Below are positions 1-64,000 of a stretch of DNA of 64,000 nucleotides, piece by piece (the stretch's first letter is position 1; each line of letters begins with the position of its first letter). The DNA lies in NCBI RefSeq assembly GCF_018729455.1, contig NZ_JAHHZF010000002.1:62001-126000 (forward strand), read 5' to 3'. Origin of the DNA: Prosthecodimorpha staleyi (GTDB lineage Bacteria; Pseudomonadota; Alphaproteobacteria; Rhizobiales; Ancalomicrobiaceae). The notes beneath the pieces were generated by a model. The model had not been told where the DNA came from. It ran no database searches and saw only the letters and a list, made by a program, of their open reading frames with translations. Both the position numbers and the translations under genes were made by a program.

Positions 1-1
1 C

Positions 2-388
2 TCCAATGCGGCCGTCGGCCTGCTCGTCGAGCCCGCCGACAATCTCGACGACATCGCCGCCGATCTCGACCGCTTCCCCGTCATCGTCGTCCGCTTCCCG
101 AAATTCAACGACGGCCGCGGCTTCTCGCATGCCCGCATCCTGCGCGAGCGGCACGGCTACGCCGGCGAATTGCGGGCAACCGGTGACGTGCTGATCGACC
201 TCGTCCCCTTCATGCAGCGCTCCGGCTTCACCGCCTTCGAGGTGGTCAATGAGCCGACCCGCAAGGCGCTCGCCGAGGGCCGCCTGCCGCTGGTGCCGTT
301 CTTCTACCAGCCCGCCGCCGACGCCGCGACGAAGCCGCTGGCCGGCCGCCCCTGGCTGCGCCAAGCCCCGCGCGCCGCGGCCGAGTAG
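2..388 (+). CDS. DUF934 family protein, 3' part
   Basis: The reading frame is open from base 2 to the TAG ending at 388, so about 128 C-terminal residues are visible and the start lies before the window. The segment FNDGRGFSHARILRER followed by GYAGELRATGDVL is the hallmark of DUF934 proteins, which usually sit beside sulfite/nitrite reductase genes of assimilatory sulfur metabolism (family knowledge; those neighbours would be upstream and are not visible). No catalytic residues are known for the family. The C-terminus is proline- and alanine-rich. The family call is firm; the role is inferred only from typical context. Confidence 0.85.
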   Translation, partial: SNAAVGLLVEPADNLDDIAADLDRFPVIVVRFPKFNDGRGFSHARILRERHGYAGELRATGDVLIDLVPFMQRSGFTAFEVVNEPTRKALAEGRLPLVPFFYQPAADAATKPLAGRPWLRQAPRAAAE

Positions 389-427
389 CCGCCCCCGGCT
401 ACGCCGCGGACGGACCGTCAAGGCCGG

Positions 428-802
428 TCACGCCGCAGCGCCGGTGCGGGCGTCGTAGGCCGCCTGCGCAGCCACGATCGCTTCGACATTGGCCTCTGCC
501 CAGCGGGTCAGGGCCTGTGCGGTCTCGACCAGGGTCCGACCGAGGGGTGTGATCGAATACTCGACCGTCACCGGCACGGTCGCGAATACGGCGCGGTCGA
601 CCAGGCCGTCGCGTTCCAGGCTGCGCAGCGTTTCCGACAGGACCTTCTGCGACACGCCCTCGATCTCCCGGCGCAGTTGATTGAAGCGGATCGGCTTCTC
701 GCCGAGGCGGATCAGGATAAGCAGCGCCCATTTGTCGGCGAGACGGTCCAGCACCAGCCGGGTCGGGCAGTTCTTCTTGTAGACATCGTAGGCATAGTCC
801 AT
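428..802 (-). CDS. HxlR-family winged-helix transcriptional regulator
   Basis: This 124-residue protein has the length and pattern of HxlR regulators: an N-terminal CPTRLVLDRLADKWALLIL helix, then LRREIEGVSQKVLSETLRSLERDGLV as the winged-helix reader, and a wing ending YSITPLGRTL. Cys12 sits in the NCP motif where redox- or quinone-sensing members (YodB, QorR) carry their sensing cysteine. The ATG at 802 has a strong GGAGGT six bases upstream. It is divergent from the NmrA-type reductase at 946, the arrangement seen for QorR and its target, so local repression of that gene is the likely job (inference). Confidence 0.9.
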   Translation of the reverse strand: MDYAYDVYKKNCPTRLVLDRLADKWALLILIRLGEKPIRFNQLRREIEGVSQKVLSETLRSLERDGLVDRAVFATVPVTVEYSITPLGRTLVETAQALTRWAEANVEAIVAAQAAYDARTGAAA

Positions 803-910
803 CGCGGGACCTCCGGCGGCGGGGCGGTTACCGGCAGGTGACCACCTAACCGCAAAGTGCGTTCTTCACAGCAGGATGCGTTCTCGCTATCTGCATAATC
901 CATCGACGCT

Positions 911-929
911 TGGTTTCCAATCGAAACCA
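911..929. promoter_or_regulatory. Inverted repeat, candidate HxlR operator
   Basis: Perfect 7-base arms TGGTTTC and GAAACCA are separated by five bases. The repeat sits in the 143-bp divergent spacer, 16 bp upstream of the ATG at 946 and just before its ribosome-binding site. HxlR proteins bind inverted repeats as dimers, so this is the best operator candidate. A smaller repeat (AGGT-N4-ACCT, near 836-847) lies closer to the regulator gene. Confidence 0.4.
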
Positions 930-945
930 TATCAAGGGGAATGCA

Positions 946-1775
946 ATGAGCGGAAAGATCCTGGTCCTCGGCGCCACCGGCACCATCGGCAAGTCTCTGG
1001 TCAAGGCGCTGCTCGCCAAGGGCGAGAGCGTCAAGGCGGCTTCGCGCGGCGGCCAGGCCGTCGAGGGCGCGGAAGGCGTCGCCTTCGACTACGGCAATCC
1101 GGCCACCTTCGCGGCCGCCCTCGACGGCGTCGACCGCGCCTTCGTTCTGGCGCCGACCGGGACGGAAGACGTGATCGCCGCCCTGAAGCCGATCATCGCC
1201 GCCGCGGCGGAGCGCAAGGTCAAGGTCGTGCTGATGACCGCCTGGGGCGTCGATGCCGTCGACGAGATCCCCTATCGCCAGGTCGAACTGTTCCTGATCG
1301 CGTCCGGCACGCCCTATGTCATCCTGCGGCCGAACTGGTTCCAGGACAATTTCCTGAACTTCTGGGGCCATGGCGTCCATGCCGGCGTGATTGCCGTGCC
1401 GGCCGGAGAGGGCCAGAGCGCCTTCATCGACACCCGCGACATCGCCGACGTGGCGGCCGCCGTGCTGACCACCACCGCCCATGACGGCGCCGCCTATCCG
1501 CTCACGGGTCCGCGCGCGATCGGTTATGCGGAGGCCGCGGCGCTGATCTCGGCCGGCCGATCGCCTACCAGGCGTCAACCGACGAGGCCTTCATCGCCAT
1601 GCTGACCGGCGCCGGCGTCACGCCCGGCTATGCCGCCTTCCTGGCCTCGATCTTCTACCCCGTCCGCGAGGGCTGGACGGGCGCGACCACCAACTATGTG
1701 GCGCTGCTGACCGGCCACAAGCCGCGCGCGCTCGAAGATTGGATCGCCGAGCATGCCGCGGCCCTGAAGGGCTGA
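946..1775 (+). pseudogene. NmrA-type NAD(P)-binding reductase, frameshifted
   Basis: The ATG at 946 follows AAGGGGA. The N-terminus KILVLGATGTIG is a Rossmann motif (glycines near residues 9, 12, 15), and the rest matches NmrA/YtfG-like quinone or redox-sensing reductases, including ILRPNWFQDNF. After the codons for ALIS (about 1540-1551) the frame breaks. The family-like C-terminus GRPIAYQ...FYPVREGW...ALEDWIAEHAAALKG continues in the -1 frame to the stop at 1773-1775, while the original frame ends at 1605 with unrelated residues. A net loss of one base (or 1+3n) at about 1549-1551, in a GGCCGGCC run, explains it. It could be a true inactivating mutation or an assembly error. Confidence 0.8.
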
Positions 1776-1811
1776 CCGGCCGGCGCCACCTGCCGACTTT
1801 CATCGCTGAGA

Positions 1812-1836
1812 GGGGCGGTCCGCCGGGCCGCCCCTT
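1812..1836 (+). terminator. GC-rich hairpin after the NmrA-type gene
   Basis: GGGGCGG at 1812-1818 pairs with CCGCCCC at 1828-1834 and is followed by a short TTGT. It lies 36 bp after the stop of the frameshifted reductase and before the next operon. The T-tract is weak, so termination efficiency is uncertain. Confidence 0.4.
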
Positions 1837-1950
1837 GTCCCATGCGCATTCGCCGCGTCTTCCAGCCGCCATTGCCCTGGAGTATCCATCGTCGGACACT
1901 ACATGTCTCCGCGCGCCCCGGTTGGCGCAGCGCGAAAGGGAGTTGAACTC

Positions 1951-3123
1951 GTGTCCGATGTCGTCGTGAAGACCCCGATGCAGTATCTCGACCGCGCCGT
2001 CAGCGGGCTGAAGAAGATGGGCGTCGCGCCGAGCCGCACCGAGGACGCCCCGGTGATCGCACTCCTGGAGAAGATCGCCGACCTCGACAAGGACAAGATC
2101 GTCGTCATCGCGCGCACCCTCGGCCAGAACTCGGTCTTCAACGAGGTCGTGCGCGAGCAGGTCGCCGGCATGACGGTCGGCGAGCGCTACAAGCTGATCA
2201 CCGACGGCTTCAATTCGATCCGCGACGACGCCAAGGCGATGGTCGATCAGATCTCCGACGGCAAGATCAACGTCTTCGAACGCGCCACCAATGTCTGGAT
2301 GAAGCTGTCGCGCGGCGACATCGCCGACCGCTTCGACAAAATTCGCGCGGTCTATCTCGAGGTCACCAAGGAGACGCGCAACCAGATCGAGCGCGAGGCG
2401 ATCATCCTGGAGGCCTACCGGGACTTCCGCGGCGCGCTGAAGCAGTCGGAAGTGATGGCGCTCGAGATCCTCAAGAAGGCCGAGGAGCGCCTCGCCGCCG
2501 CCAAGGCGAAGCTCGACGCCGCCTCCAAGGTGGTGGCCGAATTCACCGGCGACATCGCCGAGAAGGCCAAGCTCGAACTGGTCCGCGACGAGGAACTGCG
2601 CCGTACCCAGGACGAGGACAAGCGCTACCAGATCGCCAAGGATCTCTCCGACAACCTGACCATCGGCTACAACACCTCCGAGGTCATCATGGCGCGTCTG
2701 ATGCAGACGACCAACGCCAAGGAACGGGTCTACCAGCAGGCGGTCAGCTTCTTCTCGACCAACGATTCGGTCCTGACCGCGCTCAAGGCCTCGTTCACCG
2801 GCATGTTCGGCCTGCATGAATCGACCGAGAGCCTGAACGCCATGAAGGAGGGCGTCTCCAAGTCGATCGAGGTGCTGGCCGAGATCGGCGGCAAGATCCA
2901 GGAGGAGGCCGTCAAGGCCGGCTACGGCCCGACGGTCCGCGCCGACGCGGTCAAGAAACTGGTCGACTCGATCGTCAACTTCCAGGAGAAGTCGACGGTG
3001 ATCATCGACGAGATGCGCAAGCTGTCGACCCAGAACTCCGCCGAGATCCGCGATGCGGTCGAGGACGGCAAGCGTCGGATCGCCCAGTTGATCGCGGAAG
3101 GCCAGCAGAGCTTCAATGTCTGA
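1951..3123 (+). CDS. Helical, possibly TelA-like protein, first gene of a three-gene operon
   Basis: The GTG at 1951 is preferred because GAAAGGGAG lies eight bases upstream; an in-frame ATG at 1903 lacks such a site. The 390-residue product is almost entirely charged helix with long coiled-coil stretches (for example LEILKKAEERLAAAKAKLDA and a C-terminal EIRDAVEDGKRRIAQLIAEG) and has no signal peptide or membrane segment. The pattern of long helices resembles TelA-type toxic-anion-resistance proteins, but I see no decisive motif and treat this as a hint only. It overlaps the next gene by eight bases, indicating translational coupling. Function unknown. Confidence 0.8.
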   Translation: MSDVVVKTPMQYLDRAVSGLKKMGVAPSRTEDAPVIALLEKIADLDKDKIVVIARTLGQNSVFNEVVREQVAGMTVGERYKLITDGFNSIRDDAKAMVDQISDGKINVFERATNVWMKLSRGDIADRFDKIRAVYLEVTKETRNQIEREAIILEAYRDFRGALKQSEVMALEILKKAEERLAAAKAKLDAASKVVAEFTGDIAEKAKLELVRDEELRRTQDEDKRYQIAKDLSDNLTIGYNTSEVIMARLMQTTNAKERVYQQAVSFFSTNDSVLTALKASFTGMFGLHESTESLNAMKEGVSKSIEVLAEIGGKIQEEAVKAGYGPTVRADAVKKLVDSIVNFQEKSTVIIDEMRKLSTQNSAEIRDAVEDGKRRIAQLIAEGQQSFNV

Positions 3124-4123
3124 CGCAAGCCCGGCGGCCGCGCCGGCCCTCGTGCCGGCACCGCCCAATGCCTCGGCCGAGCCCGGTTCCGCGCCCGCCC
3201 CGGCGCAGGAGGCGAAGCTCGACGACATCATGATGGCGATGGATGTCGTCGACACGCTGCGCCATCAGGATGCCCTGGTGGCGCGCGAGCTCGACCAGGA
3301 GGCGCGCGAGAGCCAGCTGGTCGAGCGGCTGCGCGAGATCTATCGCAGCCAGGGCATCGAGGTCACCGACCGGGTGCTGATCGACGGCGTGCGCTCGCTC
3401 GCCGCCGCGCGCTTCGTCTATACCCCGCCGCCACCCGGGCTGGCGCGTTCGCTCGCACTGGTCTGGATCGACCGCGGCCGCATCCTGCGCCAGGCCGGCA
3501 CGGTGGCGCTGGTGGTGGCGCTGGGCTGGGGCGCCTACAGCTATTTCTGGGTCGGCGCCTCGGAACGCGCCGCCGAACAGGCGCGCATCGAGATCACCCA
3601 GACCCTGCCGGGCGAGCTCGACCGGGCCTATCAGGCCGTCCAGGCCGAGGCGCGGGTCGCCGAGGCGCGCAGCCGCGCCGGCGCGATCCTGGCCGACGGC
3701 CGCAGTGCGCTCGAACGCAAGGAGGCCGCCGCCGCGCGCCAGGCGGTCGCCAGCATGAACACCCTGCTCGGCGACTTGCGCCGCGAATACAGCCTGCGCA
3801 TCGTCTCGCGCCCTGGCGAGCAATCCGGCATCTGGCGGGTGCCGCGCGCCACCGGCGGGCGCAACTACTATCTGATCGTCGAGGCCCTGGCGCCGGACGG
3901 GTCGGTGCTCAAGCTGCCGATCACCAGCGAGGAGGACCAGAAGACCACCGTGGTCGACCGGTTCGGCATCCGCGTCAGCCCGCAGGTGTTCGAGGATGTC
4001 CGCCGCGACAAGGCCGATGACGGCATCATCCAACATGCGGTGATCGGGCAGAAGACCCGCGGCACCCTGGAGCCGACCTGGACCGTGACGGTCCTCGGCG
4101 GCACCATCACATCCGGCTGGTGA
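3116..4123 (+). CDS. Single-pass membrane protein, DUF6384-like
   Basis: The 335-residue protein begins with a disordered Pro/Ala-rich tail (1-33), then a conserved-looking helical block (LDDIMMAMDVVDTLRH, about 35-100) that I associate with DUF6384. One membrane helix follows (about 125-146, QAGTVALVVALGWGAYSYFW), then a helical stretch and a beta-rich C-terminal domain of about 110 residues. Orientation is not obvious; a cytosolic N-terminus and periplasmic C-terminus is the simplest reading. It is the middle gene of the operon, overlapping the first gene and four bases from the third. No enzyme motif is visible. The family name is from memory and moderately sure. Confidence 0.8.
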   Translation: MSDASPAAAPALVPAPPNASAEPGSAPAPAQEAKLDDIMMAMDVVDTLRHQDALVARELDQEARESQLVERLREIYRSQGIEVTDRVLIDGVRSLAAARFVYTPPPPGLARSLALVWIDRGRILRQAGTVALVVALGWGAYSYFWVGASERAAEQARIEITQTLPGELDRAYQAVQAEARVAEARSRAGAILADGRSALERKEAAAARQAVASMNTLLGDLRREYSLRIVSRPGEQSGIWRVPRATGGRNYYLIVEALAPDGSVLKLPITSEEDQKTTVVDRFGIRVSPQVFEDVRRDKADDGIIQHAVIGQKTRGTLEPTWTVTVLGGTITSGW

Positions 4124-4127
4124 CCCC

Positions 4128-5552
4128 ATGATTTCCGGACGCGATACGCTCGCCGCCTTCGACAGTGCCATCACCGAGGCCCGCGCGGGGGAAGGTCGCC
4201 TGGACGCGGTGCTGGCCTCCGCCACCGCCGAGGCGCAGCGGCTGCGCTCCGAGCAGACCGATGCGTACCGGGCGCTGGCCAGGCTGCGGCTCGACGCGAT
4301 CGCCGCGCAGGCGCTCGACACGCGGCTCGATTCGGCGGAACGGCGCGCCCTTCAGCTGATGGAGACCGCCCGCAAGGCGCTCTCCGATCTCTCCGCACGG
4401 CGCGATGCGGCGACCGCGGAGGCCGCACGCCTGGATGCCGACCAGCGCGCCGCGGAGACCGATCTCGACGCCATCGAGGACGAGATCGCCGCGCTCGCCC
4501 GGCACACCGCCGATGCCAGCGGACACGATGCCGATTGGCAGGCCGCGCGGGACCGCCTCGCCGAGGCCGAGCGCATCGCCGACGAGGCGGCCAAGAAGGC
4601 CGCGACGGCGACTGCGGACCGCGTTACCAAGGGGGCGCCCTACGAGGGCGATCCGCTGTTCATGTATCTCTGGCGGAACGGCTTCGGCACCGCGACCTAC
4701 CGGGCCGGCAATGTCGCGCGCTTCTTCGACCGCAAGGTCGCGGCCCTGGTCGGCTACCAGGATGCCCGGCCGAACTATGCCATGCTGATCGAGATTCCGG
4801 CCCGGCTGGCCGAGCATGCGGAACGGCGCAAGGCCGAGGTCGAGGCCGCGCGCGCGGCGCTCGACGCCGTCGAGCGCAGCAAGCTGGAAGCCGCCGGCGT
4901 CGGCCCGCTCGACGAGCGCCGGGCGGCCGCCCTTGCGGCGCGCGACCGCATTGCCGCCGCCGCCAAGCTCGCCCGCGACCACCTGGCCGCGCTCGACCAG
5001 GAGCTCGAGCTGGCCCGCAGCGGCTCCGACAAGGGCGGCTATGCCGAGGCGCTCGACCTGATCGCCGGCGAACTCGCCCAGGACGACATCCGCGACCTGC
5101 TCGCCGCCGCCGCCCGCACCCCGGATGCCAAGGACGATCGCCTCGTCCGGCGCATCGCCGAACTTGCCGACGCGATCCGCAAATGCGACGCCGAGATCGC
5201 CGAGACGCGCGCCCGTGCCCGCGAGATGGCCGGGCGCCGCGGCGAACTGGAGACCGTGCGTGAGGACTTCCGCCGGCGTGGCTGGGACCAGCCGCAGGTC
5301 GCATTCGGCAACGAGCGCATCATCGGCGAGATGATCGGCGGCCTGATCGGCGGCGCGCTGTCGAGCCCGGACCTCTGGCGGGTGCTGACCGAGGGCTACA
5401 CCACGCGTCCGCGCCACACCGACTACGGCGGGGGCCACGGCGGTGGCGGGCCGCGCTTCCCGATGCCCGGCGGCATGGGCGACGGTCCGCGCGGCGGCAC
5501 TGACCGCCCGTCCGGCGGCAATGACGGCTTCCGCACCGGCGGCGGCTTCTGA
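4128..5552 (+). CDS. Coiled-coil protein with Gly-rich tail, third gene of the operon
   Basis: This 474-residue protein has no signal peptide. Residues 1-160 and 220-390 are Ala/Arg/Glu-rich helices typical of coiled coils. A central, better ordered part (about 165-215, GDPLFMYLWRNGFGTATYRAG...FFDRKVAALVGYQDARPNYAMLI) looks like a folded domain. Near 395-410 there is a small hydrophobic IGGLIGGALSS segment, and the last 60 residues are Gly/Pro/Arg-rich, ending in GGGF. It starts four bases after the upstream stop. I recognise no named family. With its two partners it forms a compact module, plausibly a membrane-associated assembly (inference). Confidence 0.75.
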   Translation: MISGRDTLAAFDSAITEARAGEGRLDAVLASATAEAQRLRSEQTDAYRALARLRLDAIAAQALDTRLDSAERRALQLMETARKALSDLSARRDAATAEAARLDADQRAAETDLDAIEDEIAALARHTADASGHDADWQAARDRLAEAERIADEAAKKAATATADRVTKGAPYEGDPLFMYLWRNGFGTATYRAGNVARFFDRKVAALVGYQDARPNYAMLIEIPARLAEHAERRKAEVEAARAALDAVERSKLEAAGVGPLDERRAAALAARDRIAAAAKLARDHLAALDQELELARSGSDKGGYAEALDLIAGELAQDDIRDLLAAAARTPDAKDDRLVRRIAELADAIRKCDAEIAETRARAREMAGRRGELETVREDFRRRGWDQPQVAFGNERIIGEMIGGLIGGALSSPDLWRVLTEGYTTRPRHTDYGGGHGGGGPRFPMPGGMGDGPRGGTDRPSGGNDGFRTGGGF

Positions 5553-5837
5553 CGCCCGGGCCGCCCGGTCCGCCGCCGCCACCCCCGAACAGCCTTTCAG
5601 GCACCCGCTCGCGCGACCGCTGCGGCCTGACGGTTCGCGGGTCCTCGACGCGATCGCGCGGCACCGGTAGCGCCCCGGGCCGCCCACAACAATTCCGGCG
5701 CCGAAGCCACGCCTCCGGCCCGTCGCGGCGACCGAATCCGTTGCCCCGGATGGGTTCGTAACCGCTGCCGGAAAGTCGGTTCCCCACGGAACCCCGGATG
5801 GCTTCGCGTCGTTGTTGGCAAGCGAAAGCGAGGCCAC

Positions 5838-7778
5838 ATGACCAGCACCGATACCGGCGTATCCGCCCCTGCCGTCGAGCCCGAGGACGACAAGGCGGCC
5901 CTGCCGCCGCGCCTCGAACGGCCGATGCTGGTGCAACTCGGCGTTCTGATCCGAGACATGGTCGGCAGCGGCAAGGGCGCCGGCATCGTGGTGCTGATGG
6001 GTGCCCTCGTCGCGATCCTGATCGGCAACATGGTCGGGCAGGTCCTGCTCAACACCTGGAACGGCCAGTTCTTCGACGCCATCCAGAAGAAGGACCTGGC
6101 CGGCTTCTGGACGCAGCTCGCCGCCTTCCTGCGGATCGCCGGCCTGCTTTTGTGCCTCGTCGTCGCCCAGACCTGGCTGCAGGAGATGCTCAAGATGCGC
6201 ATCCGCGCCCGCCTGAGCGCCATGCTGCTGGATCGCTGGCTGAAGCCACGCCACGCCTATTGGCTCGGCTTCGCCGGCGAGCGCGGCGCTGCGGCCGATC
6301 AGCGCCTGCAGGAGGACACCCGCCTGTTCGCCGACTTCACGACCGAACTCGGCGTCGGCCTGCTGCAGTCGACCCTGCTCCTGTTCACCTTCACGGGCGT
6401 GCTCTGGGGGCTGTCGACCAACGTCACCTTCAATATCGGCGGCGAGACCTGGCAGATCCCCGGCTACATGGTCTGGGTCGCCATCCTCTATGCCGGCCTC
6501 GGCTCGGGCCTGACCTGGCTGGTCGGCCGACCGCTGATCGCCCTGAACACCGAGCGCTATGCCCGCGAGGCCGATTTCCGCTTCGCGCTGGTCCGGGTCA
6601 GCGAGAATGCCGAGGGCGTCGCGCTGCATGGCGGCGAGGCCGACGAGCGGCGCAACCTGGACGGCTCGCTCGGACTGGTGCTGTCGGCGATGCGCCGGCT
6701 CTCGGGCGCGCTGTCGCGGCTGACCTGGATCACCTCCGGCTACGGCTGGCTCGCCATGGTGGTGCCGGTCGTCGCGGCCGCGCCGGGCTACTTCTCCGGC
6801 GACTTGAGCTTCGGCAGCCTGATGATGGTCGTCGGTGCCTTCACGCAGGTGCAGACCGCGCTGCGCTATTTCGTCGACCAGTTCCCGCGCATCGCCGACT
6901 GGCGCTCCGCGGTCGCGCGCGTCACCACCTTCCGCGACACGCTGAAGGACCTGGAGGAGGATATCGGCAGCCAGGAAACGCTGACGGTCGAGACCCATCC
7001 GGACGGCAAGCTGGTCTTCACCGATGTCGCGCTGTCGCTGATCGACGGGCGGACGGTGATCGACGAGATGAGCGCCGAGATCGCGCCGGGCGAGCGCGTG
7101 CTGATCACCGGCGAGTCCGGGTCCGGCAAGAGCACGCTGTTCCGCGCGGTCGCGGGACTCTGGCCGTGGGGGTCGGGGACCGTCCAGGTGCCGCCGGCCG
7201 AAGACCAGATGTTCATGCCGCAGCGTCCCTACATGCCGCTCGGCAGCCTACGCCAGGCCCTGTGCTATCCGAGCGGGCCGGACCGCTTCACCGACGAGGA
7301 GATCGCCGCCGCGATGGAACGCTGCCAACTCGGCGAGTTCGTCGACCGGCTGGACCAGGAGGACCGTTGGGACAAGTCCCTGTCGCTCGGCCAGCAGCAA
7401 CGCGTCGCCTTCGCCCGGGTGCTGCTGCACCGGCCGAAATGGATCTTCATGGACGAGGCGACCTCGGCGCTCGACGACCACAGCCAGACCGCGATGCTGT
7501 CCCTGTTCCTGGAGGAGCTGGAAGGCACCACCCTGCTGTCGATCGCGCACCGTCCCGGCGTCGAGGAATTCCACACCCGCACGCTGCTTATCGCGCGGCG
7601 CGACGGCGGCACGCGCCTGTTCGGCAAGGCGTCGAGACCGGTCGAGAAGCGTCACGGCCGTCGCTGGACCGGCAAAGTCGCACGGCTTCTGAAGCGCGAA
7701 CCGTCGGCCGGTCGGGCCTCAGCAGTCCTGACTCGCCCCAGACGGGACACAGAACGGCCCATCACGTATACACAATGA
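5838..7778 (+). CDS. ABC half-transporter, SbmA/BacA-like (permease fused to ATPase)
   Basis: The 646-residue protein fuses an ABC_membrane_2-type permease to an ATPase. The membrane part (about 40-350) has the family pattern VLLNTWNGQFFDAIQKKD and DQRLQEDTRLF. The ATPase has Walker A GESGSGKST (about 425-433), signature LSLGQQQRVAFAR (about 515) and Walker B KWIFMDE (about 534). The family (YddA, BacA-related, peroxisomal ABCD) moves peptides, vitamins or very long acyl groups across the inner membrane; the substrate here cannot be told. Half-size architecture implies a homodimer. The next gene starts 88 bases downstream. Confidence 0.93.
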   Translation: MTSTDTGVSAPAVEPEDDKAALPPRLERPMLVQLGVLIRDMVGSGKGAGIVVLMGALVAILIGNMVGQVLLNTWNGQFFDAIQKKDLAGFWTQLAAFLRIAGLLLCLVVAQTWLQEMLKMRIRARLSAMLLDRWLKPRHAYWLGFAGERGAAADQRLQEDTRLFADFTTELGVGLLQSTLLLFTFTGVLWGLSTNVTFNIGGETWQIPGYMVWVAILYAGLGSGLTWLVGRPLIALNTERYAREADFRFALVRVSENAEGVALHGGEADERRNLDGSLGLVLSAMRRLSGALSRLTWITSGYGWLAMVVPVVAAAPGYFSGDLSFGSLMMVVGAFTQVQTALRYFVDQFPRIADWRSAVARVTTFRDTLKDLEEDIGSQETLTVETHPDGKLVFTDVALSLIDGRTVIDEMSAEIAPGERVLITGESGSGKSTLFRAVAGLWPWGSGTVQVPPAEDQMFMPQRPYMPLGSLRQALCYPSGPDRFTDEEIAAAMERCQLGEFVDRLDQEDRWDKSLSLGQQQRVAFARVLLHRPKWIFMDEATSALDDHSQTAMLSLFLEELEGTTLLSIAHRPGVEEFHTRTLLIARRDGGTRLFGKASRPVEKRHGRRWTGKVARLLKREPSAGRASAVLTRPRRDTERPITYTQ

Positions 7779-7866
7779 TTGACTTTGCATTCTCACCATG
7801 GCCTGCTGCCAACCTCGGCGAGCACCACAACAAGCGGTGCCGTCCCGATGTCAGGAGGAGGCATCC

Positions 7867-10011
7867 ATGGCGGAATGGGTCCGGGCGGCGATGGCCGCCC
7901 CGGTGATGGCGGCGCTTGCGACGGTGGTCGCGCCGCAGGCGGCGGACGCGAAGATCACCCGCATCGAGATTGCGAAGGTCGAGCCGGCTTTCGGCGGCAA
8001 GAGCTTCGGCACGGTCGGCGCCTATGAGCGGGTGACCGGCAAGGCCTTCGGCGAGGTCGATCCGCTCGATCCGGCCAATGCGGTCATCCAGGATATCGGC
8101 CTGGCGCCGCGCAATGCCCGCGGCCAGGTCGAGTATGTCACCGACATCGACATCCTGCGCCCGGCCGATCGCGCCAAGGGCAACGGCATCCTGCTGCTGG
8201 AGGTCCTCAACCGGGGCCGCAAGCTCGCCTTCAACTACTTCCATATCGGCGCCGGCGGCAACGAGGCCGAGCTCAACGCGCTCGCCAAGCCCGGCGATCT
8301 CCTTTTGATGCAGCAGGGCTATTCGATGGTCTGGCTGGGCTGGCAGGCCGACATGCTGCCCGGTGCCGGCCGACTGATGCTCGACGTGCCGGTCGCGCGT
8401 CATCCGGACGGCTCGCCCGTGACCGGGGTCGTCCGCTCCGAATTCGCCCCGTCCGCACCGACCTTCGTGCAGAACCTGTCGAGCGGCTGGTTCACCACCA
8501 TGACCCACCGCAGCTATCCGACGGTGGAGACCGACAATCGCAAGCCGCTCGCCGACGGCTTCCTGCCGAGCCTGACCGTGCGGGCCAAGGAGCAGGAACC
8601 GCGCATCGTCATTCCGAACACCGAATGGTCCTTCGGCGCCTGCCCGAACGGGGGCGAGGCGAAGCCGTCGGATACGCAGATCTGCCTGCCGACCGGCTTC
8701 CAGCCCGGTCGCCTCTACGAACTGATCTATCGCGCCAAGGACCCGCTCGTGATGGGTCTCGGCTATGCGGCGATCCGTGATTTCGGCAGCTTCGCCAAGC
8801 GTGCGGCCAAGGACGATGCCGGCACGGCGAACCCGGTCTACCGGGCCGACAACCGCGCCATCGTGATCGGCGCCTCGCAATCGGGCCGCTTCATCCGCTC
8901 CTTCCTCTATCTCGGCTTCAACCGCGACGAGGCCGGGACGCAGGTCTTCGACGGCGCCATGCCGCATATCGGCGGCGGCCTGATGCCGCTCAACGTGCGC
9001 TTCTCGCAGCCCGGTCGTGCCTGGGGCCAGCAGGTCGACCATCTCTATCCGGCCTACGAGTTCCCCTTCTCGTATGCCCGGATGCACGACCCGATCACCG
9101 GCCGCCGGCAGGGCCTGCTCGACCGCTGCCAGGAGACCGGCACCTGCCCGAAGCTGTTCCATACCGCGACCTCGCTGGAGGTCTGGGAGGGCCGGCAATC
9201 GCTCGGCCTGACCGATCCGATGGGGACCCGCGACGTGGCCGATCCGGCCAGCGTGCGCACCTTCATCTTCGCCTCGACCCAGCACGGCGCCGCCGGCCTG
9301 CCGCTGCCGACCGCCGAACCGTTCGGTCTATGCCAGCAGCAGTCCAACCCGAACCCGCACACCTATTCGATGCGGGCGCTCTTGACCGCGCTGACCGGCT
9401 GGGTCCGCGACGGCGCCGAGCCGCCGGCCTCGATCACGCCGCGCATCGCCGACGGCACCCTGGTGGCGATCGATCAGGTCCGCTTCCCGGCCATCCCGGC
9501 CAACGCCTACGGCAACGTCAAGCGTCCGGCCGTCCGCTTCATCGGCCAGGGCAACCCGCTGCATGCGCTCGACTTCGGGCCGGATTTCCGTGCCGGCGAG
9601 CAGTCCGGGGTGATCACCCGCGAACCGCCGACCGCCTCGCCGCGCAGCTACGGCGTGCTGGTGCCGCAGGCCGATGCCGACGGCAGCGATCTCGGCGGGC
9701 TGCGTTCGATCTTCCAGCGCGTGCCGATCGGCACCTACACGGCTTGGAACCTGTTCCGCGCCGGCCGCTTCGAGGATGGCTTCTGCAATTTCAACGGCAG
9801 CTTCATCCCCTTCGCCCGCACCCGGCAGGAACGGCTCGACGCCCACGACCCACGCCTCTCGATGGAGGAGCGCTTCCCGACCAAGGACGCCTATGTCGCC
9901 GCCATGCGCGCGGCGGCCTCGGCGATGGTCGCCGAGCGGGTGCTGCTGCCCGAGGACGCCCGGGCGCTGGTCGGCCAGGCCGAAGCCGAGGGCATCCGCC
10001 TGGCGCCGTGA
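7867..10011 (+). CDS. Secreted alpha/beta hydrolase-domain protein (Abhydrolase_10 type)
   Basis: The ATG at 7867 is chosen because AGGAGG lies eight bases upstream; the frame is open further upstream but lacks a site. The 714-residue product begins with a signal peptide cleaved after AADA (about residue 27). It then follows the pattern of alpha/beta-hydrolase-domain proteins of about 650-720 residues: PAFGGKSFGTVGAYERVTG at the start and the nucleophile elbow GASQSGRF with Ser near 338. These are putative periplasmic esterases of unknown substrate. It faces the DMT permease gene across a shared hairpin. Family sure, substrate unknown. Confidence 0.9.
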   Translation: MAEWVRAAMAAPVMAALATVVAPQAADAKITRIEIAKVEPAFGGKSFGTVGAYERVTGKAFGEVDPLDPANAVIQDIGLAPRNARGQVEYVTDIDILRPADRAKGNGILLLEVLNRGRKLAFNYFHIGAGGNEAELNALAKPGDLLLMQQGYSMVWLGWQADMLPGAGRLMLDVPVARHPDGSPVTGVVRSEFAPSAPTFVQNLSSGWFTTMTHRSYPTVETDNRKPLADGFLPSLTVRAKEQEPRIVIPNTEWSFGACPNGGEAKPSDTQICLPTGFQPGRLYELIYRAKDPLVMGLGYAAIRDFGSFAKRAAKDDAGTANPVYRADNRAIVIGASQSGRFIRSFLYLGFNRDEAGTQVFDGAMPHIGGGLMPLNVRFSQPGRAWGQQVDHLYPAYEFPFSYARMHDPITGRRQGLLDRCQETGTCPKLFHTATSLEVWEGRQSLGLTDPMGTRDVADPASVRTFIFASTQHGAAGLPLPTAEPFGLCQQQSNPNPHTYSMRALLTALTGWVRDGAEPPASITPRIADGTLVAIDQVRFPAIPANAYGNVKRPAVRFIGQGNPLHALDFGPDFRAGEQSGVITREPPTASPRSYGVLVPQADADGSDLGGLRSIFQRVPIGTYTAWNLFRAGRFEDGFCNFNGSFIPFARTRQERLDAHDPRLSMEERFPTKDAYVAAMRAAASAMVAERVLLPEDARALVGQAEAEGIRLAP

Positions 10012-10043
10012 TCCGGCGCCCGGCCGTCACGCACCGACGTCGG

Positions 10044-10071
10044 AGCGGCCGGATCGAAAGGTCCGGCCGCT
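10044..10071. terminator. Bidirectional hairpin between convergent genes
   Basis: A perfect 10-base stem (AGCGGCCGGA pairing with TCCGGCCGCT) closes an eight-base loop in the 66-bp gap between two convergent genes. The position suggests a shared terminator, although no T-run follows on either side. Confidence 0.55.
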
Positions 10072-10077
10072 GCCGGC

Positions 10078-10974
10078 TCAGGCGTTGAGCACCACCAGCA
10101 CGCCGACGACCAGGAGGGCAATGCCGAAGCCTTCGCGCGGGCTGGTGATCTGGCTCATCAGCCGGTGCGAGACGGCGAGCGAGAACAGGATCTCGACCAG
10201 ACCGAGCGTGCGCACATGGGCGACCGGTTCGAGCGCGAAGGCCGCAAACCAGCATTGCGACGCGAAGGCGCCGAGGAAGCCGGCCAGGACCGAGGGCCGC
10301 CAGGCGCGGAACAGCTTGATCAGCGCGGCGCGATCGGTGGCGATCAGATAGCCGGTCAGGATCAGGGTCTGCAGGCCGAGCCCCGCGGCCAGCGTGGCCG
10401 AGGCGGCGACCAGAAAGTTCGGCAGACCGAGCGATTGGATCCCGCCTTTGAAACAAACCGCGGCCAGGCCGAACAATCCGCCCGAGACCGTGCCGAGAAT
10501 CGCGGGCGTCCAGTCGCGCGCCGCCCCGTCGGCCGACGCCTTGGGCCAGCTCATAATCATCACGCCGGCGGTCGCCACCACGATGGCGCCGGCGAGCATC
10601 GGGCTCGGCACTTCCGACAGGAACAGGATCCCGAAAATGGCGACCTGGACCGGTTCCGTCTTGGTGTAGGCGATCGTGACCAGGAAGGATTTCGACTTCA
10701 TCGCCTGAAGCATCAGCCCGGTCGCCAGGATCTGGGCCAATGCGCCGCCGAGCGTCCAGAGCCAGAATCCACCGGTCGGCACCGGCAATGCGGTTCCGCT
10801 CACGGTCGAGATGATCAGCAGGAACAGACAGCCGAACGGAAGCCCGTAGAGGAAGCGCACATGGGTTGCCCCGACCGTGCCGACTTCAGCGATCAGATCG
10901 CGCTGCAAGGCATTGCGCAACGTCTGGCCGCCCGAGGCGACGATCGTGAATAGAATCCAGAGATACGCCATCAT
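10078..10974 (-). CDS. DMT-superfamily permease (EamA type)
   Basis: Starting at the paired ATGs (10974/10971) gives about 298 residues and the usual N-terminus MAYLWILFTIVASGGQTLRNALQR. The longer open frame upstream is Arg/Pro-rich shadow sequence. About ten membrane helices form two EamA halves. IAYTKTEPVQVAIFGILFLSEV (first half) and its counterpart HVRTLGLVEILFSLAVSH (second half) are typical of drug/metabolite exporters. It probably exports an amino acid or another small metabolite; the substrate cannot be told. No operon partner is adjacent. Confidence 0.9.
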   Translation of the reverse strand: MMAYLWILFTIVASGGQTLRNALQRDLIAEVGTVGATHVRFLYGLPFGCLFLLIISTVSGTALPVPTGGFWLWTLGGALAQILATGLMLQAMKSKSFLVTIAYTKTEPVQVAIFGILFLSEVPSPMLAGAIVVATAGVMIMSWPKASADGAARDWTPAILGTVSGGLFGLAAVCFKGGIQSLGLPNFLVAASATLAAGLGLQTLILTGYLIATDRAALIKLFRAWRPSVLAGFLGAFASQCWFAAFALEPVAHVRTLGLVEILFSLAVSHRLMSQITSPREGFGIALLVVGVLVVLNA

Positions 10975-11286
10975 GCCAACGGGATCCAGACCGACAGGGA
11001 GCCACCGACCATAAGCCATCGAACGGCCGCGTCCAGTCCATGACCCGCCGGCGCGCCGGGAGCCTGTCAGGAACTCCGTGCATGGGTGGATGGCCGGGCG
11101 CCTCCGGCGCACGGATGCCCGGCAGGCCCATACCGGCATGGCTGCCACCGCGCCCCGGCGATCGCGCCCTTCCCGACCGGCGGCACCCCATGCTGCGGTC
11201 GCGGGACCTGGACGGCAACGGGTGGCGGCCGGCGGACTCCACCTTGCGCAACGGACAGCGCCGCCGGGCCGGCAGGCGGCCATCCG
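10975..11286. other. 312-bp intergenic gap
   Basis: No convincing gene. It should hold the promoter of the DMT permease and the end of the polysaccharide operon. A GCCGGGC/GCCCGGC stem (11093-11099 with 11117-11123) could end the latter but lacks a T-tract. The open frames here are compositional. Confidence 0.5.
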
Positions 11287-11853
11287 CTACCCGATGCGAC
11301 GGCGCTGGCGAATGACGCGGGCCGGATTGCCGACGGCGACCGACCAGGCGGCGAGGTCCTTCATCAGGACCGCGCGCGCGCCGAGCACCGCCCCGTCCCC
11401 GACCATCACGCCGGGACCGACGAACGCCTCCGCGGCGATCCAGGCCCTCTCGCCGATCACGATCGGCCGGACCTGGAGCTGGAAGTTCGCATCGTCCACG
11501 TCATGGGTGCCGGCACACAGATGCGCGCCCTGGGAGACCACGCCGTAGCTGCGGATGGTGACGGGGGCCATCGCGTAGCAGTTCACATCCCGGCCGAGGC
11601 AGCTGAAACTCTCCATCGTCAGATTCTTCGGATCCCAGACCCGGACACCGGGATAGACCTTCGCGGTCGCCGCCAGCCGCGCGCCGAACAGGCGCAGCAG
11701 CAGCCGGCGCCAGGCGTGACAGGGGCTCGGGGTCCAGATCCCGCAACACCCCCAAACCAGCCCCCAGATCAGCCGCCGGAGACGATGGCGAAGCGGAAAG
11801 CTCGGTCCGCCCTCGAGGGGGCGGCTGCGCGAGGCATCCAGGGGCATCACCAT
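11287..11853 (-). CDS. WcaF-like hexapeptide-repeat acetyltransferase
   Basis: The ATG at 11853 has GGGAGG seven bases upstream and gives 188 residues. The protein resembles putative colanic-acid acetyltransferases (WcaF type). After an N-terminal amphipathic region come left-handed beta-helix turns (CLGRDVNCYAMAPVTIRSYG, VSQGAHLCAGTHD, PIVIGERAWIAAEAFVGPG, VGDGAVLGARAVLMKDL) and an ending GNPARVI. The CAGTHD segment carries the likely catalytic His. It probably O-acetylates a sugar of the exopolysaccharide repeat in the cytosol using acetyl-CoA. It is the most distal intact gene of the locus. Confidence 0.88.
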   Translation of the reverse strand: MVMPLDASRSRPLEGGPSFPLRHRLRRLIWGLVWGCCGIWTPSPCHAWRRLLLRLFGARLAATAKVYPGVRVWDPKNLTMESFSCLGRDVNCYAMAPVTIRSYGVVSQGAHLCAGTHDVDDANFQLQVRPIVIGERAWIAAEAFVGPGVMVGDGAVLGARAVLMKDLAAWSVAVGNPARVIRQRRRIG

Positions 11854-12044
11854 GCCCCGCCTCCCGCAACGGCGCGCGGACAGCACATGTCGTATCGCAT
11901 CGGTGCCAAACGCCGATGACCGGTCAGGCGCTCGATCCCCCGCCGGGCCCCCGTGCAGAAGTCACCGCGGCCGGGCAGTCGCTCGACACGATGCGAGCCG
12001 AGGAAGCCGGCGCCGCCGATGACCTGAATGCGTTTGCACGGCAT
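11847..12044 (-). pseudogene. Remnant of a UDP-glucuronate decarboxylase-like epimerase
   Basis: From the ATG at 12044, preceded by a good GGAGAAG site, the frame reads KRIQVIGGAGFLGSHRVERL, a clear extended-SDR nucleotide-binding start. It then gives CTGARRGIERLTGHRR and PMRYDM, which parallel the FFTGxxRNIxHLLGHPRFxLMRHD block of UDP-xylose synthases. About eight residues (the VDNF region) are missing between the two blocks, and the frame stops after about 65 residues instead of about 320. So this is the 5' end of a decayed or truncated gene whose rest has been lost, with the acetyltransferase directly following. It may still be translated as a short peptide. Confidence 0.65.
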
Positions 12045-12210
12045 GCTCTTCTCCAAGGATTGCGGCTGACGGTGATCGCCTGCGGCACCGACGGTGCCGG
12101 AATGGAGCCCGCGCCCTTGATCGCCGCGCCGACGCAAGAGACCGGTAGCGATGCGCCGGGACCGACAGCGCGGCCGCTGCTCCGCCGACAGGATCGGAGG
12201 CCCCGCCGCC

Positions 12211-13128
12211 TCAGGTCAGGCCGTTCGTCTCGATCGGCGCGCCGATCGGGGCGGCACCATGGGGACCGAGAGACGGGCGGGCGGGCGACGGCAGCGGAGG
12301 CGGCTTCTCGATCTCGTAGATCTTCACGTCGACCAGGAAGCGGAACCAGAAGCTTTGCAATACGCAATATATGACGCCGGGGATCCCATCCAGAAAAGCA
12401 AGATGAAACAAGAATCGATAGACGAAATAGAATCCCGCCCGCCAGAACAGCGGCAGCGCATAGTATTTCATCTTCATGTAGCGCTTGCGTTGGCTGGGCA
12501 GGCCAAAGGCTGCGGGCCGCAGCTGATCGGCAGCCGAACGCCGCTCGGCCGCGATTTCTTCCGCCTCCATTGTGGCCCAGCGGTTGTGGCGCGCGGTCCA
12601 CTCGGTGATCGTCTCGATATTGTGATCGATCATCCGTCCCTTGAGAAAGCCGGTCCGGCCCGAAGGCACGAAATGCTGATCGTAGCGCCGGTTTTCGCAC
12701 CGCCCGAAGCCGGTCCGGAACAGCCGATAGTGCCACGTGGTCGCGACGCCGCCCCACCGCAACACCTTGCCCATGAAGGCGGTCTGCCGCCGCAGCATGA
12801 AGCCGTCGAAGGCCACCGTCTCCAGATCGATGGCCATGATCTCGTCGATCAGTGCGGGGGTCAGCTCTTCATCGGAATCGAGATGAAGCTGCCATCCGCC
12901 CGGGGACGGAATGTTCTCGATCGCCCAGTTCCGCTGGGACCCGTAGTCGATGAACTCATGCTGAAGGACCCGGCAGCCCAGAGCCCGAACGATGTCCAGG
13001 GTGGCATCGGAACTGAACGAGTCGACGCAATGGATGTCGTCGCTGAGCCGTCTGGCGGCGCTCACCGTGGTGGCGATCGTCCGGCTCGAATTGAAGGTGA
13101 GGAACACGATGGTGATGCGGGCTGGCAT
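12211..13128 (-). CDS. Family 2 glycosyltransferase (WaaE/KdtX-like)
   Basis: The 305-residue protein has a GT-A nucleotide-sugar-binding start ITIVFLTFNSSRTIATTV and the metal-binding motif HLDSDEEL (about 82-89). It also has the WaaE-like features QRNWAIENI, RRQTAFMGKVLRWGG and DHNIETITEW. A hydrophobic C-terminal part (about 225-275, LPLFWRAGFYFVYRFLFHLAF) suggests membrane association. It likely adds one sugar to the lipid-linked repeat unit on the cytosolic face. The Pro-rich tail is disordered. Sugar specificity cannot be read. Confidence 0.88.
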   Translation of the reverse strand: MPARITIVFLTFNSSRTIATTVSAARRLSDDIHCVDSFSSDATLDIVRALGCRVLQHEFIDYGSQRNWAIENIPSPGGWQLHLDSDEELTPALIDEIMAIDLETVAFDGFMLRRQTAFMGKVLRWGGVATTWHYRLFRTGFGRCENRRYDQHFVPSGRTGFLKGRMIDHNIETITEWTARHNRWATMEAEEIAAERRSAADQLRPAAFGLPSQRKRYMKMKYYALPLFWRAGFYFVYRFLFHLAFLDGIPGVIYCVLQSFWFRFLVDVKIYEIEKPPPLPSPARPSLGPHGAAPIGAPIETNGLT

Positions 13129-13210
13129 ATCGGTTGTTCAGCTCTCGTGCAGGTTCAGGCCGCACTCTTCAGCGACCGGAAGGGGCATCTTCGAGGTCTC
13201 GGGAATCCGG

Positions 13211-13300
13211 GCGGCCTTCGGCCGCCATGTGGGCTTCGGCCGCCAAGTGGGCTTCGACCACCAAGCGGGCTTCGACCGCCGGGTGTGCCTCAGCCGCCGG
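13211..13300. repeat. Five tandem 18-bp repeats
   Basis: Five consecutive 18-bp units (13211, 13229, 13247, 13265, 13283) follow the pattern GYGGGCTTCGRCCGCCRR with a few mismatches. The last unit overlaps the stop codon of the glycosyltransferase ending at 13290, and the rest fill the spacer before the next minus-strand gene. Each unit is in register with six codons, but no coding gene covers the array. Confidence 0.8.
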
Positions 13301-14534
13301 GCGGCAGGCTCACCGCACCGTTCATGGCCCGTGTCCTACGGGCGGCATGCTCGGAGACGACTTCGCGGCAGACATCGTTGAGGGTGCGGACGGCGTTTCC
13401 GATCTCGAACGCGGCCAGAAAGCCGGCACGGGCCGAGCGCCCCATCTCCGCACGCGCATCCGGCGAGAGCGCCAGAAACCGGGCCAGCAACCGCGTGATG
13501 CCGGCCAGGTCATCGGTCTCGGCCAGGCCCCCTCCGCTCGCGACGACTTCGCGCCAGATATTGACCTTGTCGGTGATCAGGACCGGTCGGCCGCAGGCCA
13601 TGGCTTCGGCCACCACGATGCCGAAATTCTCCTGGTGCGAGGGCAGCACGAAGGCGGTCGCATTCCGGTAGGCTCCCCATTTGGCGGCGTCGCGAAGCAT
13701 TCCGGGCCAATGCACGCGCGAAGAAATGCCGAGCGCCTGCGCACGCGCCTGCAGCGCCCGTCGCGTCTCTTCCTCCGCCGGGCCGGCCATCACGAGGTCG
13801 AGATCGTGTTCGGCGCATCCGGCCGCGAAGGCCTCGATGAGGAGATCGCATCCCTTCTTGGGATGAATGCGGCTGAGATAGAGGAGATAGGGCCGCGTCA
13901 GCCCGGGAACGCGATCCCGAAACGCGGCCGTCTGCTGATCGCGATCGTCCGGCGGATCCGCTGCGCCGTAGCCGACGACCCGTTCCCGCACCGCGTAGGG
14001 GCGGAAGACCCCACGCGCGCAGACCTTCTCCTCCTCCGACGTAAAGAGGACCCGGCTCGCGGTGTTGAGTAGAACGCCCTCGTTGAACCACCAGAAGACC
14101 TGTTTCAACAGAGACTTAGCCGGATAGGTCCGGCTGAACCACGGATCCAGCATGCCGTGGGTGAAGACCAGAAAGGGAACGCCGGATTCAACCAGGGCCA
14201 GCCGCGCGCCCAGGGTCGAATAGTTCCACAGGCCGTGAACGACGACGACATCGTAGTCGCGCACGTGACGCTTCAGCCAGGAGACGAAGGCGGGACGATA
14301 GCCGTATCGGCGCCAAGGCAGCTTGCGCGCCCAGCCCGGCGCGACGCCCTCGGCATCCCCGCAGGCCGTCAACGGGATCGGAAATCCCGCCACCCAGGGC
14401 GCATCCGGCGCATCCAGCGACACGACATGCTCCTCGACACCGGCGGCCGCATGGAACGGAGCCTGCTGCCGGATCGCCTCGATCGGGCCTCCGTCGGCCG
14501 GATTGACGCTCTTGATGATCCTGAGCCGCCTCAT
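13290..14534 (-). CDS. Family 4 glycosyltransferase
   Basis: Start chosen at the ATG at 14534, which overlaps the stop of the acyltransferase gene by four bases (ATGA). The larger open frame upstream is a shadow of that gene. The 414-residue protein has a GT-B layout: N-terminal VNPADGGPIEAIRQQ loop, VVVVHGLWNY, linker YLLYLSRIHPKKGCDLLIEAF, and the EX7E motif in HQENFGIVVAEAMACGRPV. It is a retaining glycosyltransferase of the polysaccharide locus, acting in the cytosol on an undecaprenyl-linked acceptor. The donor sugar is not deducible. Confidence 0.92.
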   Translation of the reverse strand: MRRLRIIKSVNPADGGPIEAIRQQAPFHAAAGVEEHVVSLDAPDAPWVAGFPIPLTACGDAEGVAPGWARKLPWRRYGYRPAFVSWLKRHVRDYDVVVVHGLWNYSTLGARLALVESGVPFLVFTHGMLDPWFSRTYPAKSLLKQVFWWFNEGVLLNTASRVLFTSEEEKVCARGVFRPYAVRERVVGYGAADPPDDRDQQTAAFRDRVPGLTRPYLLYLSRIHPKKGCDLLIEAFAAGCAEHDLDLVMAGPAEEETRRALQARAQALGISSRVHWPGMLRDAAKWGAYRNATAFVLPSHQENFGIVVAEAMACGRPVLITDKVNIWREVVASGGGLAETDDLAGITRLLARFLALSPDARAEMGRSARAGFLAAFEIGNAVRTLNDVCREVVSEHAARRTRAMNGAVSLPPGG

Positions 14535-15664
14535 CGTTGCGCCCGCATGTCGGCCTGCGGCGACGCTGGCCCGGATGCCGTTTCCGGGGCCGACGGCCGT
14601 CCCGCAGCGCGTCTCAGGATGAGGCGCCGGATGGGCTGCTCGTAGACGATGAAGACGACGACCGATCCGGCGATGGTCGCGACAGGACTGACGAACTGAT
14701 CCCAGGGGGCCGGGATGATCGAGCGACAGATTTCGCGAACGGGTCCTTGCAGGATATACATCGCGTAACTGGCGCCGCCCAGCAGGACGAGACTTCGACT
14801 GGCAAACACCTGCGAAACGACGCCCTCGCGGCTGGTCAGGCTCAGGATCAGAAGGCCGGCCAGAAGGGTGACGACGGCTTTCTCGTGGACGTTCGTGGCC
14901 AGCGACAGGAAGACCAGCGCGGAGGCGACGATGAGCAGCTGGGGCAAGGAACGACCGAGCCACAGCGGCATCTTCGGATAGTCGCAACCCAGCCGATAGA
15001 GCGCCATGCCCAACACGAATTCGGGCAGTCGAAACACAGGCAGCCAGACGGCCGTGTGGCTGCCGACAAACGGGATCGTCATGACGCCGGGGGACACGTT
15101 CGGCAGGCCGAGCGCCACGATTGCCAGCGCGCACGAAACCGACACGATCAGGTTCGCCCGCGGCGTGATTTCCCGGAATGCGACCATCAGCAACGGGAAC
15201 AGAAGATAGAAGAACGCCTCAACCGACAACGTCCAGGCCTGCATGATCCATGTGAAGCCGCGCGCGCTTTCCGGCGGTGCCCAGGCCTGGATCATGAGCA
15301 GGACATAGGTGCCGTCGATCGCGGAAAGCGGCACTTTCAGAACCGGCAGCGCGAGCAGAAGCGCCAGTGCGTAGACGGGATAGATCCGCGCAAATCGTGC
15401 GAGGCCATAGCCGCCGAGGTCGCGAAGCGTCAGCCGGCTCCGTCGATGCGCGTAGCTCAGGATATAGCCGGACAGAACGAAGAACAGGCTGACGCCGAGG
15501 TATCCATTGTGGAACAGGTTCACGACCGGCTCCGGCGCGCCGATACGCACAAGAAATCCGGCGCCGAAATGAAAATTCAACACCAGCAGGGCGGCGAAGA
15601 ATCGAACGCTCGTCAGGGCGTTGATTTGTTCGCGGCACATCATGGGTTCATTGCTGGATCTCAT
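14531..15664 (-). CDS. Membrane acyltransferase, acyltransferase-3 (OafA) family
   Basis: The 377-residue protein has about ten membrane helices. The family signature at the N-terminus is INALTSVRFFAALLVLNFHF, with the catalytic-type His in LNFHF, and GVSLFFVLSGYILS. The FARIYPVYALALLLALP and WTLSVEAFFYLLFP motifs follow. These enzymes move acetyl or other acyl groups from the cytosol onto exported polysaccharides. Its stop overlaps the start of the downstream glycosyltransferase. ATGs at 15643/15640 are possible alternative starts. It probably decorates the exopolysaccharide. Confidence 0.92.
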   Translation of the reverse strand: MRSSNEPMMCREQINALTSVRFFAALLVLNFHFGAGFLVRIGAPEPVVNLFHNGYLGVSLFFVLSGYILSYAHRRSRLTLRDLGGYGLARFARIYPVYALALLLALPVLKVPLSAIDGTYVLLMIQAWAPPESARGFTWIMQAWTLSVEAFFYLLFPLLMVAFREITPRANLIVSVSCALAIVALGLPNVSPGVMTIPFVGSHTAVWLPVFRLPEFVLGMALYRLGCDYPKMPLWLGRSLPQLLIVASALVFLSLATNVHEKAVVTLLAGLLILSLTSREGVVSQVFASRSLVLLGGASYAMYILQGPVREICRSIIPAPWDQFVSPVATIAGSVVVFIVYEQPIRRLILRRAAGRPSAPETASGPASPQADMRAQR

Positions 15665-15844
15665 CGGAGTATCGGCCTTCGAAACATCATTGGATGCCCT
15701 CGAGATCCGGTTCGGCTGTCACGCTTCATGGGAGCAGATCGGATCTCTGAAACGCAGGAGCGGCCGGCGTCCGGAAACCCGTTCGGAAGCCGATGCTGCG
15801 CTCGGCTCCAGACATCAGGGGGCGGCAGGCCTGACGCGAAATCG

Positions 15845-17029
15845 CTACTGGCGGGCGGCGGCCGCCCGCCTCATGGATTCGGAGACCGCGACGGCGAGCA
15901 GGATCATGGCGAATTTGTCGGGCGCAAAGAGTGCGCCGTTGAAATTGGCCGACGTAAGCAGGTAGAGACCGAGCGGCAGGGTTCCGGCACTGCGAAGATA
16001 GACGATCAGCATCGCGGCCCCCGGCAGGCCGTAGAGGAAGAGCGCGTTGAAGAGCCCGTTATGGGCGATTTCCGACGGCACCATTCCGCCGGGCATCAGC
16101 GGGATCAAGGCATCTTCGAACCGGCTGACCGCCACGCCGAAAGGATGCTCGACGATGAAGCCCGCGAGCACCTGGAAAGGAACGACGATCCGGGCCTCGG
16201 TCGATAGGTCCGCCTGCAGGCCTCCGGTTCCGGAGAAGCGATCGAGCAGGTAGCCCAGGATATCCAGTCCGAGCAGCGGACCGAGGACGACAAGCGCAAG
16301 TCCACCCGATGCCAGAGTCACGGCATGGCGCCGGTTCGCCATGGCGGGCACGATGACGACCAGCAGGAAGGCGGCGATGAACGCAACGGAATGGCTGACG
16401 GCGCCGGTCACGAAGATCATCGCCAGCATCCACCGCGCCTTCCGCATGGTCCCCATCAATGGAACGACCATGATGGCGAATGAGATCAGCACGAAGGCCA
16501 GATAGGAGGGCTCGCGGAAGGTCGCGTTCGGGCGCAAACCTCCGAACCGGCCGCCATAGGTCAAGGCCGCCTCGAAGGCCGCTTCGGTCGGAAGCGTCTT
16601 CGATTCGACCGCAAAGTAGTCGACCGGTATCCCGAAATAGACGCCGCTCTGGTAGAATATCCTCTGGGCCAAGCAGAGCACGAGCAAGCCGGACAGAATT
16701 CCCGCGATCACGTTCAACAGGCGGGTCGGGTCGGCAATTGGCGGTCTTCGGGTGAACTCCCGAATGCCGGCGACCAGAAGCACAAAGATCAGCCCCTCGC
16801 GGCCGGCGCGCAGCAGGTCGGAGCCCCAGCTGCCGGTGAACTGCGCCACATTCGTCATCAGGATCACGGCGAAGAGGACGATCGCCGGCAAGGCCCATTG
16901 CAGCCCGCTGATCAACGGGCGGAACCACCGCACGATCTCGGCGACCGAAAGCAGGATCGCGACCGAGACATAGTAGGAGGCGCCGATCTGGATCAACGGC
17001 GTCAGCAGGAGCATGGCGACATCGAGCAT
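15845..17029 (-). CDS. Wzy-like polysaccharide polymerase, polytopic membrane protein
   Basis: The 394-residue protein has about ten to twelve membrane helices and a large loop between about 135 and 175 (YFGIPVDYFAVESKTLPTEAAF...GGRFGGLRPNATFREPSYLAF). The RPNATFREPSYLAF segment followed by a helix is typical of O-antigen polymerase-type proteins, and EHPFGVAVSRF resembles the HNxxL/EHPxxG region of Wzy/ligases. It most likely polymerises repeat units at the periplasmic face. A 180-bp gap separates it from the acyltransferase. A second ligase-like protein lies at 26763. Confidence 0.78.
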   Translation of the reverse strand: MLDVAMLLLTPLIQIGASYYVSVAILLSVAEIVRWFRPLISGLQWALPAIVLFAVILMTNVAQFTGSWGSDLLRAGREGLIFVLLVAGIREFTRRPPIADPTRLLNVIAGILSGLLVLCLAQRIFYQSGVYFGIPVDYFAVESKTLPTEAAFEAALTYGGRFGGLRPNATFREPSYLAFVLISFAIMVVPLMGTMRKARWMLAMIFVTGAVSHSVAFIAAFLLVVIVPAMANRRHAVTLASGGLALVVLGPLLGLDILGYLLDRFSGTGGLQADLSTEARIVVPFQVLAGFIVEHPFGVAVSRFEDALIPLMPGGMVPSEIAHNGLFNALFLYGLPGAAMLIVYLRSAGTLPLGLYLLTSANFNGALFAPDKFAMILLAVAVSESMRRAAAARQ

Positions 17030-17044
17030 CGGCTTGGACGTCCA

Positions 17045-18172
17045 TCACGTCGTCGGGGGGAATGCCGGAGGTGCCGCAGCGCCCGCGAATACATGGTCGA
17101 GGATGGCCAGCATCTGGCGCGCACCGGCCGCCCCGGTCAGATGAGCGAGCGCCCATTGGGTCCGTGCCGCACGCGACGCCGCATCCAGACGCTCCGATGA
17201 TGCGGCCAGGTCGGCAAGCGCCCGCGCGAGGGCCGCCGCGGTCGGCGCGGGCACGAGACTCCCGTTGCCCGGACGACCAAGGCAGGACGACGCGCCGACC
17301 TGGCCGGTCGCCACCACCGCCGCACCGGCCATCAGCGCCTCGCCGACGACCACCCCCCACCCGTCGTCGGTGGTTGTCGATGGGACGACCAGGACATCCT
17401 GGTCGGCGAGAATGCCCGGAATCTCGGCCATCGGGACGGCACCAAGAAACCGGAACGGGACTCGCGCCTCGGCTTCGGCGCGCTGAACCGCTGCCGCCTC
17501 CGGGCCGGAGCCGGCGACCGTCACGGACATCGGCAAGGCGCCTTCGAGACGCGAAACGGCCTCAAGGAAAAGGTGGATCCCCTTGGCGCGGGTCAGCCGG
17601 CCGAGAAAGGCGACGCGCAGGCAGCCGTCGAAGGCGCGGCCCGACAACGGGGCCGGCGCCTGGACGAAGTAGCCGAAGGGGAAGATCCGGTCGGACCGAT
17701 AGGCCGCACGGCGGAACCACGGCGGTCCATTGCGCCCGATCGCCAGGACGAAGGCCACCTGTCGACGGATGGCCCCCTCGGTCAGAAGGGACTGGGCCAG
17801 CCGAGCCAGGCCGGCCAACCCTTCGGAGGCGCGCGGCTCTGACATGATCGCGAAGCGAAGCCCGCCGGCCAGAACCAGGCGCAGCGCCAATTCGTTGGTC
17901 GGATTGTGCCGGATGCCGGAAAAGACATGCACGGTATCCGGCGGGGCGTCCACGACCAGAGCCGCCACCAGTTCGGGTGTCGGTGCGACCGTGAACAGGG
18001 CCCGGCTGTCCGCATCCAAAGCCCAGCCGAGCCTTTGCCGTTCCGGCGCGATATCCGCGTGCGCCACGGCCAGGCACGATGCGACTGTCCGGCACTGCCG
18101 CAAGGCCCGGATCACGTCGGCCTTGTGGGGTGAAGCCGTCGGCTCCCAGAAGATGATCCTCCACCTAGTCAA
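17045..18172 (-). CDS. Family 4 glycosyltransferase, TTG start
   Basis: The frame opens at a TTG (18172) that has GGAG eight bases upstream and overlaps the preceding stop by eight bases. The 375-residue product starts WRIIFWEPTASPHKADVIRAL, typical of GT4 enzymes. It then has the linker LRVAFLGRLTRAKGIHLFLEAV and the donor-binding segment DQDVLVVPSTTTDDGWGVVVGEALMAG, where Asp replaces the first Glu of EX7E. It is part of the repeat-unit assembly line. The C-terminus is Ala/Pro-rich. Specificity unknown. Confidence 0.88.
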   Translation of the reverse strand: MTRWRIIFWEPTASPHKADVIRALRQCRTVASCLAVAHADIAPERQRLGWALDADSRALFTVAPTPELVAALVVDAPPDTVHVFSGIRHNPTNELALRLVLAGGLRFAIMSEPRASEGLAGLARLAQSLLTEGAIRRQVAFVLAIGRNGPPWFRRAAYRSDRIFPFGYFVQAPAPLSGRAFDGCLRVAFLGRLTRAKGIHLFLEAVSRLEGALPMSVTVAGSGPEAAAVQRAEAEARVPFRFLGAVPMAEIPGILADQDVLVVPSTTTDDGWGVVVGEALMAGAAVVATGQVGASSCLGRPGNGSLVPAPTAAALARALADLAASSERLDAASRAARTQWALAHLTGAAGARQMLAILDHVFAGAAAPPAFPPTT

Positions 18173-19379
18173 ACAGGAACGCTCCGAGCCCCGCCCCGAC
18201 GGCGGCCGATGACAACCGTTCCTTGACGCGCTGCCGCCCAGCCGCGGCCCGGGTCGCCGCCGCCTGCCGGTTGCCTTCGATCCAGACCAGGCGCGCTGCC
18301 AGTTCTTCCGCCGCTTCGGTTTCGAGGATCACCGCGGTCTCGTCGTCGAACACCATGCGCATGTCGCTCACATCCGTGCTCAGCAGCAGCATCCCGGTGG
18401 CGGCGATCTCGACAACCTTGGAGGGAAACGTGGTCTGGCCGACGCTGTGGCTCGGCAGCTTGAGGCACAGGCCGACGGCGGACAGTCCGACCAGCGCCCG
18501 ATAGGTCGCCGCCGGGACGAGGCCGTGCAGCGACAGGCGCAGACGCCCGACGCCGTTGACCTCTCGCGCCAGATCCGCGAACAGGGCCGCGTCGTAATGG
18601 CCGGTCAGATGGAAATGCAGGGCCGCCTCGGGATGGTCTCGGACAATCAGGCGAACGGTCGCCGCAAAGAGATCGCTCCCGGTGCCCGGCATGATGTTGC
18701 CGCCGAAGGAGACATGGAGTTCCTCGCCGAAGAAGCGATCGCCGGCCGGCTCCGGGACGTCGAAGTAATCGGCCACGCCGTAGATCGCCATATAGGTGTC
18801 GAAGCCCATCCGGCGCGCGAGCTGGTGGGAAACCGTCAGCCGACGCCGGGCACAGAGCCGGTCCAGAATCGGATAGGCGATCCTGGTCACCCGGGAGATC
18901 AGGTCCTTGTCCTGCGCGATGGGGCCGTCCTCGATGTCGAGGATCGCCGGGTTGCCGGCCAGCCGCAAAACGAGGGCGGCGAACACATATTCGGGGAAGA
19001 AATTGTAGAGGACGACCCGGTCGCCGCGCCGCACCGTCCGCAGCGTGAACAGCAGCAGGGCGAGCCCCGCCGTCATCCGCTTGACCACGAAGCGTCCGGC
19101 CACGGGGACGACCATCATCGGCACGGGATGATCGTGACAATCCTCGGCTCGGGAGAACAGGCGCCGGAGCGGCCCGGGGACGACGGAACTGACGACGATC
19201 GCATCCCGGCCGGCGGCCTTGAGGGCGGAGCAGACGCCGAGCACCTTGTTGCGCACGGCCGGAACATCCAGAAACGTGCCGTGAAGGCCGTTCAGCCGGT
19301 CGCTGGATACGGGGGCGAAATAGAAGACGCGAGGCGGCATAAGGAGAACGGCTCTGCTCTTGGCGTTGAAGGGGCGCAT
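18165..19379 (-). CDS. Glycosyltransferase-like protein (GT-B fold)
   Basis: The 404-residue protein has a GT-B pattern: PPRVFYFAPVSSDRLNGLHG start, AILDIEDGPIAQDKDL, SHQLARRMGFDTYMAIYGVADYF at the domain junction and KLPSHSVGQTTFPSKVVEIAATG in the donor-binding half. A canonical EX7E is not evident; E in KVVEIAATG may serve. The start is uncertain: ATG 19379 or ATG 19340 (MPPRVFYF), neither with a clear ribosome-binding site. The GT4-like family call is good; activity is inferred from the locus. Confidence 0.8.
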   Translation of the reverse strand: MRPFNAKSRAVLLMPPRVFYFAPVSSDRLNGLHGTFLDVPAVRNKVLGVCSALKAAGRDAIVVSSVVPGPLRRLFSRAEDCHDHPVPMMVVPVAGRFVVKRMTAGLALLLFTLRTVRRGDRVVLYNFFPEYVFAALVLRLAGNPAILDIEDGPIAQDKDLISRVTRIAYPILDRLCARRRLTVSHQLARRMGFDTYMAIYGVADYFDVPEPAGDRFFGEELHVSFGGNIMPGTGSDLFAATVRLIVRDHPEAALHFHLTGHYDAALFADLAREVNGVGRLRLSLHGLVPAATYRALVGLSAVGLCLKLPSHSVGQTTFPSKVVEIAATGMLLLSTDVSDMRMVFDDETAVILETEAAEELAARLVWIEGNRQAAATRAAAGRQRVKERLSSAAVGAGLGAFLFD

Positions 19380-19451
19380 CGGCGCTTCGCCGGGCGACGC
19401 CGCCCGGGCGGCGGGCCATCGCTTCGTCCGACCGGTCGCCGATCGATCCGC

Positions 19452-20678
19452 CTAAGGTTCGGATATCGGCGATCGAGACGTCGCGGCGGCGGTGACCGCA
19501 TCGGCAGCCAGCGACACTCCCGCGGCCTCCAGAACGATGTCCTGGTAGGCACGGCCGAACGCCGCGAAGCGTTCCGGCCGCAGCCGCTCCGCTTCCGCTC
19601 GGAACAGCGCATCGCTGTCCGGTGAAGCCGTTTCGGCGACGTCCGACATTGCCGCCGCCAAGGCGTCCGCATCGTGAGGTGGGAAGTAATGGCCGCGGTC
19701 CGGCGCCTGTTCCCGATGCACCGGAATGTCGGACAGGATGACGCTCTTGCCCATCGACTTGGCCTCCTCCACCGAGGTGCTCCAGCCTTCGAACAAGGAC
19801 GGGTTGATGACCGCGACGGCGTGCCGGTAGAGAGCGGCAACATCGGGAAAGGGAACGACGCCGAGCGCGCGGAAGTCGTCGGCGACGCCAAGCTCGACGG
19901 CCCGCGCCATGACCGCCTCTGCATGGTCCGGCGCGCGGAAATCGCGCATCAAGCCCGTCGAGATGACCAGCCTCGGCATGCCGCGCGCCCGAAGGCGCGC
20001 GAGCGCCTCCACGACAACCGCATGATTCTTGTGCTTCCAGAACTGGTTCGGCAGATAGAAATACGGCCGGTCGATGCCGTATCGCGCCCTGAGGATGAAC
20101 TCGGCGCGTTCCTCCCCCGGACTGCCGAACCCGGATACGAATCTGAGGACGCGACTGCGGGCCAACGCGGCCGGCTCGAAGCGCGACAGATCACTCTGTG
20201 CGCTCGAACTGCTCAAGACGACGAGCCTCGATTGCCGGACATTCTGCCGATAGCCGATCTCCCGCCGACGGATCTCGGACGGAGGAAACAGATCCGGCAG
20301 ATGCAGATACTGGAAATCCGGGATCCAGGTGATCGCCGGCAAACCGGCGCGCGGCCCGAGCGGCGGGCTGTGCGACAGGACGGCGACGCCCTGCGCGCGC
20401 AGATAGGTTTCCAGCACCAGGTTGCGACCGGCCGCCCGTTCGACCGCCTTGCCCAGCAGGCGAACCGGATGGCGGCGGGCGACGAAGGACGTCCTGACGA
20501 TCCCGATGCCCCGGAACCCTTCCAGGAGCACCTGCGGGGTTTGGGGGGCGGCGAACACGACCGGCTCGATGCGCCGGTCGGGCAGGCTCATGACCGCCTG
20601 ACACAAATTGGCGATGTAGTTCACGCCGCCGAGCCAGCCCGCATCGGTGGCGTTGACGATGAAGGCCACCCGGATCAT
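19452..20678 (-). CDS. Family 4 glycosyltransferase (mannosyltransferase-like)
   Basis: Start chosen at the ATG at 20678, which overlaps the epimerase stop (ATGA); the open frame further upstream is a shadow. The 408-residue product begins IRVAFIVNATDAGWLGGVNYI. It contains SHSPPLGPRAGLPAITWIPDFQYLHLP, the segment FYLPNQFWKHKNHAVVVEAL and the EX7E motif in NPSLFEGWSTSVEEAKSMG. These are shared by GT4 enzymes of O-antigen and capsule loci. It acts on the lipid-linked repeat in the cytosol. Donor unknown. Confidence 0.92.
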   Translation of the reverse strand: MIRVAFIVNATDAGWLGGVNYIANLCQAVMSLPDRRIEPVVFAAPQTPQVLLEGFRGIGIVRTSFVARRHPVRLLGKAVERAAGRNLVLETYLRAQGVAVLSHSPPLGPRAGLPAITWIPDFQYLHLPDLFPPSEIRRREIGYRQNVRQSRLVVLSSSSAQSDLSRFEPAALARSRVLRFVSGFGSPGEERAEFILRARYGIDRPYFYLPNQFWKHKNHAVVVEALARLRARGMPRLVISTGLMRDFRAPDHAEAVMARAVELGVADDFRALGVVPFPDVAALYRHAVAVINPSLFEGWSTSVEEAKSMGKSVILSDIPVHREQAPDRGHYFPPHDADALAAAMSDVAETASPDSDALFRAEAERLRPERFAAFGRAYQDIVLEAAGVSLAADAVTAAATSRSPISEP

Positions 20679-21586
20679 TCCGCCCCCCGCGCGTACCATT
20701 CCGCGTAGGCGGCGACCTCGGTAGGCAGATCCCGCGAAGGGCTCCACGCGAGATCCCGGGTCGAGGCGATGTCCGCCTGGTAATGCTGCGGATCGCCCGG
20801 TCGGGCCTGCCCGGAAAAGCGCGGCAAGAGACCCGGCCGCAGCGCGCGGGCGAGAATTTCCAGAACCGTGCGGTTGGACGTCGCGACGCCGGTCCCGCCG
20901 TTGAAGACCGGACAGTGTCGGCCGGCCGCCTGCGCGGCCGCGCCGATCAACCGGGCGGCGTCCTCGACATGCAGCCAATCGCGTGTCTCTTCGCCGGTTC
21001 CGGCGAAATCGATCTCGCCGCGGCTGAACTTCAGGCTGGCGTCCCACAGCAACTGCTTGCGCAGCCCGATCCCGTAGATCGAGAACAGACGCACCGCCGC
21101 GACGTTCAGTGAAAAGTGCCGGGCATAGGAGCGGGCCATGTCCTCGACGATGACCTTGTTGGTGCCGTAGGGAGACACGGGATTGCGCGGCGCATCGACC
21201 CGGATCGGCAGCGTCTCTGCCAGTCCGTAGACGCCGGCGCTGGACGGAACGACGAGACGTGCCGCCGGCACATACAGGCGCTGATATTCCAACACGGCCA
21301 AGGTCGTCAGCACCGAGCGTTCGAAGTCCTGACGCGGATGCGACATGGAGTAGGCGACCGACCCCGACCCAGCGCAGTGGATGATCACATCCGGCTCGCC
21401 GCCATAGGTCGCCAGGGTATCGAGCGTCACGTCGACGCCATGCCACGCCTCCAGGCCCCAGCGGCGCCACTCGCCGAGCGCCCAGACGCCATGGCCGACG
21501 CCGGCGACGCGGTATCCCGTCTCGGCAAGACGCCGGGCGACATGGCGCCCGATGAAGCCATAGGCGCCGGTGACAAGAGCTTTCAC
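20675..21586 (-). CDS. NAD-dependent sugar epimerase/dehydratase
   Basis: This is a 303-residue extended-SDR protein: GAYGFIG nucleotide-binding motif (about 7-13), VVPSSAGVYG with the catalytic Ser, and SPYGTNK as the YxxxK motif. It ends with the family region ASTRDLAWSPSRDLPTEVAAYAEW. It likely interconverts or dehydrates a nucleotide sugar that feeds the glycosyltransferases. The exact reaction (4-epimerisation, reduction or dehydration) cannot be told. It is translationally coupled to the downstream glycosyltransferase. The UDP-xylose-synthase remnant at 11847 is a separate sequence. Confidence 0.9.
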   Translation of the reverse strand: MKALVTGAYGFIGRHVARRLAETGYRVAGVGHGVWALGEWRRWGLEAWHGVDVTLDTLATYGGEPDVIIHCAGSGSVAYSMSHPRQDFERSVLTTLAVLEYQRLYVPAARLVVPSSAGVYGLAETLPIRVDAPRNPVSPYGTNKVIVEDMARSYARHFSLNVAAVRLFSIYGIGLRKQLLWDASLKFSRGEIDFAGTGEETRDWLHVEDAARLIGAAAQAAGRHCPVFNGGTGVATSNRTVLEILARALRPGLLPRFSGQARPGDPQHYQADIASTRDLAWSPSRDLPTEVAAYAEWYARGAE

Positions 21587-21658
21587 GCTACGAACGACCT
21601 TCCATCCACCGAAGTCACGGCAACAACCGCCACCAAAAATTTGAATTCCATATACACA

Positions 21659-22351
21659 TCATGTAACCTTATTTATATCGCTTATTACTTCAATTTCTTC
21701 GTTAATATCTCGATCGAGATGGCGAATGACTTTCGCCGGAAACCCGGCAACGACCGTATAGGGTGCCACATCCTTGGTGACGACACTCCGCGCTGCGACG
21801 ACGGCTCCCTCACCGATCGTGACGCCCTTCAAGACCGTGGCCCCGAACCCGATCCAGGCGTCGTTGCCGATGGCGATCGGCGCCGAGGGCACGTCGGTCA
21901 GGATCGGCGGATGACCATTGGAGAAAATGTCCAGGAAATGCTGATGCCTCGCCCGGGCCGAGAAGGAATGCGAATTGCTGTCGTGAATATTGACATCGTG
22001 CGAAATCAGAACGCGATCGCCGATGACGATCGAATTGGCCGACCATATGTTCGTCCGCTCGCCGATGAAGCAATACGCGCCGATCTGGATGTCGCCGCCA
22101 TGCCCCATGGTCTCCAGACGAGCCAGAATTCGGCTCTGACGGCCGATCCGGATGTTGTCCCGCGCTCGATTGTTGGCGATGATGCACGCCGGATAGAGGA
22201 CCGCACCGTCCTCGGCGACGCACGATGCCAGCTTTATCTTGCGCTCGAAATGTTGTGCGAACCGTTCGGGGGTCCGGAGCAGGCGACGCAGGATCCTCGG
22301 GAGAAGATCGGCATGCGGCCTGACGAATTCTTGGCGAGGATTGTCAGTCAC
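21659..22351 (-). CDS. Hexapeptide-repeat O-acyltransferase (LbH type)
   Basis: The 230-residue protein carries left-handed beta-helix turns: NIRIGRQSRI, DIQIGAYCFIGERTNIWSAN, IVIGDRVLISHDVNIHDSNSH (His-rich catalytic region), APIAIGNDAWIGFGATVLKGVTIGEGAVVAARSVV. It ends VVAGFPAKVI. The 3' end and the spacer below it (about 21590-21720) are strikingly AT-rich for this genome. Its start overlaps the flippase stop by eight bases, so the two are co-translated. It likely acetylates a sugar precursor or repeat unit using acetyl-CoA. Confidence 0.9.
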   Translation of the reverse strand: MTDNPRQEFVRPHADLLPRILRRLLRTPERFAQHFERKIKLASCVAEDGAVLYPACIIANNRARDNIRIGRQSRILARLETMGHGGDIQIGAYCFIGERTNIWSANSIVIGDRVLISHDVNIHDSNSHSFSARARHQHFLDIFSNGHPPILTDVPSAPIAIGNDAWIGFGATVLKGVTIGEGAVVAARSVVTKDVAPYTVVAGFPAKVIRHLDRDINEEIEVISDINKVT

Positions 22352-23729
22352 GAAGCACCCTACTGGCGACCAGCCCCAAGGGCAGGAGCGCGAAGACGAG
22401 AAAGGCGGCGGAGGTTGCCCAGATCGCCCCGGACACGCCGAACTGGCCGATCAGGGCAACCTTGAGCAGAATGGCCACGACGGCCGTCGTGGATGCGAAG
22501 ACAATCTGCGGTCCGACCCTGTGGGCGCCGTTCAACAGCATCGCGATCGGCGCTCCGGCCGCCTCGCAAACCTTCCAGACCGCGAAGCCGACCAGCAGAA
22601 GCAGGGACGGCGCCACCGCGCGGCCGACCCAGGCCTCGATGATCCATGGCCCGGTGACGACCAGGACCAGCGAGCCCGTAAGCGCGATGCAGACGTTGGC
22701 AAGGATCGATCGTCTCAGCATCCGGCTTGCCCAGGCGCGATCGCCGCGCGCGATGGCTTCGCCGAAGGCCGGCCACAGGGGCGCCGTGATCATGCCCAGA
22801 ACCGCCGACAGGGCCGCGAACAGTTTCTCCGGTACCGCGAAATCGGCCACGGCCGCCGGCCCGAGCAAATGGGCGATGATCAGCGAATCCGAGCTGTAGG
22901 TGACGGCGACCACCGACTGAAGAACCAGAAACAGGAAGCCGGTCGAGAGCACGCCTGCCATCACCGCCCCCTGCACCCGCCGCAGGGACGGGCGCAGATC
23001 GGGCCGCCGAAACAGGAAGAACCACACCGCGTTGCCGGCCACGGCGACCTGCGGAATGCCGAACAGGGCGGCGACGAGCCAGGGAAGCCCGCCCTCGAGA
23101 CGGACCACCGCCAACACCGCCGCCAGACCGAGAAGATTGCCGCCGGACTGCCACAGGCTCACGGTGAAGCCTTGTTGCAGTCCCGTTTGGACCTTCTGAA
23201 CGATCGAGAGGGGAAAGGCGGCCAGAAAGCAGGCGGCGAAGACGGCGACGGCAGGGCCGGCCTCCGAACGCGCCAGATCGGTCGAGACGTTGAACAGACG
23301 GAACCAGTCGATCCGCGGATAGGCGAGCACGAACGCGCCGGCCAGGACCCCGGCGAGAATCACGAGGATCGCAACGGCACTCGACACGACGGTCCGGATG
23401 CCGTCGAAACTGTCCTTGCCGTTGAGGCGGGCGACCATGGTGAGTACGCCATTGCCGACGCCGAGGTCGGCGAACCCCAGAATGGCGACGAACGAACTCA
23501 TGATCATCCACATGCCGTAGCGCTCCGCACCCAGATAGTGCAGCGTCAGCGGCACGGAGATGAGGGCGGCGGCGATCGAGATCGCCCGGCCGACCGCCGA
23601 TGCCAGCGCGCTCAGCACGATGCGGCGGTGACGCTCATGGGCCCGTGCGGCCTCGGCCGACGCTCCGACCGGAGCCGAAAGGCCGGCCGCCAGCCGCCGC
23701 CAAAGCGCCGGGCGTGAGGGGGCCGTCAT
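22344..23729 (-). CDS. Polysaccharide flippase (Wzx/RfbX-like)
   Basis: Start placed at the ATG at 23729 (MTAPSRPALWRRL). The preceding open frame is Arg-rich shadow sequence. The 461-residue protein has about 12 membrane helices in the MOP/polysaccharide-transport pattern: LTLHYLGAERYGMWMIMSSFVAILGFADLGVGNGVLTMVARLNG is the classic N-terminal signature. DSLIIAHLLGPAAVADFAVPEKLF lies in the second half. It should flip the finished lipid-linked repeat unit to the periplasm for polymerisation. It is the only flippase in the locus. Confidence 0.9.
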   Translation of the reverse strand: MTAPSRPALWRRLAAGLSAPVGASAEAARAHERHRRIVLSALASAVGRAISIAAALISVPLTLHYLGAERYGMWMIMSSFVAILGFADLGVGNGVLTMVARLNGKDSFDGIRTVVSSAVAILVILAGVLAGAFVLAYPRIDWFRLFNVSTDLARSEAGPAVAVFAACFLAAFPLSIVQKVQTGLQQGFTVSLWQSGGNLLGLAAVLAVVRLEGGLPWLVAALFGIPQVAVAGNAVWFFLFRRPDLRPSLRRVQGAVMAGVLSTGFLFLVLQSVVAVTYSSDSLIIAHLLGPAAVADFAVPEKLFAALSAVLGMITAPLWPAFGEAIARGDRAWASRMLRRSILANVCIALTGSLVLVVTGPWIIEAWVGRAVAPSLLLLVGFAVWKVCEAAGAPIAMLLNGAHRVGPQIVFASTTAVVAILLKVALIGQFGVSGAIWATSAAFLVFALLPLGLVASRVLRD

Positions 23730-23772
23730 TCGAGGCCGCGGATGACGCACAGCCGGCCGGACCGGGACGCCG

Positions 23773-26058
23773 TCACGGGCCGCCGCTCTCCGCCCGGTCG
23801 AAATAGGCCAGCCCCGCGAGGGCGCTGCGACGGTCCGCGGGTGGCGCCGGCGGAGCGCCCGGCCGGAGGCTTGCGGCAAGCGCGCCGATCGCCTGGGCCG
23901 ACCACGCCGAAAGGCCGGAGGGCGAAACCGTGCGCGACCCCGTCTCCCGCAGGAACGGTACCGTGGACGCACGCCAGGCCTTGGCGACTGGCGCATCGAC
24001 GGCAAGATTGTCCTCGAACGCGTTGCCGACCGGCGCTCCGGGGCGGTCGCCGGGGAAGGCCGCCAGCGCGGGATAGCGCGCCCGCCATGTCGGCGACTGG
24101 ATGTCGACCGCGTGCAGCTTCTTCATCAGCACGCTATCGGGCTTGCCGTAGGCCTGTTGCCAAGCCAGTCCGCGATCGTCCATGAAGATGCCGGCTTCGC
24201 GCGGTGCGACGAAGAGGTTGCCGACGACGTGGTTGTCCCGCCCGCCGCCGACCAGCACGCCATAGCGTCCGCCGGCGATCACGTTGCCGATGATTTCGAC
24301 ACCGCTGAACTGATCGTCCAGATAGATCCCGAACACGCTGGCCGGATCCGTCCGGTCAATTGGGCCGAAATCATGGATGAAATTGTCCGCGATCCTGTTG
24401 CCGCGCTGGGTCCAATCCCGCCCCATATAGATCACGCCGGCGTCGTCCGTCTCCCGCACCAGATCGGCGAACTCGTTGCCCGCCACGGAGTGCTCGTTGC
24501 CGACAACCTGGATGCCCCAATGGGGACCGTGGACGATCAGGCAGCCGGAGACCGTCGCCCCGACGCCGGACAGCGAAAGCCCGGGCGCGAGCCTGACCTG
24601 ACCGAACCAGGCTACGACGGTGTCCTCGATCCGATGGCGGCTTTCCGTCAATGACGGGCGGTCGCCGCCCGAAACCGTCACGCCGGTTCCAGTCGTGTCC
24701 GCCACGACGCAGCGCCGCACGGCCACATCCTCGCCGCCGTCGATTCGCAGGCCGGTGCCGATCGTCTGTCCGACGTAGCAGTCCTCGACGGACACGTTGC
24801 GGCTGCCGTCGACGGCGAGCGCCGGCCCGAATGACCGCTCAATGGCGAGGTTCGCAAGCCGGATCCATCGGGCGTCCTTCAGGACGACCACGCCGCGCGA
24901 TACGATGACCTCCACATCCTGACCGGATGCGCCCAGCCGGATGCTCGGCCCCCTCGGTCCGCGATCCAGCACGACGGCCCCCGGGGCTCCCGGCCCCAGG
25001 TCGGCATTGTAGACCGCGATCCGCCCGATCGCGCGGGGCGGGAACTCGCGCAGCCGATCGACGATCAGGCTCTTCGTCTCGGGATCGGAGCCCGTGACCG
25101 GGAGCACCTCGCGCAGCCAGTCATAGGCCAGATAGCCGCTGACCCAGAGGTTCGGCTGCCCTGCCAGTCGCTCGAACTCGTCCGGCCGGAGCCGGATCGC
25201 GACCTTGTCGCCGGCCGCGCCGACGGTCTGCAGCGCCCGCCGATCGTAGCCGACGGTCGGCATGCGCGTGGGCATAAGGCGCCGGTCGCCCGCGAAAAAG
25301 GCGTAGCCGGCCTCCGCGGCGGCACTGAAGTCCTCTGCACCCGCGCCCGGCGCGGCGCCATGCATCCAGGACGGCTGCACCCGCGTCGACCCGAGCGGCA
25401 CGGCACCGGAGAGCACCGTTCCCCCGCCGGCTGCGCCGCGCAGTGTCAACGGCCCGCCGGGCACGCCGGAATCGCCGGGTCCGAGGACGATCGGCGCCTT
25501 GACCCGGTAGGTGCCGGGTTGCAGGAGCAGGGTGACCGCATCCTCGGGCCGGGTCCGCCGGTGTTCGCGTGCGGCCGCCAGGGCGCGGCCGATCGCTCCC
25601 GGATCGGACGGCGGCGCGACCCGGATGGTGAATTCCTCCGACGCGGCGGCAGACGCCCAGAGCGCGAGCATCGCAAGGGCAATCGAGAGAAGCCGCCCTC
25701 CCCGCCCGAAAACGCCCCAGACGGCCGCCCGCCGATTGTGCGCGGTCCATTCGGCCGGGGCCTGCGGCGGCCTCCGCAGCGGAGCGGCTCCGGGTCGATC
25801 GATCGCCCCGGCCGATCCGGCTGCGCGTGGTCGCGTGATCCGACCGGTTCGGGGGCCGCCCGCCCGACACGGGTTGGCGTCCGCCTCCGGCTCCGGCCCC
25901 GCCGACAGAGAATCGCGCCTCACGGGCGAGCCCCATCCCGGACCGCGGCGCCACGCAGCAACGGGCCCCGCAGCCATCCTGCCGTCGCCCGGGCCTGCGA
26001 CCGGATGCCGATCGAGGAAAGACCGAAAGATGAAAGCCAACGCAGCCGATCTTCCCAT
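23773..26058 (-). CDS. Secreted right-handed beta-helix protein, start uncertain
   Basis: The mature protein begins after a signal-like stretch SIALAMLALWASAAAS (end near 25620). It then shows EFTIRVAPPSDPGAIGRAL and the parallel beta-helix pattern of pectate-lyase/mannuronan-epimerase-like proteins (LLQPGTYRV, VSVEDCYVGQTIGTGLRIDGG, NRIADNFIHDFG, EIIGNVIAGGRYGVLVGGGRDNHVVGN). It probably binds, cleaves or epimerises the exopolysaccharide outside the cytoplasm. The start is unclear: in-frame ATGs at 26058 and 25977 leave 110-145 Arg/Pro-rich residues before the signal sequence and have no ribosome-binding site. The true N-terminus may use another codon. Confidence 0.75.
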   Translation of the reverse strand: MGRSAALAFIFRSFLDRHPVAGPGDGRMAAGPVAAWRRGPGWGSPVRRDSLSAGPEPEADANPCRAGGPRTGRITRPRAAGSAGAIDRPGAAPLRRPPQAPAEWTAHNRRAAVWGVFGRGGRLLSIALAMLALWASAAASEEFTIRVAPPSDPGAIGRALAAAREHRRTRPEDAVTLLLQPGTYRVKAPIVLGPGDSGVPGGPLTLRGAAGGGTVLSGAVPLGSTRVQPSWMHGAAPGAGAEDFSAAAEAGYAFFAGDRRLMPTRMPTVGYDRRALQTVGAAGDKVAIRLRPDEFERLAGQPNLWVSGYLAYDWLREVLPVTGSDPETKSLIVDRLREFPPRAIGRIAVYNADLGPGAPGAVVLDRGPRGPSIRLGASGQDVEVIVSRGVVVLKDARWIRLANLAIERSFGPALAVDGSRNVSVEDCYVGQTIGTGLRIDGGEDVAVRRCVVADTTGTGVTVSGGDRPSLTESRHRIEDTVVAWFGQVRLAPGLSLSGVGATVSGCLIVHGPHWGIQVVGNEHSVAGNEFADLVRETDDAGVIYMGRDWTQRGNRIADNFIHDFGPIDRTDPASVFGIYLDDQFSGVEIIGNVIAGGRYGVLVGGGRDNHVVGNLFVAPREAGIFMDDRGLAWQQAYGKPDSVLMKKLHAVDIQSPTWRARYPALAAFPGDRPGAPVGNAFEDNLAVDAPVAKAWRASTVPFLRETGSRTVSPSGLSAWSAQAIGALAASLRPGAPPAPPADRRSALAGLAYFDRAESGGP

Positions 26059-26070
26059 GCTACCGCCATC

Positions 26071-26093
26071 GGGGTGAAACGACGTTTCACCCC
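26071..26093. promoter_or_regulatory. Perfect 10-bp hairpin between NusG paralogue and distal polysaccharide genes
   Basis: GGGGTGAAAC and GTTTCACCCC flank a three-base GAC loop. The hairpin sits in the 146-bp gap after the NusG-like gene and just upstream of the beta-helix gene. It could be an attenuator or pause hairpin read through with help of the NusG paralogue, or a protein-binding site. On the minus strand no T-run follows, so it is not a standard terminator. Confidence 0.5.
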
Positions 26094-26204
26094 CTCTTTC
26101 GGCTTGCCGAGACTCCGTCACGCCCCGGAGGCGAGACTGGTGGTCAAGAAGTCAGTGGCTCCGAGTCACGAGACGGATGGCAGTCATCCGTGTCGATCGA
26201 ACCA

Positions 26205-26744
26205 CTAGCCGGCAGGCTGCAGCACGGTTCGCGCCACGCGGGCACGGACCGTGTTGCCGTTGAGCAGATCCAACAACACTTCGACGCGCCCTTTGGCGTC
26301 GAGGCTCAGGAGTTCGCCGACGCTGCCGGCCATCGGTCCCGCGATCAGCCGGACGCGATCACCAGGCTGGTAGCCGTAGTCGGGTTCTATGACGCCGTCA
26401 GGACGAACCGCGGCGGCAAGCGTTTCCACCAACCCGTCCGGAACCGGCGATGGGCGGTCACGGGCCATCACCAGCGACGCCACGCCGGTCGTGCCGTTGA
26501 CGGCCCGCCAGCGATCGCGGGTCACATCGAGGCTGACGAAGAGATAGCGCGGGAACAGGGCCACGCGCACGGTTTCGATCCGGCGGGCATGGCGGCGGGT
26601 CCTCTCGACCAATGGCAGGAAGGTTGCCCAGCCCTGCCGGCCCATATGCATGCATGCCAGCGATTCCCTGTTCGGCAAAGTATGAACCACGTACCAGCGA
26701 TGGCCAGCCGCACTATCTCGCAAAACCGCACCCCACAGTCTCAC
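26205..26744 (-). CDS. NusG-family specialised antiterminator (RfaH/LoaP-like)
   Basis: The 179-residue protein has the NusG N-terminal domain (HRWYVVHTLPNRESLACMHM, FLPLVERTRR, ALFPRYLFVSLD, TTGVASLVM) and a C-terminal KOW domain (GDRVRLIAGPMAGSVGELLSL). The length fits operon-specific paralogues such as RfaH, LoaP and UpxY rather than housekeeping NusG. These bind RNA polymerase and suppress pausing and termination in long surface-polysaccharide operons. It starts 18 bases after the ligase gene, so it is inside the operon rather than ahead of it. The start (GTG 26744, or an in-frame TTG nearby) has no clear ribosome-binding site. Confidence 0.88.
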   Translation of the reverse strand: MRLWGAVLRDSAAGHRWYVVHTLPNRESLACMHMGRQGWATFLPLVERTRRHARRIETVRVALFPRYLFVSLDVTRDRWRAVNGTTGVASLVMARDRPSPVPDGLVETLAAAVRPDGVIEPDYGYQPGDRVRLIAGPMAGSVGELLSLDAKGRVEVLLDLLNGNTVRARVARTVLQPAG

Positions 26745-26762
26745 AAATTCTATGCATTTCGA

Positions 26763-28253
26763 CTATTTTCCTGGCACATCGCTTTTGTTTTTACTTTCCG
26801 TACCGCATGAGGACTCTCCACGACCGAGCGCGACGACGCTCGCCATAGCCAGGATCGAGGCCGCATACATGGCGACGCCATGAATCTGGATGGAGAAATC
26901 AACACCGGCGTGGGTGGCGACCAGGACCAGCGCACCGAGACCCGTGGCGACCAGATGCCTTTGCCGGTGACGCCAGCCGACCCCTCGACGAAACATCGAA
27001 ACCAGTCGCCAGAGCACGAGCAGGAGGATCGCCAGGAACGACACCCCCAAGCCGAGCGTCGCCTCCAGATAGCTGTTGTGCGCCCGGTCCCAGACCCCCT
27101 CGATACCGGCGCAGGCGACATCGCGGTAGAGCGGGAAGATGTCCGCAAAGGTCCCGAAGCCGGTGCCGAAGAGCCAATTGTCGCCGACCGCCGACAAGGT
27201 GGACCAGTATGTGCAGAAGCGACTGTCGTCGGCGCCATGCTCGTTCAACCGTTGCAGGGCCAGCCCGCCGAACAGAATGAAGCCTGTCACGATCGAACCG
27301 TAGCCGACGATCGACCGCCAATTCGGGCCAACATCCCTGTTTTGGGTCCGCACTCCCATGACGGCGAAGACGACCAGAAAGCCGATCGCGGTGGCGATCA
27401 GGCCGCCACGCGATGCGCTCAGGAACAAGGCGACCAGACTGAGCATCGCCGCACAGGCAGCCCGCAGCGTGTCCGCCACGGCATCATCCCCGCGCCATTG
27501 GAACGAGCAGGTCCGCTCGGCGAGATCGCCCCAGTCCAGTTTGCGCGTCGTGCCCAGGAACTGCCCGAACCATATCAGCGCAACGAGACCCAGAAAGGTC
27601 GCCGCACTGTTGCGGTTGACGAAGGTCGCCGTCAGCGAACCCAGATAGGTCCATTTCTCGAAGATCAGGATCGTGTTCGGCACGAGCAGAAACTGAGCCA
27701 AGCCGAATACAACGACCGAAAGACCGAAGACCCTCAGAAATCGGGCCAAGCGAAACGCCGCGCGATCACTGCCGAACACGATGAGCGCAGCCACGAAAGA
27801 CAGGATCGGCGCGACAAGCGGGACGAGGCTCCAGGCCGTCGCCTCGGAATTGATGGAAATGGTCGGCCTGACCACTCCGAAGTCCTGGGACAGGCGGTTC
27901 CCGGCCGGATCGACTGCCAGCAGACTCTGTGCCGGGATGCGCTGCAGTACCAGCAGTCCGACCAATACGGCGGCAACCAGCGCGGCGTCGAGGAGCAGGC
28001 GCCCGACGGCCGGATTCGATACCGGTCGGCCAAGCGAAAGAACCAGGATCAGGCAGGTGCAGAGCGCCGACAGGCCGAGCGGTACCGTATGGACGGCTCC
28101 GAACGGCATCACGGCCAGGATGACGGACGCGAAGAAGAGCCACTCGAGCAACCGCTGGCCGGCCGCGACCGCGGGCGCAGCAGCCGGCCTCGGACCGGCC
28201 TGCGCAGCGGCGACACAGCGGGCTCCTGCGGAAGCCGGAACGGGCCGCGTCAC
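26763..28253 (-). CDS. O-antigen ligase-like membrane protein (Wzy_C domain)
   Basis: The GTG at 28253 has AGGAGG five bases upstream and overlaps the preceding stop by four bases (GTGA). The 496-residue product has about 12 membrane helices. The Wzy_C hallmarks are present: GLVALIWFGQFLGTT region, LFLSASRGGLIATAIGF, and the periplasmic loop GTGFGTFADIFPLYRDV followed by WDRAHNSYLEATLGLGV, which contains the conserved H-N. It polymerises or ligates undecaprenyl-linked glycan. It lies beside the kinase and export genes, so it may be the main polymerase, with 15845 as the second. The longer open frame upstream is a shadow. Confidence 0.9.
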   Translation of the reverse strand: MTRPVPASAGARCVAAAQAGPRPAAAPAVAAGQRLLEWLFFASVILAVMPFGAVHTVPLGLSALCTCLILVLSLGRPVSNPAVGRLLLDAALVAAVLVGLLVLQRIPAQSLLAVDPAGNRLSQDFGVVRPTISINSEATAWSLVPLVAPILSFVAALIVFGSDRAAFRLARFLRVFGLSVVVFGLAQFLLVPNTILIFEKWTYLGSLTATFVNRNSAATFLGLVALIWFGQFLGTTRKLDWGDLAERTCSFQWRGDDAVADTLRAACAAMLSLVALFLSASRGGLIATAIGFLVVFAVMGVRTQNRDVGPNWRSIVGYGSIVTGFILFGGLALQRLNEHGADDSRFCTYWSTLSAVGDNWLFGTGFGTFADIFPLYRDVACAGIEGVWDRAHNSYLEATLGLGVSFLAILLLVLWRLVSMFRRGVGWRHRQRHLVATGLGALVLVATHAGVDFSIQIHGVAMYAASILAMASVVALGRGESSCGTESKNKSDVPGK

Positions 28254-29035
28254 GGACGCCTCCTGCCGACGCCGGGCGGGTCGAGGAACGGAACGGTTTC
28301 GGCCGGCTGCCGGGGCTGGCCGATGTCCAGACCAACCCGGTCCGCGGCGGCATAATGACGGCGGCGCTCGCGGGCGGTCATGCTTCCGAGGCGATCGAGA
28401 TAGAAATTCCTGAACAGGCCGGGCCAGCGTTGCACGACGGCGACCACGCCCGCCGGGTTCGTGCCGAACTCGACCAGGAGAGCGAAATCCCTGCGCGCCG
28501 GTTCCCGGAAGGCCTCGACCCCACGCGCGGCAAGATCCGCGTAGAAGGGCAACCGGCCGCGCAGGACCCAGCCCTCGAAGGGTGCCAGCCGGTCGGCATG
28601 GGCGAAGGAGGCCGACACGGCCGGGGTCAGGCCTCCGTCCGCGATCTCCACCATGGCCAGACGCAGCCAGGCATTGCCGTCCGTCGGCACGCAGGCGATC
28701 AGCCGCCGGGTCTGGTCGAGGACCGCGGCCCGGGCCGCATCGACCCGCTCCAGATCGTCGCCCGTGACGGCGAGATCGAGCCGCGCCAGAGCAATGGACA
28801 CGCGGGCGCGCCGGATCCGCGCATCGCAGATGCCGTCCAACCGCGCCTCGGGATAGGTGGCGTCGAACCGGTCCAGATAGGCCTGGTCGATCGCGGCGCC
28901 ACCCTCGATCCGCGCTGCCAGATCGAGTTCGGGCGTGGCGCGCAGCGTCTTGACGAGCATGTCGCTCGCCTGCCACGCCACCGCACCGGCAACCCACAAG
29001 GCAATCATCTTACCGAGCAGGACGGAACCAGACAT
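28250..29035 (-). CDS. Small membrane-anchored protein of unknown function in the polysaccharide operon
   Basis: The ATG at 29035 overlaps the kinase stop (TGATG), so the product has 261 residues. It has one N-terminal membrane segment or uncleaved signal (VLLGKMIALWVAGAVAWQ). The remainder is mostly Ala/Arg-rich helices, with pieces such as WLRLAMVEIADGG that recall TPR-like packing (about 110-150). No family is recognised. Position between the tyrosine kinase and the ligase, with overlaps on both sides, argues that it belongs to the polymerisation/export machine, perhaps as a periplasmic helical scaffold (inference). Confidence 0.7.
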   Translation of the reverse strand: MSGSVLLGKMIALWVAGAVAWQASDMLVKTLRATPELDLAARIEGGAAIDQAYLDRFDATYPEARLDGICDARIRRARVSIALARLDLAVTGDDLERVDAARAAVLDQTRRLIACVPTDGNAWLRLAMVEIADGGLTPAVSASFAHADRLAPFEGWVLRGRLPFYADLAARGVEAFREPARRDFALLVEFGTNPAGVVAVVQRWPGLFRNFYLDRLGSMTARERRRHYAAADRVGLDIGQPRQPAETVPFLDPPGVGRRRP

Positions 29036-31341
29036 CAACGGTCACGATAGTATTTTTTGTATTTTCCATAATAATAATCACGCGATCCGTAATCCTCATA
29101 GAGTCGGACGCCCGCCAAATTTGCCTTGTTGAGGACGACACCGAGCGTCTTCTCATAGACGGACTGTTCGTGCTCGAGCGTCGAACGGACGACATGACGC
29201 GCCGTTCGTCCCCATTCGACGACGAATACGAAGGCATCGAACAGTCTCGCGGCGGCGCGCACGTCCACGATCGGCCCGACCGGCGGCAGGTCGACGAAGA
29301 TATAGTCGTAGTCCTGGCCGGCATCCTGCAGCAGCGCCTGCATGGCGGCGGACGAGATCAGCTCGCCGGTATGCGAGAGATTGCGCCGTCCGACCGCCGG
29401 CAACAGGTCGAGGCCGGTCTCACCCTCGCGCAGCAGCAACTCCCGAAACGGCACTCCGTCCATCAGCACCTCGACCAGGCCCCGGGCGGCATCAGGTGCC
29501 GTCGCCCTGGACAATCCGGGATTGCGCAAGTCGGCATCGATCACCAGGGTATGGGCGCCCAGATGCGCCACCAAGGAGGCGAGGTTCTTGGCGATCGTGG
29601 ACTTGCCTTCGTTCGGCAGCACCGAGACGAGCCCGATGATCTTCGGTCGATGACTTCCAAGCGTGATGTCGGCGGCAACCTTGGCGGAGCGCAGGACTTC
29701 AGCAAATCCCGACAGCGGCGAGCCGACCGAGTAGCGCATCACGCCTTGGGATATGACAGGCGGGTACGGACCCGACGCTGCGCCCATGGAAACCGGATGC
29801 ATGCTGCGCAGTTGCGAAGCGCTGACCGCCGGCAGGAAGCCCAAGAACTCAAGGCCGAGTTCGTCGCGGACCTGTCGTCCCGTTCGAAAGACACGGTCGC
29901 GAAACTCGCGGACCGCACCGATGCCGAAGCCGAGCCCGAGACCCAGGATGGTCACGAAGGCAACGACGAGACTCTTCTTCGGATGGGACGGCGCCAGAGG
30001 CCGCGACGCCGCCGTGATCACGCGCGCCTCGGTGATCGGGAAGGATTGCTTCTGGACCGCCTCCTGATATCGCAGCAGGAAGGTCTGGTAGAGGTTCTTG
30101 TAGGTGTCGGCTTCGCGCTCCAGTTCGCGCAGCCCGACCAGTGTCTCGTTGGTCCCGGCATTCACGCCGACCAGACTGGACAGGTTTTCCTCCAGCGCCT
30201 TTTCGCGCGATCTGGAAATCTCCTGTTCGCTCTTGTAGCTCTCTGCAATGCGACCGAGTTCATCGAAGATCAGCCGCTCGTATTCGCGCATCTCCGCGCG
30301 CAGGGAGATGACCTGGATGTGACTGCGCCCCAACCGGGCCGAGAGTTCGGCCTCCGTCTTCGACGCCTTCAGGTATTTGTTGCGCAGATCGATGATGACA
30401 GGATTGCCAAGGGCCTCCGACACGGCGGCATCGGCCTGGCCGGAATCGATGATCGACTTGATCCTTTGATACCGGGCCTCGGCGCGCGCGGTGTCACCGC
30501 GGGCAATCACCAATTGACTGTTCAACTCGCTGAGCTGCTGTTCGCCGACCAATTGCCCGGACGCGCCCGATTTCACCAGCCCGTTGTCGGACTTGAAGCG
30601 CTGCACCGCCATGTCGGTCTCCAGCGCCCGGGTCTTCAGCTCCTGGATGCGGGCGAACAGCCATTCGGTGGCGCGTCGTGTCGCGTCGAACTTGGATTCC
30701 AGCTGATCATCGAGATAGGCGTCGGCGAAGGCGCGCGAGATTTCCGCCGCGCGGGACGCCTCAGGCCAGGAAAACTCGATGGAGAGCACATAGGTCCGGG
30801 CGACGCGCTTGACCGTCAGGTTGCCGGCCAAGGTCGAGATCAGCTGGCGTTCCTTGGCAAAGCGCGCCTCGGCATCGCTCCGGGCTTCGGAACCGAACCA
30901 ACGCCGCACGTCCAACGCCTGCCGGACCGCCCCGATCATGGAGCCGAACAGAGAGCCGGTGGCCCGCTGGAAGCCCGGATCGTCGGCGAGCCCGGCCTTG
31001 GCGATGACCGCCGCAATGATCCGCTCGGACTTCAGGACCTCGACCTGACTGTCGATCGCGCCGGTATCGAACTGCAATTCGGCGATCGAAGCCGTCGGAT
31101 CGGGATCATTGCCCTTGCGGCCGTCGATCAGGAGCAAAGTCGACGCCGAATACCACGGCACCGCCGTCAGCGCATGGCCCATCCCGATGATCGCGCCCAG
31201 AAGTCCGAAGAACAGAATGATCCTGTATTGTCGGCGGACCGCCGCCAACACCTGGTCGACCTGCAGCATCGCGCCGGCCGGCTGGTGCAAGTCCTCGGGC
31301 ATCCCCGGAGGCGCAATACTGGATCCGACAGGCTTCAACAT
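29035..31341 (-). CDS. Wzc/ExoP-like chain-length determinant and tyrosine autokinase
   Basis: In this 768-residue protein, residues about 40-60 form the first membrane helix (IILFFGLLGAIIGMGHAL). A Wzz periplasmic domain with long coiled coils and a GNVR-type region follows, then a second helix near 455-475 (KKSLVVAFVTILGLGLGFGIG). The cytosolic BY-kinase has Walker A LPNEGKSTIAKNLASL, Walker A' LVIDADLRNPG and Walker B YIFVDLPPVGPI. The C-terminus is a tyrosine cluster with eight Tyr in the last 21 residues. Autophosphorylation of that tail controls polymer length and export with Wza. Site GAGGTGAG precedes the ATG. Confidence 0.95.
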   Translation of the reverse strand: MLKPVGSSIAPPGMPEDLHQPAGAMLQVDQVLAAVRRQYRIILFFGLLGAIIGMGHALTAVPWYSASTLLLIDGRKGNDPDPTASIAELQFDTGAIDSQVEVLKSERIIAAVIAKAGLADDPGFQRATGSLFGSMIGAVRQALDVRRWFGSEARSDAEARFAKERQLISTLAGNLTVKRVARTYVLSIEFSWPEASRAAEISRAFADAYLDDQLESKFDATRRATEWLFARIQELKTRALETDMAVQRFKSDNGLVKSGASGQLVGEQQLSELNSQLVIARGDTARAEARYQRIKSIIDSGQADAAVSEALGNPVIIDLRNKYLKASKTEAELSARLGRSHIQVISLRAEMREYERLIFDELGRIAESYKSEQEISRSREKALEENLSSLVGVNAGTNETLVGLRELEREADTYKNLYQTFLLRYQEAVQKQSFPITEARVITAASRPLAPSHPKKSLVVAFVTILGLGLGFGIGAVREFRDRVFRTGRQVRDELGLEFLGFLPAVSASQLRSMHPVSMGAASGPYPPVISQGVMRYSVGSPLSGFAEVLRSAKVAADITLGSHRPKIIGLVSVLPNEGKSTIAKNLASLVAHLGAHTLVIDADLRNPGLSRATAPDAARGLVEVLMDGVPFRELLLREGETGLDLLPAVGRRNLSHTGELISSAAMQALLQDAGQDYDYIFVDLPPVGPIVDVRAAARLFDAFVFVVEWGRTARHVVRSTLEHEQSVYEKTLGVVLNKANLAGVRLYEDYGSRDYYYGKYKKYYRDR

Positions 31342-31398
31342 TCGGAACTCACCTCGTCAGCCTGCCAATACGACGACAGACAGCGCAACTGACATCGA

Positions 31399-32049
31399 TC
31401 AGCGGGTCGGGCTGACCGAAAGGGCGTCGGAAGCGATGGAACCGCCTGCGAGCGAAGCGCTCGTGCTGGGCGTGGCCGTTGTGCTGCCCTCGGAGACGTC
31501 GGCAGCCGTTCGGTTGCTTCCCGAGCCGCCGTCAGTGCCGGCGCTGTTGCCGCCCTCTCCGGTCGCGCCACCGACCCCGCCGCCAGCCGAGATCGAGGCA
31601 GAATCGACGCCGCCGGCGGCGGACAGAAAGGCCGCCATGAACTGACCGTCGGCAACCTGCCCCATCACGGCCTGCAGCTTGACGGCCAGATCCGGGCGGT
31701 TGCGCACGCAGGCCTGAACGGCCTGCGAACTGCCGGCGCCGAGGGCGGCCTTCTGGCTCGGGCTCGCGCTTTTGGCCAGGCTCGCCATCGCTTCGGCCGC
31801 CGTCACGTCGCTGGTCAGGATGGAGCGCACCGCCAGGGTCAAGGCGCGGCCGCCTTCGGGATACTGCGCAAGAAGCGCCTCCGGACTCGACACGAAGTCC
31901 TGGATCGCCGCTTCCGGGGCGCGGGCCGAACCGCTCACGCAGGCATTGCCGCCAGCCGCACCCGCCGACTGTGCCTGCGCCTCGCCCCCCGAGACCGACA
32001 GACCGGCAATGCCGATCGCGAGCGCGCACGTGATCAAAGACTTCAACAT
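31399..32049 (-). CDS. Small secreted Ser/Ala/Gly-rich protein of unknown function
   Basis: The 216-residue protein has a good site (GGGAGA five bases before the ATG) and a signal peptide ending near EAQA. Residues 35-140 form a helical domain with two Cys (NACVSGS and VQACVRNR), likely disulphide-linked. A tail rich in Gly, Ser and Thr of about 75 residues follows. It lies between the Wza-like and Wzc-like genes, so a role in export or surface retention of the polymer is plausible. I recognise no named family, although similar small secreted proteins occur in Rhizobiales polysaccharide loci as far as I recall. Confidence 0.75.
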   Translation of the reverse strand: MLKSLITCALAIGIAGLSVSGGEAQAQSAGAAGGNACVSGSARAPEAAIQDFVSSPEALLAQYPEGGRALTLAVRSILTSDVTAAEAMASLAKSASPSQKAALGAGSSQAVQACVRNRPDLAVKLQAVMGQVADGQFMAAFLSAAGGVDSASISAGGGVGGATGEGGNSAGTDGGSGSNRTAADVSEGSTTATPSTSASLAGGSIASDALSVSPTR

Positions 32050-32121
32050 CGCAATCTCCCAAATACCGACCGGTCAGGCAGCACTCCTGGACTGCAAATC
32101 CTCAACTGCACCCTGATCGTG

Positions 32122-33339
32122 TCACTTGCTGAGCGTTTTCACGGAGTGCCTGACCGAAACAGCGTCGGTTCCGACCTTCGCCGCTCCGCCCGTCACGCCC
32201 GTCACAAACGTAATGAACTTCATCACCTCAATCTGATCGGCATTCGATACATAAACGATGTCACCATCCCGGATCGGAAACTTCTGCGCAGCGAAGAATG
32301 AAGACGGATCGCGGAAATTCGTCCGATAGACCGTCGGAATCTTTTTCTGCGCCACGTCAAAGGGTGTCAGATCGACCTTCATTTTCTCCAGCGCCGCGCG
32401 ATCTTCCGCGCGGTAGACGAAGACCTGACCCGGATCCGCACGATCATCCATCAGACCGCCGGCTTTGCCGACCGCGTCGGACAGATTCACGCGCTCCTGC
32501 TCGAACTTGAACTGGCCGCTCAGTCCGGTGGCGCCGAAGGCAAGGAAGGCGCGCTGTTCGCGATAGACGTAGATCGTATCGCCTGGCACGGCATAGATGT
32601 TCTCGGAAGGCTTTTCGATGAGGGAATTGAAGTAGACCGTCGCTCTCTTGCCGCGCCTCTGCAGAGTTACATAGGTCTCGTAACCCGGATGCACGATACC
32701 GCTGGCCTTGGCGATCACGTCGAGGATGCGGTCGCCGCCGGCATTGAGCGTCAGTTTCTTGGACGCCCCCACGTCACCCACCACGGTGACTTCGTTCGAA
32801 TTCTGGCTGACCAAGGCCACGACCGCCTGAGGTTCGATCGCTCGATTGGAGAGCTTCTGCTCGATCTCGCGCTGAACGTCCGCGAGCGTCCGCCCCACGA
32901 CCTTGACCTGGCCGGCATAGGGGACCGCGATCGACCCGGCCTTGTCCACGGTCTGCTGCGGAAGCGTCACGAAGTTGCCGGGGCGGGCGCCGGCGTCGTT
33001 CGGAACGAACAGGCCACCGGACGACGATTCGAAGATCGACACCTGAATGGCATCGCCGACGCCGATCTGAAGGGAGGGCGACGGTCCGCGACCGACGCCG
33101 AAGCTGCCCCGCAGCGACCCCGGCCCCGGATCGGTCAGATAGTCGAGAATGTCAGAACCGATATCGACCAGGGCATATTTGAGAGCAACCGGCTCGGCGC
33201 TCCTGACGCTCGTGGCGGCACCGCCGTCGATAGCGCCGTCGCCCGGCCCGGCCGCAGGCAACATGCTGCAGCCGAGCAGGCCGCCCACCATGACGGCGAC
33301 CGAGGCCCCGCGCAGAAACAGGCTCGTCGCAAGAGTCAT
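32122..33339 (-). CDS. Wza-like polysaccharide export lipoprotein
   Basis: ATG at 33339 with GGAGA nine bases upstream. The 405-residue protein has a lipobox VGGLLGC, so Cys about 24 would be lipidated. The Poly_export domain (IGVGDAIQVSIFESSSGGLF...GSIAVPYAGQVKVVGRTLADVQREIEQKL) is followed by two SLBB-type domains (EVTVVGDVGASKKLTLNAGGDRILDVIAKASG; DTIYVYREQRAFLAFGATG) and a C-terminal region FPIRDGDIVYVSNADQ. It forms the outer-membrane export channel and pairs with the Wzc-like kinase. It is the first gene after the AT-rich 33340-33637 region, so it probably heads its own transcript. Confidence 0.94.
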   Translation of the reverse strand: MTLATSLFLRGASVAVMVGGLLGCSMLPAAGPGDGAIDGGAATSVRSAEPVALKYALVDIGSDILDYLTDPGPGSLRGSFGVGRGPSPSLQIGVGDAIQVSIFESSSGGLFVPNDAGARPGNFVTLPQQTVDKAGSIAVPYAGQVKVVGRTLADVQREIEQKLSNRAIEPQAVVALVSQNSNEVTVVGDVGASKKLTLNAGGDRILDVIAKASGIVHPGYETYVTLQRRGKRATVYFNSLIEKPSENIYAVPGDTIYVYREQRAFLAFGATGLSGQFKFEQERVNLSDAVGKAGGLMDDRADPGQVFVYRAEDRAALEKMKVDLTPFDVAQKKIPTVYRTNFRDPSSFFAAQKFPIRDGDIVYVSNADQIEVMKFITFVTGVTGGAAKVGTDAVSVRHSVKTLSK

Positions 33340-33637
33340 CGGCAATATTCTCCAATACCAGTTTGCGCCATCCTACCAGCAGACAAATGATTTCTCAAAT
33401 GTAATGCCTCCGCGTCGATGCTTGAATCTCTGTAAAGTTGCCCATAAGGCACACACGATTCAATACAGAATCATGAATTTGATTTCAGATCGATGATTGA
33501 CATAATGATTCTTCATATTTATATTTCACACGCATTCAACAATACTGATATTCACATTCGACTCGGATGCCAATACGGGGATTGATCAAGAGCCCAGGGC
33601 ACCGCCCGTTCGGGCTTCGATCGTTTCGACGGAGGCC
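33340..33637. promoter_or_regulatory. AT-rich control region ahead of the export operon
   Basis: About 300 bp with no gene and much lower GC than its surroundings (for example 33440-33560). It separates the phosphatase gene from the Wza-like gene and should carry the minus-strand promoter of the export operon. AT-rich islands before exopolysaccharide genes are common MucR/Ros or H-NS-like targets in this order (inference). I could not fix a -35/-10 pair. Confidence 0.55.
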
Positions 33638-34474
33638 TCAGTCCACGACGCAGACCCCCGACGGGTCTATTCGGATGGCGGTCAGCCTGTTGGTAATGAA
33701 GGCTCCGGTATCGATGTTGATGCGATTGTGAAGCATGTCCGGACAGGGAACCGGGGTATGCCCATGGACAACGATGGAGCCGAAGTCATCATCGCAACCG
33801 AGAAACTCGCCCCGAATCCAGTACAGGTCGTCTTCAACCTGATTTTCGATTTCGATTCCCGGTCTCATGCCGGCATGGACGAAGAGATACTCGCCGATCC
33901 GGCAATGGGAGCGGGTCTCCGATAGGAACTTCTTGTGATCGGCCGGAATCGCGCGCCAGGCTGCATCCCACATGTCGGCCGGCTCCCGGTCCCGGACGGC
34001 TATGCCATAGGATTGAAGTGTCGACAGGCCGCCGAGCGTCGCCCAACCCTCCAATGGCGCCCGCCGCGCCAGATAGGACAGCATGACCTGCTCGTGATTG
34101 CCGCGCACGAAGACGGCAGCGGTCCGCGACGCGCGCTCGATCAGCGTTTCGATGACGGCTGCGGACGCGGGCCCGCGATCGACATAGTCGCCGAGGAAGA
34201 CCTCCGTCTTCTCGCCGATGTGGGACCGTGCCGCATAGTCCCGGTCGATCCGATCGAGCGTGGATCGGAGCAGATCGGCGCGACCGTGAATGTCGCCGAC
34301 GGCGTAGAGGACCCGCCCCGCCGGCGCTGACGGATAGACGATCGGACGGTGGATCAGCTTCTTGAACGCTGCTGCCAACACGGTCGCCACCTCCTTGCTT
34401 CGACGCGTCTCTATCGGGGTCTCGTCCCTTGGGCGCGCTTGCGCCCCGGATCCGAGGCCCCTTTCAGTAGGCAT
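33638..34474 (-). CDS. Calcineurin-type metallophosphoesterase (PPP family)
   Basis: The 278-residue protein has all PPP motifs: GDIHGRADLL (about 58-67), GDYVDRGP (about 94-101), RGNHEQVMLSYL (about 122-133), VHAGMRPG and HGHTPVP. These residues bind two metal ions. The family includes bacterial Ser/Thr phosphatases and Ap4A hydrolase-like enzymes. Its start overlaps the stop of the priming glycosyltransferase by 11 bases, so it is in the polysaccharide operon. A role in countering a kinase or clearing a nucleotide is possible. The first 30 residues are disordered; a GTG start at the KEVATVLAAA segment is an alternative. Confidence 0.9.
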   Translation of the reverse strand: MPTERGLGSGAQARPRDETPIETRRSKEVATVLAAAFKKLIHRPIVYPSAPAGRVLYAVGDIHGRADLLRSTLDRIDRDYAARSHIGEKTEVFLGDYVDRGPASAAVIETLIERASRTAAVFVRGNHEQVMLSYLARRAPLEGWATLGGLSTLQSYGIAVRDREPADMWDAAWRAIPADHKKFLSETRSHCRIGEYLFVHAGMRPGIEIENQVEDDLYWIRGEFLGCDDDFGSIVVHGHTPVPCPDMLHNRINIDTGAFITNRLTAIRIDPSGVCVVD

Positions 34475-35987
34475 TCGAACTCAGCCAGCCCGACAGGAAG
34501 GTCCGCACCAGAATGCGGACATCCAGCCAGATCGACCAATTGTTGACGTACCAAATGTCGTGCTCGACCCGCGCCTCCATCTTGGCCACGTCACGGGTCT
34601 CGCCACGGTAGCCGTTCACCTGCGCCCAGCCGGTGATCCCGGGCTTGACGTGATGACGGAAGGCATAGCGGGCGATGATCCGGTCGTAGAGATTGTCATG
34701 CGCAATGGCATGCGGTCGCGGCCCGCAGACGGACATCTGCCCGAGGAGGACGTTCATGAACTGCGGCAGTTCATCCGCGCTGGTCTTGCGCAGCAGGGCG
34801 CCGATCCGGGTGATGCGCGGATCGTCGCGCGTCGCCTGATTGACCACCGCACCATCCTCGGTGCAGGTCATCGTCCGGAACTTGTAGATCGAGAAAGGCC
34901 GGCCGCCGAAACCCTTGCGCTTCTGCCGGAAGATGATCGTGCCACCGCCCTCGATCCGGATGGCGAGCGCGATCAACGCCATCAGCGGCGCGAGCAGAAC
35001 CAGGGCCGTCGCCGACACCACGATATCGAAACAGCGCTTCATCGCTCGATCGACCAGATCGAGCGGCGCGCGCTGCAGTTCGTAGCCCTGCATGCCGCCG
35101 AGCGAGATATGCGGACGCCGGAGCACGCGCTCGGTTTCGAGGTCGGCAAAGAGATGCACCGGGATCGGCAGTCCCGACAGTGCAGCCTGCATTTCGTCGA
35201 CGGCGCGCCGATCGTTCCAGCACAGAAACAGGAAGACGCCGTCGACCTGGGTTCTGGTCAGCGCGCCCTGAGCCCGCTCCACGGCCCTGCGGCAGGCCGC
35301 CGAGAAGTCCGCCTGGCGGAGATTGCCGGGCAGCACCTCGATCAGGTCGACCACCTCGATGCCATTGCGGCGCAGGAGTTGTTGAAACCTCTCGCCGCTG
35401 CGCTGTCGAGCGTCGGCGATCACCACTGCACGGCGAAGGGACAGTTCTCCGGCGGCCAGTTTCGCGTTCAGCAGCCCCGCGATCCACCAATGCAGCGCCG
35501 TCAGCCCGATCAGACTGATCGCGAAGAACACGCTGAGTTCGAGCCGGGAGAAGTTTGCCGTCGTCTTGGAGAGGAAGGCGCCCCACCCCATCAGGAAGAA
35601 TGAGATGCACACGACGCCGGCGACCAGCCGGATCTGATGGCGACGATGGCGCAGCACATCCAGCTTGTATCCGCCGCGCAACGCCAGGATGCCGATGAAG
35701 ACCACCGCGAAGGTCGTCCCAACCACCAGATTGCCGATGGCGTCGGACGACGCCCCCCAGGGGACGAGGACAGTCACCAGCGAGGTCATCTCGATGGCCG
35801 CAGCAACGAAGCAGAAATCCACGATCAGCGTGGTCGCAACCACCCACTCGGGCGTCCAGCGGTATCGAACGCCAATGCCCGAATTTTCGGCTGCCGAAAC
35901 GTTTTCGGTCGCCAGTCTGACGCCGGCAGCCGGCACGAACTCACCACCCGAGATCGGACGCGACGACATCTGGTCGCCAATACTCAT
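34464..35987 (-). CDS. Polyprenyl glycosylphosphotransferase (WcaJ/ExoY-like priming enzyme)
   Basis: From the ATG at 35987 the protein has 507 residues (a TTG at 36026 would add 13). It has four N-terminal membrane helices and a CoA_binding_3-like cytosolic domain ([20 protein letters not shown]). The catalytic bacterial sugar-transferase domain shows [59 protein letters not shown] and [20 protein letters not shown]. It transfers hexose-1-phosphate, probably glucose or galactose, from UDP-sugar to undecaprenyl phosphate, the first step of repeat-unit synthesis. It heads the locus. Confidence 0.94.
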
Positions 35988-36036
35988 CACCGACACCCGA
36001 TCGTATAATTCATATTGATACGCCAACTCTTGACGT

Positions 36037-36056
36037 CATTGACAATCCTGTCAATG
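36037..36056. promoter_or_regulatory. Inverted repeat upstream of the priming enzyme
   Basis: Perfect arms CATTGACA and TGTCAATG are separated by ATCC. The repeat lies about 50 bp upstream of the 35987 start. On the minus strand it contains a consensus TTGACA, so the repeat could be an operator placed over the -35 box of the promoter for the whole locus. No good -10 was found at the usual spacing. Confidence 0.5.
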
Positions 36057-36631
36057 CACCGATCAATTCATATATCAGCATAAATATAGGTGTACGCCAT
36101 TTTTCAATTTTTAATTACTTCACCGTATCTCTACTAACATACCGATTTAAACTTTAAACCGCAGAACAAAGGGACCCTATATTTTGGATCGATTGACCAT
36201 TTCGTCCGACTAAGTCATTTCGATTCGGTTCTCTGGGACAATATTTGGCGGCGCGAATGGCGCGATGACTTCGAGATCGCGCCCCATGAACGACCGCCTC
36301 CAACCGAACATGAACCGGAAATGTTTCACCAGACGGCTGCAAAGCCCGTCACGCGACGCATCCCACGGCAACGTCTTATTGCATTGCAAAAGCAAGATCG
36401 CTCAGGTCGTCCCGGTCAATGCCCGAATTGCCGTCATTCGGGCGATATAACCCACAGTGGTGCACGCGGTCGCCCGTCTCGGCCAGTGTGGCGCCGTTGC
36501 GCCAGCGTGAGTGGAACGCAGCGCAATGCAGCGGCCGTCTCTTGTTGTCCGGGCGGCTCTCGATCACACTTCTTTAACAATCAGACACCAGGCCCGAAGA
36601 ACGGGGCCGGGTTTCGCATGGGGGAATTGCC
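36057..36631. other. 575-bp divergent intergenic region
   Basis: No gene seen. The first 130 bp (36057-36185) are very AT-rich, in keeping with an exopolysaccharide control region; the rest rises to normal GC. It lies between the divergent priming-enzyme gene and the plus-strand methyltransferase and must contain both promoters. Short open frames here have no coding signature. Confidence 0.55.
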
Positions 36632-37504
36632 TTGAGAAGACGTGATTTCCTGCTCGGTGCGGCGGCGGCCTCGGCGGCCGGCCTCGGATTCGCGCCGGCC
36701 TTCGCCGCGGCCCTGCCGACGCCGTTCGGCCAGGACGTGATGCCGCCGATGGACGGGCGCGAGAAGTTCGTCAAGTGGATGGCCGAAAACCGGGCCGAGG
36801 ACGCCAAATATCTCGGCCAGCGCTGGGACCGGTTCCAGGTCATGGTCGCCAACAAGGACGTGCTCGACGCCCGCAACAAGCGCGCCTTCCTGATGACCCC
36901 GCGCGAGGAATTCGTCCTCAAGCAGAATCTCGGCCGCGCCTACGAGCACGCCTTCCTGGACATCGGCTTCGGCGTGACCATCTCGGGGCCGCATGTCGTC
37001 GGCAAGATGACCACCTCGATCGATGTGAAGTGGGGCGAGAAGGTGCTCGAGATCGGCACCGGCTCCGGCTACCAGTCGGCCTATCTGGCCTATCTGACCG
37101 ACAAGGTCTGGACGATCGAGATCATCAAGCCGCTCGCCGAGCGCACCCGCGGCATCTACGACGCGCTGATCGAGCGCGGTTACGGCGAGTTCAAGGGCAT
37201 CACCTCCAAGAATGCCGACGGCTACTACGGCTGGGAGGAGGCCGGACCGTTCGACAAGATCATCGTTACCTGCGGCATCGACCACATTCCCCCGCCGCTG
37301 CTGCAGCAGTTGAAGCCGGGCGGCGTCATGGTCATCCCGGTCGGCCCGCCCGGCGCGCAGCGCATCCTCAAGGTGACCAAGGAGCAGGCCGCCGACGGCG
37401 CCATCCAGGTCGCCCGCTCGGACATCTACAACGGCAAGATCGTGCCCTTCGTGCCCTTCACCAAGCTCGAGGGCGACAAGATCGTCGGCACCCACAACAA
37501 CTGA
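36632..37504 (+). CDS. Tat-exported protein-L-isoaspartate O-methyltransferase paralogue
   Basis: The frame starts with TTG at 36632 with GGGGGAA six bases upstream. The N-terminus RRRDFLLGAAAASAAGLG followed by an AFAAA-type cleavage site is a textbook twin-arginine signal. The 290-residue product carries the PIMT fold with SAM motif I VLEIGTGSGYQSAYLA (about 145-160), the post-I acidic residue in WTIEIIKPLAERT and FDKIIVTCGIDHIPPPLLQQLKPGG. PIMTs repair isoaspartyl residues in the cytosol using SAM, so an exported paralogue is unusual. The next gene, a spermidine-synthase-like membrane protein, starts 134 bp downstream. Confidence 0.88.
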   Translation: MRRRDFLLGAAAASAAGLGFAPAFAAALPTPFGQDVMPPMDGREKFVKWMAENRAEDAKYLGQRWDRFQVMVANKDVLDARNKRAFLMTPREEFVLKQNLGRAYEHAFLDIGFGVTISGPHVVGKMTTSIDVKWGEKVLEIGTGSGYQSAYLAYLTDKVWTIEIIKPLAERTRGIYDALIERGYGEFKGITSKNADGYYGWEEAGPFDKIIVTCGIDHIPPPLLQQLKPGGVMVIPVGPPGAQRILKVTKEQAADGAIQVARSDIYNGKIVPFVPFTKLEGDKIVGTHNN

Positions 37505-37582
37505 CGACATCGTCCGGCCCACCGCCGCCCGGCCGGGCGGCGGCAGCCGGCGCTTCGGACCACAACCTTTTCCGCCTCTTGC

Positions 37583-37617
37583 GCCGGACGGACCCCGCGG
37601 GTTCCGCCCGGCCTTTT
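37583..37617 (+). terminator. Candidate intrinsic terminator after the methyltransferase
   Basis: GCCGG-CGGA-CCC pairs with GGG-TCCG-CCGGC with one mismatch and one bulge around a CGC loop, followed by CCTTTT. It lies 80 bp after the stop and only 20 bp before the next ATG, so the next gene would need its own promoter or read-through. A 22-bp GC-only palindrome at 37522-37543 precedes it. Confidence 0.5.
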
Positions 37618-37637
37618 CATGAAAGCCGGAACGCCGC

Positions 37638-40289
37638 ATGCCTTCGCCGAACGATGCCTTCCACGCCGACACCCGGGCGCGGCTCGATCTCTATCTCTCG
37701 GTCGGCCTGATCGCCGGGGCGGTCATCGCGCTGCAGATCGGCATCATGCGCGTCTTCTCGGTCGGCAGCTGGGCGCATTTCGGTTCGCTTGTGGTCAGCC
37801 TCGCCATGCTCGGCTTCGGCCTGACCAGCGCGGTGATGTGCGTCGCCAAGGACTGGTTCGAGCGTCACTGGAAGGGCGTCGCGGCCGGCTCGGTGATCCT
37901 GTTCGGCCCGGTCATGGTCGCCGCCAACCTGGGCGCCCAGCAGATCCCGTTCAACGCCATCTTCCTGGTCTCCGACCCGGCGCAGAAGTGGAAGCTTGCC
38001 GGCAATCTCGGGCTCTACCTGCTGCCCTTCCTGTGCGGCGCGGTGTTTCTCGGCACCGTCTTCCTGCGCGCCTCGACCTTCTTCAACCGGGTCTATTTCG
38101 CCGACCTGACCGGCTCGGGCCTGTGCGGCCTCTTGTTCCTCGGCGCGCTCTATGTCGTGACGCCGGAGGACCTGATCCTGGTGCCGCTCGCGCTCTGGTT
38201 CGTCGGCGCCGTGCTGTGGTTCCGGGCCGTGCGCCAGACCGCCCCGATGATGGTCGCGGTGGTCGCCGGCCTCGCCGCGGCGGCGGTGCATGTCTGGCTG
38301 CCGGCGACGACCGGCGTGCCGAAGCTCGCCGTCTCCGACTACAAGGGCGTCGCCTATGCGCGCAAGTTTCCCGACAACCGGCAGGTGACCCGGATCGTCT
38401 CGCCCTTCGGCGACCTGCAGGTCTACGCCTCGTCCTATCTGCATTTCGCGCCCGGCCTGTCGGACAATGCGGCCTTCAACCTGCCCAAGATGCCGTCCAA
38501 CGCCTATCTCGGCCTCTATATCGACGGCGAGGGCCCGAACGGCATCATCCGCGACCTGCCCGCCCAGGAGACCGCCTATTACCGCTATCTGCCGATGTTC
38601 TATCCCTATCTCCTGAAGGACAGGCCGGAGACCTTCGTGGTCCAGTTCGGCGGCGGCATCTCGACCTCGGTGGCGCTGAAGTCCGGCTCGAAGCGGGTGA
38701 CGGTGGCGGAGGGCAATCCGACGGTGCTGGAGGCCTTCCGGACGGTGAAGGAGCTGAAGGATTTCACCGGCGACATCCTGTCGAAGCCCAATCTCCGGGT
38801 GATCGACCATGACGGCCGCATCTACCTCGCCTCCACCCGCGAGCGCTACGACATCATCGACCTGAGCCTCGCCGACTCGGCCGGCCTGTCGAGCCCGGGC
38901 GGCTTCGCCATCACCGAGAAGTTTGCCTACACGCGCGAGGCCATGGCCAACTACATGCGCGCGCTCGAAAAGGACGGCATCCTGTCGGTGACGCTATGGA
39001 ACAAGGAGGAGCCGCCGAAATCGGTCCTGAAGCTCTATGCCACCATGGTGGCGGCGGCCGGCGAGATCGACGGCGGCGCCTTCGAGGACCGTTTCTTCGC
39101 CGTCTCAACCTATCTGTCGACCGCGACCGTGCTCTACAAGCGCGGCGGCTTCACCGAGGCCGAGGTCGCCAAATTGCGCGCCCACACCAAGGCGATGTCG
39201 TTCGACGAGGTCTATTCGCCCGGCTTCGTGTTCGATCCCGCCTCGGTTCCGAACCTGCTCACGCAATACCGCGCGCAGCTCTTCGGCGAGGAGGCCAAGG
39301 CGAAGGATCCGAAGGCCCCCGCACCGTCGGCGGACGGATCCGCGCCGGCGCCGGAGGCCGAGCCGCTCGACGGCGATGCCGCCCCCGACGTGCTGCCGGC
39401 GACCAGCATGGGCCGGCTCGCCTGGCACCGGCTGATCCATGGCGGCTTCTCGGCGCTCGCCGCCGACTATGTCTTCGACACGCGGCCGCTGACCAACGAC
39501 ACGCCCTATTTCGCCGCTTACGTGAAGTTCGCCGACCTGCCCGGCGTGCTCGACCGGCTGGAGCTGGTCCAGGACGAATGGGGCTATCTGCTGCTCTGGG
39601 CGACGCTCGGCATGGCGGCGGTCGCCGCCTCGACGCTGGTGCTGATCCCACTCGTCTTCGGCTGGCGCACCATCTTCTCGCGCTATCCCGGCAAGAGCCT
39701 GACCATTCTCTACTTCGCCTGCCTCGGCGCTGGCTACATCATGGTCGAGGTCGGACTGATCGCCCATTTCGTGCTGGCGCTCTCCAACGCCACCGTCTCG
39801 GCCTCGATCCTGATCACCGGCATGCTGGTCTTCTCCGGCCTCGGCAGCTACGTCTCCGAGCACGTGCTCGGCCGCGCCAAGGCGATCATGCCCTTCGTGT
39901 TCCTGGCGATCGGGGCGATCCTGATCCTCTACGGGCTGCATCTCGACAAGGTGCTCGACGCCATCGGCGCCTGGCCCTACGCGCTGCGCCTGGTCGCCTG
40001 CTTCGCGCTGATCATGCCGCCGGCCTTCCTGATGGGCATGCCGATGCCGGTGGCGATGACCTCGCTCGGCCGGCTCGGCAAGGACCACATGTTCCTGTGG
40101 GCTTGGGGCATCAACGGCTGCTTCTCGGTGCTTGGCGCCGCGGCTGTGCCGGTGATCGCGACCGCCTTCGGGCTCTCCACTGTGCTCGAGGTCGCCGGAG
40201 GGGCGTATCTGCTCGCGATACCCGCCTTCTTCGCGGTGCTGCTACCCTTGGCCTCGTCCGGATCGGATCGGCCGGCCCGGGCGTTGTAG
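37638..40289 (+). CDS. Membrane-embedded spermidine-synthase-like protein
   Basis: The 883-residue protein has about six N-terminal helices (25-220), then a soluble spermine/spermidine-synthase-like Rossmann domain. That domain shows VVQFGGGISTSVALKSGSKRVTVAEGNPTVLEAF and DHDGRIYLASTRERYDIIDLSLAD. An Ala/Pro-rich loop follows (about 555-590), then about seven C-terminal helices (YFACLGAGYIMVEVGLIAHFVL onward). Polyamine-binding residues of true SpeE are not obvious, so polyamine synthesis is doubtful. Such fused proteins are widespread and uncharacterised. The companion methyltransferase upstream also has a SAM-binding fold. Confidence 0.85.
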   Translation: MPSPNDAFHADTRARLDLYLSVGLIAGAVIALQIGIMRVFSVGSWAHFGSLVVSLAMLGFGLTSAVMCVAKDWFERHWKGVAAGSVILFGPVMVAANLGAQQIPFNAIFLVSDPAQKWKLAGNLGLYLLPFLCGAVFLGTVFLRASTFFNRVYFADLTGSGLCGLLFLGALYVVTPEDLILVPLALWFVGAVLWFRAVRQTAPMMVAVVAGLAAAAVHVWLPATTGVPKLAVSDYKGVAYARKFPDNRQVTRIVSPFGDLQVYASSYLHFAPGLSDNAAFNLPKMPSNAYLGLYIDGEGPNGIIRDLPAQETAYYRYLPMFYPYLLKDRPETFVVQFGGGISTSVALKSGSKRVTVAEGNPTVLEAFRTVKELKDFTGDILSKPNLRVIDHDGRIYLASTRERYDIIDLSLADSAGLSSPGGFAITEKFAYTREAMANYMRALEKDGILSVTLWNKEEPPKSVLKLYATMVAAAGEIDGGAFEDRFFAVSTYLSTATVLYKRGGFTEAEVAKLRAHTKAMSFDEVYSPGFVFDPASVPNLLTQYRAQLFGEEAKAKDPKAPAPSADGSAPAPEAEPLDGDAAPDVLPATSMGRLAWHRLIHGGFSALAADYVFDTRPLTNDTPYFAAYVKFADLPGVLDRLELVQDEWGYLLLWATLGMAAVAASTLVLIPLVFGWRTIFSRYPGKSLTILYFACLGAGYIMVEVGLIAHFVLALSNATVSASILITGMLVFSGLGSYVSEHVLGRAKAIMPFVFLAIGAILILYGLHLDKVLDAIGAWPYALRLVACFALIMPPAFLMGMPMPVAMTSLGRLGKDHMFLWAWGINGCFSVLGAAAVPVIATAFGLSTVLEVAGGAYLLAIPAFFAVLLPLASSGSDRPARAL

Positions 40290-40365
40290 CCCGGAGGGCC
40301 TGTTCCGGTTCTCCGCTGAGGTCGCTCCCGCCGGAGCGGCCCGACCGCTTCGAGGCCTGCGCGCC

Positions 40366-41484
40366 ATGACCCAGACCACCCCGTCCGCATGGACGGATAC
40401 CGCCGACAACGATCCCGATCGCGGACCGGCCCCGCCCCGGCTGGCCGCAGCTTCGGCCGTGAGCCGGCGTGCCAGGTTCCTGGGCATCGGCCTCGCCGCC
40501 CTCCTGGCCGCCGTCTCCTCGGCGGACGCGCAGGGCGCGCCGGTCCCGCAGCGCAAGCCGGTCGCAGCGGCGGCCACGGCGCCGGCCGCGACATCGAACT
40601 ACGGCAGGCTGCCCCTGCCCGCCACCCGGCTGGTCATCCGGCCGTTCGAGACCTCGCCCTTTCCCTATCGCGGCGACATTCCCGGCAAGGACAAGCCGTT
40701 CATGGACGTGGCCGACGGCGACCGGCTCGGCCATACCGCGCCGGCCGGGACGATCCGCTGGGAGCACGAGACCTATTCGGACCGCCGCGTGCTGATCGCG
40801 CTGCCGAAGGGCTTCGATCCGCGCCGACCCTCGGTGATGGTCGTCTATTTCCACGGCAACCGCTCGCTCCTAGAGCGCGACGTGATCGATCGCCAGCGCA
40901 TCATCGACCAAGTCGAGCGTTCCGGGCTGAACGCCATCCTGGTGGTGCCGCAATTCGCCCATGACGCGCCGGATTCGAGCGCCGGCAATTTCTGGCGCCC
41001 GGGCTTCTTCGCCGCCTTCCTGAAGGAGGCGGAGCGGGCTGCGATCGACCTGTGCAGCCCGAAATGCACCGCGGGGCTCGCCGGCCGTCCGGTCGTCGTC
41101 GCGGCCTATTCGGGCGGCTACCATCCGGCCGCCTACGTGCTGCACCATGGCGGCGCCGAAGAGCGCATCCGCGGCGTGCTACTGTTCGACGCGCTCTACG
41201 GCGATCTCGACAAGTTCGAGGGCTTCGTCGCCCGGCGCGGGCCGGCGACGTTCTTCGTCTCGACCCATGCCAGGTCTTCGGCGGAAGGCAACCGGGAGCT
41301 CGCGGCGAGCCTCGTCCGGCGCGGCCTGAAGCCCGCCGCGTCCCTGCCGGCAAGCTTCAAGCCCGGCACGCTCGCCTTCCTGGCCGGCCCGGACGGGATC
41401 GTCCACAACGACTTCATGACCCGCGCCTGGACCGACGAACCGCTGCGCGCCCTGCTCGCCCGCATCCCCGGCTATCGCCGCTGA
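40366..41484 (+). CDS. Secreted or anchored alpha/beta hydrolase-like protein
   Basis: The 372-residue protein has a 35-residue polar N-terminus, then RRARFLGIGLAALLAAVSSADAQG, which acts as a signal or anchor. The hydrolase-type core has VMVVYFHGNRSLLERDVI (an HGN oxyanion-like motif), VVVAAYSGGYHPAAYVLHHG (a nucleophile-elbow-like A-Y-S-G-G) and a late His in DGIVHNDF. It could be a periplasmic esterase. It starts 76 bases after the spermidine-synthase-like gene and may be co-transcribed. A shorter start near the signal peptide is possible. Substrate unknown. Confidence 0.75.
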   Translation: MTQTTPSAWTDTADNDPDRGPAPPRLAAASAVSRRARFLGIGLAALLAAVSSADAQGAPVPQRKPVAAAATAPAATSNYGRLPLPATRLVIRPFETSPFPYRGDIPGKDKPFMDVADGDRLGHTAPAGTIRWEHETYSDRRVLIALPKGFDPRRPSVMVVYFHGNRSLLERDVIDRQRIIDQVERSGLNAILVVPQFAHDAPDSSAGNFWRPGFFAAFLKEAERAAIDLCSPKCTAGLAGRPVVVAAYSGGYHPAAYVLHHGGAEERIRGVLLFDALYGDLDKFEGFVARRGPATFFVSTHARSSAEGNRELAASLVRRGLKPAASLPASFKPGTLAFLAGPDGIVHNDFMTRAWTDEPLRALLARIPGYRR

Positions 41485-41802
41485 CGGCTGCCGCCGGGCG
41501 CAGCATCGCGCGACCATCCACCTCCGCCCAAATACGGCTCGTCCCTGCCCCATGCGGGGCGGCCGCTTCCGCTCCCGTTCAGCTATGCGCGCTCAGGCCG
41601 GCCGTCATGCAGGAGCCGCGCGACACGGCTTCGGTTCCCGGGCCGGACCGCAATGATGGCCGTGTCCGGCCCGCCGGCAAGCCGGCCGGAACGGCGTTTC
41701 CGCCACCGCGCGGCGATCCCACGCCGCCTCCGGCCCCCGCGACCTGCCCGCCGAATGGGCGATTGATCAGGTTTTTCCCTCAGCCTGACGCGAGAAGCAT
41801 CC
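41485..41802. other. Intergenic region before the amino-acid importer
   Basis: About 318 bp without a gene. It is GC-rich, with no repeat of note. An open frame reading through it into the importer gene is compositional: it has no start signal and its residues are Arg/Pro-rich. Confidence 0.5.
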
Positions 41803-41830
41803 TTGACGGTCGAGGGTCCCATGTTACGGT
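41803..41830 (+). promoter_or_regulatory. Candidate promoter of the amino-acid importer
   Basis: TTGACG (41803-41808) and a weak TACGGT (41825-41830) are 16 bases apart, 34 bp before the start codon. The GntR-type palindrome overlaps the -10, the expected place for a repressor site. Confidence 0.45.
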
Positions 41831-41840
41831 ATGCCATATT
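41826..41840. promoter_or_regulatory. GntR-type operator, site 1
   Basis: ACGGTATGCCATATT, 25 bp upstream of the ATG at 41865. The same core GGYATGCCA followed by A/T occurs at 54480 (before the catabolic operon) and 61052 (before the GntR gene). Confidence 0.6.
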
Positions 41841-41864
41841 ACGGATGACCGAACGGAGAGCGGA

Positions 41865-42737
41865 ATGCGTCAGGACGGCAGGAACACGGACCGCCAGATC
41901 GTGCGGATGGCTCGCCAGGGTCTTTCGGCTCTCCTGGGCGCGACCGCCCTGCTCTGGGCCGCCGGCGCGGTCCAGGCGCAGGATTGCAAGCCGAAGATCG
42001 CGGACGCGCTGCTGGTCACGCCGGGCACGCTGACCATGGCGACCAGCCCGACGCTGCCGCCGATGGCCTATGCGGATCCGGACGGCACGCTGAAGGGCCT
42101 GCGCATCGAGCTCGGCGCCGAGATCGCCAAGCGCCTGTGCCTGAAGTCCGAATATATCCGGACCGAATACGCCACCATGGTGCCGGGTCTGAAGGGCGGG
42201 CGCTGGGACGTGATCAATGCCGGCCTGTTCGTCACCGCCGAACGCCGCAAGATCCTGCTGATGATCCCCTATGAGAGCCTGGCGATCAGCATCTCGACCC
42301 AGATGAAGCCGGCCAAGCCGATCACCAAGGTCGACGATCTGGCCGGCCTCACGGTCTCCTCCGACATCGGCGGCTACGCGGAGGCCAAGATCAAGGAGCT
42401 CAACAAGGAGTTCAAGGCGCGCGGCCTCGCCGAGATGAACATCAAGCTGTTCGACGGCTACGCCACGGTCTACCAGGCGCTGCGCGCCGGCCAGGTCGAT
42501 GCCGCGGTATCGATCGATCCGGTCGCCAAGCAGTACCAGGATCGCGGCGAATTCGCCCACGCCCTGTCCGGCATGTACGCCACGCCGGGCTCGCTCTCCA
42601 TGGAGAAGAAGGAGATCGCCGAGGCGGTCTCCGGCGCGCTCAAGGAGATGAAGGCGGACGGCTGGTTCGACGCCCTGATGAAGCGCTACGGCGTCACCCC
42701 CGCGCCGGGCGACCTGAGCGTCCTGCCGCAGGGCTGA
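41865..42737 (+). CDS. Polar amino-acid-type ABC importer, substrate-binding protein
   Basis: The ATG at 41865 follows GGAGAG. The 290-residue protein has a signal peptide with the hydrophobic stretch LSALLGATALLWAAGAVQA. The SBP_bac_3 pattern of family 3 follows: LTMATSPTLPPMAYADPDGTLKGLRIELGAEIAKRL, YATMVPGLKGGRWDVINAGLFVTAERRKI and DGYATVYQALRAGQVDAAV. It binds an amino acid, opine or related amine-acid in the periplasm and docks on the permease 61 bases downstream. The ligand cannot be predicted. A candidate GntR operator precedes it. Confidence 0.92.
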   Translation: MRQDGRNTDRQIVRMARQGLSALLGATALLWAAGAVQAQDCKPKIADALLVTPGTLTMATSPTLPPMAYADPDGTLKGLRIELGAEIAKRLCLKSEYIRTEYATMVPGLKGGRWDVINAGLFVTAERRKILLMIPYESLAISISTQMKPAKPITKVDDLAGLTVSSDIGGYAEAKIKELNKEFKARGLAEMNIKLFDGYATVYQALRAGQVDAAVSIDPVAKQYQDRGEFAHALSGMYATPGSLSMEKKEIAEAVSGALKEMKADGWFDALMKRYGVTPAPGDLSVLPQG

Positions 42738-42798
42738 GCCCGCCGCTGCCGCGTGCGGTGGCAGCGGCATTCTTTTCTCTTCGCGACGGGAGCCGTGC

Positions 42799-43488
42799 GT
42801 GAAAGCCTGGAACTGGCAGGGATTCTTCGAGTATCTGACGAACACCTACCTGTTCGAAGGTGCTCTGGTCACGCTCGGGCTGACGGCCTTCTCGATGACG
42901 GCCGGGTTGATCCTCGGCTTCGTCATCGCGGTCCTGCGCATGTCGCGTTTCCGGGTCCTGTCGACGGCGGCATCCCTCTATATCTGGCTGTTCCGGGGCA
43001 CGCCGCTGCTGGTCCAGCTGATCATCATCTATACCGGCCTGCCCCAGCTCGGCATCAAGCTGTCGGTGATCCAGTCGACCCTGCTCGGGCTCGCGCTGTG
43101 CGAGGCCGCCTATCTCTCCGAGATCGTCCGCGCCGGCATCACCTCGGTGCCGCGCGGCCAGGTCAATGCCGCCCGCGCCATCGGCATGCGCGAGACCCAG
43201 ATCATGCGCTACGTGATCATGCCGCAGGCGCTCCGGCTGATCATTCCGCCGCTCGGCAATTCGGTCAACAGCGTCCTCAAGACCACGTCGATCGCCTCGA
43301 TCATCTCGATGGAGGAACTGCTCCGGCGCACCCAGGTGCTGATCCAGGAGAAGTTCCTGGTGCTCGAACTCTTCGTCGTGGCGGCGATCTACTATCTGAT
43401 CATGACGACCGCGTGGGAATTCGTGCAACGGCGCATCGAGGCGCGCCTCGGCAAGGCCTATGGCCAATCCGCCATGACCGGGCTCTGA
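42799..43488 (+). CDS. Polar amino-acid-type ABC importer, permease
   Basis: GTG start at 42799 after CGACGGGAG. The 229-residue protein has five membrane helices with the HisM/GlnP pattern: [20 protein letters not shown] at the N-terminus, [19 protein letters not shown], and the EAA loop [23 protein letters not shown] contacting the ATPase. Members usually work as homodimers or as HisQM pairs; only one permease gene is present, suggesting a homodimer. It sits between the binding protein and the ATPase. Confidence 0.93.
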
Positions 43489-43501
43489 GGGAGGCGGCAG
43501 G

Positions 43502-44251
43502 ATGAGCGACGCGACACCGATGATCGAGCTTCAGTCGGTCAACAAGTGGTACAGCCCGACCTTCCAGGTCCTGAAGAACTGCAGCCTCACGGTCGGCAAG
43601 GGCGAGGTCGTAGTCGTCTGCGGGCCGTCCGGCTCGGGCAAGTCGACCCTGATCAAGTGCATCAACGCATTGGAGGCGGTCAGCGACGGACGCATCCTGG
43701 TCGCGGGGGCGGAGGTCACCACGCCGAAGGCCGACCTGCCGGCCCTGCGCGCCCGCGTCGGCATGGTGTTCCAGAGCTTCGAACTCTTCTCGCACATGAC
43801 CATCCTGGAAAATCTCTGCATCGGCCAGGAGAAGGTGCTCGGCCGCAGCCGCGAGGCCGCGATCGCCAAGGCCAACCAACTGCTCGAACGGGTCGGCATC
43901 GCCGGTCAGGCCGGCAAGTATCCGGGCCAGTTGTCCGGCGGCCAGCAGCAGCGCGTCGCCATCGCGCGGGCGCTGGCGATGGATCCGGTCGCGATGCTGT
44001 TCGACGAGCCGACCTCCGCGCTCGACCCGGAGATGATCAACGAGGTGCTGGACGTCATGGTCTCGCTCGCCCAGGAGGGCATGACCATGGTGGTGGTGAC
44101 GCACGAGATGGGCTTCGCCCGCAAGGTGGCGGACCGGATCGTGTTCATGGATGGCGGCGAGATCGTCGAAAGCGCGACGTCCGAGACCTTCTTCGCGGCG
44201 CCGCAGACCGACCGCGCGCGCGCCTTCCTGTCGAAGATCCTGCCGCATTGA
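43502..44251 (+). CDS. Polar amino-acid-type ABC importer, ATPase
   Basis: The 249-residue protein has the size and motifs of GlnQ/HisP: Walker [10 protein letters not shown] (about 40-48), Q-loop [12 protein letters not shown], signature [13 protein letters not shown], Walker [15 protein letters not shown] and H-switch [17 protein letters not shown]. It powers the importer encoded by the two preceding genes, 13 bases after the permease stop. The alcohol dehydrogenase gene follows after 55 bases and may share the transcript. Confidence 0.95.
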
Positions 44252-44306
44252 CCCGGCTGCGCGGGGCCCCCGCGCGCCCGACCGCGGCCCATCCGGACCC
44301 TCAGCC

Positions 44307-45485
44307 ATGATCAACCGCATTCTCACGCCGCGCGAAATCCTGGTCGGCGGCGGCAGCCGCACGCGCCTGCCGGGCGTCCTGAAGAGCCTCGGCGTCGGCC
44401 GGCCGCTGGTCGTCGCCGATCCGGTCATGGCGCGGCTCGGCATGGCCGACGAGATCCTGCGCATCCTGACTGAAGCCGGCATGCCCGGCGCGGTCTTCGC
44501 CGACGTGGTCGAGGACCCGACCGACGTCTCGGTCCTGGCGGTCGCGGCCCGGATCGCGGAGGGAAACCACGACGTGGTCGTCGCGCTCGGCGGCGGCAGC
44601 GCCATCGACACCGCCAAGGCGGCCGCCATCGTGGCCTCGACCGGCGAGGCCCCGCGCGCCCTGAAGGTGCCGCGCATCGTCGACGAACCGGTCATGCCGG
44701 TCGTCGCCCTGCCGACCACGGCCGGCACCGGCGCGGAGGTGACGCGCGCCGCCGTCGTCACCGACACGGCGGCCGAGGAGAAGATGCTGATCCTCGGCAC
44801 CGCCGCGCTGCCGGCCGCCGCCATCGCCGACTACGAACTGACGCTGACCTGCCCGTTCCGGGTCACCGCCGATACCGGCATCGATGCTCTCACCCACGCG
44901 CTCGAGGCGCTGATCAACCGCAACCGCAGTCCGCATGCCGATGCCCTGGCGCTTTCGGCCCTGAAGCTAATCGGCGGCCATCTGGTGCGGGCGGCCGAGC
45001 AGGGCGACGATCGCGCCGCGCGCGAAGCCATGATGCTCGGCGCCACCCATGCCGGCCTCGCCGTCTCCAACACCTCGACGGCCCTGATTCATGGCATGAG
45101 CCGGCCGATCGGCGCCTTCTTCCACGTGCCGCACGGGCTTTCCAACGCCATGGTGCTGCCGCTGGTGACCCGCTTCTCGCTCGACGCCGCGCCCGACCGT
45201 TATGCCGCCGCCGCGCGCGCCCTCGGCTTCGCCGATCCGCCCGCCGACGACGCCACCGCCGCCGCCCTGCTGCCGGAGGCCTTCGCGGCGCTCAACCGGC
45301 GCCTGAAGGTGCCGACCCTGGCCGACTATGGCGTCCCGCGCGAGCGCTACATGGCGCTGATCCCCGAGATGGTCCGCCAGGGCCTTGCCTCCGGCACGCC
45401 GGGCAACAACCCGCGCATCCCGACCTCGGAGGAATTCGCGGACCTCTACCGGCAGGCCTATGACGGCGAGGGACCGGCCGCCTGA
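44307..45485 (+). CDS. Iron-containing alcohol dehydrogenase
   Basis: ATG at 44307. The 392-residue protein is a group III ADH: NAD-binding [18 protein letters not shown] (about 92-108), [15 protein letters not shown], and metal ligands in [16 protein letters not shown] (Asp near 194 and His near 198) plus [16 protein letters not shown] (His near 261 and 275). These enzymes reduce aldehydes or oxo acids, or oxidise alcohols. Beside an amine-type importer and a monooxygenase operon it may process a semialdehyde intermediate (inference). It converges on the ATPase gene at 45557. Confidence 0.92.
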
Positions 45486-45556
45486 AGCCGCCGGGTCGGT
45501 GTCCTGCGCCGGCGCCCGGCGATCCGCCGCGGCGCCGTCCGCCGTTTCGGGCAAGC

Positions 45557-46654
45557 TCAGAGAAAGCAATGCGCCTCGGCCGGCTCGAAGCCGAGGCGGA
45601 TCGACTGGCCGCGGGCGAGACCCGATGCGGCCGGATGCCCGAAGGGCAGGCGCACGGCGACCGGCTCTCCCCAAGCGGTGCGGGCGGCGAGATGGATCGA
45701 GGCACCCAGGAAGGTGATGTCCTCGACGGTGGCCGGCAACGCGGCGCGGTCTCCGTCCATGGCGGATGACGGCGCCGTCGCCACATCGATGCGTTCCGGC
45801 CGCAGCATCAGGCTGGCCTTCACGCCCGTCCGTCCGGGATCGCCATGGATCGGCACGCCGCGCACGATCACGTCCTCGCCGAGCTTCAGGTCGGCACGCC
45901 CCTTCCCGGCGGCCGTCACGGTCGCGGTCAGGAAGTCGCTGTCGCCGATGAAGCCGGCGACGAAGCGGGTCGTCGGATGGGCATAGAGCTCCTCGCCGGT
46001 GCCGACCTGGTCGATCACGCCCTTAGAGAAGACCGCGATCCGGTCGGACAGGCGCAGCGCCTCCTCCTGGTCGTGCGTCACGTAGAGGATGGTGACGCCG
46101 GTCTCCTGGTGGATGCGGCGGATCTCGAACTGGATCTCCTCGCGCAGCTTCTTGTCGAGCGCCGACAGCGGCTCGTCCATCAGCAGCACCGGCGGGTCGT
46201 AGACCAGCGCCCGGGCGAGCGCCACGCGTTGCTGCTGGCCGCCGGACATCTGCGCCGGCTTGCGATCCTCGAAGCCTTCGAGCCGCACGAGACGCAGCAT
46301 GGCCTTCACCTTGGCGTCGATCTCCGCGCGCGGCCGGCGGCGCACGACCAGCGGGAAGGCGACGTTCTCGGCCACGCTCAGATGCGGGAACAGCGTGTAG
46401 CGCTGGAACACCATGCCGATCTGCCGATGCTGCGGCGGCGTCGACAGAAGCGAGCGGCCCTCCAGGCGGATGTCGCCAGCGGTCGGCACGTCGAGCCCGG
46501 CGAGGATGTAGAGTGTGGTGCTCTTGCCCGATCCGGACGGTCCGAGGAAGGTCATGAACTCCCCGCGCCGGATCTCCAGCCGGACCGCCTCGACGGCGAC
46601 CACGGGCCCGTATTCGCGACGGATGCCGTCGATCTCCAGATAGGGAGCGGTCAC
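45557..46654 (-). CDS. Spermidine/putrescine-type ABC importer, ATPase (PotA-like)
   Basis: GTG start at 46654. The 365-residue protein has Walker [11 protein letters not shown]-loop VFQRYTLFPHLS, signature [13 protein letters not shown], Walker B LLMDEPLSALDKKLR and H-switch TILYVTHDQEEAL. A C-terminal TOBE-type domain follows (from about 285, PERIDVATAPS...LGASIHLAARTAWGEPVAVRLP). It drives import by the two permeases upstream. It is the last gene of the nine-gene minus-strand series starting at 54445. Confidence 0.94.
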   Translation of the reverse strand: MTAPYLEIDGIRREYGPVVAVEAVRLEIRRGEFMTFLGPSGSGKSTTLYILAGLDVPTAGDIRLEGRSLLSTPPQHRQIGMVFQRYTLFPHLSVAENVAFPLVVRRRPRAEIDAKVKAMLRLVRLEGFEDRKPAQMSGGQQQRVALARALVYDPPVLLMDEPLSALDKKLREEIQFEIRRIHQETGVTILYVTHDQEEALRLSDRIAVFSKGVIDQVGTGEELYAHPTTRFVAGFIGDSDFLTATVTAAGKGRADLKLGEDVIVRGVPIHGDPGRTGVKASLMLRPERIDVATAPSSAMDGDRAALPATVEDITFLGASIHLAARTAWGEPVAVRLPFGHPAASGLARGQSIRLGFEPAEAHCFL

Positions 46655-46685
46655 GATCGGGGTCCCTTGCGGATGGCGGATGGGG

Positions 46686-47486
46686 TCACGACCGGCTCCC
46701 TCTGCGGATGACGGCGACGAGAAGCATGAGCAGGATGGTCAGCCCGATCAGCAGCGTGGAGGCGGCCGCGATGACCGGCGTCAGATCCTGCCGGAGCGTC
46801 GCCCAGATCTTGACCGGCAGGGTCTGCAGGGTCGGGCTCGCCATGAAGATGGCCAGGACGACCTCGTCCCAGGAGGCGAGGAACGAAAACACCGCCGCCG
46901 AAAACAGGCCATGGGCGATGCCCGGCAGCGTCACGCGGACGACCGCCTCCAGCGGCGAGGCGCCGCACAGGATCGCCGCATCCTCGATCGCCTTGTCGAA
47001 GCCTTCCAGCGCCGACGTGATGGTCAGGACCGCGAAGGGCAGCGCGACGACCAGATGGGCGATGACGAAGCCGGTCGTGGTGCCGTTGAGGCCGATGCGC
47101 AGGAACAGCGCATAGAGGGCGACGGCCAGGATGACCACCGGCAGGATCATCGGCGTCAGGAAGAAGGCCTTCAGCGCCTCCCGGCCCCGGAACGTCCCGC
47201 GCACCAGTCCGTAGGCGACGGCGAGACCGATCGCGACGGCCAGAACCGCGACCACGCAGGCGATCACGAAGCTGACCCACGCGGATTCGAGCCAGCGCGG
47301 ATCGGCGAAGAGCTCCCCGTACCAGCGCGTCGTCCAGGCCGGCGGCGGGAAGATCAGCCATTGCGAGGAGCCGAAGGAGAGCGCCGCGATGAACAGGATC
47401 GGCATCAGGAGGTAGACGACGGTCAGCCCGGTGATGCCGACCAGCACCCAGCGCCACCAGCCGAGCCGGTCGAATTGCAGGAGCAT
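46686..47486 (-). CDS. Spermidine/putrescine-type ABC importer, permease 2 (PotC-like)
   Basis: Start set at the ATG at 47486, one base from the upstream stop; 266 residues. Six membrane helices are seen, with the PotC pattern LMPILFIAALSFGSSQWLIFPPP and TRWYGELFADPRWLESAWVSF. The EAA loop is EDAAILCGASPLEAVVRVTLPGI. It forms the transmembrane channel with permease 1. The substrate is likely a small amine or an amine-containing compound, but related systems also carry other ligands. Confidence 0.92.
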   Translation of the reverse strand: MLLQFDRLGWWRWVLVGITGLTVVYLLMPILFIAALSFGSSQWLIFPPPAWTTRWYGELFADPRWLESAWVSFVIACVVAVLAVAIGLAVAYGLVRGTFRGREALKAFFLTPMILPVVILAVALYALFLRIGLNGTTTGFVIAHLVVALPFAVLTITSALEGFDKAIEDAAILCGASPLEAVVRVTLPGIAHGLFSAAVFSFLASWDEVVLAIFMASPTLQTLPVKIWATLRQDLTPVIAAASTLLIGLTILLMLLVAVIRRGSRS

Positions 47487-47487
47487 G

Positions 47488-48381
47488 TCAGCGCCCTCCC
47501 AGACCGGCCGTGCCGAACAGGCGCAGCTGCAGCGCATAGAGGGCGAGCGTGACCACGAGCAGCACCAGCGCGGCCGCCCCGCCCATGCCCCAGTTGACCA
47601 GCGACTGGACGAACTGCGCGATCAGTTCGGCGAGCATCATGTTGGCGGTGCCGCCGAGCAGCGCCGGCGTGACGAAATAGCCGAGCGACATGACGAAGAC
47701 CATCAGCGCCCCGGCCGCCATGCCGGGCGCGACAAGCGGGATGAGCACGAGGCGCAACGCCTGGAAGCGCGAGGCGCCGCACAGCGCCGCCGCCTGCAGG
47801 ATGGCCGGGTCGATCCGGCGGATGACGCCGTAGAGCGGCAGCACCACGAAAGGCAGCATGATGTAGGTCATGCCGATGGTGACGCCGGTGAGGTTGTTGA
47901 CCATCGGCAGCGGCGCGTCGATCAGCCCGAGCCCGATCAGGCTCTTGTTGATGACGCCGGTCCGCTGCAGCAGGACCATCCACGCATAGGTGCGGGTCAG
48001 GAGGTTGGTCCACATGGACAGGATCAGCACGCCGAAGATCGGCTGGGCGATCCGGGGCGGCAGGATCGCCAGCGTCCAGGCGACCGGGAAGCCGATCGCC
48101 AGGCTGACCAGCGTCACCACGGCGGAGACCAGGAAGGTGTTGAAGAAGATCTTCAGGTAGGTGCCGGACCCGATCAGCGCCGCATAGTTGGCGAGGCCGG
48201 GTTCCGGCTCCAGCACGCTGCGCAGCAGGAGCGCCAGGACCGGCAGGGCAAAGAAGACGACGAGCAGCAGGAGCCCCGGCACGACGAGGGCGAAAGGCCC
48301 GGCGGGCAGCCGCCGGGGCCGGCCGGGCGCCAGGCCCGTCCCCCCCTCGATCGCTGCCGCCTGCCGTGTCACGCCCGCCAT
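47488..48381 (-). CDS. Spermidine/putrescine-type ABC importer, permease 1 (PotB-like)
   Basis: The 297-residue protein has six membrane helices after a 30-residue basic leader. Typical segments are PGLLLLVVFFALPVLALLLRSV, FLVSAVVTLVSLAIGFPVAWTLA and the EAA loop LQAAALCGASRFQALRLVLIPLV. It is translated just before permease 2. The gap to the binding-protein gene is 97 bases and contains a 17-bp duplication at its edge. Its role is the same transporter as 46686 and 45557. Confidence 0.92.
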   Translation of the reverse strand: MAGVTRQAAAIEGGTGLAPGRPRRLPAGPFALVVPGLLLLVVFFALPVLALLLRSVLEPEPGLANYAALIGSGTYLKIFFNTFLVSAVVTLVSLAIGFPVAWTLAILPPRIAQPIFGVLILSMWTNLLTRTYAWMVLLQRTGVINKSLIGLGLIDAPLPMVNNLTGVTIGMTYIMLPFVVLPLYGVIRRIDPAILQAAALCGASRFQALRLVLIPLVAPGMAAGALMVFVMSLGYFVTPALLGGTANMMLAELIAQFVQSLVNWGMGGAAALVLLVVTLALYALQLRLFGTAGLGGR

Positions 48382-48459
48382 GTCCCGGTCGCTCCCCTGC
48401 CCCGTCGGTTCAGTCGGCGAGGCCCGTCGCCCGGCCTGCCCCAGTCATCTGGCCTACCC

Positions 48460-48493
48460 GCTTACTTCGCCTGCCCGCTTACTTCGCCTGCCA
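48460..48493. repeat. 17-bp tandem duplication at the binding-protein stop codon
   Basis: CGCTTACTTCGCCTGCC occurs twice in direct succession (48460-48476, 48477-48493). The unit includes the TAA stop of the binding-protein gene, so the last codons and the stop are copied into the 3' untranslated part. It looks like a recent slippage duplication without coding effect. Confidence 0.75.
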
Positions 48494-49486
48494 GGCGTAC
48501 CAGCGCGTGCCGATGGCATCGCGGTTCTTGGCCCAGTAGGTCATGTCGGCATTGATCTGCTTGGCGGTCTGCTGGTCCGGCAGGGTCTTGGCGAGCGCCG
48601 GGTCCATCAGGGCCGGCGAGCCGAGATTGGTCGGCGCATAGCCCGACGCCGCGGCAAACTCGGCCTGCGCCTTGGCCGACGACGCGTAGGCGATGAACTT
48701 CATCGCGGCCGCCTTGTTCTTCGAGCCCTTCGGCACGACCAGCGAGTCCGCCGCGGTGATGTTGCCGTCCCACGACACCGAGACTTTCACGCCGGTCTTC
48801 TCCAGCGCGGTCAGCCGGCCGTTCCAGAAGGAGCCGAACGGCGCCTCGGCGGAGGCCAGCAGCTGCTGCGACTGGGCGCCGCCGGTCCACCAGACGATGT
48901 CCTTCTTGATCGTGTCGAGCTTCTTGAAGGCCCGGTCGAGATCGAGCGGGTAGAGCTTGTCGGCGGCGACGCCGTCGGCGAGCAGGGCCGCCTCGATCAC
49001 GCCGGGCGCCGACCACTTGTAGAAGGCGCGCTTGCCGGGGAACTTGGCCGTGTCGAACAGATCGGCCCAGGTCTTCGGACAGGCCTTGACGGCATCCTGA
49101 TTGCAGCCGATCACGAAGGAATAATAGAAGCTGCCGACCGAGTAGTCGGTCACGAAGCGCGGATCGAGCTTCGACTTGTCGATCACCGAGAAGTCGAGCT
49201 TTTCGAGCACCCCCGCATCACCCGCCTGGACGGCATAGTCGCCTTCCACGTCGACCACGTCCCAGGCGACCTTGCCGGCCTCGACCATGGCCTTGATCTT
49301 GCCGTAGTCGGTCGGGCCGTCCTGCAGGACCGAAAGGCCGGCCTTCTCGGCCCAGGCCGCCTTCTGGGCGTCCTGGGTGGTGCCGCCCCAGCTGACGAAC
49401 ACCATGTCGGCGGCGAGTGCGGGCGCGGCGAGCCCGACGGCAGCGGCAAAGGCCGCGCAAGCGATCACGTTCCTCATGTCCCTCAA
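48479..49486 (-). CDS. Spermidine/putrescine-type ABC importer, substrate-binding protein
   Basis: The 335-residue protein has a signal peptide (RNVIACAAFAAAVGLAAPALAA). The SBP_bac_6/8 PotD-like pattern follows: MVFVSWGGTTQDAQKAAW, DVVDVEGDYAVQAGDAGVLEKLDF, GSFYYSFVIGCNQDAVKACPKTWADLFDTAKFPGKRAFY and WDGNITAADSLVVPKGSKNKAAAMKFIAYAS. Related proteins bind polyamines, but many in catabolic operons bind other organic compounds, so the ligand may be the substrate of the monooxygenase operon upstream. The gap to the aldehyde dehydrogenase gene is 141 bases. Confidence 0.92.
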   Translation of the reverse strand: MRDMRNVIACAAFAAAVGLAAPALAADMVFVSWGGTTQDAQKAAWAEKAGLSVLQDGPTDYGKIKAMVEAGKVAWDVVDVEGDYAVQAGDAGVLEKLDFSVIDKSKLDPRFVTDYSVGSFYYSFVIGCNQDAVKACPKTWADLFDTAKFPGKRAFYKWSAPGVIEAALLADGVAADKLYPLDLDRAFKKLDTIKKDIVWWTGGAQSQQLLASAEAPFGSFWNGRLTALEKTGVKVSVSWDGNITAADSLVVPKGSKNKAAAMKFIAYASSAKAQAEFAAASGYAPTNLGSPALMDPALAKTLPDQQTAKQINADMTYWAKNRDAIGTRWYAWQAK

Positions 49487-49627
49487 TCCTTTGCTGCGTG
49501 CATTCCGGGCCGCCCCGCATCCGACGGGACGCAGTCGGCGGCCTGCCTCATCGATTCCGCGGCAAATCTTCTTGTCTTTGGGCAGGCGGTCCTGCCGGGA
49601 TGACGCGACGGGCGGCGCGCGGCCGCC

Positions 49628-51091
49628 TCAGCGCATCACGAAGGGGTCGGGGATCGGCGCGTCCGAGGTCCTGAGCCAGATCGACTTGGTGCGGGTGTAG
49701 TCGAGCGCGGCGGCGAGCCCGCCCTCGCGGCCGTGGCCGGAGAGCTTGGTGCCGCCGAACGGGGCGATCGGCGAGACGGCGCGGTAGGTGTTGACCCAGA
49801 CGATGCCGGTCCGGAGCCCGCGCATCATGCGGTGCGCCCGGGTCAGGTTCTGGGTGAAGAGCCCGGCGGCGAGGCCGTAGAGCGTGTCGTTGGCGATCCT
49901 GAGCGCCTCGGCCTCGGTCTCGAAGGAGACCACCGACAGGACAGGCCCGAAGAATTCCTCGGCGAGCGCCGGCGCGTCGGTGCCGTCGCAGTCGAGGATA
50001 GTCGGCGGATAGTAGAAACCTTCCCCGACCGGTGTGCTGCCGCCGGCGACGAGCCGCGCGCCGGCCGCGACCGAGCGGGCGACCAGGGCCTCGATATGCT
50101 GGCGCTGGCGCGCCGTGCACAGCGGGCCGACCTCGGTCGCCATGTCGAGCGGGCCGCCGATCCGGACGGCTTCCGCCCGGTCCTTCAGGAGGGCTAGGAA
50201 GCGGTCCTTGACCGAGCGCTCAACCACGAGCCGGGAGCCGGCGACGCAGCTCTGGCCGGTGGCGGCAAAGATGCCGGCCACCTGGGCGTTGGCGGCGCTG
50301 TCGAGATCGGCATCGGCAAAGACGATGAAAGGCGACTTGCCGCCGAGTTCCAGCGAGGTCGAGGCGAGGTTTTCGGCCGAATGGCGCACGATGTGGCGCG
50401 CGGTCGCCGGGCCGCCCGTGAAGGCGATATGGGCGACCTTGGGATGGCTGGCCAGCGCCGCCCCGCAAGTATGGCCGAAGCCGGTGATGACATTGACCAC
50501 GCCCGCAGGGAAGCCAGCCTCGTGGACGAGCCGGGCAAAGGCCAGCAGAGGCGCCGGTCCGTCCTCGGAGGCCTTGACCACCAGGGTGCAGCCGGCGGCG
50601 AGCGCCGGGCCGATCTTGACCGCAGCCAGGAACAATTGGCTGTTCCACGGCACGATCGCGGCGACCACCCCGATCGGCTCGCGCCGAAGCCAAACCTCCA
50701 TGTCGGGCTTGTCGATCGGCAGCACGCTGCCTTCGATCTTGTCGGCAAGGCCGGCATAGTAGCGGTAATATTCCGCCACATAGGCGATCTGCGCGGAGGT
50801 CTCGCGGATGATCTTGCCGGTGTCGCGGGTCTCCAGCTCGGCCAGTTCGCCGGCATGGGCGGCGACCAGATCGGCGAGACGATAGAGGAGCCGGCCGCGC
50901 TGGGACGCGGTCATGGTCGCCCACGGCCCCTCGGTGAGCGCCCGCTCGGCGGCGACAACCGCGCGGTCGACATCGCCGGCCCGGGCCTCGGGCATGGTCG
51001 CCCAGGGCAGGCCGGTGGCCGGATCGAGACTTTCGAACCGGGCCTCGCCGGGCTCGAAGTGACCGTCCAGATAGGCGTCGAAGGCTTGCAT
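49628..51091 (-). CDS. NAD(P)-dependent aldehyde dehydrogenase
   Basis: Start chosen at the ATG at 51091 (MQAFDAYLDG); the larger open frame is a shadow of the upstream gene. The 487-residue protein has the ALDH motifs VVAAIVPWNSQLFLAAVKIGPAL, KASEDGPA, FTGGPATARHI, the catalytic Glu in SLELGGKSP (about 255) and the nucleophile Cys in GQSCVAGSRL (about 288). EEFFGPVLSV is also present. It should oxidise an aldehyde released by the flavin monooxygenase or hydrolase steps. It starts five bases after the monooxygenase stop. Confidence 0.93.
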   Translation of the reverse strand: MQAFDAYLDGHFEPGEARFESLDPATGLPWATMPEARAGDVDRAVVAAERALTEGPWATMTASQRGRLLYRLADLVAAHAGELAELETRDTGKIIRETSAQIAYVAEYYRYYAGLADKIEGSVLPIDKPDMEVWLRREPIGVVAAIVPWNSQLFLAAVKIGPALAAGCTLVVKASEDGPAPLLAFARLVHEAGFPAGVVNVITGFGHTCGAALASHPKVAHIAFTGGPATARHIVRHSAENLASTSLELGGKSPFIVFADADLDSAANAQVAGIFAATGQSCVAGSRLVVERSVKDRFLALLKDRAEAVRIGGPLDMATEVGPLCTARQRQHIEALVARSVAAGARLVAGGSTPVGEGFYYPPTILDCDGTDAPALAEEFFGPVLSVVSFETEAEALRIANDTLYGLAAGLFTQNLTRAHRMMRGLRTGIVWVNTYRAVSPIAPFGGTKLSGHGREGGLAAALDYTRTKSIWLRTSDAPIPDPFVMR

Positions 51092-51096
51092 GGGGG

Positions 51097-52137
51097 TCAC
51101 TCCGCGAAGGCCGGCATGACATCGGCGATGAAACGCTCCAGCGAGGCGCGCTTGCGCTCGAAGCTCATGCCGGTATCGATCCACAGCGAGAATTCGTCGT
51201 AGCCGAGCGCCTCGTAGCGCTTCAGCCGCTCGATCACCTCGTCGGCGGTGCCGACCGGCAGGTTGCGGCGCATGACCTCGGGCGAGACCTGCGGGTTCGC
51301 CGCCAGATCGGCCTCGGTCAGGGTCTCGATCAGGCCTTGCCGGATCGGGCGCTGGTTCTTGAACCAGGCGAAGAAGTAGTTGTAGTAGACGCTCATCTCG
51401 CGGACCGCCTGCGCGATGTCGTCCGCATCGGTACCGACATAGCCGTGCGTCAGCAGCATGATCTTCGGCCGCGGCTCTTCCGGGTATTTGGCGCAGGCGG
51501 CATTGAACTTGCCCATCAGGCCGGCGACTTCGTCGTCGCCGTTCCACAGCGGCGTGACCTTGACGTTGCAGCCGTTGGCCACCGCGAATTCGTGGCTGTT
51601 GGGGTCGCGCGCGGCGATCCAGAGCGGCGGATGCGGCTGCTGGATCGGCTTCGGTGCCGAGGTGGTCGACGGGAACTGCCAGAATTCGCCGTCATGGGCG
51701 TAGTCGCCGGCCCAGAGGCCCTTGATGGCCGGCACCAGTTCGCGCATCCGCTGCCCGGCCTGCCAGGCATCGAGACCGGGCATCAGGCGCTCGTATTCGA
51801 ACGTGTAGGCGCCGCGGGCGATGCCGACATCGAGCCGGCCGCCGGTGATGATGTCGGTCATCGCGGCTTCGCCGGCGAGCTTGATCGGGTGCCAGAAGGG
51901 GGCGATCACGGTGGACGTACCGAGCCGCACAGTCTTCGTCCGCCGCGCCAGATCGGCGAGATTGATGAAGGGGTTCGGGGCGATGGTGAATTCCATGCCG
52001 TGGTGTTCGCCGGTCCAGATGGCGGTCATGCCGCCCTGGTCGGCGATCTCGCACAGGCGGCAGAACTCCTCGTAGAGCTGCGCGTGGCTCTCAGACGCAT
52101 CAAGCCGTTCCATGTGGACGAAGAGCGAGAATTTCAT
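51097..52137 (-). CDS. LLM-class flavin-dependent monooxygenase (luciferase-like)
   Basis: Start at ATG 52137 (MKFSLFVHMERLD). The 346-residue protein has the bacterial luciferase-like TIM barrel: IADQGGMTAIWTGEHHGMEFT, RRTKTVRLGTSTVIAPFWHPIKLAGEAAMTDIITGGRLDVGIARG and the C-terminal VGTADEVIERLKRYEALGYDEFSLW. These enzymes use reduced flavin supplied by a separate reductase and O2 to hydroxylate or cleave their substrate. The reductase gene lies four bases upstream, giving a two-component system. Substrate unknown. Confidence 0.93.
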   Translation of the reverse strand: MKFSLFVHMERLDASESHAQLYEEFCRLCEIADQGGMTAIWTGEHHGMEFTIAPNPFINLADLARRTKTVRLGTSTVIAPFWHPIKLAGEAAMTDIITGGRLDVGIARGAYTFEYERLMPGLDAWQAGQRMRELVPAIKGLWAGDYAHDGEFWQFPSTTSAPKPIQQPHPPLWIAARDPNSHEFAVANGCNVKVTPLWNGDDEVAGLMGKFNAACAKYPEEPRPKIMLLTHGYVGTDADDIAQAVREMSVYYNYFFAWFKNQRPIRQGLIETLTEADLAANPQVSPEVMRRNLPVGTADEVIERLKRYEALGYDEFSLWIDTGMSFERKRASLERFIADVMPAFAE

Positions 52138-52141
52138 CGCG

Positions 52142-53074
52142 TCACGCCTCCCGAGACAGCGGGTGGACCCGCCCGGCGGTTTCATTGCCGACATAAAGGC
52201 CGAAATTGCCGAGTGCGCTCTCGGCCGCGTAGCGACGCAGGATGTCGGCCGTCTGGGCGGTGTCGAGCCGGTCGAAAGGCAGGCGGTCGAGGCCGAAGAG
52301 GCGGCCGCGCGCCGGCACGCCCTCCCCGAGCGCGACGCGATAGACGACATGCTGGCGCCCGGCGGCGCGGTCCTGGTAGACCGAAAACAGGAAGCCGACC
52401 GTGGCGGCGAGCCCGATCCCGCCCTGGATCAGATCGACGATCCGGCGCGGCGCGGTGCCCTCGACGACGGTGCAGCGCGGCAGTCCGAGCCGGCCGGCCG
52501 CATCCTCGACGAGCAGCACGGCCCCGCCGCGCTCGGCGACAGCCGCCGCCTCGACCACGCCCTCGCCCGCCGCGCCCGAGGCCTTGGCCTCCATCGCGGC
52601 GGTGAAATAGCCGCCGCGCGCATAGCCGAGGCCGTTCAGCCCCGCATTCTCGAAGGCCTCGACCCGGCCGATCAGGATGGCATGGTCGCCCGCCTCGATG
52701 ACCCGTTCGGCCGTGCAGTCGAACCATGCGGCGGCGCCGGGGAAGACCGGCGCGCCGTTCGGCCCCGTCATCCAGTCGACCGACGCGAAGCGGTCCTCGA
52801 CCGGGCGCGCGAAGGTGTTGGAAACCTCCTTCTGGGTCTCGGCCAGCACGTTGACGGCGAAGCCGGAGGCACCCGTGAAGACGGCGTAGTTGCGCGACGA
52901 GCGGGCGATGCAGACGAGCAGCAGTGGCGGATCGAGAGACACCGAGGCGAAGGAATTGGCCGTGAAGCCGACCGGGCGGCCGTCCGCGTCGTGGCTGGTG
53001 ACGACCGTCACCCCGGTCATGAAGGCGCCGAAGGCGTTGCGCAGCTGGCGGGGATCGAGACCGGGTCCGTTCAT
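52142..53074 (-). CDS. Flavin reductase with C-terminal Nudix-like domain
   Basis: Residues about 1-165 are a Flavin_Reduct domain (LRNAFGAFMTGVTVVTSHDADGRPVGFTANSFASVSLDPPLLLV, FAVNVLAETQ, GYFTAA). It should supply FMNH2 or FADH2 to the monooxygenase encoded next to it. Residues about 170-310 form a second domain with a Nudix-like beta pattern (GGAVLLVEDAAGRLGLPRC ... FLFSVYQDRAAGRQHVVYR) but without the GX5EX7REUXEEXGU catalytic box. Total 310 residues against about 170-190 for a simple reductase. The extra domain may bind a nucleotide or sense substrate (inference). Confidence 0.88.
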   Translation of the reverse strand: MNGPGLDPRQLRNAFGAFMTGVTVVTSHDADGRPVGFTANSFASVSLDPPLLLVCIARSSRNYAVFTGASGFAVNVLAETQKEVSNTFARPVEDRFASVDWMTGPNGAPVFPGAAAWFDCTAERVIEAGDHAILIGRVEAFENAGLNGLGYARGGYFTAAMEAKASGAAGEGVVEAAAVAERGGAVLLVEDAAGRLGLPRCTVVEGTAPRRIVDLIQGGIGLAATVGFLFSVYQDRAAGRQHVVYRVALGEGVPARGRLFGLDRLPFDRLDTAQTADILRRYAAESALGNFGLYVGNETAGRVHPLSREA

Positions 53075-53082
53075 CGGATGCC

Positions 53083-53871
53083 TCAGCGTTTCAGCCAGTC
53101 GGCCAGCACGGCATTGACGGTGTCCGGCGCGGTCAGCGTGACCATGTGCCGGTGGCCCGGGACGATCACCGCCGCGCCGCGCGGCGCCGCAGCCGCCATC
53201 GCCTCGGCCATGGCGGGCGTGGAGTTCGGATCCTCACGCCCCGTCAGGAACAGGGCCGGACAGGCGACCCGGGGCCAAGCGTCGGCATAGACCGCGTCGC
53301 CCGACGCGAAGGCCGAATAGGCGGTGGCATAGGCGGCCGGATCGACGCCGGCGAGCCAGTCCCGCGTCTGCCGGCGCGCCTCGGCGACCGCCGGATCGTC
53401 GCCGAACCAGCGCTGCAGCGGACCATCGACATCGATCCCCTCGGCGGCGATCAGCCGGGCGCGTGCCAGTACGGCCGCGCTCGCCGCCGGATCGCGGCGA
53501 TGCACGCCGTTGACCAAGGCGACCCGGGCGATCCGGTCGCCGAAGGTGGCGGCCGCGCCACCCGCGATCAGGGCCCCCATGGAGTGGCCGGCCAGGTTGA
53601 CGCGGTCGAGCCCGATCTCGTCGAGCGTGCGGCCGAGCCAGGTGACGAAGGCCGGCAGCGCCGAGCCCGGCGCGATCGGCGCACTGTCGCCATGGCCCGG
53701 CATGTCGAGCGCGATGACGCGATGGGTCTGCCGCAAGGCCGCGATCTGGGGCAGCCAGGCTTCGAGCCGCAGCCCGACGCCATGGATCAGGACCAGCGGC
53801 TCGCCCCGCCCGGTCTCCCAATAGGCCGCGCCGGATGGCGTCCTAGACCGCTGCGGGGTTGTCCAGATCAT
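53083..53871 (-). CDS. Alpha/beta-fold hydrolase
   Basis: The 262-residue protein has the complete fold signature: PLVLIHGVGLRLEAWLPQI (oxyanion loop), VIALDMPGHGDS, the nucleophile elbow NLAGHSMGALIAGG (Ser near 100), LFLTGREDPNSTPAM with a likely acid Asp, and VIVPGHRHMVTL with the catalytic His. It starts 28 bases inside the upstream AA_synth gene, showing coupling. It may hydrolyse a ring-opened ester, amide or carbamate in the pathway, comparable in position to RutD (inference). Confidence 0.93.
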   Translation of the reverse strand: MIWTTPQRSRTPSGAAYWETGRGEPLVLIHGVGLRLEAWLPQIAALRQTHRVIALDMPGHGDSAPIAPGSALPAFVTWLGRTLDEIGLDRVNLAGHSMGALIAGGAAATFGDRIARVALVNGVHRRDPAASAAVLARARLIAAEGIDVDGPLQRWFGDDPAVAEARRQTRDWLAGVDPAAYATAYSAFASGDAVYADAWPRVACPALFLTGREDPNSTPAMAEAMAAAAPRGAAVIVPGHRHMVTLTAPDTVNAVLADWLKR

Positions 53872-54445
53872 TCCCGAGATCCTTCAGGTCCTGATAGCGG
53901 TCGCCGATGCGGTGGTGCGGGCGCCCGCCGACCGAGGCGCCGAGCGCGACGACGATCTCGTCGGCGGCCGGGGCATCCGGAATGGCGGTCTGGATGGTCA
54001 GATAGTGGGAGCGGCGGCCCTCGTCGGCCTTGTCCATCAGCGGGATCATCAGCGGTGCATTGGCCGGACCGCGCGTGTTGGTGAAGGACAGATAGGACTT
54101 GGCGCCGACCGCCTGGCGGTAGTGATTGCCGAAGCGGAGCGTGTGGATCAGCGCCGAGGCATGCTCGATCTCGCCGTCGAGGCCGACCAGCGCCGCCTTG
54201 CCGTACCCCTCCACCGCCGCGCCCGAACCGACCGCGCCGAGGATCATGTCGGTCAGGAGCTTGCCGAGAACCGGCGCCGCCGCATGGATCGCCGGCTTCA
54301 GATCCTCGACGAAACCCTGGCCGGCCCAGGGATTCTTGATCACCGCCAGGGCCGCATAGAGCACCAGCGGCCGCGGGGCCGTCCGACCGCCCTCGACCAG
54401 CGTCGTTTCGACCTGAAGCAGCGTCTTCCTGATCACGAGTGCCAT
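53843..54445 (-). CDS. AA_synth (DUF1185) family protein
   Basis: The 200-residue protein matches the amino-acid-synthesis family (PF06684): ALVIRKTLLQVETTLVEGGR, AALAVIKNPWAGQGFVEDLKP, YGKAALVGLDGEIEHASALIHTLRFGNHYR, AKSYLSFTNTRGPANAPLMIPL and GASVGGRPHHRIGDR. Despite its name the reaction is, to my knowledge, not established. It recurs beside LLM monooxygenases and flavin reductases, so it may act on the substrate or a ring-opening product. It is the first gene of the catabolic operon, directly behind a promoter with a GntR-type site. Confidence 0.9.
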   Translation of the reverse strand: MALVIRKTLLQVETTLVEGGRTAPRPLVLYAALAVIKNPWAGQGFVEDLKPAIHAAAPVLGKLLTDMILGAVGSGAAVEGYGKAALVGLDGEIEHASALIHTLRFGNHYRQAVGAKSYLSFTNTRGPANAPLMIPLMDKADEGRRSHYLTIQTAIPDAPAADEIVVALGASVGGRPHHRIGDRYQDLKDLGNDLDNPAAV

Positions 54446-54476
54446 TCTGTCGACCTACCATCATCTCGTCATACGG

Positions 54477-54506
54477 ATTATGGTATGCCAAAATTCTGAA
54501 CGTCAA
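54477..54506 (-). promoter_or_regulatory. Promoter of the catabolic operon with GntR-type operator, site 2
   Basis: On the minus strand TTGACG (54506-54501) and CATAAT (54482-54477) are 18 bases apart, 32 bp before the start at 54445. The palindrome-like ATGGTATGCCAAAAT (54480-54494, plus-strand reading) fills the spacer and touches the -10. It shares GGYATGCCA with sites 1 and 3. Confidence 0.65.
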
Positions 54507-54880
54507 GGGGCCATCAGAAAGACGACCGCAAGATTTTTCGTCGAACTGAAGCCTTTATGAAAGCAACGCGTTGCGGCCGCACCAGCCTTTCGGCCGGAAC
54601 GGCTTCCGCTCACGCGTCTCCCTGAAATTCCATGGTATCGCTTGAAAATGATCGCCCCTCGAAGGGCAATATTGGAAAGCACAAAAACAAGACATGACTC
54701 GAACACGACGTCGAGCGTGGTCCCTCGTGACGCATTCTTTTGAACGCTGACGCTGGACTCAATCTCGCAGCATCATCCGAAGCCGGCATGGCGAGTAGCA
54801 CCGGCCCGCCGCCGGCCCGGCTCCGATGCCCCGTTCGATACCGAGCCGGGCTTGCCGCCCGGCCCGGTTCCGGCCCGACC
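54507..54880. other. Intergenic region between catabolic promoter and glnT
   Basis: About 375 bp with no gene and only short stop-interrupted frames. The half near 54650-54740 is less GC-rich than the rest. It must contain the 3' end of the glnT transcript. No clear hairpin terminator or RNA gene is visible to me. Confidence 0.5.
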
Positions 54881-56188
54881 TCACACGTCGAGCGTCGTCT
54901 CGCGCTCCCAGGCGGTGAAATGGCTGCAGTAGGACTGCCATTCGCCGTGCTTCAGTTTCAGATAGGCAGCCGAGAATTCGGTGCCGAGCGCGGCCTGCAG
55001 CGACGGGTCCTTCTCGAACTCGCGCAGCGCATCGAGCAGGTTCAAGGGCAGCTTCGGCGCCCCCGTCACCTTGTGGCCCTCGGCATACATGTCGATGTCG
55101 GAGTGCGGCCCCGGATCGGCCGAGGTGGCGAGGCCCTCGAGGCCGGCGGCGATGATGATCGCCTGCAGCAGATAGGGGTTCACGGCGCCGTCGGGCAGGC
55201 GCAATTCGAAGCGGCCGGGGCCGGGCACGCGCACCATGTGGGTGCGGTTGTTGCCGGTCCAGGTCACGGTGTTGGGCGACCAGGTCGCGCCCGAGATGGT
55301 GCGCGGCGCATTGATTCGCTTGTAGGAATTGACCGTCGGATTGGTGATCGCGGCGAGCGCGGAGGCATGCTTCATGATGCCGCCGAGGAAGGCCTTGCCG
55401 GCCGCCGACAAGCCGAACGGCATCGCCTTGTCGGCAAAGGCGTTGACCTGGCCGGCCAGGTCCCAGACCGAGATGTGGCAGTGGCAGCCGTTGCCGGTCA
55501 GCCCCTTGAACGGCTTGGGCATGAAGGTCGCGCGCAGGCCGTGCTTCTCGGCGATCGAGCGGACCATGAACTTGAAGAAGGAATGCTTGTCGGCGGTGGC
55601 GAGCGCGTCGTCATACTCCCAGTTCATCTCGAACTGGCCGTTCGCGTCCTCGTGGTCGTTCTGGTAGGGCTTCCAGCCGAGCGCCAGCATGGCATCGCAG
55701 ATCTCGGCGATCACGTCGTAGCGGCGCAGCAGGGCCTGCTGGTCGTAGCAGGGCTTCTCGGCCATGTCGGCGGCATCCGAGATGGCCGACCCGTCCGGCG
55801 TGATCAGGAAGAACTCGGCCTCGACGCCGGTCTTGACGCGGTAGCCGGCGGCCCGGGCGGCCTCGACCTGCCGCTTCAGCACGATGCGCGGCGCCTGCGC
55901 GACCGGCTCGCCCTCCATGGAGAGATCGGCCGCCACCCAGGCGACTTCGGGCTTCCAGGGCAGCTGGATGACCGAGGCCGGATCGGGGATCGCGAACAGA
56001 TCCGGATGGGCCGGCGTCAGGTCGAGCCAGGTGGCGAAGCCGGCAAAGCCGGCGCCCTCGGCCTGCATGTCGGCGATCGCCTGGCGCGGCACCAGCTTGG
56101 CGCGCTGGGCGCCGAACAGGTCCGTGTAGGAGATCATGAAATACTTGACACCGCGCTCGGCGGCGAAGGCGGCCAGATCCTGTGCCAT
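54881..56188 (-). CDS. glnT: Type III glutamine synthetase / gamma-glutamylmethylamide synthetase-like
   Basis: ATG 56188 with GAGGGA six bases upstream gives 435 residues (GTG 56212 is an alternative). The N-terminal domain starts GVKYFMISYTDLFGAQRAKLVP. The catalytic part has TGVEAEFFLI, DANGQFEMNWEYDDALATADKH, FMPKPFKGLTGNGCHCHISVWD, NPTVNSYKRINAPRT and GPGRFELRLPDGAVNPYL, the GS ATP, glutamate and metal sites. This small type occurs as GlnT in rhizobia and as GmaS in methylamine-using bacteria; the two cannot be told apart by eye. It is followed upstream by glxD, glxC and glxB in the same orientation. Confidence 0.88.
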   Translation of the reverse strand: MAQDLAAFAAERGVKYFMISYTDLFGAQRAKLVPRQAIADMQAEGAGFAGFATWLDLTPAHPDLFAIPDPASVIQLPWKPEVAWVAADLSMEGEPVAQAPRIVLKRQVEAARAAGYRVKTGVEAEFFLITPDGSAISDAADMAEKPCYDQQALLRRYDVIAEICDAMLALGWKPYQNDHEDANGQFEMNWEYDDALATADKHSFFKFMVRSIAEKHGLRATFMPKPFKGLTGNGCHCHISVWDLAGQVNAFADKAMPFGLSAAGKAFLGGIMKHASALAAITNPTVNSYKRINAPRTISGATWSPNTVTWTGNNRTHMVRVPGPGRFELRLPDGAVNPYLLQAIIIAAGLEGLATSADPGPHSDIDMYAEGHKVTGAPKLPLNLLDALREFEKDPSLQAALGTEFSAAYLKLKHGEWQSYCSHFTAWERETTLDV

Positions 56189-56312
56189 GACGTCCCTCTT
56201 GTCGGCCCGCACACCCCCGGGCGGTAGCCTCGTCTCGACGCGTCGGCCCTGCGCCCGACGGCGGAGCCGGATGCAAATTCCGTGACGGCCGCCGCGCGGC
56301 GGCCGGCATCGT

Positions 56313-57641
56313 TCAGAAGCCGGACTTGCCGGGGATCCATTCCGTCCCGGCCAGCGGAACGCCGGCCATGGCCGCCGCCTCGATGGTCAGGGCGCACAGA
56401 TCCTCGGGTTCGAGATTGTGCACATGGTTGTGGCCGCAGGCGCGCGCGATGGTCTGCGCCTCCAGGGTCATGACCTTCAGATAGTTGGCGAGCCGGCGGC
56501 CAGCCGCGACCGGATCGAGCCGGGCCGCGAGATCCGGGTCCTGCGTCGTGATGCCGGCCGGGTCCTTGCCCTCGTGCCAGTCGTCATAGGCGCCCGCCGT
56601 GGTGCCGAGCCTGCGGTACTCGTCCTCCCACTTCGGATCGTTGTCGCCGATCGCCACCAGCGCAGCGGTGCCGATCGAGACCGCGTCGGCGCCGAGCGCC
56701 AGCGCCTTGGCCACGTCCGCGCCGGAGCGGATGCCGCCGGAGACGATCAGCTGTACCTTGCGGTGCATGCCGAGATCCTGCAGCGCGCGCACGGCCGGGC
56801 GGATGCAGGCGAGCGTCGGCTGGCCGACATGTTCGATGAACACGTCCTGGGTCGCCGCGGTGCCGCCCTGCATGCCGTCGAGCACAACCACGTCGGCACC
56901 GGCCTTCACGGCGAGCGCGGTGTCGTAATAGGGCCTGGCGCCGCCGACCTTGACGTAGATCGGCTTCTCCCAGTCGGTGATCTCGCGCAGTTCGAGGATC
57001 TTGATCTCCAGGTCGTCCGGGCCGGTCCAGTCGGGATGCCGACAGGCCGAACGCTGGTCGATGCCCTTGGGCAGGGTGCGCATCTCGGCGACGCGGTCGG
57101 AGATCTTCTGGCCGAGCAGCATGCCGCCGCCGCCCGGCTTGGCACCCTGCCCGACCACGACCTCGATCGCGTCGGCGCGGCGCAGGTCGCGCGGGTTCAT
57201 GCCGTAGCGCGACGGCAGGTACTGGTAGACCAGGATGCTGGAATGACCGCGCTCTTCCTCGGTCATGCCGCCGTCGCCGGTGGTAGTCGAGGTGCCGGAC
57301 AGCGTGGCGCCGCGGCCGAGCGCCTCCTTGGCGTTGGCCGAGAGCGAGCCGAAGCTCATGCCCGCGATGGTGATCGGGATCTTGAGCTGGATCGGCTTGC
57401 GGGCGAAGCGGGTGCCGAGCGTGACGGCGGTGTCGCAACGCTCCCGGTAGCCTTCGAGCGGATAGCGCGAGATCGAGGCGCCGAGGAACAGGAGATCGTC
57501 GAAATGCGGCACCTTGCGCTTGGTGCCGCCGCCGCGGATGTCGTAGATGCCGGTGGCGGCGGCGCGGCGGATTTCGGCCAGCGTGTAGTCGTCGAAGGTG
57601 GCGGACTTGCGCGGCGGGGTCGGCGGGTTCTGGTAGCTCAT
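56313..57641 (-). CDS. glxD: FMN-binding glutamate-synthase-like protein
   Basis: The 442-residue protein corresponds to the FMN barrel of glutamate synthase large subunit: GTKRKVPHFDDLLFL, IPITIAGMSFGSLSANAKEALGRGA, STTTGDGGMTEEERGHSS, GQGAKPGGGGMLLGQKIS, IYVKVGGARPYYDTALAVKAGADVVVLDGMQGGTAA and VSGGIRSGADVAKALALGADAVSIGTAA. With GlxB (amidotransferase) and GlxC it reconstitutes a three-subunit glutamate-synthase-like enzyme; the same set is N-methylglutamate synthase (MgsABC) in methylotrophs. It starts 12 bases after the glxC stop. Confidence 0.9.
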   Translation of the reverse strand: MSYQNPPTPPRKSATFDDYTLAEIRRAAATGIYDIRGGGTKRKVPHFDDLLFLGASISRYPLEGYRERCDTAVTLGTRFARKPIQLKIPITIAGMSFGSLSANAKEALGRGATLSGTSTTTGDGGMTEEERGHSSILVYQYLPSRYGMNPRDLRRADAIEVVVGQGAKPGGGGMLLGQKISDRVAEMRTLPKGIDQRSACRHPDWTGPDDLEIKILELREITDWEKPIYVKVGGARPYYDTALAVKAGADVVVLDGMQGGTAATQDVFIEHVGQPTLACIRPAVRALQDLGMHRKVQLIVSGGIRSGADVAKALALGADAVSIGTAALVAIGDNDPKWEDEYRRLGTTAGAYDDWHEGKDPAGITTQDPDLAARLDPVAAGRRLANYLKVMTLEAQTIARACGHNHVHNLEPEDLCALTIEAAAMAGVPLAGTEWIPGKSGF

Positions 57642-57653
57642 GGCGCGCCTCGC

Positions 57654-58340
57654 TCAGTACGCGTCGACATTGTCGATGTTGAAATTGTAGAGCTTGCGGG
57701 CGGAGCCGTAGCGCTTGAACTCGCTCGGCGCGACGCCCTCGACCCCGGCCCGGGCCAGGAGATCGGCCAGGATGGCGTGATGCTCCGGGCGCATCTCCTT
57801 CTCGATGCAGTCGGCGCCGAGGCTCTTGACGCTGCCGCGCACGAACAGGCGCGCCTCGTAGAGGCTGTCGCCGAGCGCCTCGCCGGCATCGCCGAGCACG
57901 ACCAGATTGCCCGATTGCGCCATGAAGGCCGACATGTGGCCGATATTGCCGTGGACGACGATGTCGATGCCCTTCATCGAGATGCCGCAGCGCGAGGCGG
58001 CATTGCCCTTGATGACCAGGAGGCCGCCGCGGCCGGTGGCGCCGGCATATTGCGAGGCGTCGCCCTCGACCACCACGGTGCCGGACATCATGTTCTCGGC
58101 AACGCCCGGACCCGCGGAGCCGTGGATGGTGATGGCGGCCTCCGCATTCATGCCGGCGCAGTAGTAGCCGACCGACCCGCGCACCGCGATCGTCACCGGG
58201 GCGTCGGCCCCGACCGCAACGGCATGATGGCCGCGCGGATTGACCACCTCGAAATGGGTGTCGTTGGCACCGGCGCCGACGGCGTGCAGGGCGGCATTGA
58301 GGTCGCGCAACGGGGCGACCGCGAGATCGAAGACGGGCAT
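57654..58340 (-). CDS. glxC: GXGXG-domain subunit of a glutamate-synthase-like enzyme
   Basis: This 228-residue protein is made of the beta-helix GXGXG domain that forms the C-terminus of GltB: VRGSVGYYCAGMNAEAAITIHGSAGPGVAENMMSG, VVVEGDASQYAGATGRGGLLVIKGNAASRCGISMKG and NLVVLGDAGEALGDSLYEARLFVRG. It is a structural subunit between the amidotransferase and the FMN subunit. It lies 67 bases from the glxB stop, with the typical gene order glxB-glxC-glxD. Confidence 0.9.
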   Translation of the reverse strand: MPVFDLAVAPLRDLNAALHAVGAGANDTHFEVVNPRGHHAVAVGADAPVTIAVRGSVGYYCAGMNAEAAITIHGSAGPGVAENMMSGTVVVEGDASQYAGATGRGGLLVIKGNAASRCGISMKGIDIVVHGNIGHMSAFMAQSGNLVVLGDAGEALGDSLYEARLFVRGSVKSLGADCIEKEMRPEHHAILADLLARAGVEGVAPSEFKRYGSARKLYNFNIDNVDAY

Positions 58341-58407
58341 GGCTGGCGTCCTGGAGGCGGGTGCGGGCGGCGGAACGACAGGGCGGGACCGGACGGGTCC
58401 CGCGCGG

Positions 58408-59316
58408 TCAGGCGGCCTTGGCGTGGTCCCAGAAATAGACGGTGGCCGGCTCGGGCTCCCAGATGCGGGCCTCCTCGATGCCGGGCAGGTTGACGAGGGC
58501 GCGGTATTCCGAGCCGAAGGCGACGTAGCGGTCGGTCTCGGCCATCACGGCCGGCTTGCAGGCGATTGGATCACGCAGCACGCCGAAGCCGGACCGGGTG
58601 CCGACCACGAAGGTGAAGAAGCCGTCCAGATCGGCGAGCGCGCCTTCCAGCGCCTTGCCGAGATCCTTGCCGCCGCGCATGGCCGCCGTCAGATAGGCGG
58701 CGGCGACCTCGGAATCGTTCTCGGTCTCGAAGGCGACGCCGACGCGCTTCAGCTCGCGGCGCAGATTGTTGTGGTTGGAGAGCGAGCCGTTATGGACCAG
58801 GCACTGGTCCGGACCGGTCGAGAAGGGATGCGCGCCGAGCGTGGTGACGGCGGATTCGGTCGCCATCCGGGTATGGCCGATGCCGTGGCTGCCGGCCATG
58901 GCGGCGATGCCGAAACGCTCGACCACCTGCCGGGGCAGGCCGACCTCCTTGAAGATCTCGACGCTGGCGCCGGCCCCCATCACGCGAACGGTCGGCGCGA
59001 CGGTCACGAGCGCCGCACGCACCGCGTCCAGGCTCGCTTCAGGCACGGTCAGGACCGCGTGTGTATCCTTGACGGCGAGATCGACCGTCACGCCGGTCAC
59101 CGCGGCGAGGCGCGCGTCGAGGCCGGGGAAGTCACGTGCCGGGTCGGGCGACTGGACCGTGATCTTGGCGAAGCCGGGGGCCTCGGCGCCATAGATGGCG
59201 ATGCCGGCCGAGTCCGGCCCGCGATCGGTCATGGTGATCAGCATGTCCGACAATAGCCGCCCGAGTTCCGGCTCCAGCGACTTGTCCTTCAGGAAGAGCC
59301 CGACGATCCCGCACAT
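58408..59316 (-). CDS. glxB: Class II glutamine amidotransferase subunit
   Basis: The ATG at 59316 follows GAGGGAT and puts the catalytic Cys at position 2 (MCGIVGLFLKD). The 302-residue protein has the Ntn-hydrolase elements LITMTDRGPDSAGIAIYG, GHTRMATES, LVHNGSLSNHNNLRREL and FETENDSEVAAAYL. It hydrolyses glutamine and passes ammonia (or an amine-accepting site) to the FMN subunit GlxD. The longer open frame upstream of the Met-Cys would block the nucleophile and is rejected. Confidence 0.92.
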   Translation of the reverse strand: MCGIVGLFLKDKSLEPELGRLLSDMLITMTDRGPDSAGIAIYGAEAPGFAKITVQSPDPARDFPGLDARLAAVTGVTVDLAVKDTHAVLTVPEASLDAVRAALVTVAPTVRVMGAGASVEIFKEVGLPRQVVERFGIAAMAGSHGIGHTRMATESAVTTLGAHPFSTGPDQCLVHNGSLSNHNNLRRELKRVGVAFETENDSEVAAAYLTAAMRGGKDLGKALEGALADLDGFFTFVVGTRSGFGVLRDPIACKPAVMAETDRYVAFGSEYRALVNLPGIEEARIWEPEPATVYFWDHAKAA

Positions 59317-59531
59317 GGTGATCCCTCGCAATATCGACTGGCCCCAACGATAGGCCAGCGCCAAGGCGCGCGCAACTGAAAAGAATAAAAGTTTCTTCCC
59401 AATGCGTGTTCACAATGCCCGTCTTTTGTGCAGCCGGGGTGTGGCTCGGCGGCCCGGATCGCGCGTCCGGTTCAGGCCCCAGTCGGCGGCTCGGCGATCG
59501 CGGGCGGACCGTCTGGCCGCCGGCCGCCCCG

Positions 59532-60158
59532 TCAGCCGGGTTCGGTGCCACTCTTCGGATAGGAGATGATCGAGAGATATTGGGCCGGCAGCTTGACCAG
59601 TTGTTCGGGTCCGTGGGGCGCGTCGGCATCGAAGAACAGGCTGTCGCCGGGCTGCATATGGAACAGCTGGTCACCGTGGCGATAGACCACCTCGCCTTCG
59701 AGCATGTGCAGGAATTCCAGGCCCGCATGCTGGAAGGTCGGGAAGGTATCGGAATCCTGCGACAGCGTGATCAGATAGGGCTCGACCATCACGCCGCTCG
59801 AATTGTTGTCGATATGGCCGAGCAGGCGGTACTGGTGGCCGGCCCGGGTGCCGCGCCGCTCCAGTTCGACGCCTTCGCCGGACTTCACGAAGACCGCGTT
59901 GCGCGGCTCCTCGTAGCGGCGGAAGAAGGCCGTAATCGGCACGCCGAGCGCGCGCGAGAGCGATTGAAGGGTGGTCAGCGACGGCGAGATATTGCCGTTC
60001 TCGATCTTCGACAGCATGCCGATGGACAGGCCCGTCGCTGCGGCCAGATCGGCGACCGTGATGCCGAGCTGCCGGCGCGCCGCACGAACCTCATGGCCGA
60101 TGGCCATTTCCAGGTTGTTTTCCTTGGGCTCGCGAACGGCATGCGGGTTCTGGGTCAA
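59532..60158 (-). CDS. XRE-type regulator with C-terminal cupin domain
   Basis: TTG start at 60158 with GAGGAGG five bases upstream. The 208-residue protein has an HTH_3 domain (VRAARRQLGITVADLAAATGLSIGMLSKIENGNISPSLTTLQSL, about 24-67) and a cupin domain (HAGLEFLHMLEGEVVYRHGDQLFHMQPGDSLFFDADAPHGPEQL, about 140-190). Such regulators often sit beside amine, polyamine or glutamine-synthetase-like genes and sense a small molecule through the cupin. It probably controls the glx/glnT group, whose first gene begins 215 bases downstream. Confidence 0.92.
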   Translation of the reverse strand: MTQNPHAVREPKENNLEMAIGHEVRAARRQLGITVADLAAATGLSIGMLSKIENGNISPSLTTLQSLSRALGVPITAFFRRYEEPRNAVFVKSGEGVELERRGTRAGHQYRLLGHIDNNSSGVMVEPYLITLSQDSDTFPTFQHAGLEFLHMLEGEVVYRHGDQLFHMQPGDSLFFDADAPHGPEQLVKLPAQYLSIISYPKSGTEPG

Positions 60159-60264
60159 GGTCGCCTCCTCGTCACGGATGAGGCCGTGACGGGTTGCACC
60201 CTAGCATTCGCAGGAAACTTTCCTCAATTGGCAGGAAACGCAACGGTCGACGGCGCGCTTGCGA

Positions 60265-60981
60265 TCAGACGGCGTCGTCGGCCGCCAGCAACCGGCGGGC
60301 AATGTCGGACGCCGCGCGGACATGCTGCAGGGCTGCGGTCTCGGCCGCCGCACCGTCGCCGGCGCGGATCGCATCGACGATGCGCTGCATCTGCTCCGGT
60401 CCCTGCTGGTCGCGGCCGGGGGTCTTTATGGTCATCGAGCGCAGGTGGTTGATGCGCACGGTCAGCGAACTGACGATGCTCCAGGCGATGTCCTTGCCGG
60501 CGGCAGAAAAGAGCGTGCCGTAGAATTCGGACGTTGCCTCCAGAACGCCGGCCATGTCCTTGCCGCGATAGGCCGCCCGAATGCGGCCGATGGCGGCATC
60601 CAGATCGGCCGCGACCGCCGCGTCGCCGAGTTCGGCGCAGGCGCGCGCCGCGATGCCTTCGAGGGCACCGCGGATCTCGTAGATCTGGAGCGCCTCGGCG
60701 GCCGTGGTGCGCGAGACGATCGGACCGCGCGCCTGCAGCGTCGTGACTAGGCCCTCGGTCTCCAGGTGGCGCAGAACCTCGCGCACGATGGTCCGGCTGA
60801 CGCCGAGCTGTTCGCACAATTCGCGTTCGACCAGCCGGTCGCCCGGCCGGAAATGCTGCGTCAGGATGGCCTCGCGCATCTTCACCAGGGTGAGTTCGCG
60901 CAACGTCTTGGCCGGCCGGTCGACGCGGAGCGAATCCGGTCCGGCGGTCCTGGCGGCAGTGCGAACGTCGCTTGATGGCAT
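60265..60981 (-). CDS. GntR-family regulator, FadR/FCD subfamily
   Basis: ATG 60981 (MPSSDVRTAART) gives 238 residues; longer open frames upstream are not family-like. The winged helix is TLVKMREAILTQHFRPGDRLVERELCEQLGVSRTIVREVLRHLETEGLV (about 30-80). The FCD ligand domain contains EIRGALEGIAARACAEL and ATSEFYGTLFSAAGKDIAWSIVSSL..NHL, where a His-rich metal/ligand site is usual. It likely represses catabolic genes until a carboxylate or amine-derived ligand binds. A perfect palindrome upstream matches sites before two other operons. Confidence 0.92.
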   Translation of the reverse strand: MPSSDVRTAARTAGPDSLRVDRPAKTLRELTLVKMREAILTQHFRPGDRLVERELCEQLGVSRTIVREVLRHLETEGLVTTLQARGPIVSRTTAAEALQIYEIRGALEGIAARACAELGDAAVAADLDAAIGRIRAAYRGKDMAGVLEATSEFYGTLFSAAGKDIAWSIVSSLTVRINHLRSMTIKTPGRDQQGPEQMQRIVDAIRAGDGAAAETAALQHVRAASDIARRLLAADDAV

Positions 60982-61552
60982 GGCGGGAGCCCGGTGGCAA
61001 AGGGAGCGGGTCGCGGCCCCGCAATCGGATCGCAGGACGGCCAGCCGGTTGATGGCATGCCATATTATGAAGTGCAAGATGCCCTGCCGGCATCCTTGGA
61101 TGCCGGCCCGCATTCCTGGAAACCGGATTGCATCCGCCGACACCGGCCGGCAACGCGACCGCAGCGCGCAGCCGAAAATCGCCTCGCGTCGCCGCAGCGT
61201 CACGGGCACGACCCTACCGACATTTCGGCCGGCCGTCCCGGCTTTCGATCCCGATCCGGATTCTCCGGGACCGGCGTCCCGCCCGGCATGCCACGCCTCG
61301 CCCGCCTTGCCGCCCTGCCGGGTGTTTCGAACCGCCATACGCGCTCGGCGTGCAACATATTCTCAGACAAAACCGCTGGATGGCAGCGCTTCCTTTCGTC
61401 GACGTCAGGATCGCGCGTCTCTAGACGAAGGTCGAATTTTTGTGTTGCGCAGTCCGGAAAACTCCGATGAAATCGCTGCCAACGCGATCGGTCCGGCCAT
61501 CGGGCATCGCGAGACAACCTCGTTAAGGGGTTGAATCATAGGGAGGAGTTCC
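60982..61552. other. 571-bp divergent intergenic region
   Basis: This gap lies between the GntR gene (minus) and the sugar-type binding-protein gene (plus). It holds GntR-type operator site 3 and should hold promoters for both. No gene, repeat or RNA gene is visible; the part before 61553 has the strong ribosome-binding site GGGAGGAG. Confidence 0.6.
61052..61063. promoter_or_regulatory. GntR-type operator, site 3 (autoregulatory)
   Basis: ATGGCATGCCAT is a perfect 12-bp palindrome 71 bp upstream of the GntR start, followed by ATTATG. It shares GGYATGCCAWAWT with sites at 41826 and 54480. Confidence 0.65.
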
Positions 61553-62683
61553 ATGTTTCGCACGCTCAGCGTGTCGGCGATGGTCGTCGCCGGCCTTGCA
61601 TTCGCGTCTTCCGCCGCCATGGCCGGCCCGAAGGTGGTTTCGGGTCCGGGCGCCAATCCGGCCTGCTTCAAGCCCTGGAACGACAAGACCAAGTATCTCC
61701 AGTGGGACAAGAAGGCCGGCCCGTACCGCGTCGCGATCGTCAACGGCTTCGTCGGCAACACTTGGCGAATCCAGATGATCAAGACCGCCAAGGCCTATGC
61801 CGAACAGGCCGGCGTCAAGGAAAAGATCAAGGAATTCAAGGTCATTTCGACCGGCACCGACGTCGCCGCCCAGCTCGGCGCGATGGAGGACTTCATCAAC
61901 CAGGGCTATGACGCGATCGTCACGATCGCCGTGTCGCCCGAAGGGTTCGACCGCGTCATCCGCCTCGCCGACAAGAACAATGTCGTCGTCGTGCCGTTCG
62001 ACAACGTGCTCGACACCGACAAGGTGATGATGGTCAACGAAGACCAGCTCGAGATGGGCAAGATGTACGGCCGCTGGCTGCGCGAGCAGCTCGGCGCCAA
62101 GAAGACCGGCAAGATCCTCGAAGTGCGCGGCCTGCCCGGCAACTCGGTCGACCGCGACCGCCATGTCGGCTTCCAGGAAGTCATGAAGAAGGACGCCAAC
62201 TTCGAGATCATCGAAGTGGTCGGCAACTGGGACGACGGCACCGCCCAGAAGGTGACCGCGGACGCCATCGCGGCGCACGGAAAGTTCGAAGGCATCATCG
62301 TCCAGGGCGGTTCGACCGGCGTCGTGCGCGCCATGATCGACGGCAAGCATCCCTGGGTTCCGATCGCCGGCGAATCCGAGAACGGCTTCCGCAAGCTGCT
62401 CGCCCAGCACGGCAAGGACGGCCTGAAGGGCATTTCCATCGGCCAGTCGCCGGGCCTCGTCGCCATCGCCATGAAGGCCGCCCTCTCGGCCCTCGAAGGC
62501 AACCCGATGCCGCAGCTGATCTCCGTTCCGATCCCGGCGTCGACCTACACCGAGCTGAAGGACGGCGTGAACTACTGGTCGAACCTCACCGACAACTTCT
62601 TCACGGTGAACGAGTTCAAGCCCTGCGACACGAACATCACGGCCACCGAGATCATGGCCAAGGACGAGAAGAACACCAACTGA
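61553..62683 (+). CDS. Sugar-type ABC importer, substrate-binding protein
   Basis: The ATG at 61553 has GGGAGGAG five bases upstream. The 376-residue protein has a signal peptide (MFRTLSVSAMVVAGLAFASS, cleavage after AMA). A Peripla_BP_4 domain follows: YRVAIVNGFVGNTWRIQMIKTAKAYAEQ, DVAAQLGAMEDFINQGYDAIV, VVVVPFDNVLD, ILEVRGLPGNSVDRDRHVGFQEVM and IIVQGGSTGVVRAMIDG. These proteins bind sugars, sugar alcohols or AI-2-like ligands. The ATPase follows after 144 bases with a strong hairpin between them. Confidence 0.93.
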   Translation: MFRTLSVSAMVVAGLAFASSAAMAGPKVVSGPGANPACFKPWNDKTKYLQWDKKAGPYRVAIVNGFVGNTWRIQMIKTAKAYAEQAGVKEKIKEFKVISTGTDVAAQLGAMEDFINQGYDAIVTIAVSPEGFDRVIRLADKNNVVVVPFDNVLDTDKVMMVNEDQLEMGKMYGRWLREQLGAKKTGKILEVRGLPGNSVDRDRHVGFQEVMKKDANFEIIEVVGNWDDGTAQKVTADAIAAHGKFEGIIVQGGSTGVVRAMIDGKHPWVPIAGESENGFRKLLAQHGKDGLKGISIGQSPGLVAIAMKAALSALEGNPMPQLISVPIPASTYTELKDGVNYWSNLTDNFFTVNEFKPCDTNITATEIMAKDEKNTN

Positions 62684-62691
62684 TCGTCTGA

Positions 62692-62718
62692 CGGTGGCCC
62701 GGTCCGGCCGGGCCACCG
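62692..62718 (+). promoter_or_regulatory. Stem-loop between binding-protein and ATPase genes
   Basis: A perfect 11-base stem (CGGTGGCCCGG with CCGGGCCACCG) encloses a five-base loop, eight bases after the binding-protein stop. Such stems stabilise upstream mRNA or partly terminate, raising the binding protein over the membrane parts. It is followed by CTCTTCCGTTTC, a weak T-containing stretch. Confidence 0.55.
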
Positions 62719-62827
62719 CTCTTCCGTTTCGTGCATTCCAGACCGTGACTTCCGTTTCGTGGAGCCGGGCGTCGACAGCGCCCGCCGCGGTTTTTGTTGT
62801 CATCCTGCCGACGGACCCACCAGGCTC

Positions 62828-64000
62828 ATGACCGACCGGAACGCCCAGCCGCTCCTGTCCCTGTCCAAGATCTCCAAACGCTATGGCGGCGTGCGGGCGC
62901 TCGAGGACGTCGACTTCTCCTGCTCGTCCGGCTCGATCCACGCCATTCTGGGCGAGAACGGCGCCGGCAAGTCCACCCTGATCAAGATCATGTCGGGCGT
63001 CGTGCAGCCCGACACCGGCAGCATGACGCTGACCGGCACGCCGCGGCGCTTCCTCAGCCCCGCCGAGGCCAATGCGGCCGGTGTGGTCTGCGTGTTCCAG
63101 GAACTGTCGCTGATGCCCGACCTCTCGGTCGCGGACAACATCTCGATCGTCGGACCGCCGACCCGTTTCGGGTTGATCGACGCCAAGGCGCAGCGCCGGC
63201 GCGCCGAGGAACTGCTCGCCTCGATCGGCTGCGAGGACGTGAACCCGCTGCTCAACGTGCGCGACCTGCCGCTGTCGCGCCGGCAGATGGTCGAGATCGC
63301 CAAGGCGCTCGGCAAGAAGCCGCAACTGCTGATCCTCGACGAGGCCACCTCGGCGCTGACCAATTCCGACGTCGCCACCATCTACGAGGTGCTGAAGCGG
63401 CTGCGGCGCGAGGGCCTGTCGATCCTCTACATCTCGCACCGCATGCACGAGATCGAGGAACTGGCCGACCGCGCCTCCGTGTTCCGCAACGGGCGCCATA
63501 TCGAGACCTTCCCGATGGGCCGCTACGGCCATGGCGAGATCGTCGAGCTGATGATCGGCCGCGAGATCAGCGCGCAATATCCGCCCAAGGTGAAGCGCGA
63601 GCGGCCCGCGCCGCTGTTCTCGGTGAAGAACCTCACCTGGGAGAACCGGCTGCGCGCCGTCGACCTGTCGATCGGCAAGGGCGAGATCGTCGGGCTCGGC
63701 GGGCTGGACGGCCAGGGCCAGAAGGAATTGCTGCTCGCCCTGTTCGGCGTTCTGAAGGGCGTCACCGGCGAGGTCACGCTCGACGGCAAGCCGGCCCTGC
63801 CGGGTTCGCCGGCCCAGGCCAAGGCGCCGTCGCGGCGCATCGCGCTGATCCCGGAAGACCGCAAGACCGAGGGCCTGATGCTGCCCATGTCGATCGCAGA
63901 GAATCTGTGTTCCGCCTCGCTCGACGCGCTTTCGACCGGCCCGTTCATCGACCGGACCAAGGAGGAGATCGCCATCACGGATGCGATCAAGCGGCTGCAG
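62828..64000 (+). CDS. Sugar-type ABC importer, tandem ATPase, 3' end outside window
   Basis: From the ATG at 62828, 391 residues are readable without a stop. The first ATPase half has Walker A GENGAGKST (about 42-50), Q-loop CVFQELSLMPDLS, signature-like LPLSRRQMVEIAKAL and Walker B LLILDEATSALT. The second half begins near 260 (APLFSVKNLTWENRLRAVDLSIGKGEIVGLGGLDGQGQKELLLALFG) with a degenerate Walker A and IALIPEDRKTEGL, both typical of RbsA/MglA-type proteins of about 500 residues. It energises import with the binding protein at 61553; the permease should lie beyond 64000. Confidence 0.93.
   Translation, partial: MTDRNAQPLLSLSKISKRYGGVRALEDVDFSCSSGSIHAILGENGAGKSTLIKIMSGVVQPDTGSMTLTGTPRRFLSPAEANAAGVVCVFQELSLMPDLSVADNISIVGPPTRFGLIDAKAQRRRAEELLASIGCEDVNPLLNVRDLPLSRRQMVEIAKALGKKPQLLILDEATSALTNSDVATIYEVLKRLRREGLSILYISHRMHEIEELADRASVFRNGRHIETFPMGRYGHGEIVELMIGREISAQYPPKVKRERPAPLFSVKNLTWENRLRAVDLSIGKGEIVGLGGLDGQGQKELLLALFGVLKGVTGEVTLDGKPALPGSPAQAKAPSRRIALIPEDRKTEGLMLPMSIAENLCSASLDALSTGPFIDRTKEEIAITDAIKRLQ

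Follow-up and report, generated by a model that had tools for sequence, protein, structure and literature searches.

Gene organization of the polysaccharide cluster

The window (the whole 64,000-nucleotide stretch of DNA analysed here) derives from Prosthecodimorpha staleyi, a freshwater bacterium. A polysaccharide cluster occupies positions 10078-36026, and all of its genes are co-directional on the minus strand. At its upstream end lie metallophosphoesterase and sugar-phosphate transferase genes (33638-36026; PF00149 and PF02397), which a gap of 292 nt separates from the early genes. The latter begin with a Wza-type polysaccharide export gene (32122-33345; PF02563 Poly_export and PF22461) and an ORF without a Pfam match (31399-32049), the product of which has a 46% identical counterpart in Prosthecomicrobium hirschii over 153 amino acids. 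A gene for a Wzc/Wzz-type chain-length and kinase protein (29035-31341; TIGR01005, 436 bits, above the cut-off) is followed by a second ORF without a Pfam match (28250-29038), recognized by its codon-position G+C. The last gene ahead of the factor studied here encodes a Wzy_C protein, an O-antigen ligase/polymerase (26763-28255, with the start at about 28255 placed by eye from the translation; PF04932). The factor gene itself (26205-26744, minus strand) has a GTG start codon and begins 18 nt past the Wzy_C stop at 26763. From Wza to the factor gene, the gaps calculated from ORF coordinates do not exceed 72 nt.

The late genes extend over about 15 kb (10078-25760, the first start at about 25760 again being placed by eye) and were delimited by Pfam matches and codon-position G+C. 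A beta-helix gene comes first, and the run includes flippase-like, glycosyltransferase, epimerase and acyltransferase genes, two hexapeptide transferases and one ORF without a Pfam match. The final ORF (10078-11283), for an EamA-type transporter, is perhaps not part of the run. This order, with the ligase and export genes ahead of the factor gene and a long co-directional run after it, had been described in a first-pass annotation of the DNA, and the ORFs and Pfam matches agree with it. Third-position G+C is lower in the early (0.79) and late genes (0.82) than in 17 flanking genes (0.91), which would fit an origin as foreign DNA, the usual target of RfaH.

When positions 25500 to 33369 were scanned with a simple search for sigma70-type promoters, the minus strand gave no site. 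Given that no such site separates the early genes from the ops-like element described below, this element is probably carried on the transcript of the factor gene. Judging from the spacing and the promoter scan, the early and late genes probably share one transcript, and the cluster promoter would lie before or within the early genes. In the 292-nt gap, a sigma70-like site matching 11 of 12 letters (33497-33525, plus strand) points away from Wza and is antisense to the phosphoesterase gene.

The gene encodes an RfaH-type NusG paralog

The 179-residue product is composed of an NGN and a KOW domain, and its matches to the Pfam families NusG (PF02357; E = 3e-17, 63.3 bits) and KOW (PF00467; 23.9 bits) both exceed the cut-offs. 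Among the curated models, RfaH (TIGR01955) ranked first with 99.1 bits, which is below its cut-off of 144.5, and outscored the NusG, UpxY and LoaP models; the protein also remained under the cut-offs of UpxY (73 against 100) and LoaP (49.9 against 125). The best solved-structure matches by sequence were RfaH, and the best folds retrieved by Foldseek were NusG and RfaH-ops complexes.

The housekeeping NusG of P. staleyi is encoded on a separate contig (C27) of the 6.19-Mb genome. A tree of 106 rows placed the housekeeping NusGs, those of P. staleyi and E. coli among them, on a long branch and separated them from the paralog with 100/100 support, while the window protein grouped with proteins from P. 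hirschii, Siculibacillus and one Agrobacterium. The residues are in line with this separation. F56, which participates in polymerase binding, is present in 81 of 81 family rows, as compared to Leu in 10 of 10 NusGs. Similarly, the Phe of the Rho loop is invariant in the same NusGs (10/10) and is replaced by L, M, I or V across the paralog family. The Rho-binding loop reads L-L-N in the window protein versus I-F-G in NusG, so that the NusG loop is lost. The family fits the residue changes from NusG to RfaH that are described in the available part of PMC7593976.

The tree and the residues rule out a housekeeping NusG. As the first-pass annotation had anticipated, the gene is an RfaH-type specialised NusG paralog, which belongs to an alphaproteobacterial clade. 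Since E. coli RfaH has a long branch and its placement in the tree is unsure, we make no claim of descent from it.

An ops-like element preceded by a stem-loop

The ops-like element GGCGGTAGCATG (26056-26067, minus strand) sits 137 nt past the stop codon of the factor gene and matches GGCGGTAGCNTG exactly. A search for such an element near 26060-26200 had been proposed in the first reading of the sequence; the element detected lies between the gene and the late genes, and its core is conserved 3' of homologous genes. Four nucleotides before the core GCGGTAGC, the RNA can form a perfect 10-bp stem with a 3-nt loop (26071-26093, minus strand; z = -3.71 for a 51-nt stretch). This stem-loop, placed immediately before GGCGGTAGC, reproduces the JUMPstart layout. 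The E. coli rfb leader, which scores 60 bits with the Rfam JUMPstart model, likewise carries a 5-bp stem followed by ops. In the window, the JUMPstart model (RF01707) produced no match at the gathering score, and none in 25950-26250 at E-values up to 10. A known RNA family for the element region was accordingly rejected, as Rfam gave no match there.

The composite pattern TCACCCNNANNGCGGTAGC occurs as a single exact copy in the P. staleyi genome. Its near-matches comprise one copy with one mismatch, which overlaps a long open frame, and 19 with two mismatches, as compared to 8 copies of the backward control at up to two mismatches. GGCGGTAGCNTG alone is present in 4 copies, versus 15 for its backward control, a count that would be compatible with a chance look-alike of ops in a GC-rich genome. 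That reading is extremely improbable and already strongly disfavoured, because the composite is unique as an exact copy and because both the position and the sequence of the element are conserved in relatives. The other three copies of GGCGGTAGCNTG lack the conserved arm. They and the one-mismatch composite were considered as extra target sites in the genome and rejected, since all of them overlap long open frames.

The strength of the stem and its location in an intergenic gap could also suit a terminator or attenuator of the early operon, or the late genes may have a separate promoter nearby, so that the factor would mainly serve to overcome the stem; for LoaP, the available part of PMC12691694 describes such promotion of readthrough at a terminator in the leader. 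We consider this highly unlikely, given that in the window the stem is not followed by a run of T and that the letters past the stem are conserved. Furthermore, a scan covering the sigma70 type only found a sigma70-like site in none of the 47 stop-to-hairpin gaps of the window and its relatives, and none near the site. An internal promoter between the gene and the element was rejected on the same count.

Conservation of the element in relatives

To describe the element beyond P. staleyi, we used the loci of the best 80 of 567 relatives, an alphaproteobacterial set that leans to close relatives. In a k-mer count made without any preset motif, GCGGTAGC ranked first among the 8-mers of the 400 nt that follow the gene, with 46 of these best 80 loci containing it, while the top 8-mers of the control stretches reached 18/80 in the 600 nt upstream and 16/74 at 2 kb further downstream. 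The next-ranked 8-mers, such as TGCGGTAG and TTCACCCG, are parts of the same ops-like element. The exact core was found within 700 nt of the stop codon in 46 of the best 80 loci, and a one-letter variant in 14, four of which have it behind TCACCC. Together with the window, this gives 47 exact elements, which start at a median of 69 nt past the stop codon (range 50-245). In 18 of 46 loci, 50 nt or less separate the beginning of the core from the next start that was called, which the crude gene caller sometimes set inside the element itself.

A position matrix, trained on the same 80 loci, detected 53 sites in them and none in the reversed sequence; 50 of the 53 sites are in the sense orientation and no further than 450 nt past the gene. 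In 30 of the 80 loci no element was detectable near the gene, and 20 of these 30 have a co-directional next gene. At the first base of the core, G is present in all 47 elements, as follows from their selection. The second base after the core is T in 37 of 47, and a G follows in 33 of 47; we take these G, T and G letters to be those of the consensus pause.

A stem immediately precedes the core in nearly all of the 47 elements, although a few stems are weak. The pairing score was 993, as compared to 808 after the 5' sides were swapped among loci (standard deviation 21.5, maximum 857 in 60 swaps). Because the 5' arms were misaligned in a plain MAFFT alignment (A3), the hairpins were found in each sequence separately and by a covariance model. 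In the covariance-model alignment, which is fitted to the structure and in which all rows were retained, five or more of them representing something other than an element just after the gene, both sides of a pair changed in 27 cells, versus 5.6 in shuffles, and 0 of 500 shuffles reached 27. The number of pairs with changes on both sides was 4 in the same alignment, which 79 of 500 shuffles reached. The stem-loop before the core covaries in the relatives.

Six plasmid stretches outside the discovery set were chosen for spread among 181 records. The position matrix detected the element after the gene in two of the six (Mesorhizobium and Ensifer), and the covariance model produced one weak match (E = 0.29). 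Within the gene tables of PLSDB, which are incomplete, three of the four element-free loci have no polysaccharide gene listed next in the same direction, and the fourth (Sphingobium) has a sugar transferase.

In Mesorhizobium prunaredense (L081), the core is altered to GCGGCGCC, while ops is retained unchanged in a close relative, L064. One T of ops is flipped out and read by E. coli RfaH. The core variants GCGGCAGC and GCGGAAGC, found in four loci (L040, L042, L047 and L115), change this T and may reflect co-variation with the protein.

Distribution of the element and its gene neighbours

A survey of 397 genomes from the order located the composite pattern TCACCCNNANNGCGGTAGC at 58 places in 54 of them, as compared to 8 places for the backward pattern. 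Thirty-seven of the 58 follow a paralog on its own strand within 500 nt, 17 are elsewhere in genomes that hold a paralog, and 4 are in genomes in which none was found. The paralog was detected in 50 of the 54 element-bearing genomes. In the first 101 genomes, with a cut-off of E < 1e-15 for the paralog, it was present in 12 of 13 genomes with the element versus 10 of 88 without (Fisher p = 6e-9).

At 12 of the 21 elements outside that 500-nt range, the first open frame was assigned: ten belong to sugar-related families (four epimerase/dehydratases, two DegT aminotransferases, a sugar transferase, a protein of the GDP-mannose pyrophosphorylase type, a glycosyltransferase and a GFO/IDH oxidoreductase) and two have no match. 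In one genome (G077; L121), the element seems to be inside a glycosyltransferase gene and may be there by chance. In another genome (G211), two paralogs are present, and each is accompanied by a separate element. In a genome of the same genus as P. staleyi (G002; L010/L148), the order is reversed: the rfaH-like gene comes about 400 nt after a composite element, and the genes that follow are different. The remote elements and this arrangement show that the layout varies within the family.

Upstream of the gene, the neighbour is a MarR_EPS regulator (TIGR04176) in 16 and Wzy_C in 5 of the 38 exact-core loci, out of 46, in which an ORF of 150 amino acids was called. The mid-operon placement pointed out at first reading therefore stands for the window; as a general rule it does not, being one of several layouts next to those with MarR_EPS directly upstream, with the element before the gene and with remote elements. 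Many ORFs upstream of rfaH overlap it by a few bases. The first downstream gene, assigned with the crude gene caller in 42 of 44 ORFs after two minus-strand calls were left out, encodes an epimerase in 10 and a sugar transferase in 8 of the 42.

P. hirschii (L147), a freshwater strain, shares the layout of the window. Its early module is syntenic with that of the window, with identities of 82% for Wza, 85% for Wzc and 77% for the RfaH-type protein, as compared to only 44% for Wzy. When the late proteins were compared with a 20-kb stretch of P. hirschii, only 1 of 12 matched (the flippase-like protein, at 24%). Given that the early module is shared, the late proteins differ and Wzy is intermediate, the element lies near the boundary at which a variable glycan module adjoins the export module.

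Residues for ops recognition and the predicted fold

The residues of E. coli RfaH that contact ops are described in PMC5995543, as far as its available part goes. Of those that contact the bases, H20 and R23 are kept in the window protein, while K10 is replaced by L and R73 by T; H33, R36 and Q37 correspond to E. coli H20, R23 and Q24. Among the 81 family rows, 42 have H at the position of H20 and 49 have R at that of R23, whereas Q24 is conserved in all 81, and H20 and R23 are only partly kept regardless of whether an element lies nearby. A HAR motif (residues 52-54 of the window protein), located in a turn between two paired strands of the NGN domain, is invariant in 41 of 41 rows of the alignment A2 and absent from E. 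coli RfaH. E48, which is needed for autoinhibition, is not conserved in the window protein. AlphaFold2, run on the alignment A2 without a positive control, predicts a beta-barrel for the C-terminal KOW domain (pLDDT 91.8).

The predicted beta-barrel and the loss of E48 are features that would be expected if the factor acted in cis without ops, in the manner of monomorphic RfaH relatives encoded beside operons, the element then being only a pause or an RNA-processing site. Such homologs are described, in the available part of PMC13015549, as active without ops and as missing some ops-binding residues, as K10 and R73 are missing here. We nevertheless regard this explanation as unlikely. The core is exactly the ops loop that RfaH recognizes, including the pause letters, the counterparts of H20, R23 and Q24 match, and elements are also found at a distance from the gene, as the 17 such places in paralog-holding genomes illustrate.

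A model for recruitment of the factor

We consider it likely that the factor is recruited at the 26056-26067 element, in an order that leads from the early to the late genes. The early part of the transcript would yield the factor, and the polymerase would pause at the ops core. E. coli RfaH binds the non-template ops hairpin at the paused polymerase. By analogy, the factor would load at the element by binding the non-template hairpin and would displace housekeeping NusG, after which the polymerase carrying it would resist termination through the approximately 15 kb of glycan-specific late genes. The feed-forward order is deduced from the layout, in which the factor gene precedes its site. Given that the two apparently lie on one transcript, expression of the late genes would depend on that of the early genes, a dependence already suggested at first reading. 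A gene of this polysaccharide cluster thus probably encodes a factor that keeps RNA polymerase going and has its landing site just after the gene itself.

The short distance between stop codon and element, with its median of 69 nt, would further allow a form of delivery in cis, which we put forward only tentatively and with rather low confidence. The polymerase would wait at the stem-loop and ops while the ribosome finishes the RfaH-type protein on the same message, and the non-autoinhibited factor would pass, while its translation is under way or has only just ended, to the very polymerase that transcribed its gene. If so, such delivery would give a physical form to the proposed ancestral recruitment in cis, and the recognition of ops would precede autoinhibition and action in trans.

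Comparison with known systems

The window resembles the E. coli RfaH/JUMPstart system (RF01707) in its RfaH-type paralog, the identical GCGGTAGC core, the stem-loop directly before ops and the polysaccharide targets. In contrast, E. coli rfaH is monocistronic and acts in trans on ops sites in leaders (PMC7593976, in the part available), while the window gene precedes its site inside the cluster. The stem of the window also differs in sequence from JUMPstart, and the Rfam model fails to find it. Unlike E. coli RfaH, the window protein lacks K10, R73 and E48 and has a C-terminal domain that is predicted as a beta-barrel. The conserved JUMPstart stem-loop of Weinberg and colleagues is listed for Gammaproteobacteria in the available part of PMC2864571.

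Other NusG paralogs share some of these features. UpxY of Bacteroides and TaA of Myxococcus are likewise encoded inside the operons that they are thought to control, whereas the 5' leaders in which UpxY acts are situated ahead of its own gene (PMC7819879, PMC7593976; both in the parts available). LoaP of Bacillus is also a NusG paralog associated with a hairpin in leader RNA; unlike the factor described here, it binds a UNCG RNA hairpin and is mostly found in Gram-positive bacteria, as stated in the accessible text of PMC12691694.

The closest parallel is with the RfaH relatives of a 2026 preprint (PMC13015549, in the part available), which are encoded beside operons, termed monomorphic and proposed to act without ops. 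As in these homologs, the gene is in or next to a polysaccharide operon, a beta-barrel C-terminal domain is predicted and some ops-contacting residues are missing; in contrast to their proposed independence of ops, a conserved ops lies just downstream in the window. The layout matters because of this proposal, and it represents either an exception to or a refinement of the rule on operon-adjacent homologs. A conserved ops-type site after the gene, in a clade for whose window member a beta-barrel C-terminal domain is predicted, is a candidate recruitment site for such factors. The order in which ops reading, autoinhibition and action in trans evolved thereby becomes directly testable.

Detailed knowledge of recruitment was limited to E. 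coli RfaH as of 2020, and 18% of rfaH genes are in Alphaproteobacteria, according to the available part of PMC7593976. In the literature on RfaH, NusG paralogs, GGCGGTAG and JUMPstart, with subscription papers largely outside its scope, we found no report of an alphaproteobacterial ops element. The literature searched also yielded no description of the pairing of such a gene with a following ops, and for the family name MarR_EPS only an unrelated match. The element may serve as a marker for polysaccharide operons and their regulators across Alphaproteobacteria. A wrong label or a transfer may account for one metagenome-assembled genome labelled Gammaproteobacteria (L078), the RfaH-like protein and ops of which group among alphaproteobacterial ones.
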